DNA of 24,978 nucleotides from a virus. The stretch is taken from the IMG/VR virus record IMGVR_UViG_3300042691_008669, positions 1 to 24,978 of that record; one strand, written 5' to 3'. This document shows positions 1-24,978 of the stretch, in pieces; the first letter of the stretch is position 1; every line of letters begins with the position of its first letter. The position numbers were made by a program, and so were the translations under genes. The notes under the pieces were generated by a model. The model worked only from the letters and a program-made list of their open reading frames with translations. It was not told the origin of the DNA and made no database searches.

Positions 1-580
1 CAAAAGTAGTATTGTTCAAATTTTTAAATCCTATATTTTCAGGACTGTTGTTTGAATCTTTATTATAAAAAAATCTACCTGCTGTTTTAATAACACCTAC
101 TCCAGGACCACCCAGTGCTCTAACTGTAAAATTAACATGTAATTCCCAATCTTTATTAGTAGTATTTGGTAAAGTAATTAATCCTGTATCTGCTAATAAG
201 ACAGAACCTGCTTTTACTCTTATTCTAATATTTTCATTATTAGCAGAACTTAATGTTCCTGAAAAAAAAGCTATAAAACTATCACCCACTTTAAATGTAT
301 TTACCGGAACTGTTAAAAAACCAACACCTCCATTTATTAATGTAGTTTCAACTGTTGTATTTGTGATTGGAGTAGATGTACCTGTTTGAGCATACAAACC
401 TGGGCTAGGTATAGTATTAGATATTAAATTATTTAATACCTGTAATTGATCTTCAAGAGTTTTTAAATAATGAACTATATGTTTCCAATTGATTATTTCA
501 ATTGCTTTAATAGTAAATATTTGAATCTCCCTACGAAGTTCTCTTACTGTTTTTATTATATCAGAATAATTATAAGCCAT
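1..580 (-). CDS. Probable virion fibre/decoration protein (partial, 3' end beyond left edge)
   Basis: The frame opens with ATG at 580-578 and stays open for 193 codons to the window edge, so the C-terminus is missing. Residues 1-55 are charged and helical (heptad-like around DQLQVLNNLI at 44-53). A short Pro/Gly/Thr linker follows at about 57-80. Residues 85-175 look like a beta-sandwich: V-G-D-S-F at 98-102, S-G-T-L at 107-110, then N-I-R-I-R-V-K-A-G-S at 117-126 and a D-T-G turn at 131-133. This alternating pattern (a GD-x-hydrophobic strand, an 'SG' strand, an 'IRVKAG' strand, then 'DTG') is one I associate with phage tail or head fibre domains; the link is by pattern only. The start overlaps by one base the TAA stop of the preceding 45-aa gene, which supports both the start and co-translation. 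The exact structural role cannot be told from this fragment. Confidence 0.6.
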   Translation of the reverse strand, partial: MAYNYSDIIKTVRELRREIQIFTIKAIEIINWKHIVHYLKTLEDQLQVLNNLISNTIPSPGLYAQTGTSTPITNTTVETTLINGGVGFLTVPVNTFKVGDSFIAFFSGTLSSANNENIRIRVKAGSVLLADTGLITLPNTTNKDWELHVNFTVRALGGPGVGVIKTAGRFFYNKDSNNSPENIGFKNLNNTTF

Positions 581-717
581 TAAAACTCTATCTCAAGAGT
601 AGCTATACCTAAAAAGATTACAGCAACTGTTGTCTCATATTCTTCATCAGGATAAAAAAATTCCCACCCTAATGCAAATCTATTATGAGGCCAATGTAAC
701 TTTAGAATTACTGTCAT
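580..717 (-). CDS. Small beta-rich phage protein, 45 aa
   Basis: ATG at 717-715, TAA at 582-580. The start overlaps the TGA of the 47-aa gene upstream (ATGA) and the stop overlaps the next ATG (TAATG). These packed junctions on both sides are the main evidence that so short a frame is real. The product alternates hydrophobic and polar residues: an N-terminal strand (MTVILKLHWP), then F-A-L-G-W-E-F-F, an acidic stretch PDEEYE, and a hydrophobic C-terminal strand ending LGIATLEIEF. It has no signal peptide and no motif I can assign. Its layout (Pro, four residues, LG, aromatic strand, acidic turn, long beta strand) resembles the lone plus-strand 51-aa protein at 2904-3059, which suggests a shared small fold. 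Function unknown. Confidence 0.6.
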   Translation of the reverse strand: MTVILKLHWPHNRFALGWEFFYPDEEYETTVAVIFLGIATLEIEF

Positions 718-857
718 TTACCTTGACCCCTGTAGGTTTTTTTATAATTTTTACTTTGCTTTAAACTGCTTGATTTAGTTTTAGCATGTACACCAGGTCT
801 GCTTACTTTTGCTTTTGGTTTAAAAGTAGCTGTGTTTGAGGTTTTAACTTTTGCCAT
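714..857 (-). CDS. Small highly basic protein with RPGVHAKTK motif, 47 aa
   Basis: ATG at 857-855 and TGA at 716-714. The start is preceded by a clear AGGAG Shine-Dalgarno sequence (AGGAGAAAGATAAA before the ATG), one of the few in the window. The protein is very rich in Lys, Arg, Ser and Thr and almost free of hydrophobic residues. It carries R-P-G-V-H-A-K-T-K at about residues 20-28 and S-K-N-Y-K-K-T-Y-R-G-Q-G near the C-terminus. I recall this motif pair as a recurrent tiny protein in phages of Bacteroidota, but I know of no assigned function; that recognition is from memory. The charge would suit binding nucleic acid or the packaged genome, which is inference. It lies one base after the holin-family gene and overlaps the next gene by ATGA, so it is part of the same transcription unit. 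Confidence 0.65.
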   Translation of the reverse strand: MAKVKTSNTATFKPKAKVSRPGVHAKTKSSSLKQSKNYKKTYRGQGK

Positions 858-858
858 T

Positions 859-1278
859 TTATCTTTCTCCTTTATGTTTATCTATAAGATCTAAAATTTT
901 ATTAAGCTGATCATTTTTAATGAAGCCTGACATTGATGCATTTTTAAGTGCACTTACTAATTCAAATATCATAAAAGGAACAATAATAGTTTCAGACAAC
1001 CATCCCGTTCCTTTAAATCCTCTTTCAATCATTAATATAACTGTAAGAATAACTAACCAAGAAAATACATTCTTTAAAACTCTTATAGCTTTATAGGTTC
1101 TAAACCCTTCTTTTTTAATTCCGGCAATGACTCCAAAGAAACCATCCATAAATATTACAGCAACAACTGCAAAATATTGTTCTATATTATCCATTGCAAG
1201 CTTACCAAAATAAGCACAAACAAAAGTAATAGTAGTAGTAAGTGATAATATAAGACCCAATGTACTCTTCATTTTCAT
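859..1278 (-). CDS. Phage holin family protein (Phage_holin_4-like)
   Basis: 139 aa with about four hydrophobic segments (roughly residues 6-24, 36-52, 72-86, 97-113) and a charged C-terminus (KHKGER), the usual layout of this holin class. Diagnostic residues are M-D-G-F-F-G-V-I-A-G at 44-53, then K-K-E-G-F at 55-59, and F-E-L-V-S-A-L-K-N-A at 105-114, followed by G118. These match the family's 'MDxxFGV...IKxGxFxS' and 'ExxSxxxN...G' pattern. A holin accumulates in the inner membrane and opens it at a set time, releasing or activating the endolysin. The ATG overlaps the TGA of the amidase gene (ATGA at 1278-1275), the classic holin-endolysin neighbourhood, though here the endolysin gene comes first. 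An alternative start two codons in (the second Met) would change little. Confidence 0.85.
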   Translation of the reverse strand: MKMKSTLGLILSLTTTITFVCAYFGKLAMDNIEQYFAVVAVIFMDGFFGVIAGIKKEGFRTYKAIRVLKNVFSWLVILTVILMIERGFKGTGWLSETIIVPFMIFELVSALKNASMSGFIKNDQLNKILDLIDKHKGER

Positions 1279-1934
1279 AGTGATTTTAACATTTCAATTA
1301 AACCAGGATGAGGATACACATCTGTTTTGTCAACTCTTACACTGTTGTGAGTGTAAACACCAGGTTCACCTTTAAGTGCTCTAGGTGTAACTTGCCAAAT
1401 ATCTTCATTATAATCTAAAGGAATATTATATCTATCATTCCATAATAGCAATAATTCTTTAACTGATTTTATTTGAGCATCAGTATAATCATGCCAATAA
1501 GTAAAATTTTTATAAGGGGTATCAAGTTTAATTACTTGATCCATTGGTACTTCTGAATTAACATATGTATAAAACTTACCATTTTTTTCAGTAAGCCAAC
1601 CCCAATTACATATCTCTATACCTATAGAGATCTTATCTAAAGATTGATATGGTACTTTGTATTTAGTAAACACATCTTGTTTTAAACCTAAATGATAGGC
1701 CCAATGTTTACTACTAAAACCCTGAACAATTTCACCATCTACAGAACCCTTTCCTGAAATTGCAACACAAGTAGCAATCTTATCAGCATTGGCATTCCAA
1801 CCCTGGAATGTTCTTTGAGCACTTGAGTTACCTGCAGTGTGATGCAAATAAATTTGTTTTTTTGGATGCTCTTCTGCAATATATTGACTAGAAGAGAAAT
1901 CCACTTTTGTGATTGGAGGTAGTGGGTATGCCAT
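1275..1934 (-). CDS. N-acetylmuramoyl-L-alanine amidase (endolysin, Amidase_2 fold)
   Basis: 219 aa, the size of a single-domain Amidase_2/PGRP-type enzyme. These zinc enzymes cut the bond between N-acetylmuramic acid and L-alanine in peptidoglycan. Visible family marks are Y-L-H-H-T-A-G at 29-35 (first zinc histidine), S-I-G-I-E-I-C-N at 103-110 (core strand with conserved Glu107), Y-T-H-N-S-V-R at 194-200 (second zinc histidine, H196), and K-T-D-V-Y-P-H-P-G at 203-211. There D205 sits at the position of the third ligand. No signal peptide and no separate wall-binding domain are visible, so release into the periplasm would depend on the holin. ATG at 1934-1932 overlaps the preceding TAA, and the TGA overlaps the holin start. 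All expected catalytic residues are present, so it is probably active. Confidence 0.93.
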   Translation of the reverse strand: MAYPLPPITKVDFSSSQYIAEEHPKKQIYLHHTAGNSSAQRTFQGWNANADKIATCVAISGKGSVDGEIVQGFSSKHWAYHLGLKQDVFTKYKVPYQSLDKISIGIEICNWGWLTEKNGKFYTYVNSEVPMDQVIKLDTPYKNFTYWHDYTDAQIKSVKELLLLWNDRYNIPLDYNEDIWQVTPRALKGEPGVYTHNSVRVDKTDVYPHPGLIEMLKSL

Positions 1935-2311
1935 TAATTAAGTGCTTTTAATATTTCAACAAATGGAGCCGTTATTTTCATATGTAAACCTGCTTCCCAT
2001 CTTTTAGTTTCCTTACCTTGTTTATAAACAATAACAGTAGGAAGAGATTTTATATTCAAGTGTTCTTTTAACTTTGGATTTTTTTCCAAATCAATATAAA
2101 TATACTTTATGTTTTTAGGCATCTGAGGTATTTTATATTCATTTTGTTTATTCCACTCACTATTAACTTGAACCAATGCAACAGGTACATAAACTTCTTT
2201 TGTAAATGTCATTGTTGAATAAGGAACTGGTTGTGGTTGTGCAGATTTTATAGAAATGAATCCTAAAGTACTGACCATTAGTACTCCTAATGTGAATAAA
2301 GTTGCTTTCAT
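1934..2311 (-). CDS. Exported thioredoxin-fold protein lacking any cysteine
   Basis: 125 aa. Residues 1-24 form a signal peptide or membrane anchor (Lys2, then a hydrophobic run to about residue 21) with an S-A-Q-P-Q-P exit region. The rest follows a thioredoxin layout: a core strand VPVALVQV at 42-49, a helix, strand I-K-Y-I-Y-I-D-L at 68-75, then E-H-L-N-I-K-S-L-P-T-V-I-V-Y-K-Q-G at 83-99, where P91 is at the conserved cis-proline. After the core strand, where CxxC should be, the sequence reads N-S-E-W-N-K-Q-N; the whole protein has no cysteine. It therefore cannot do thiol-disulfide exchange and is more likely a binding or chaperone-like protein. It lies within the lysis cassette, overlapping both neighbours (ATGA upstream, TAATG downstream), so a role at the cell envelope during lysis is plausible but inferred. 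Confidence 0.7.
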   Translation of the reverse strand: MKATLFTLGVLMVSTLGFISIKSAQPQPVPYSTMTFTKEVYVPVALVQVNSEWNKQNEYKIPQMPKNIKYIYIDLEKNPKLKEHLNIKSLPTVIVYKQGKETKRWEAGLHMKITAPFVEILKALN

Positions 2312-2604
2312 TTTGATTTTTTTAATTCTTGAATTTCTTCTTTAAGTCTAATAATTTCTTGTCTAGCAAGTTCATCTTTCATTTCATACTCTTGTCTAGA
2401 TGGAGGGTAGGTTTCTTTTGCTGCAGGATCTGCAGGATCAACAACATACATACCTTTTCCAATCTTAGGCATGTTTTTAGCTTCATCTATTTCTCCCATT
2501 AACCAATAATGGTATCCAATAGCACTAGATAATAAGGCTGCAATACCCGCTAAAGTTTTTAAAGAAACTTTAAAAGAAAGATTCTCATCTAATTCTTGAC
2601 TCAT
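2308..2604 (-). CDS. Single-pass membrane protein with C-terminal coiled coil (spanin-like position)
   Basis: 98 aa from ATG at 2604-2602, which lies one base past the TAG stop of the upstream gene and has an AAGAAGAG purine tract about 6-8 nt upstream. The frame could be extended 9 codons to a TTG at 2631, but that would bury it in the previous gene, so I prefer the ATG. Residues 1-13 are polar, 15-37 are a membrane span, 40-70 are Pro/Gly-rich (MPKIGKG, DPADP, YPPSR), and 70-98 form a charged coiled coil ending LKEEIQELKKSK. A membrane anchor plus coiled coil beside holin and amidase fits an inner-membrane spanin-like or lysis-accessory protein, but no lipoprotein partner is visible. I recall similar small proteins in related phages; the function remains inferred. 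The TGA stop overlaps the next ATG. Confidence 0.7.
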   Translation of the reverse strand: MSQELDENLSFKVSLKTLAGIAALLSSAIGYHYWLMGEIDEAKNMPKIGKGMYVVDPADPAAKETYPPSRQEYEMKDELARQEIIRLKEEIQELKKSK

Positions 2605-2605
2605 A

Positions 2606-2812
2606 CTAACTCTTCTTTGTAAATTTTTCAACTACTGTACCAAACACTGTTGCAATAGTCATGTATTCAACAGCAGAAATAACTTCATCTTTGTGTCCTT
2701 CATCGGCAATAAACAATAAAACTACCAAAGATAAGAACCCAACCGTGCCAAGAACTCTTTTATGAGAGGTCCCCTCAGCATTTGAAAACATTGTTTTAAA
2801 AAATTCTAGCAT
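2606..2812 (-). CDS. Small two-TM membrane protein (holin-like), first gene of lysis operon
   Basis: 68 aa, ATG at 2812-2810, TAG at 2608-2606. The short amphipathic N-terminus (MLEFFKTMFSNAEG) leads into S-H-K-R, then a first hydrophobic segment at about 20-36. A charged turn (ADEGHKDE) and a second hydrophobic segment at 44-62 follow, with a basic C-terminal tail (KFTKKS). Two membrane spans with a basic tail in a lysis cassette suit a class II holin or an antiholin. The 'KRVLGTxGFLSL' pattern recurs in small membrane proteins of phages infecting Bacteroidota (recalled, not checked). Upstream there is no close Shine-Dalgarno, only a GGGG about 15 nt away. It is the first gene after the divergent intergenic region, so the operon promoter should lie just before it. 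Confidence 0.65.
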   Translation of the reverse strand: MLEFFKTMFSNAEGTSHKRVLGTVGFLSLVVLLFIADEGHKDEVISAVEYMTIATVFGTVVEKFTKKS

Positions 2813-2903
2813 AAAAATAAGATTAACCCCTGGATATACAAGGTTTATTAAGTACCTTGTACACTATAATATACGAAATAAATACAATAAAATATAATAA
2901 ATT
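2813..2903. promoter_or_regulatory. Divergent intergenic region, putative promoter/operator
   Basis: A 91-nt, very AT-rich gap separates the leftward lysis operon (start 2812) from the rightward 51-aa gene (start 2904). With starts diverging from it, it should hold promoters for both. On the plus strand TATAAT at 2865-2870 is a -10-like hexamer placed 33 nt before the ATG, but no good -35 is visible, and the Bacteroidota TAnnTTTG type box is not evident. The minus strand reads TATATTATAG over the same bases. An 8-bp inverted repeat lies immediately beside the TATAAT box. The promoter assignment is inference from layout and AT content. Confidence 0.4.
2837..2861. repeat. 8-bp inverted repeat (TACAAGGT N9 ACCTTGTA), possible operator
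   Basis: TACAAGGT at 2837-2844 and ACCTTGTA at 2854-2861 are perfect inverted copies separated by 9 nt. The repeat lies in the divergent gap, 3 bases before the plus-strand TATAAT box and 25 nt from the lysis operon start. No U-tract follows on either strand, so it does not look like a terminator. It could be a dimeric repressor site or a 5'-leader hairpin of the lysis transcript. Confidence 0.5.
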
Positions 2904-3059
2904 ATGATAGAGTTCGGATTTACCTTTATGCCAAAACAAGACATTCTTTTAGGCATTAACACGGAGTATTTAACTTACACAGAAAAAGAAAAAGAAGTTA
3001 GTTTTAGAAGAATTTCTTTTGGTTTTGTATTTTTTACTTTCTTTGTGTACATTAATTAA
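2904..3059 (+). CDS. Small beta-rich protein, 51 aa, only plus-strand gene
   Basis: ATG at 2904, TAA at 3057-3059; an internal Met at residue 9 (2928) is an alternative start giving 43 aa. It fills the only sizeable space between the two minus-strand operons. A clean hairpin terminator follows 3 nt after its stop, which argues for a real, separately expressed gene. The product has an N-terminal strand (MIEFGFTFMP), then D-I-L-L-G-I-N-T-E-Y-L at 13-23, a charged turn TEKEKE, and a strongly hydrophobic end I-S-F-G-F-V-F-F-T-F-F-V-Y-I-N. Its layout resembles the 45-aa protein at 580-717 (P-x4-LG, aromatic strand, acidic turn, long C-terminal strand). No known domain is recognised. A short C-terminal membrane segment is an alternative reading. 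Confidence 0.55.
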   Translation: MIEFGFTFMPKQDILLGINTEYLTYTEKEKEVSFRRISFGFVFFTFFVYIN

Positions 3060-3062
3060 AAT

Positions 3063-3093
3063 AATAAAGGGGAGTTAAATTCTCCCCTTTATT
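3063..3093. terminator. Bidirectional intrinsic terminator
   Basis: AATAAAGGGGAG at 3063-3074 pairs perfectly with CTCCCCTTTATT at 3082-3093 (12 bp, four G-C pairs in a row, 7-nt loop). On the plus strand the descending arm runs into TTTATTTTTATTTT; on the minus strand it runs into TTTATTATTTTAATT. It sits 3 nt after the stop of the plus-strand 51-aa gene and directly after the stop of the 1777-aa gene (TAA at 3097-3095), so it can end both convergent transcripts. Confidence 0.85.
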
Positions 3094-3094
3094 T

Positions 3095-6000
3095 TTATTT
3101 TACATAAAAATCTGTAACATTATCATAGCTTCTCCAACGATTTATTGTATACCATCCGGGTATTACATCTGCCCATTGTTTAGCTAATTTTAATTCTCCT
3201 TTACGAGTACCTCTTTGATAATATAAACTTTCCTCATCTATAGCATATGTAAATGGAAATAAGAAAGCATCTTGAACAGCTTCACCCATTTCTCCTAAAA
3301 ATTTACTTGAAGCAATAGGATTTTTAACAAGCATGTATACTGCTTTTGGACTTACAAACTGAGTTAATTCAGAAATTTGACGATCTGCCTGGAAAGATAA
3401 AGAATTTATAAGACGCTTTAACTGTTTGTCATCATCATCAAAATCCATACCTTCAGCTAACATAGCAATTATTTGGGCTAGTATAAATGAAGACATTATA
3501 AACCCTAACTCATACATAACACGAGATAAGTTTTTAAGTTGATCTTCTGTAAGTTCTGACTTACCATCTCTTATTTTTTCAACAACACCACCTCTTGCTT
3601 TAGATACATGTGCTAAAAAGTTTACAAGAGTTCTGTATCTTCCTTCAATCCAACCTAAATTTTCATCATAGTATCTAGCTTTAAATCTAGCTTTGTATGC
3701 AGGATAAACCCATTTATGAAATTGAGCAATCATTTGACCTAAAGAACTATCTTGAATAACCATTCTATCTTCTCTTGAATAGTTACCATGAATTTGTTTA
3801 TTAGCTTCACGAATTACATTTCTTACATCATATCTTTCTTCATCTGATAATTCATAACCAGATTTTAAACTTAATTCTCCTGTATTAGGATTAAAATCAT
3901 AAGCATCATAAATAGAAAGAGTATCTCCATTAGCATTCTTTAGTTCTTTAGACATAAGAATTGCCATACCAACTTTACTTTGAACATTATTTTCAGAAGC
4001 ATCTTGTAAAAAATAACCCCAATCTAAAGGACTTTCTTCTTTTTGAATTTCTCTAAGAGCCATACTATCAACCATTCTAAATCTACGCATTAAAGCTTCA
4101 TATTTAGATTGTGGTTTTTTCTCACTATAGTATCCTTTACTATCAGATAAACCTTTAAATACTCCAGGTAAATATTCAGAATTATAATCTTTTGTTGCAC
4201 GCAACATTGATTTTTTACTATAGAATAATTCACCACCTGTTTCAATACTATTGTTTATTCTACCAATAATATAGTTATTAATATTACCAAATATATTAAA
4301 TCCTACATATGCTAAAGAAGTATTGTTTAATACTTTTTGAACAACGTTATCAATTATAGTTCTATCAAACTGAGACTCATCATAGTAAACCATCTTCATC
4401 CATTTTTTAAGACGGGTGTAAGTTCTACTTTCTTTACCTTCAATAGTTTGAAATTTAGTACCTCCAGTTACTGTTTTAACAAGTTTATTTTCAGATTGAT
4501 AGTATTGCCTATCTTCTATAGTTCTTTGAATTGCAAAAATACTATCTTCAATATTTAACAAATGTTTGTAGTTTGTAGCCATTGCGTTAAACTTAATTAA
4601 ACTATCTACTAAGTTTGTACTCAATTCATAAGAAGCTAGTCTACTTTCATTTGCTCTAAGTTGTTTTTTTAATTCTTTTCTTTGCTCAGTATACTTTGTA
4701 GTTGATAAATTACCTGTTGCATATTCAGCTTCTAATGCTTCAATGTCTTTATTGATTTTATCAATTATATATTGATTTTTTAATTTACCTGTATAAAAAA
4801 TAGGAGGTGCATCAATAACATTACCTTCAAGATCAGTAAGCTGTACCTTTTGATAACCTGTATTTGTAAAACTTTTAAAATAATCACCTACAGCTTTACC
4901 AAGTAATGATATTGCAGAAGAAGGTTCTTTTTTAAGTTTTGTTCCTAGATTTCTTTCAATTCTAGGAAGCTTACCTGTCATATCTTTTTTTACAGAAGGA
5001 GGTAAACTTGCTAATTGTATACCTTCATATTCATTTGTCCAAAACTCATAAAACTCTTTTTGAGCTCTTTCAAGTTCATTAGTAGGATTCATGATTTTAA
5101 TATACTTTTCATCAAGCATGTTTTCTCCAGTGCTTGCAATTTCTCTTACTTCAGTAAACTCAGGTTTTACAAACCAACCACTTTCTTGTTTTGTAGCTCC
5201 TGTATAGGTACCTGTTTTATCAAAGAGAGGAGATGTATATTCAGCATAACTATAATACTTATTTCTATAAATAGCATACTCTTCATCACCTATTCCTTTT
5301 TTCTTTTTCCATCTATAACCATTATAATATTCATACCTATCTCTTACTTGTTTAAAGTTATCTGTATACTTATGATAATCACCATCTAATATTTTACCAT
5401 CTATAAATTTTTCAGCAGATTTAAATTCTCTATATGCTTTTTTCTTTTGATATAAATCTTTATTGTACTTTAAATCTTCTGCTTTAGCATCATCAATATT
5501 TGGTATGTGTATGTACTCTAACCAATTACCATTTGCATCATATAACTCATTTCTTAAAGCATACAGTTTCTTATAATATTGATATCCAATTTTTCTTACA
5601 TAGTTACCTGTAAAATTACCATCTTTATCATATACTAACATAAATGAAAAATCTGGTTCAACACCTCCAGATAATTGTGCTAATTTATCACCAAGTCTAG
5701 CAGCTCTAATTGCAAAATCTTCTGATTCATCTTGAATCTTTTGACGTTGTCTTTTATATAATTTATCTAAAAGTGCAAGTAATGTATCTGTACTTGTAGC
5801 TAAATCACCTAAAAATGCGTCTCCTGTTGATATATCTTTAGTTTCTATAAGTAAAGTATCTAATTCTTCTTCAGCCCAATCTTTAGTAGAATTAGTTCTT
5901 ACAAATTCTTTTACATAATTTTTTATAGAAGAATCAATTTTATCATCTGCAATATTTAAAAGATCAATAACTTTTATTGCTAAATCTCTTTGACCTCTAT

Positions 6001-8428
6001 TTGGTACATTTTCAGATAATGAAAAGTTTTTAAGACCTCTATAACTTTCCATAAACCTACTAAACATAAGAACTACAGATATAAAATCTGCATTTTTAGC
6101 ATTTTTAGGATTTGAAACATATTTTATAAAACCTTCTAATTCTTTTTTAGATTCATTTAAAAATCTTCCAAAAGCTAAATCCGCTTTACCACTAGCTATT
6201 TCTACAGAAAGTAATGCATTTAAACTAGTAATTTTATCTATAGTTTCTTTTTTAGGTTTAACTTGTTTTGCAGATTCTATAACTGCAGTTAAAGCTTCAA
6301 CTTTAGTAGTAGTAAGTTTTATAACTTCTTTCATGAATGCAGCAATAGAACTATATTGATCTGCAGTTATTTGTTCTTCAGGTTGATCTTCTTCAGGAGT
6401 TGTAAAGTTTGGATTTCTAGTTGCATTATATCCATTCTTTATTCTAATTCTTTCTGTAATATTTTCAGCAGGTTCTGTTGGTACAATTTTATTTACATAC
6501 TCTAAATTTTCAGTAGGTAAATGTTGTATAGTACCCTCTACTTCAAAATCTTTAACTTCTTGATTTTCACCCTTACCTTCAATTTCTAAATTAATATGAT
6601 AAGTAGCAGTACCGGAAACAGGAAAACCATTTACTTCTGCTAGTTTAGCATATGTTTGTACTTGAATACTATGTTGTTGTCTTGTAGTAAAAGATTCTCC
6701 TGGAAAAACACTACCTTCATTTGTAGGATACTTTTTAGTAGAGTAATCCTCATCTTTAATACTATTTTTAGATGCTTTTAAATCTACTATATAAAGATCA
6801 CCATTAGGTTTAATAACTAAGATATCTAAACTACCCGCAACTTTAGATTTATTATCTGCAAAAATAACCTGTGGTAAAATAACAGAACCATCTTGAGTAA
6901 GAGCGTCTACATATATAGATAAACTTTCATAAGCTTTACGAGCTATCTCTTCATTAATAACAGTAACATTTTCAAAAGCTTTTTCAAAAGATTTATTTTC
7001 AATAAGATCTTGTAAAATACTATCAAAGTCTTTACCAAAAAGTCTATTTAATCTAAATAAATCTTTAGGATCATTTAAACCACCTTTAATTGCTTTAGTT
7101 GTAGACATGTACTCATCTCCATTTTGTAAATTAATATACGTATGAGTTTCTTCATCTAAGATTACAGGAGTATTATACATTATGTCTATAAGGTCTTGCT
7201 GTACTTTACTAGTAGCTCTACCTTTAGCATCAGATTTAGCTTTTTCTTTAGCTTTTAATCTTGAGTCATTTGGATCAATATTATAAGCAACTTTGTTAAA
7301 AGAATCAGCTTTAATATTAAAATCAAATATTACTTCTTTAGTATTCAAAAGTTTTGCAAGATCTGTAAGTGTAGTATTTTCAGATAAATTTTCAGGTTTA
7401 ATAATTAAATTTTCACCAGTTATTGCAGCATAAACTTCTTTTACAATTTCTGCAAACCATTCTAAAAATTCTTTAATAGTAGATTTAAAAGATTTGTTTG
7501 GTTCTTTTTCATATTCTTTACTAAAATGTCTAGATAAAGCTTGAGTAACTAATTCATTTTGTCTATCTGAATTATTAAAACCATATCTATCTGAATAAGT
7601 ATCCATTATTTGTTGAGCTAAAACAGGAAAGTTTTCTCTTGCCTCTTTAACTAACTTACCCATTATATCAGGTCTAGCTTTTGCTAAAGCATCTATAACC
7701 GGGTGTAACATTTCTTCAATAGTAGTTTCAGTAGTTGCTCTACCTTTTATAATAATAGCATAGCCTTTATAAAAGAAACTATTTACTTTATTAAAAGGAA
7801 TAAGTTTTCCTTTTGTATCTTTTGCTCTAGCAAAACTTGGAATTGTATTATACAATCTTTCTGCTTCTTCTTCTGTTTCAAGTCTTACAGTAATACCTGG
7901 AATTTTTGTAATAAGATGTTCTATTATAGGTATAATATTTGTTTTATCTTTAGTTGGAAGAATTAAATCTTGAGGTGTAAATATATTTTCATTTACAACA
8001 AAAGCTGTACTATTACCTTTGCGGTAAAAAGTTACTGCAGCAAGATTAATGTTATTTTGAGCTAAATAGTTAAGAATTTTATTCTCATTAGATTTTAAAA
8101 CTTTAGGATCAATTACAGCATCAGGACCTCTATTTTCTTTAGCTGTTCCTGTTACATAATAAACCATATTTCCTTTTGAGTCTTTTAATCCTGTAATTAG
8201 TTTTTTTCTAACTAAATTTTGAGTAATAGCCTCCTTAAATTTTCTAGACTTTAACGAATGAGCAGCTTTTGCTTTATCAGTAATTTCAATAGCTTCAGCT
8301 ACAGTAGGATACGCTTCAGACCCTTTGCTTTCCTGATATTTGTTAATAATACTATCTACTACAAAGTTACTTTTAAACTGTTTAAGTAACTCTTTATACT
8401 CTGGTAAGTTTCTATTATGACAAGCCAT
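3095..8428 (-). CDS. Giant phage protein with degenerate zincin-like module, PD-(D/E)XK nuclease domain and hydrophobic C-terminal region
   Basis: 1777 aa, ATG at 8428-8426, three nt after the stop of the 4623-aa gene. Residues 1-110 are helical and charged. Residues 225-340 resemble a metallopeptidase module but read E-E-M-L-H (238-242) instead of H-E-x-x-H, with E292 at the third-ligand position and a helix F-L-E-W-F-A-E-I-V-K after it; the zinc site is probably dead. Residues about 425-610 hold a RecB/Cas4-type PD-(D/E)XK core: D535, D549-L-K551 on the next strand, and Q589-V-Q-T-Y593, the helix signature of that group. A long coiled, charged middle (700-1360) follows, then hydrophobic stretches at 1372-1396 and 1639-1655, and G-Q-M-I-A-Q-F-H-K-W before the end. 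Size, position and C-terminal pattern match the large virion-associated proteins beside the polymerase in crAss-like phages. Nuclease activity is predicted; its target is unknown. Confidence 0.8.
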   Translation of the reverse strand: MACHNRNLPEYKELLKQFKSNFVVDSIINKYQESKGSEAYPTVAEAIEITDKAKAAHSLKSRKFKEAITQNLVRKKLITGLKDSKGNMVYYVTGTAKENRGPDAVIDPKVLKSNENKILNYLAQNNINLAAVTFYRKGNSTAFVVNENIFTPQDLILPTKDKTNIIPIIEHLITKIPGITVRLETEEEAERLYNTIPSFARAKDTKGKLIPFNKVNSFFYKGYAIIIKGRATTETTIEEMLHPVIDALAKARPDIMGKLVKEARENFPVLAQQIMDTYSDRYGFNNSDRQNELVTQALSRHFSKEYEKEPNKSFKSTIKEFLEWFAEIVKEVYAAITGENLIIKPENLSENTTLTDLAKLLNTKEVIFDFNIKADSFNKVAYNIDPNDSRLKAKEKAKSDAKGRATSKVQQDLIDIMYNTPVILDEETHTYINLQNGDEYMSTTKAIKGGLNDPKDLFRLNRLFGKDFDSILQDLIENKSFEKAFENVTVINEEIARKAYESLSIYVDALTQDGSVILPQVIFADNKSKVAGSLDILVIKPNGDLYIVDLKASKNSIKDEDYSTKKYPTNEGSVFPGESFTTRQQHSIQVQTYAKLAEVNGFPVSGTATYHINLEIEGKGENQEVKDFEVEGTIQHLPTENLEYVNKIVPTEPAENITERIRIKNGYNATRNPNFTTPEEDQPEEQITADQYSSIAAFMKEVIKLTTTKVEALTAVIESAKQVKPKKETIDKITSLNALLSVEIASGKADLAFGRFLNESKKELEGFIKYVSNPKNAKNADFISVVLMFSRFMESYRGLKNFSLSENVPNRGQRDLAIKVIDLLNIADDKIDSSIKNYVKEFVRTNSTKDWAEEELDTLLIETKDISTGDAFLGDLATSTDTLLALLDKLYKRQRQKIQDESEDFAIRAARLGDKLAQLSGGVEPDFSFMLVYDKDGNFTGNYVRKIGYQYYKKLYALRNELYDANGNWLEYIHIPNIDDAKAEDLKYNKDLYQKKKAYREFKSAEKFIDGKILDGDYHKYTDNFKQVRDRYEYYNGYRWKKKKGIGDEEYAIYRNKYYSYAEYTSPLFDKTGTYTGATKQESGWFVKPEFTEVREIASTGENMLDEKYIKIMNPTNELERAQKEFYEFWTNEYEGIQLASLPPSVKKDMTGKLPRIERNLGTKLKKEPSSAISLLGKAVGDYFKSFTNTGYQKVQLTDLEGNVIDAPPIFYTGKLKNQYIIDKINKDIEALEAEYATGNLSTTKYTEQRKELKKQLRANESRLASYELSTNLVDSLIKFNAMATNYKHLLNIEDSIFAIQRTIEDRQYYQSENKLVKTVTGGTKFQTIEGKESRTYTRLKKWMKMVYYDESQFDRTIIDNVVQKVLNNTSLAYVGFNIFGNINNYIIGRINNSIETGGELFYSKKSMLRATKDYNSEYLPGVFKGLSDSKGYYSEKKPQSKYEALMRRFRMVDSMALREIQKEESPLDWGYFLQDASENNVQSKVGMAILMSKELKNANGDTLSIYDAYDFNPNTGELSLKSGYELSDEERYDVRNVIREANKQIHGNYSREDRMVIQDSSLGQMIAQFHKWVYPAYKARFKARYYDENLGWIEGRYRTLVNFLAHVSKARGGVVEKIRDGKSELTEDQLKNLSRVMYELGFIMSSFILAQIIAMLAEGMDFDDDDKQLKRLINSLSFQADRQISELTQFVSPKAVYMLVKNPIASSKFLGEMGEAVQDAFLFPFTYAIDEESLYYQRGTRKGELKLAKQWADVIPGWYTINRWRSYDNVTDFYVK
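6580..7160 (-). other. PD-(D/E)XK nuclease-like domain within the 1777-aa protein
   Basis: This stretch encodes roughly residues 425-615. The core has strand A-G-S-L-D535-I-L-V-I-K, a turn N-G, strand L-Y-I-V-D549-L-K551-A-S, and after about 35 residues the helix Q-H-S-I-Q589-V-Q-T-Y593-A-K-L. The D / D-x-K / QxxxY order and spacing are typical of RecB/Cas4-like nucleases, in which the acidic residues bind the metal and the lysine helps catalysis. All key positions are filled, so activity is likely. Confidence 0.75.
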
Positions 8429-8431
8429 ATC

Positions 8432-11400
8432 TTATAAATAACACTGTTTAATTTGATCTATAAATTCTTTTTCACTTTGATTAGATTCACTTTGTGATAG
8501 CACAAATTGATCTGTCAAATCTACAAAAGATTTTATTTTATATTCTGATTTTAATTTATTTATTTGTTCATCTGTTAGTTCACTATAAAACTTTAGCAAC
8601 CCTGGAAATTCATTTTGTTTTTCTCTTAATAAACCTAAATCAATAGCAGGAATCTCAACAGGTCTATTAAGAGCTATAGAATTAATTAAATCATCTGAAG
8701 GACCTTGCTCTTCACTATATTCTTTATCAAGAAAATCTGTTTCAGTAGGTGTAGGTGCTAATTTTTCATATAGATCTCTAGGAGAAGTAGCACCCATAGC
8801 ATTATAAGGTTTACCATCTTTTAGGTAAGTAATTTTACCATTACTATAAGTAACATCTATTCCTAATTTACTTAACTCTAACATATAATCAATACCTGGT
8901 TGCTCACTATTTCTTTCTGCTGCCTTTAAGTCTCTTGGTTTAAATCCTATTTGATCTATTTGAGCAATAGCTGCATCAATTGCAGCAGTACTTACTGCAT
9001 TATCTGCAGTAGCATCAAGATTAAATCCTCCTTTATTTTTAGCAGCTTTTCTAAGAGCTTTTTTCTTTTCACTTAACTCTTTAGCTGTTGGTTGATTTCC
9101 GGGTATTACAAATCCTGCAGCAAATTGCTTGTAAGAACCTTGTAAATCTATTTTATCATATACAGCTTCAGTACCGTAAGCAAAACTATCACCTTCATTA
9201 ATTAATAAATTACCTTCAACAAACTTTCTATTTTTTCTTATTTTAGATAATTTATAATATACAGTGGTAAAAGAAGTATCCTCATTTCTAACTCTTCTTT
9301 TCATAACTAATGGAAAACCAATACCTTGAGGATTATCACCACCAGCTCGTGATGTGTCAAGACCAAATAAACGCAAGTAATCCATGTTAAATCTAAAGTT
9401 TAATTTACCTTCTTCTGTCATTCTATTTGTTCCTGGAATATCTTCTATTTCATCTACAGTAATGTACTTACCACTATTTGAATCAAATATTTCATATTGT
9501 CTACCAGTTACTACATAATCAGAAGTAAATTTAACATTTTTAAACATGCCTATTTCTAATTGACTTGTTTCTTTATTAGAACCAGCATCTTTTTTAAATT
9601 TAACTTCTATAGGTATACCTGTAGTTGAATTTTTTACTTCATTTAAACCTATATTTTTTCTTATTTGATTTACAACTTCTATATTTAAATTGTCATATTT
9701 TTTAATATAAAATGAATTAGAAGAAGCACTAGTATAACCTTTTATAAACTCATTAAACATTTCATTTAAAGAAGCTCCAAATGTTGATTTAATAAATACA
9801 TCATTTGGTTTTTCTTGCATTAAATACTTAACAGCATTACCGGCTTGCTTTAATATATTATCAAATATAAAGTTAGGCATTACTCTAATAAATGAATCAG
9901 ACTTAAACTGACCTCCATCTTTTACTAACAAGTAATGGAATAAATCAACAACATAAGGTCTAGTAATAGAATTATTATATAACTCCATTAAACTATACTG
10001 TAACTTATTAACTTGCAATTTATTAAGTTTAGCCCAAGTATTTGCAGTAACTTTATTTATATTATCCTTATTACTTAATTGTGCAGCATTGTGTGCAAAT
10101 ATAAAGTTATTGGCAAAATAATTTTTAGGAGCAACTTCTCTAATCTTATTAACCACGTCTACAACTGAGTCCATATTATCCGGTAATGTAGAAGCTGTTT
10201 CATCATAAATCATTCCGTTATTTAAAGAAGCTAAAGCTCTACCAGATTGATTATTTTTTAAGAAGTTGATATAAGCTTTAATTGCAAAATAAGAAACAAC
10301 GTTTTTATCAAATGAATTATTAAAAGTTTCTTTGTCTTTAAAGTTAATATTAAAGTTATCTTCAATTACACTCTTTAGTTTTTTAACTACAGGTGTTCTT
10401 TGTAACATAATTGTAGATGTTAGTGAAGAAATTTCTTGGTATACTTTAAAGTTAAATCCTACAGTTTGTTCCGAGTCATCTAAAACTTTTCTAACATCTA
10501 CAGGTATTTTACTATTCTCAAAGTTTTCATCATTTAAACCATATCCAAGATTTTCTGCTTTTTCCATTATTGCATCAAATTCTGATAAGTTGGTAGGTAA
10601 ACCTTTGTTAACCTTCATAATTGTTGCAATATTTAAGAAAGAATCAGCCTGGTTCATTAAAATTTTAAAATCATTTAAAATAGCATTATTTACTTGAGGA
10701 CTTGGTTTTCTCATATTGTCTTCAAGTATACCATCATTTAATCTACCACTTAATGATTCAGCTTTTGTTTCTACAAGTAAAGCAGCAATAATTTTATCTT
10801 TACTTTGTTTATATTCTGTAAAAGAATAAGAAGAGTTTTCTTTAGCTAATTGTTTATAAAATTCTCTTATAATAGGTTGGTTAATGAATAACAAAGAATC
10901 TCTTAATGTTACACCTTGAGCAATCATGTTTGCTACAATACCTAAAGAATTTATATTAAGATTTAATTTAGCAGCAAGACGTTCTTTAGCGTTATCTGTC
11001 ATTGCAGATATTAAAGTAGAAATAGAATCTAATATACGCTCACCAGTATATTTACCAGTAGATTTATTATATGCTCTTGTTTGACCATAACTACTAAACT
11101 CATTATCATTAAATCTAAATCTAAAAGTTTCTTGTCTTTCTTCAGTGTTAATATTTTTTCTTATATTAATATTATTCTGATTAAGTAAAGTATATACAAG
11201 TAAAGAGTTTACAGCAGGTCCAATATTTCTAGCACCTTCTTTATTATTTTTAAATGCATAATATTTACCTAATAACGTATCTACATTATATCTACCTTCT
11301 TCAAGCTGATCTTTTAATTGCTCACCAAATAATGTTTTAAATTCTTGTACTACATCTTCTAATGCTTTAGTACTAGCTACTTGAAAAGCTTTAGGTGCGG

Positions 11401-14400
11401 TTTCACCTTCTTTTACAGTAGTCATGTTTTCATTACCAAATAACGCCATACGTGCATCTACAATAGTATTATTAAGTGCACCATTGTAAGGCTCATATCC
11501 AAGTTGTTTTACCTTACTAGCATATTCTTCACTAGTAGATGGTAAACCTACAAATTGTAAAGCAGATTTTGTTATTTCTTTTTTATCAATAAAGTATTCT
11601 ATCTTTTCATAATCTAAATCAAAGTAATCTAAAGAATCTTCAAAATCAGAATCTAAATCTAATAAATTAAGATCTTCTTCAAACTGTTCTTTTCTTTCAG
11701 TTTCAGCTTTTAAGAAATCATGATAAGCTTTTCTAAAATCTTTATTTTTAGAAAACTGATATTTTACAAATTGATCAAACTTATTAGTATCTGTTTTACC
11801 TGTACCATATTCTACAAACTCTACTTTACCATTTTTCTTTTGAGTATAAAACTCTTTGATAGCAATGTAAAGTTTATCAATATCAAAGTCAGCTCCTGAT
11901 ATCTCAATAAGTTCTGGTGCAAATACTGCAGATGAACCGTAGTACACAGGCATAAAGTCTACAAGTTTAAGATTAACTGCAGAATGTTTATCCTGTGAAG
12001 GAATACGAACACCAAACATTTTAGCAATAGCATCTGGAATTTTATCACCCGGTTTAATATTATCATACACCTCTTTAAAGTGTGCTGGCATAATAAACTC
12101 TGTAAAGTATCCAGTTATTTTACCATTTTCATCATACTCCGGAACGTTGTGTCTTAAATCATCCACATAATAATCACCAACTTCTAGATTATTAAACAAA
12201 CGATTTACATTATCTGAATATTTTTTAGGTGTTCCATACTGTTCAGGATTTAATAAAAACTCATCATCTCTTACAATTTCCCAACGTTTAGGTTGACCTT
12301 CTTCATTTAACTCTAATACTTTCTTAAGCTTTTTATTTCCATAACTAGATACAAGAGCAACAGAATGTCCGGGAATCTTTTCAGATAATACACCTTTAGA
12401 GAAATATGCTAAGAATAACTGAGCAAATTTATCCATAGTAAGAGGATTATTTAAGTTATACTTAGGCATACCATCCTCACCTACTTCAAAAAACTCAATC
12501 ATTTGTGCATCGGCAGCAGATTCTTTTAATCTCTCAACTGCATATTTTTGGAATACTTCTAACTTAGGTGTAACTTTATTACGGTCAATAGATTTTTTAA
12601 CTTCATCAATTGCATCTTCTAAAGTAAATATTTCATTTCTTTTAAATAAATAGTTAGAACTAACACGTGCAATAGAAGTTTTTTGATATACTTCTTTTAA
12701 TTCTTTTACAGTTATTTCTTTACCCATAAAATCTACAATAGTTTCATCATCTTGTTCAGCCATTAAGATTTGTTTAATCTGGGTAGGATCTGTAATTTTA
12801 ATTTTATTAGAAGGATTTTCTTGTTGTAATCTTAAGAAATTAGGATCAAACTCTATAAAGTTTTTATCAGATATTTCAGATACACTGCTTGCTACATTAG
12901 TCTTTAACATTTTAGATGCAGATGCAGGTACAGCAATACCAACGGTCTCTCTACCTTCTACATTTTCATAAGCTTCTAATTTTTCACGTAGCTCATGTAG
13001 TTCTTCTCTACCTGGTAAAGCTTTAGAAAAGCCTTCTCCATAAGATGTTAACTGTTTAGTAAGTACAATAGCTGATGTTTTTAAATATTTTTTTCCATCA
13101 AAGTATACTAGCTTAATAGAATTAGTAGTTGCATCAAAAGATACAAGTCCCTTTTTGTCTTTTTCTCCAAAAAACTCAGTTCCTGTAAGTTTTTCTCCTT
13201 TTTCAATTTTATCTAATAATTTAGCTTGAGTAGGAGAAAGTTTACCTAACCCAAAAAGTATATAGCGTAAAGCTTTTGTAGTTAACCATGTTTGACCATC
13301 AGCAACTTCAACTTTACCTTTTTTATATTTACCATATATAGTAGGGTCATTAAAGGTAACAACATGCATTTTATTAAACTTATGTTTTATACCTAATGAA
13401 CTATCAATAATTTCTGTAGCAGCAGATTGACCACTAGCATTATCACCTTTAGCACGTTTAACTTCGTCAACTCCATCTTTAAATGATAATGCGTGATCAC
13501 CATGCATTAATTGATTTATAGTTGTAGTATTAATAAAGTCATTTATATATATCTGTGCTAAATTAAATTGAGGATTATTTTTAGCAATATTGTACTGAGA
13601 ATTTTTAGTTTTATCATCTACAGTTTTTTTACCAACTTGTTTAGTAAAACCTTTATTAATAAAACTAGATATAGCAGTTCTAGAAATTTCTTTATCATCA
13701 TTAAGCTGAATGATATTTTCATCTTGAAGTATTTGATATAGTTCATTTACTTCTTTTAATAAAGATCTTTCTAAAGCAGATTTTATTTGACTTTCTTGTT
13801 TAGATGTAAGAGGTTTTTGATCTTTAGCTTGTTGTTCTAATTCTTGTTTAAAAGAAGGATCTAAAAATACACCTGTTTTAAATAATTGCAAACCTCTAAT
13901 ATTACCTTTACTATCAGGAACATTATAACCAAGATGTTCTTCACTTAATGGTTCACCAGAAATAATCTCTTGCTGTATTTTTGATATTCTATTATACTCT
14001 TGTTTTACAAAATCTAATAAAATGTTTTTAGCTTCTTCAGTAAGATTATATCCGCCATCTTCACTTACAATTTTAACAGCTTTAATTAAAGGCATGCCTT
14101 CTATAATATTACCTGTACTAGAAGCTTCAAGAACACGTATAAGATGTGTAGATGTAGCAAATGATTCATCACCTATTACTTCTATATTACCTTTTTGATA
14201 TAAGTCTATAAGTGTAGTAATAAACTCAGCTGGTGAGTAACTACCAAATGTAACACCATCACGTTTATTTTTTTCTAACTGTTTATTTTCAATTAAACCG
14301 TTTTCAGTTCTATTAAGTGTAGATACTTTTTGACCATCTATTCTTCCAATAGTAAGATTTTTTAATACTTGTCTAAACCTATCAGTTTTAATAATAGGGT

Positions 14401-17400
14401 TATCTTGTAAGAAAGCATCTTGTTCAACTTCATTATCAAGACCATTTTCTTTCTGAAGACGTATTAATTTTACAGCATGATAAGAAGGAAGCTGGTGAGC
14501 ATAAACAGTTTTACCTTCAGCATTAGTCCACACTGCAGGCATAACACTCTCATCAAATATACTATTTGCAGTAGCTATTTTTTCTAAACGTGTAGTTACA
14601 CCACCTCTAAATACTTCTACTTCAACAACTTGTCCTGATGCATCAGTTTGTTCTTCAACTATTGTATTTATAAATGGGTCTTCATTATCATTTATAAGTT
14701 TATATAATTGATTTAAAGACTCAATACTAATAGGTTCAATATTACTGTAAGCACCAAATAAAGTATCTTGATTTTTAGTTCTATTAGATATATTAGCTGC
14801 TATTGAATAAGATAAATAAAGAGGACTTATAGCAATACCTAAAACATCAGCTAATTGAGAAGCTAGACGGCTAGATATTTCTTTAAGTTGATCATCTGTA
14901 TATTGTTTAGATGCAGACATTGCAGAACTAATACTAGCAATAGCATTCAAGGCCTTTTGTTTTAAAGCAGGATTATTTTCTACTTTATTACTATAAAGAT
15001 CAGTAAATGCACTAGACCATAGTTCCATTTGAACTTTACCAGGACTTTTTCTATTTGCATCAAGAATGTCTACTTCACCTTTAAATATATCTTTATTTAA
15101 GAATGTATATCTGTATGAGTATTGACCAAAACCTTTAATAAAAGATTGGAATAAATAACTATTTGTAACATTATCTAAAATAGGTTGACCATCTTCATCA
15201 AAAGAAACATTAGTTTCTTCAAAGAATTTACTAATTACTTTACCTGCTTCAGGACTCTGATCTTTAAAGACATTAAGTCTTATCACCATATCTACAGTAC
15301 TTTCAGTATTAGAAACAGCTTTAAGAATACCTGCATAAACTCTGCTTGCATCTACCGCTTCTATATAAGGAGTACCATCTAAGAAATATTTATTTCCAAA
15401 TTGATCTTCTGAATGATAAGAAACAGTAGCAATCCAAGAACGTAGGTATTTAGATAAAGAACTAAACCCACCTATATTTTCAGAACCATCTGTATAATTT
15501 TGTTTACCTCTATCTCCTAGTTCATCTGCTATTTCTTCTTCTGTATCTTGTTCAGCTACATATTTTTTAGATATAAAAGACAAATGATCATATACTGCTT
15601 CTTTAAGAATCTCTCTATTTTCAGTTTTACTAAATACTGTTTTATAATCTTTTACTTTTTTAAATTCTTTTTGACTTAAATCAGCATATTCATCTCTATC
15701 TGTATCATACAGATCTTCATACTTATTAAGAATTTCTTCAAGTAAGTCATCTTCTGATTTACCAATAGGAGCTTTTTCCAATGCACTTACAAACTGATTA
15801 GCAATAGCTGCAGTTAATCTAGTACCTTCTTGTTCTGGTAAATACTTTGGTACTTTAATAGCTTTTACTTCACCTTCAGGTGTAAAAATAGTATCCTGAA
15901 TTAACTCATCACCAATCTTAATTGCTTTGAGTACAGGAACACTTACATCTGACGGATTGTTTTCATCTGTAAATCTATTACTTACAACTTTAGTATTTCT
16001 AAATTTACCGGCATCAATAGATTCAAATAATGTTTGTAATTCATTTTTACTAAATACTCCAAGAATCTTTTTAATAAAATCAATAATTTTTGCAAATAAA
16101 CTTTTATTTACAAAACTAGTTTCAGTCTTTTTATTTGTTTTCCAAGCATCAAATTTATCAGCAAGATATTCTTCATAGAATCTTTCTTCTAAATCTAATT
16201 GAGACATCCGCATGTACATAGGATGTAACTCTCTCATTTCTTGTAGAGCTTGACTTAATGTTTTACCTTCTTTACGTAGTTGATCTCTTACTTCTTTTTT
16301 AGCAATAGAAAGATATTTATCTATTTGAGTATCAGAAAGTAATAATCTAAACACAGCGTGAAAAGCTTCATGGTATTTAAAAGGTGTATCAGCACCTACA
16401 TATATAGTACCATTTACTTCTACTTTACCTGCAATATTTGAGAGACCTTGAACAAAGGCACCAACAGTTTTACCTTCTTTAATAATATTGTTAGCTAAAG
16501 TATTAAGATCATCTACAGTAATAAAATCAGGTAAATTATTTTTTACCCATGTAACAAAATCATTAATGTTTGCAATATCTGAAGGGGTATATCCAGCATC
16601 TACTATTTTAAATGGTAGTTTTCTTTCAAGATTTCTTAATTGTTCTTTAAGTGCTTTTACACTAGGTGCATTTTCAGCATCTATTCTTATTTGTTTCTTT
16701 TGTGCTGCTGAAACATTTGTACCAGCTTTAGAAATCAAATCCTTTCTTATTTTTTCTATTTCATCATCTATTTGATTTTCTAAATTTTTTATCTGATCAA
16801 TTATATTATCAAAATAGTCTTCTGATTCAGTATCATCTTTAGCTTTCTTTTCAGCCATAGCTTCTTCTGCTTCTTTTTGACGGTTAAGAACTTTACTTAA
16901 AGGATCTTCTGTTGTCTCAGAAACTTCTGGTTTAGGATTACTTGGTGCAGTACCTCTTAACAAATCAGGCGTAATAGCATTATTTCCTTGAGGTGCAGAT
17001 GACATATCTATATTACCTGGAACAACAGGTCCATCCGTTGGATCAACAGGCAAGTTTAATGGATCAACTTCAACATCTGAAGGTTGATCTTCCATTGTTA
17101 TAGTTAAAGAAACAGACTTTACTATATTAGGTCCCACATTAGAAGACAATTGTAAAAAGTCTTGTACACTAGCTGTTTTAGAAATTGACTGTTTAAAATT
17201 ATCTTTAGTTAAAATTATATTAATTTTATTTGCATTACTAACCTTTGGATTTTCATCATGTTTTTTTATTGCATTGTTTAATGTAGCCAACAAATCATTA
17301 AATGTAGAAATCTCAGGATTTTCAATATAAACAGTTCTTTTTAAAGGTTGTCCTTTAATAGTTTTTGTTTTATCTAAAAAGTCCAATTGAATACCACCTT

Positions 17401-20400
17401 TTGGAGTAAGTGTAAAACTTATAAATTGTCCTCTTTTAGATACTGGTAAAGCTATAAACAGTTTATCATTAATGTTATTTTTATTCCATACATCATTGAA
17501 TTCCATTGCTTTAGCCTCATTATTTTCATTAATATTTTCAGCTTTACTTTTTGCAATTCTTTCAACAAGTTTTTCAACAAATTCATTCTGCTCTATTTCA
17601 GTAAGAACGTTACTAGTAAGTTCTACAAATCTTAATTTACCATTTGGAAGTCTTACTACTGCAACATATCTACCAGCATTTAATAAAGGATCTTTAATTC
17701 CTTCACCAAATCTTAAATCATTTATTTCTTTATTTAAAGCTTCTAGTTTATCTACAGGTAAATCAGTAATAGGAAGAGCTTCAACATCAGTCATTATTCC
17801 ATTACTGTATTTCTTTTCTCTGTTTATAATATAAACACCACCATCAACAGTATAAAAATTTAGATCTGATAATTTAATACTTTCATCAGCTTTATCTGTC
17901 CAATCATATTCACCATTTAATAAATTTACTTTTGCATTTTTAGAAAGTTCATTAAATGATACTTCAATACTTTCTTTATTACCTAATTTATTTTTTAAGT
18001 AATTAAATAAAGCAAGCTTATTACGATAAGATGCTTTATATTGATCTAGCATTCTTACGTAACTTCCAGTAGTATAAAAAGCTTGTTTAAATTTATCTAC
18101 TGATACATTATTAATATTTATAGGATTACCTTGACTATCTAAGAAAGCAGAACTTGTTGGATTAGGTAAATATCCAATTGTTTCACCATTTAGTAATACT
18201 TCAATTGCAAATGGATCTTTAAAGAACCCAAAGTTTTGATTTACTTTTTGATCATCAAGTTGTAAATAACTATATCTTTCTAGTTGACTATCAGTTTTTG
18301 AAAATCTAATTGTTAATCCTTTAACTAAATCAACTAAAGAAGTATTAATCAATAACTGACTTAATCTTTCGTTAGCATCTTGTTGTGTTTCATTAGGTAG
18401 TCTAGCACCCCACATTTTATTAATAGGGTTTAGAGTTCTTAATTTAGAAGTAAAATTAGATTTATCAAATGTAGATCTAGAACCTTTTGCAAAACCGGAT
18501 AAAGATTTTAAAGCTAATACAGATCCTGTTTTAATATTTTTAATGTTAAGTGTAGTAGGATCTTTTTCAATATCTTCTGGTTTAGTCAGAACAATATATT
18601 CATTATTACCATCATTTAAAATATCACCATATTTTAAACTTACACCTTCAAATGTAAAATCTTGTTTAGATCTTTCTAAGTAATCTCCAATAATTTTTTG
18701 TACTTCAATAGCAGTATTTAAATTATCAAAATACGGGCCCATTGAAACTTTAATATTATCTTCTTGATTATCTCCAACATCTACATTTTCAATAAGAACA
18801 TTATTATTATCTACTATAGTATAAATAGGTGTTCCATCTTCTGTCATAATAGATACAACAAATACACCTTTATAACCTTGTGATTCTAATTTTTCATCTT
18901 CACCTAAAGAACTTGTATTAAAACTAGTAGGATCAGTTGTTCTTTTAAAAATATCATTAAATGCTAAATTATATTTTAATAATATATTTTGAACTTTATC
19001 AGTTGATTTATTATCTACTAACCATTCTTCAAATTCAGGTTTATCAGTTGTAATATCATTATAAGTTTTTTCAAGTTCACCAATAGCTTTAACTATATCT
19101 TGAATTTTTTTTCTTTGGAAAAATTCTTCTTTAGTTTGAATAGTTTCTACTTCAGGAACAGTTGCTACATATTCTTCATAAAGTCTGTTTATTACAGACA
19201 TTGTAAAAGTACTTACATCTTCTACTGTTTCACCTTCTTCAACATCCGTAAAATCATTCGGATCTTTTCCTGGTTGTTTTGTATCAGCAGGTTTTGTTTG
19301 TGATTGTTTTTCAGCAGCATCTTTTGCTTCCTTAATAGCAAACAACTGAGCAATAGGTCCAAAAATTGGATCCTGTGGAGTTACAGGACCTAATACTGAT
19401 TCATGATAAAATGTTTTAGGTATTGTTCCTTTTTTAAGATAAGCTAAAGCTTCTTCAGGCTCTACTAAAACACCCATTTCTTTTAAAGAAGCTAAAACAT
19501 CATTCTTCTCTAGCAGATCCATATGATCAGCAAGAGTTTTATTTAAATCTTCTTTTACTTTATTAAACGCATCAGTAGTAACTTTAGTAAGTCTATCTGC
19601 TAATTGTTTAAAGTAATTAGGGTCCATTAATATATTAATAGATTGTTCAAGTATTTGTTGACGAGTATCTAATACTTTATAATCAAAAAGTTTACTGAAT
19701 ACTTCTTGAACTGCAGGATCAGAAATAATTTCTTTTGGGCTCTTGGTATTTTTAACTAAATCAAGATAATCTCTAAATGCATTATAAATCTTATTTACTT
19801 TACGCATATCATATGTGCCATCTTTTTTAAGATTAGCCTCATATACTGATTTATAATTTCTAAGTAAAGCTTCTTTTTTCTTTTTAAATTCTAATTCTTT
19901 TTTTAACTGAGGATCAATAACCTCACCCATGTTTTTAATTTCTTCTGCTAATAAATCAACTTCAGCATCTAATGTTCTTGGATCAAACATAATGTTAAAG
20001 TCAGAAGCAGCCATACCTTGAAATAATGGAGTATTTATAGCAGATTCTAAAAGATCTGCTTTTCTTTCTACAGCTCTATTTTGAGCATACATTTGATATA
20101 ACAAATGTGATTTAGCAGCTTCCCAAGATCTATATTGTTGAAGCTCATTTATAAATGCTGCACTATTAGGTTTGTATAGTTCAGGTCTAAAAGGATTACC
20201 TCCAAATCTTTCTTCTATTTCTTGACTAGCATTCTTTAAAGAATCTATACGGTTTAATGTTTCTTGAATTTTTTTACTTTTTTCTTCAGCTGAAAAACCA
20301 TAAGCTTGTTTAAATTCTTCATCTGATAAAGATGAAAGTTTTTCTACGTGATCTTTAAGAGTATCAAGCTCTCCAGTTTCAGCAAGAGCCTGTAATTCTT

Positions 20401-22303
20401 TTGATTTTTGTAAATCATTATTAACTAATGTAAATAAAGCTTCATCTTTAGCATCTTGAAATTCTAATTGCTCACCCTTAGCTGCTGCTTCTTCCATTTT
20501 TTTCTGGAGAGCTTTTTGAGTAACTAAATTTTCATCTGTTAAACTAAATACTTTAAAAGGATTTGCTAATGCATCATTTAATTTCTTTTGAGTATCAACT
20601 ATAATTTTTTCTTTTTCTGCTTTATATTTTACGTATCCTTCTTTATTTGTAAGATACTTTCCAGCAGCAGGAAGAGTTTTATACATAAAGTTACCAAAAG
20701 GTCCTGCAACACCTCCCATTAAGAAACCTGATAAAAAGGTTTCCATACCTTGACTAGAAAAAACTTGTCTATTAATTGATTCTTTTAAAGATGTAGACAT
20801 GTAGTTTTTATGTACAAGACTTGGATCTTTAAATGAATTTATATAGAAATTTTTATATGTATCAGATATTGTTTCTTGTGCTAGTTCTTGTAAACCTTCT
20901 GTTAAGTTAGTCATAGAATAACGAGCCCCTGTACCTAATACACTTTTTAGTGCAGCTTTAGGATCGGTAAAAGGTAAAGTAACTACATCAGTTAATTTTT
21001 TACGTACATATTGAGGTACCCCTTTTACAGTTGTTTTTCTTAATGAGTCACCTACAATACCACTATTTTCTTTTAATACTTTTTGTAATGGTTTATAACC
21101 ATTAAGTATATTATCAAAAGCTAATTTATTACTAAAAAATATTAATGGTAAGTTTATCATTTCAGTTTCAAATCCAGCTTTCTGAGCTTGATCTAAAATA
21201 GCTTCATGATCTTGTCCTTCAGGTAAAGTAAAATTATTATTTTCTTTGTATTCATTAATAAGGTCTTTATAAACCTCATCTCTTACCATACCACCTTCTA
21301 ATTTAGATTCACCTAAAGCGGCATTAATATTTCTTATGTCTCTATAAAAAGAACCAAAATATTTAGTTGCTTTTGCAACATTATCTAATCTATATACTGC
21401 ATTTTTACCAGTATTAAGTTGTTTAATAGATCTATAAGCATCTACAGTATTTTCAAAAGGATTTAAAAACTTACCAGCTGAATCCCAAAATCTACGAGCA
21501 TCACCTGCTTTATCTAAACCATTTACAAAATTTCTAGTTGATTGAAACATTTCTCCTATACGAGAAAGTTTACCTAAGTTTTGACCAGTTCTAATAGCAG
21601 CGGCACCAGCACCAGCACCACCAGTACCTACTGTAAGTGCTCCTAATGCTAATTCTTCTATTGCTATTTCAGATAAAATACCTACAGTATAACCAGAGTT
21701 TAAAATTAAATTATTTGCAAATCCTAAAACACCACCTTTTGTAGTCATTCCAATTTCTGCAGCTTTAGAATAATCACCTGCAGATTCATCAAATAATTTA
21801 GCCGGATTTCCAGATATTATATCACCTAATGATTCAAAAGAAGAAGTAAAACCAGTTGTAAACAATTTACCAAACTGACCAAACATTCTACTATACTCAT
21901 CTCCCCATGTAGCATTTTGATTATATAAAGACTCGTTATCTCTAAATGGAGAAAAACCTAAATCTTTAAACTTAGGATGATTATAATATCTATCATAGTT
22001 TGTTTGATTTTTATTATAATCAACAGGATTAGAATAACCAGATATCTCTGGATTAGGTTGTGCACCAGTTCTAATAGCATTTTCAAATACTCTCTGGGCG
22101 GTATCTTGATCTTTTATTGTTTTATTAACAGCATTACCAGAATAATATTTAACATCATCTATTCCAAAAGTTGTTAAATCACTTGGTATTATTGTATTAA
22201 TAACTTCACCAGCATACCCAAAATCTGGTACATCCATTGCATTTACTTGTGGAATATTAGATGGCATTGCATCTCTTCCAAGAAAATCTAAATTCTCTTC
22301 CAT
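8432..22303 (-). CDS. Giant crAss-like virion RNA polymerase polyprotein with zincin metallopeptidase-like module
   Basis: 4623 aa, uninterrupted from ATG at 22303 to TAA at 8434-8432. Residues 1-180 are polar. Hydrophobic, Gly/Ala-rich segments at about 190-240 and 521-548, with E-G-L-Q-E-L-A-Q-E between them, recall crAss-like ejected proteins. Charged coiled-coil stretches (550-990), a Pro-rich linker near 1000, mixed domains, a second Pro-rich linker (1740-1800) and a coiled coil lead to a zincin motif H1978-E-A-F-H1982 with E2044/E2045 in E-E-Y-L-A-D-K-F. RNA polymerase marks follow: V-A-D3002-G-Q-T-W, S-A-S-K3131 (candidate beta-barrel lysine), R3433-I-P-S-Q-D-K-H-S and G-A-D3472-F-D3474-I-D3476, the metal-binding loop equivalent to cellular NADFDGD. 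T-D-N-A-K-E near 3770 may belong to a bridge-helix-like part. In crAss-like phages such polymerases are packaged and transcribe early genes. It lies 2 nt after the previous gene. Most of the N-terminal half has no assignable function. Confidence 0.85.
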   Translation of the reverse strand: MEENLDFLGRDAMPSNIPQVNAMDVPDFGYAGEVINTIIPSDLTTFGIDDVKYYSGNAVNKTIKDQDTAQRVFENAIRTGAQPNPEISGYSNPVDYNKNQTNYDRYYNHPKFKDLGFSPFRDNESLYNQNATWGDEYSRMFGQFGKLFTTGFTSSFESLGDIISGNPAKLFDESAGDYSKAAEIGMTTKGGVLGFANNLILNSGYTVGILSEIAIEELALGALTVGTGGAGAGAAAIRTGQNLGKLSRIGEMFQSTRNFVNGLDKAGDARRFWDSAGKFLNPFENTVDAYRSIKQLNTGKNAVYRLDNVAKATKYFGSFYRDIRNINAALGESKLEGGMVRDEVYKDLINEYKENNNFTLPEGQDHEAILDQAQKAGFETEMINLPLIFFSNKLAFDNILNGYKPLQKVLKENSGIVGDSLRKTTVKGVPQYVRKKLTDVVTLPFTDPKAALKSVLGTGARYSMTNLTEGLQELAQETISDTYKNFYINSFKDPSLVHKNYMSTSLKESINRQVFSSQGMETFLSGFLMGGVAGPFGNFMYKTLPAAGKYLTNKEGYVKYKAEKEKIIVDTQKKLNDALANPFKVFSLTDENLVTQKALQKKMEEAAAKGEQLEFQDAKDEALFTLVNNDLQKSKELQALAETGELDTLKDHVEKLSSLSDEEFKQAYGFSAEEKSKKIQETLNRIDSLKNASQEIEERFGGNPFRPELYKPNSAAFINELQQYRSWEAAKSHLLYQMYAQNRAVERKADLLESAINTPLFQGMAASDFNIMFDPRTLDAEVDLLAEEIKNMGEVIDPQLKKELEFKKKKEALLRNYKSVYEANLKKDGTYDMRKVNKIYNAFRDYLDLVKNTKSPKEIISDPAVQEVFSKLFDYKVLDTRQQILEQSINILMDPNYFKQLADRLTKVTTDAFNKVKEDLNKTLADHMDLLEKNDVLASLKEMGVLVEPEEALAYLKKGTIPKTFYHESVLGPVTPQDPIFGPIAQLFAIKEAKDAAEKQSQTKPADTKQPGKDPNDFTDVEEGETVEDVSTFTMSVINRLYEEYVATVPEVETIQTKEEFFQRKKIQDIVKAIGELEKTYNDITTDKPEFEEWLVDNKSTDKVQNILLKYNLAFNDIFKRTTDPTSFNTSSLGEDEKLESQGYKGVFVVSIMTEDGTPIYTIVDNNNVLIENVDVGDNQEDNIKVSMGPYFDNLNTAIEVQKIIGDYLERSKQDFTFEGVSLKYGDILNDGNNEYIVLTKPEDIEKDPTTLNIKNIKTGSVLALKSLSGFAKGSRSTFDKSNFTSKLRTLNPINKMWGARLPNETQQDANERLSQLLINTSLVDLVKGLTIRFSKTDSQLERYSYLQLDDQKVNQNFGFFKDPFAIEVLLNGETIGYLPNPTSSAFLDSQGNPININNVSVDKFKQAFYTTGSYVRMLDQYKASYRNKLALFNYLKNKLGNKESIEVSFNELSKNAKVNLLNGEYDWTDKADESIKLSDLNFYTVDGGVYIINREKKYSNGIMTDVEALPITDLPVDKLEALNKEINDLRFGEGIKDPLLNAGRYVAVVRLPNGKLRFVELTSNVLTEIEQNEFVEKLVERIAKSKAENINENNEAKAMEFNDVWNKNNINDKLFIALPVSKRGQFISFTLTPKGGIQLDFLDKTKTIKGQPLKRTVYIENPEISTFNDLLATLNNAIKKHDENPKVSNANKINIILTKDNFKQSISKTASVQDFLQLSSNVGPNIVKSVSLTITMEDQPSDVEVDPLNLPVDPTDGPVVPGNIDMSSAPQGNNAITPDLLRGTAPSNPKPEVSETTEDPLSKVLNRQKEAEEAMAEKKAKDDTESEDYFDNIIDQIKNLENQIDDEIEKIRKDLISKAGTNVSAAQKKQIRIDAENAPSVKALKEQLRNLERKLPFKIVDAGYTPSDIANINDFVTWVKNNLPDFITVDDLNTLANNIIKEGKTVGAFVQGLSNIAGKVEVNGTIYVGADTPFKYHEAFHAVFRLLLSDTQIDKYLSIAKKEVRDQLRKEGKTLSQALQEMRELHPMYMRMSQLDLEERFYEEYLADKFDAWKTNKKTETSFVNKSLFAKIIDFIKKILGVFSKNELQTLFESIDAGKFRNTKVVSNRFTDENNPSDVSVPVLKAIKIGDELIQDTIFTPEGEVKAIKVPKYLPEQEGTRLTAAIANQFVSALEKAPIGKSEDDLLEEILNKYEDLYDTDRDEYADLSQKEFKKVKDYKTVFSKTENREILKEAVYDHLSFISKKYVAEQDTEEEIADELGDRGKQNYTDGSENIGGFSSLSKYLRSWIATVSYHSEDQFGNKYFLDGTPYIEAVDASRVYAGILKAVSNTESTVDMVIRLNVFKDQSPEAGKVISKFFEETNVSFDEDGQPILDNVTNSYLFQSFIKGFGQYSYRYTFLNKDIFKGEVDILDANRKSPGKVQMELWSSAFTDLYSNKVENNPALKQKALNAIASISSAMSASKQYTDDQLKEISSRLASQLADVLGIAISPLYLSYSIAANISNRTKNQDTLFGAYSNIEPISIESLNQLYKLINDNEDPFINTIVEEQTDASGQVVEVEVFRGGVTTRLEKIATANSIFDESVMPAVWTNAEGKTVYAHQLPSYHAVKLIRLQKENGLDNEVEQDAFLQDNPIIKTDRFRQVLKNLTIGRIDGQKVSTLNRTENGLIENKQLEKNKRDGVTFGSYSPAEFITTLIDLYQKGNIEVIGDESFATSTHLIRVLEASSTGNIIEGMPLIKAVKIVSEDGGYNLTEEAKNILLDFVKQEYNRISKIQQEIISGEPLSEEHLGYNVPDSKGNIRGLQLFKTGVFLDPSFKQELEQQAKDQKPLTSKQESQIKSALERSLLKEVNELYQILQDENIIQLNDDKEISRTAISSFINKGFTKQVGKKTVDDKTKNSQYNIAKNNPQFNLAQIYINDFINTTTINQLMHGDHALSFKDGVDEVKRAKGDNASGQSAATEIIDSSLGIKHKFNKMHVVTFNDPTIYGKYKKGKVEVADGQTWLTTKALRYILFGLGKLSPTQAKLLDKIEKGEKLTGTEFFGEKDKKGLVSFDATTNSIKLVYFDGKKYLKTSAIVLTKQLTSYGEGFSKALPGREELHELREKLEAYENVEGRETVGIAVPASASKMLKTNVASSVSEISDKNFIEFDPNFLRLQQENPSNKIKITDPTQIKQILMAEQDDETIVDFMGKEITVKELKEVYQKTSIARVSSNYLFKRNEIFTLEDAIDEVKKSIDRNKVTPKLEVFQKYAVERLKESAADAQMIEFFEVGEDGMPKYNLNNPLTMDKFAQLFLAYFSKGVLSEKIPGHSVALVSSYGNKKLKKVLELNEEGQPKRWEIVRDDEFLLNPEQYGTPKKYSDNVNRLFNNLEVGDYYVDDLRHNVPEYDENGKITGYFTEFIMPAHFKEVYDNIKPGDKIPDAIAKMFGVRIPSQDKHSAVNLKLVDFMPVYYGSSAVFAPELIEISGADFDIDKLYIAIKEFYTQKKNGKVEFVEYGTGKTDTNKFDQFVKYQFSKNKDFRKAYHDFLKAETERKEQFEEDLNLLDLDSDFEDSLDYFDLDYEKIEYFIDKKEITKSALQFVGLPSTSEEYASKVKQLGYEPYNGALNNTIVDARMALFGNENMTTVKEGETAPKAFQVASTKALEDVVQEFKTLFGEQLKDQLEEGRYNVDTLLGKYYAFKNNKEGARNIGPAVNSLLVYTLLNQNNINIRKNINTEERQETFRFRFNDNEFSSYGQTRAYNKSTGKYTGERILDSISTLISAMTDNAKERLAAKLNLNINSLGIVANMIAQGVTLRDSLLFINQPIIREFYKQLAKENSSYSFTEYKQSKDKIIAALLVETKAESLSGRLNDGILEDNMRKPSPQVNNAILNDFKILMNQADSFLNIATIMKVNKGLPTNLSEFDAIMEKAENLGYGLNDENFENSKIPVDVRKVLDDSEQTVGFNFKVYQEISSLTSTIMLQRTPVVKKLKSVIEDNFNINFKDKETFNNSFDKNVVSYFAIKAYINFLKNNQSGRALASLNNGMIYDETASTLPDNMDSVVDVVNKIREVAPKNYFANNFIFAHNAAQLSNKDNINKVTANTWAKLNKLQVNKLQYSLMELYNNSITRPYVVDLFHYLLVKDGGQFKSDSFIRVMPNFIFDNILKQAGNAVKYLMQEKPNDVFIKSTFGASLNEMFNEFIKGYTSASSNSFYIKKYDNLNIEVVNQIRKNIGLNEVKNSTTGIPIEVKFKKDAGSNKETSQLEIGMFKNVKFTSDYVVTGRQYEIFDSNSGKYITVDEIEDIPGTNRMTEEGKLNFRFNMDYLRLFGLDTSRAGGDNPQGIGFPLVMKRRVRNEDTSFTTVYYKLSKIRKNRKFVEGNLLINEGDSFAYGTEAVYDKIDLQGSYKQFAAGFVIPGNQPTAKELSEKKKALRKAAKNKGGFNLDATADNAVSTAAIDAAIAQIDQIGFKPRDLKAAERNSEQPGIDYMLELSKLGIDVTYSNGKITYLKDGKPYNAMGATSPRDLYEKLAPTPTETDFLDKEYSEEQGPSDDLINSIALNRPVEIPAIDLGLLREKQNEFPGLLKFYSELTDEQINKLKSEYKIKSFVDLTDQFVLSQSESNQSEKEFIDQIKQCYL
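11200..13460 (-). other. Single-chain RNA polymerase catalytic core (candidate beta-like plus beta'-like barrels) within the giant protein
   Basis: Approximate span of residues 2950-3700; edges are estimates. D-F-D-I-D (bases 11876-11890) aligns with the universal A-D-F-D-G-D loop of beta', three aspartates retained for Mg2+. It lies 40 residues after R-I-P-S-Q-D-K-H-S, which matches the conserved R-x-P element preceding that loop in cellular and YonO-like enzymes. About 340 residues upstream, S-A-S-K3131 is a candidate for the conserved lysine of the beta-type barrel, preceded by the V-A-D-G-Q-T-W motif. The beta-before-beta' order in one chain fits the crAss-like polymerase family. The beta-side assignment is much weaker than the beta' side. 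Confidence 0.75.
15900..16460 (-). other. Zincin metallopeptidase-like module within the giant protein
   Basis: Residues about 1950-2130. A beta hairpin (V-E-V-N-G-T-I-Y-V-G) precedes the helix H1978-E-A-F-H1982-A-V, the standard zinc-binding and catalytic pattern. Some 60 residues on, L-E-E-R-F-Y-E-E-Y-L-A-D-K-F supplies an acidic third ligand. A helical tail (F-A-K-I-I-D-F-I-K-K-I-L-G-V-F) ends the module. All catalytic residues are present. The same layout, without the first histidine, occurs in the 1777-aa neighbour. Confidence 0.7.
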
Positions 22304-22305
22304 AA

Positions 22306-24978
22306 TTATTTTAAAGCATTAGGGTCTTTAACACCATTTACCGCTAAATTAGCCTTTTTTTGTCTTAAATTTTGTGTTGAATAATTATTAAATGTATTTA
22401 TAAGGTTATTATATATTGTAGTATAACCACCTTCTCCAACTAATTCTTGAGGAATACTAACATCAACTCTTTTAAAGTTTCCTGATTTTGGATCATAAAT
22501 TTCATATGCACCACTTATTGAAACTACATTATTTTGTAATTCAGTCATTGTTGCATAACCACCATTAGGAACATTAAAAGTGTAACTTCCAGTTTCACTC
22601 ATATTAATTCTTGCTTTAATTGGATCAATTGTTTGACTTGCAGCTTGCAAAGGATTTCTATCTAGATTCTTTGGTACTTGAACAGATATTCTTCCTCCAG
22701 AATTTTGAATTTCTTTATAAAGAGCTTCATCTGTATCTTTAATTTTAGTAATTGCATCTTGAGAAAGATTGATTTGATAAGATGCATAATTTGGATCTCC
22801 AGCTACAGCTCTTTGATATTGAACAGAAGTAACATATCTTGATTCTCCTTTACTTGCTGTTACAGCATCTAGTAAAGTATTGTCTAGTACATTTCGTAAT
22901 TTTAAACCTTTTTCTGTTGCCGCTCCTTCTCCTTTTTCAGATGCATCTCCTAAACGTAATAATACTTCGTTAGGATTTCTTTTAAATGAATTTATAAGAG
23001 ATTGCATTTGTGTAGTTGCAACTACATTGTTTACAGTTGGATCATATACAACTTCAACAGCTCCGACATTCATTTGACCAGTTCCTAAGTTAACTTGACC
23101 TGAAGCATATAAATCATTATACACGCTATAAACAGAATTTTTATCATAAAATTTATTTACACCACTTAAAATTTTATCATATTCTTTACCAGCTATATCT
23201 CTATATTTATTAAAATCAACACTTCTTAATATATCTTCTTTTCTTTCATTTCTACCAAGCGGGGCTGCTGTTCTAAAAGGAGGTCTATATCCTGTACCAA
23301 AAGTATTCAATCTTTCAAATCTTCCTTGATAATTACCAGAAGAAATATAATCAGTAAGTTTATTTATATATGATTCAACATATTCTTCTTTAGTTACTGG
23401 TTTTTTAGTATTCTTGTTTCTAATATTTTCAATATTAAAAAATTGATCCTTACCTTCTTTAAATGAATTTGATGATATAAAACTATTAATACCATTTTCA
23501 AAACTTTCTATAAATTTAGATTCTGCTGTATTAATTACTGAAGAAGTTTCACTAATGCTTCTATAAAGATTAACAAGACTTGCATCATTTTTACCTTTAC
23601 CATCTTTTACATATACTGAATAATCATCAAATAACTTAGCAATTTTAGAAGCATTTGCAGGATTTAATGAAAGTTCTGCAAGTTTAGCAGCACTAATAGG
23701 TTTACCATCAAATGAAATTGGAGTGCCTTGAACACCAGAAACTCTAGAAATAAAATCAGCCATTTGCTGAACGTTTCTACCTTTTGCTTGTGTTAAAATA
23801 TTTTTATTTACTTCTACTGCATCACCTAAATCAATATCACCACCAGGTGTAGTAGGTATAGTTAATAAATTCCCAGGAACTATTTTAGCATCATCTTCAA
23901 GTTTCTTTTTAAACTCTGCAACTTTCATATCATTTAATGCTCTATGATCGTCAAGTGCATAAGGATTAGCTGTTACATCCGTACTAGTTTTAATATAGGC
24001 AGCAGTATTGGCTACATTACTAAATGTATTCATCATATCAATATTACGTTTTAAAGCTCTTGCTTTTAAAACATAATCTGATATACCATTTAATTCTTGT
24101 TCTTTACTATCTACAGTTTGTACTGCAGCTTTTAAAACATCTCTTTCTTTTAAAGATTCAAGATAATTTTTATGTTCATCTGAACCAGGAATAATACCTT
24201 CACTTTTAATAAGATCCTCATTAGCCCCAACACGTATATTAGATTTGTTATAATCTTCTCTTACACGTGTTACTAACTCATTATACTGCTTAGGAGCAGT
24301 TGCTAATATTTGATCCGCATATGCTTTTTGTGCTAACTCTTTAGAACCAAGCATTGGAGCTTGTTGAGTAACATAATCATTATATTGAACATATTCTAAG
24401 GTTTTATAATAATCATTAACTTTTGGATCATTTGCCATTAATAATGAAACATATTTCATCATGGGTAAAATAGCATTTTTACCATTTGTATGTGTAACTA
24501 ACCACTGACCTGATAAATTAGGAGGCGTTTTAATTTCAAACCCAGCTTCTTTAATGTAATCAAAAGCCATTTTGTTTACATCTACAAAAGGAGTATAGGT
24601 TGCTTTACCAGCACGTAATGCTTTTTCATCATCAGTTTCAGCAAATTCTTGTTTTTGATAAAGAAGAGCTTTAACACCTGTATCCCAATATGTAGCTTTT
24701 ATTTTTTCATCTGAAGAATCTTTTAAACTTTGTGCTTTTTGTAATTCATTACTCCACTGTTTAGTCCAAGTCATATCTTTTACAATATTGTTATCCTCAT
24801 AAAAAGGTTTAAAAACATTGCTAGCCAATTGTACATTTTGAGGAAGAGATAAATCAAGAGATGATATCTTTTTAATATTATCTTCTGCAGCTTTTAAAAA
24901 TTCTGCTTTTCTTTGTTGATTAACAGGTCTAGTCAAATCTGAATTAAGAATTGAACTATACACATCATTTACCTGACT
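22306..24978 (-). CDS. Large internal/ejected virion-type protein (partial, 5' end beyond right edge)
   Basis: The frame is open to the window edge, giving 890 residues and TAA at 22308-22306. A GTG at 24963-24961 could serve as a start, but codons S-Q-V-N-D continue upstream without a stop, so the true start is probably outside. The protein is Asn/Gln/Lys-rich, mainly helical in its first 450 residues, and has no catalytic motif I recognise. Residues near the edge include D-L-S-L-P-Q-N-V followed by F-K-P-F-Y-E-D, and about 115 further on Y-T-P-F-V-D-V-N-K-M-A. I recall these elements in large proteins encoded just before the polymerase genes of crAss-like phages. The C-terminal third (about 600-850) is richer in beta strands. 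It is followed after 2 nt by the 4623-aa gene, so both are co-transcribed. A cargo or ejection role is inferred. Confidence 0.7.
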   Translation of the reverse strand, partial: SQVNDVYSSILNSDLTRPVNQQRKAEFLKAAEDNIKKISSLDLSLPQNVQLASNVFKPFYEDNNIVKDMTWTKQWSNELQKAQSLKDSSDEKIKATYWDTGVKALLYQKQEFAETDDEKALRAGKATYTPFVDVNKMAFDYIKEAGFEIKTPPNLSGQWLVTHTNGKNAILPMMKYVSLLMANDPKVNDYYKTLEYVQYNDYVTQQAPMLGSKELAQKAYADQILATAPKQYNELVTRVREDYNKSNIRVGANEDLIKSEGIIPGSDEHKNYLESLKERDVLKAAVQTVDSKEQELNGISDYVLKARALKRNIDMMNTFSNVANTAAYIKTSTDVTANPYALDDHRALNDMKVAEFKKKLEDDAKIVPGNLLTIPTTPGGDIDLGDAVEVNKNILTQAKGRNVQQMADFISRVSGVQGTPISFDGKPISAAKLAELSLNPANASKIAKLFDDYSVYVKDGKGKNDASLVNLYRSISETSSVINTAESKFIESFENGINSFISSNSFKEGKDQFFNIENIRNKNTKKPVTKEEYVESYINKLTDYISSGNYQGRFERLNTFGTGYRPPFRTAAPLGRNERKEDILRSVDFNKYRDIAGKEYDKILSGVNKFYDKNSVYSVYNDLYASGQVNLGTGQMNVGAVEVVYDPTVNNVVATTQMQSLINSFKRNPNEVLLRLGDASEKGEGAATEKGLKLRNVLDNTLLDAVTASKGESRYVTSVQYQRAVAGDPNYASYQINLSQDAITKIKDTDEALYKEIQNSGGRISVQVPKNLDRNPLQAASQTIDPIKARINMSETGSYTFNVPNGGYATMTELQNNVVSISGAYEIYDPKSGNFKRVDVSIPQELVGEGGYTTIYNNLINTFNNYSTQNLRQKKANLAVNGVKDPNALK

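Follow-up and report, generated by a model that had tools for sequence, protein, structure and literature searches.

A giant gene of an environmental crAss-like phage predicted to encode gp47-type cargo, a zincin and a virion RNA polymerase in one chain

A single minus-strand frame of 13.9 kb lies within the window analysed here, which is an entire IMG/VR record of 24,978 bases and a linear fragment. Such a frame raises the questions of whether it is one genuine gene and what its product would do. A first-pass annotation, made from the sequence alone, had read it as one chain joining an ejection-like region, a metallopeptidase and an RNA polymerase (RNAP) core. The features assigned to the protein, P0001, are as follows.

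8432..22303 (-): giant protein P0001, 4,623 aa, predicted gp47-type cargo region, zincin and virion RNA polymerase
19424..22126 (-): residues ~60-960, gp47-type N-terminal cargo region, from hmmsearch slices
20885-20899 (-): residues 469-473, EGLQE, an EGx[QE]E motif
17048..18916 (-): residues ~1130-1752, beta-rich region, confidently predicted, no homologue by sequence or PDB fold
16820..17047 (-): residues 1753-1828, predicted disordered linker, pLDDT below 50
16004..16606 (-): residues ~1900-2100, zincin-type metallopeptidase domain, from hmmsearch and motifs
16358-16372 (-): residues 1978-1982, HEAFH
16169-16174 (-): residues 2044-2045, EE
9704..15856 (-): residues ~2150-4200, predicted virion RNA polymerase, homologue of the phi14:2 RNAP (6VR4) and crAss001 gp50
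13079..13114 (-): lysines K3064 and K3075 of the first-barrel region (NSIKLVYFDGKKYLKTS), invariant in 49 relatives, region aligned with 6VR4
11876..11890 (-): residues 3472-3476, catalytic DFDID, a DxDxD metal-binding motif aligned with 6VR4 and crAss001 gp50
8435..9703 (-): residues ~4201-4623, variable C-terminal tail, low conservation, no match

The frame runs from ATG to stop (22303..8432) over 4,623 codons with zero internal stops, a stop-free run that base composition would give by chance at about 10^-192, and HEAFH begins at residue 1978 and DFDID at 3472, just as the annotation had described. Relatives were collected from IMG/VR with a six-sequence alignment around DFDID as the query, which matched at least 522 contigs, 80 of which were kept. 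That two genes were falsely joined into the long frame by assembly or sequencing, the danger named in the annotation, has next to no probability left because HEAFH and G[SA]DFD[IV]D lie within one frame in 69 of the 80 kept loci and the gene is likewise unbroken in seven published Suoliviridae genomes; split versions do occur in a few relatives (L057, L061 and L065), yet L066, which is related to L065, is intact. The other 11 loci are mostly cut by contig ends or carry a variant motif, and the gene that usually follows the giant gene in these relatives encodes 1,500-1,970 aa. A collinear alignment was obtained for 50 non-redundant proteins, from the window, 48 loci and cr4_1; identities to the window are 48-54% for the nearest three, 27-34% for most others and 17% for cr4_1.

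As a single sequence, P0001 had no significant match in Pfam, PHROGs or PDB, and the best match of the window in the searched phage record collection was 35% over about 130 aa, no record being close. Direct scans of viral contigs for P0001 and its upstream neighbour P0003 gave no match with the peptide patterns used, which were non-conserved ones. A 49-row profile of residues 2850-3870, by contrast with the single sequence, matched PDB 6VR4, the virion RNAP of phi14:2, at E 8.8e-18 in two stretches that cover both barrel regions (hmmsearch). The AlphaFold (AF2) model of the same residues has a mean pLDDT of 84.4 and a pTM of 0.82, and Foldseek places it nearest to 6VR4 (E 3.1e-27), followed by the RNAi polymerase QDE-1 (E 4e-4). 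Slices of residues about 2190-4200 match phi14:2, crAss001 gp50, cr111_1 and cr4_1, and the SGADFDIDK context is aligned with crAss001, phi14:2, jaberico, cr11_1 and cr4_1. The phi14:2 enzyme contains two double-psi barrels in one chain (PMC7886860), and we infer from the match, rather than from strand-by-strand tracing, that P0001 would adopt the same two-barrel fold. Since profile, AlphaFold and Foldseek all support a 6VR4-type RNAP, the double-psi barrel fold that the annotation had expected at residues 2950-3500 is supported, and its proposal of a crAss-like phage with a homologue of the virion RNAP holds. As a prediction from sequence and model, the polymerase identity of residues ~2150-4200 is firm.

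The N-terminal part resembles a different virion protein. When residues ~60-960 are searched in slices, they match the N-terminal ends of gp47-type proteins, including those of crAss001, jaberico and bajarodcaudo (hmmsearch; baj_struct 3e-10, crAss001 gp47 1.5e-6, jab_Zn 1.4e-6), and an EGx[QE]E-type motif occurs at a similar position, 371-671, in most of these proteins. The annotation had called this end of the protein ejection-like and had noted Gly-rich hydrophobic segments. Gly-rich segments are present, but no strong membrane helix was found in P0001, the top 21-residue hydropathy being 1.36 (residues 206-226), under the usual membrane-helix threshold; homology to gp47-type virion cargo is thus the sole basis on which the label can be kept.

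The region following the cargo part, residues ~1130-1750, is modelled by AF2 as beta-rich, with a pLDDT of mostly 80-95. Foldseek found no match for it in the PDB at E<0.001, and profile-profile comparison found no homology to the Suoliviridae counterpart. The best two matches in BFVD, at E 2e-3 and 3e-3, are to crAss-like proteins, and we treat them as a lead only; our guess from these two matches is that the region is an old crAss cargo domain and not a clade-specific one. The stretch of possibly undescribed domains that the annotation had placed at 550-1950 therefore narrows to about 1130-1750, as residues 550-960 still match gp47-type proteins. By eye, the residues at ~1360-1380 (IEVLLNGETIGYLPNP) had suggested a HIRAN-like domain; this was rejected, as Pfam HIRAN gives no match, and the PDB matches of a profile of residues 1000-2150 (PEX14, ATP synthase b and others) were weak, mostly coiled-coil-like, and were taken as chance.

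Between this region and the polymerase lies the putative metallopeptidase, and here too the annotation was right. In hmmsearch, residues 1900-2100 hit the C-terminal zincin of crAss001 gp47 (residues 2155-2296; E 3e-15) and also, among the seven Suoliviridae proteins, six. The succession of HEA[FWY]H and EExxA[ED]xF is kept in 9/9 sequences compared; in the 49 relatives HEAFH and EEYLAD are invariant or nearly so and lie on two predicted helices. The small beta sheet ahead of these helices is poorly predicted, with low confidence and no PDB match. Directly after the zincin comes the gp47/gp50 junction, and on sequence grounds P0001 is gp47 plus gp50 in one chain.

The annotation had supposed that neighbouring functions were united in this protein, and comparison with known systems agrees, as phi14:2 and crAss001 encode them in separate genes. 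The phi14:2 RNAP (6VR4, 2180 aa) shares the two-barrel core and DFDID with P0001, and the gene order of cargo, RNAP and gp49-like protein is that of the window, but the genes are separate, and HExxH is found in the gp49-like gene and not in the gene before the RNAP. All three modules of the window are present in crAss001 (gp47, gp50 and gp49), including HEAFH near the gp47 C-terminus; there, however, each has its own gene, and gp47 lies on the strand opposite gp49 and gp50. Intestiviridae and Crevaviridae also have RNAP chains of more than 4000 aa (cr11_1 4388 aa, jaberico 4098 aa, cr127_1 4133 aa) adjoined by a zincin cargo gene (in cr11_1, 'RNAP associated protein fused to zincin protease'), but theirs is another fusion, of RNAP with the gp49-like protein, while the zincin protein stays separate. 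According to a review, crAss-like RNAP genes reach ~6000 aa (PMC10136315).

The annotation went too far in ascribing the fusion to 'this phage', because seven Suoliviridae genomes share the one-gene arrangement. In all seven of the published genomes of this family (delta crAss-like phages) that were read for motifs, HEA[FWY]H is followed by G[SA]DFD[IV]D in one gene of 4,460-5,794 aa (cr4_1 4491, cr1_1 4551, cr118_1 4946, cr10_1 4460, cr52_1 4464, cr53_1 4645 and cr273_1 5794 aa). Like P0001, these proteins (e.g., cr4_1 KNV51_gp26, YP_010112556; cr1_1 QOR58537) combine a gp47-type N-terminus, a HEA[FWY]H zincin and a two-barrel RNAP, and a large gene comes next, which in cr4_1 is gp49-like and annotated as an exonuclease. 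They differ in an overall identity of only ~17% (cr4_1), a separate RNAP clade, a middle region unrelated by sequence, and the use in some of TAG as an amino acid, which is not seen in the window; four of the seven giant genes open only when TAG is so read. An eighth member, cr131_1, with a 4,372-aa gene at the corresponding position, stands outside the seven-genome motif count. The one-chain architecture is already normal in Suoliviridae and in the clade of the window, and P0001 adds a further case of a known type. This arrangement is the rule in two far-apart crAss-like groups and no gut oddity; published Suoliviridae records mostly label the protein 'hypothetical protein' or give it a misleading name. 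The misleading names include 'DNA helicase' and 'nuclear pore complex protein-like', given to giant RNAP genes in L115 (7979-22819) and L117 (7073-20467).

In the RNAP tree, the window belongs to a 100/100 group of 25 environmental sequences that sits on a long branch, and Suoliviridae form their own 100/100 group apart from it; membership of the window in this ICTV family was rejected on that ground. A constraint placing the two fused groups in one clade is mildly rejected (p-AU 0.011, to be read with caution given the long branches). It follows from the two separate groups and this test that either the one-chain state had two origins or it is ancestral and was later split. We give slightly less than an even chance to an ancestral single chain split in Steigviridae, Intestiviridae and Crevaviridae, as against separate fusions in Suoliviridae and the environmental clade. 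The module order and the junction are identical in both fused groups, and an ancestral state does not require that these form one clade, yet the tree lacks a fixed root, its branches are long, and two fusions fit it equally well.

The window itself contains no crAss-type capsid or tail genes. Among its relatives, 5/13 have a crAss-type capsid match (E about 1e-6), with weak tail and cargo matches in upstream genes. The environmental clade (L012-L091; at least 522 IMG/VR contigs matched) is large and has no close match in the searched phage record collection; it is apparently undescribed and possibly represents a new family or higher rank. Large contigs from the cultured bacteria Spirosoma oryzae and S. 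terrae (L123 and L127) also contain related crAss-like RNAP genes (29-31% identity). Their frames, of 3,359 and 3,594 aa, lack the HEAFH motif; their presence hints that Bacteroidota may carry crAss-like prophages.

We contend that P0001, for which homology, collinearity, motif conservation and a predicted fold are documented, is very probably the transcription protein that a crAss-like phage packages in its virion, with gp47-type cargo and a gp50/phi14:2-type two-barrel RNAP as one translation product. Virion presence and early-gene transcription are known for crAss001 and phi14:2 only; in crAss001, mass spectrometry detected gp47, gp49 and gp50 in virions, and its cargo has been proposed to unfold partially at ejection (PMC10172136). 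By analogy with these phages, and as a homologue of the crAss001 cargo, P0001 should be packed in the head near the portal and ejected through the tail ahead of the DNA, at least partly unfolded, whereupon its polymerase half would transcribe early phage genes independently of the host RNAP. Against this stand the low identity to characterised proteins (at best the 35% stretch mentioned above), the regions 1130-1750 and 4200-4623 that match nothing, and the poorly predicted zincin sheet.

Two kinds of role may be proposed for the zincin in such a protein. It could well be, at a little under even probability, that it does not process the chain but acts as an injected effector on host proteins or as a structural or packaging domain, the polymerase working in the intact chain. 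The virion RNAP of phage N4 (Schitoviridae), an ejected giant RNAP with a HExxH domain (PMC12633501), is packaged uncut, even though packaging requires its zincin region (PMC5512222), and the second zincin of the window, in P0002, is degenerate (EEMLH). However, the relatives of P0001 retain the residues for zinc binding and catalysis, and because of this an active enzyme is suggested to be needed.

Less probable, in our judgement, is that the zincin cuts P0001 after assembly or injection and so frees the polymerase from the cargo half. The domain sits just ahead of the point where crAss001 and phi14:2 begin a new gene, so that it may cut near residues ~2100-2160; both of its motifs are conserved in all fused homologues compared, a disordered linker lies ahead of it, and a processing role has been proposed for the zincins of polyvalent proteins (PMC5512222). 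On the other hand, no cleavage site or product was seen, the crAss001 zincin resides in an already separate protein, and the uncut N4 enzyme is again a counterexample. The fuller version, in which P0001 is a delivery polyprotein packaged and injected whole and then cut at the cargo/polymerase junction, with residues 1130-1750 as a new fold serving delivery, is doubtful; if it were true, proteolysis in Suoliviridae and the environmental clade would replace the separate genes of other crAss-like phages. The N4 polymerase is an unrelated single-subunit (T7-type) enzyme, similar to P0001 in its working and not in kinship, and since a zincin is joined to an unrelated injected polymerase in N4-type phages, what the zincin contributes to polymerase delivery becomes a clear and testable question.

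The genes around P0001 follow the order P0003 (cut by the contig end), P0001 and P0002 on the minus strand, with 2-3 bases between them, and then small genes.

22306..24978 (-): P0003, conserved upstream gene, 890 aa, about 41 N-terminal residues missing at the contig end
3095..8428 (-): P0002, 1,777 aa, with a degenerate zincin, a PD-(D/E)XK nuclease and a gp49-like C-terminus
7703-7717 (-): P0002 residues 238-242, degenerate zincin EEMLH
~6593-6961 (-): PD-(D/E)XK nuclease of P0002 (GSLDILVIKPNGDLYIVDLKAS), whose L050 homologue passes the Pfam PDDEXK_1 cut-off
3137-4627 (-): gp49-like C-terminus of P0002

Homologues of P0003 (817-1138 aa) were found at the same position in seven relatives, in most of which the similarity is confined to the first ~100-400 residues; the phage collection gave no match to it. 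By BLAST, P0002 matches the exonuclease gene of cr4_1 and crAss001 gp49, and large multidomain transcription proteins encoded as a block, some of them bearing PD-(D/E)XK domains, have been described (PMC7886860). The EEMLH of P0002 corresponds to HEILH in cr4_1, HEIMH in phi14:2 and HELVH in cr1_1; several relatives likewise have EExLH, and HEYLH is kept in L017 and L019. A lysis cassette (Phage_holin_4_1 and an Amidase_2 endolysin) lies at 859-2311 (-), with a thioredoxin-like gene directly before it.
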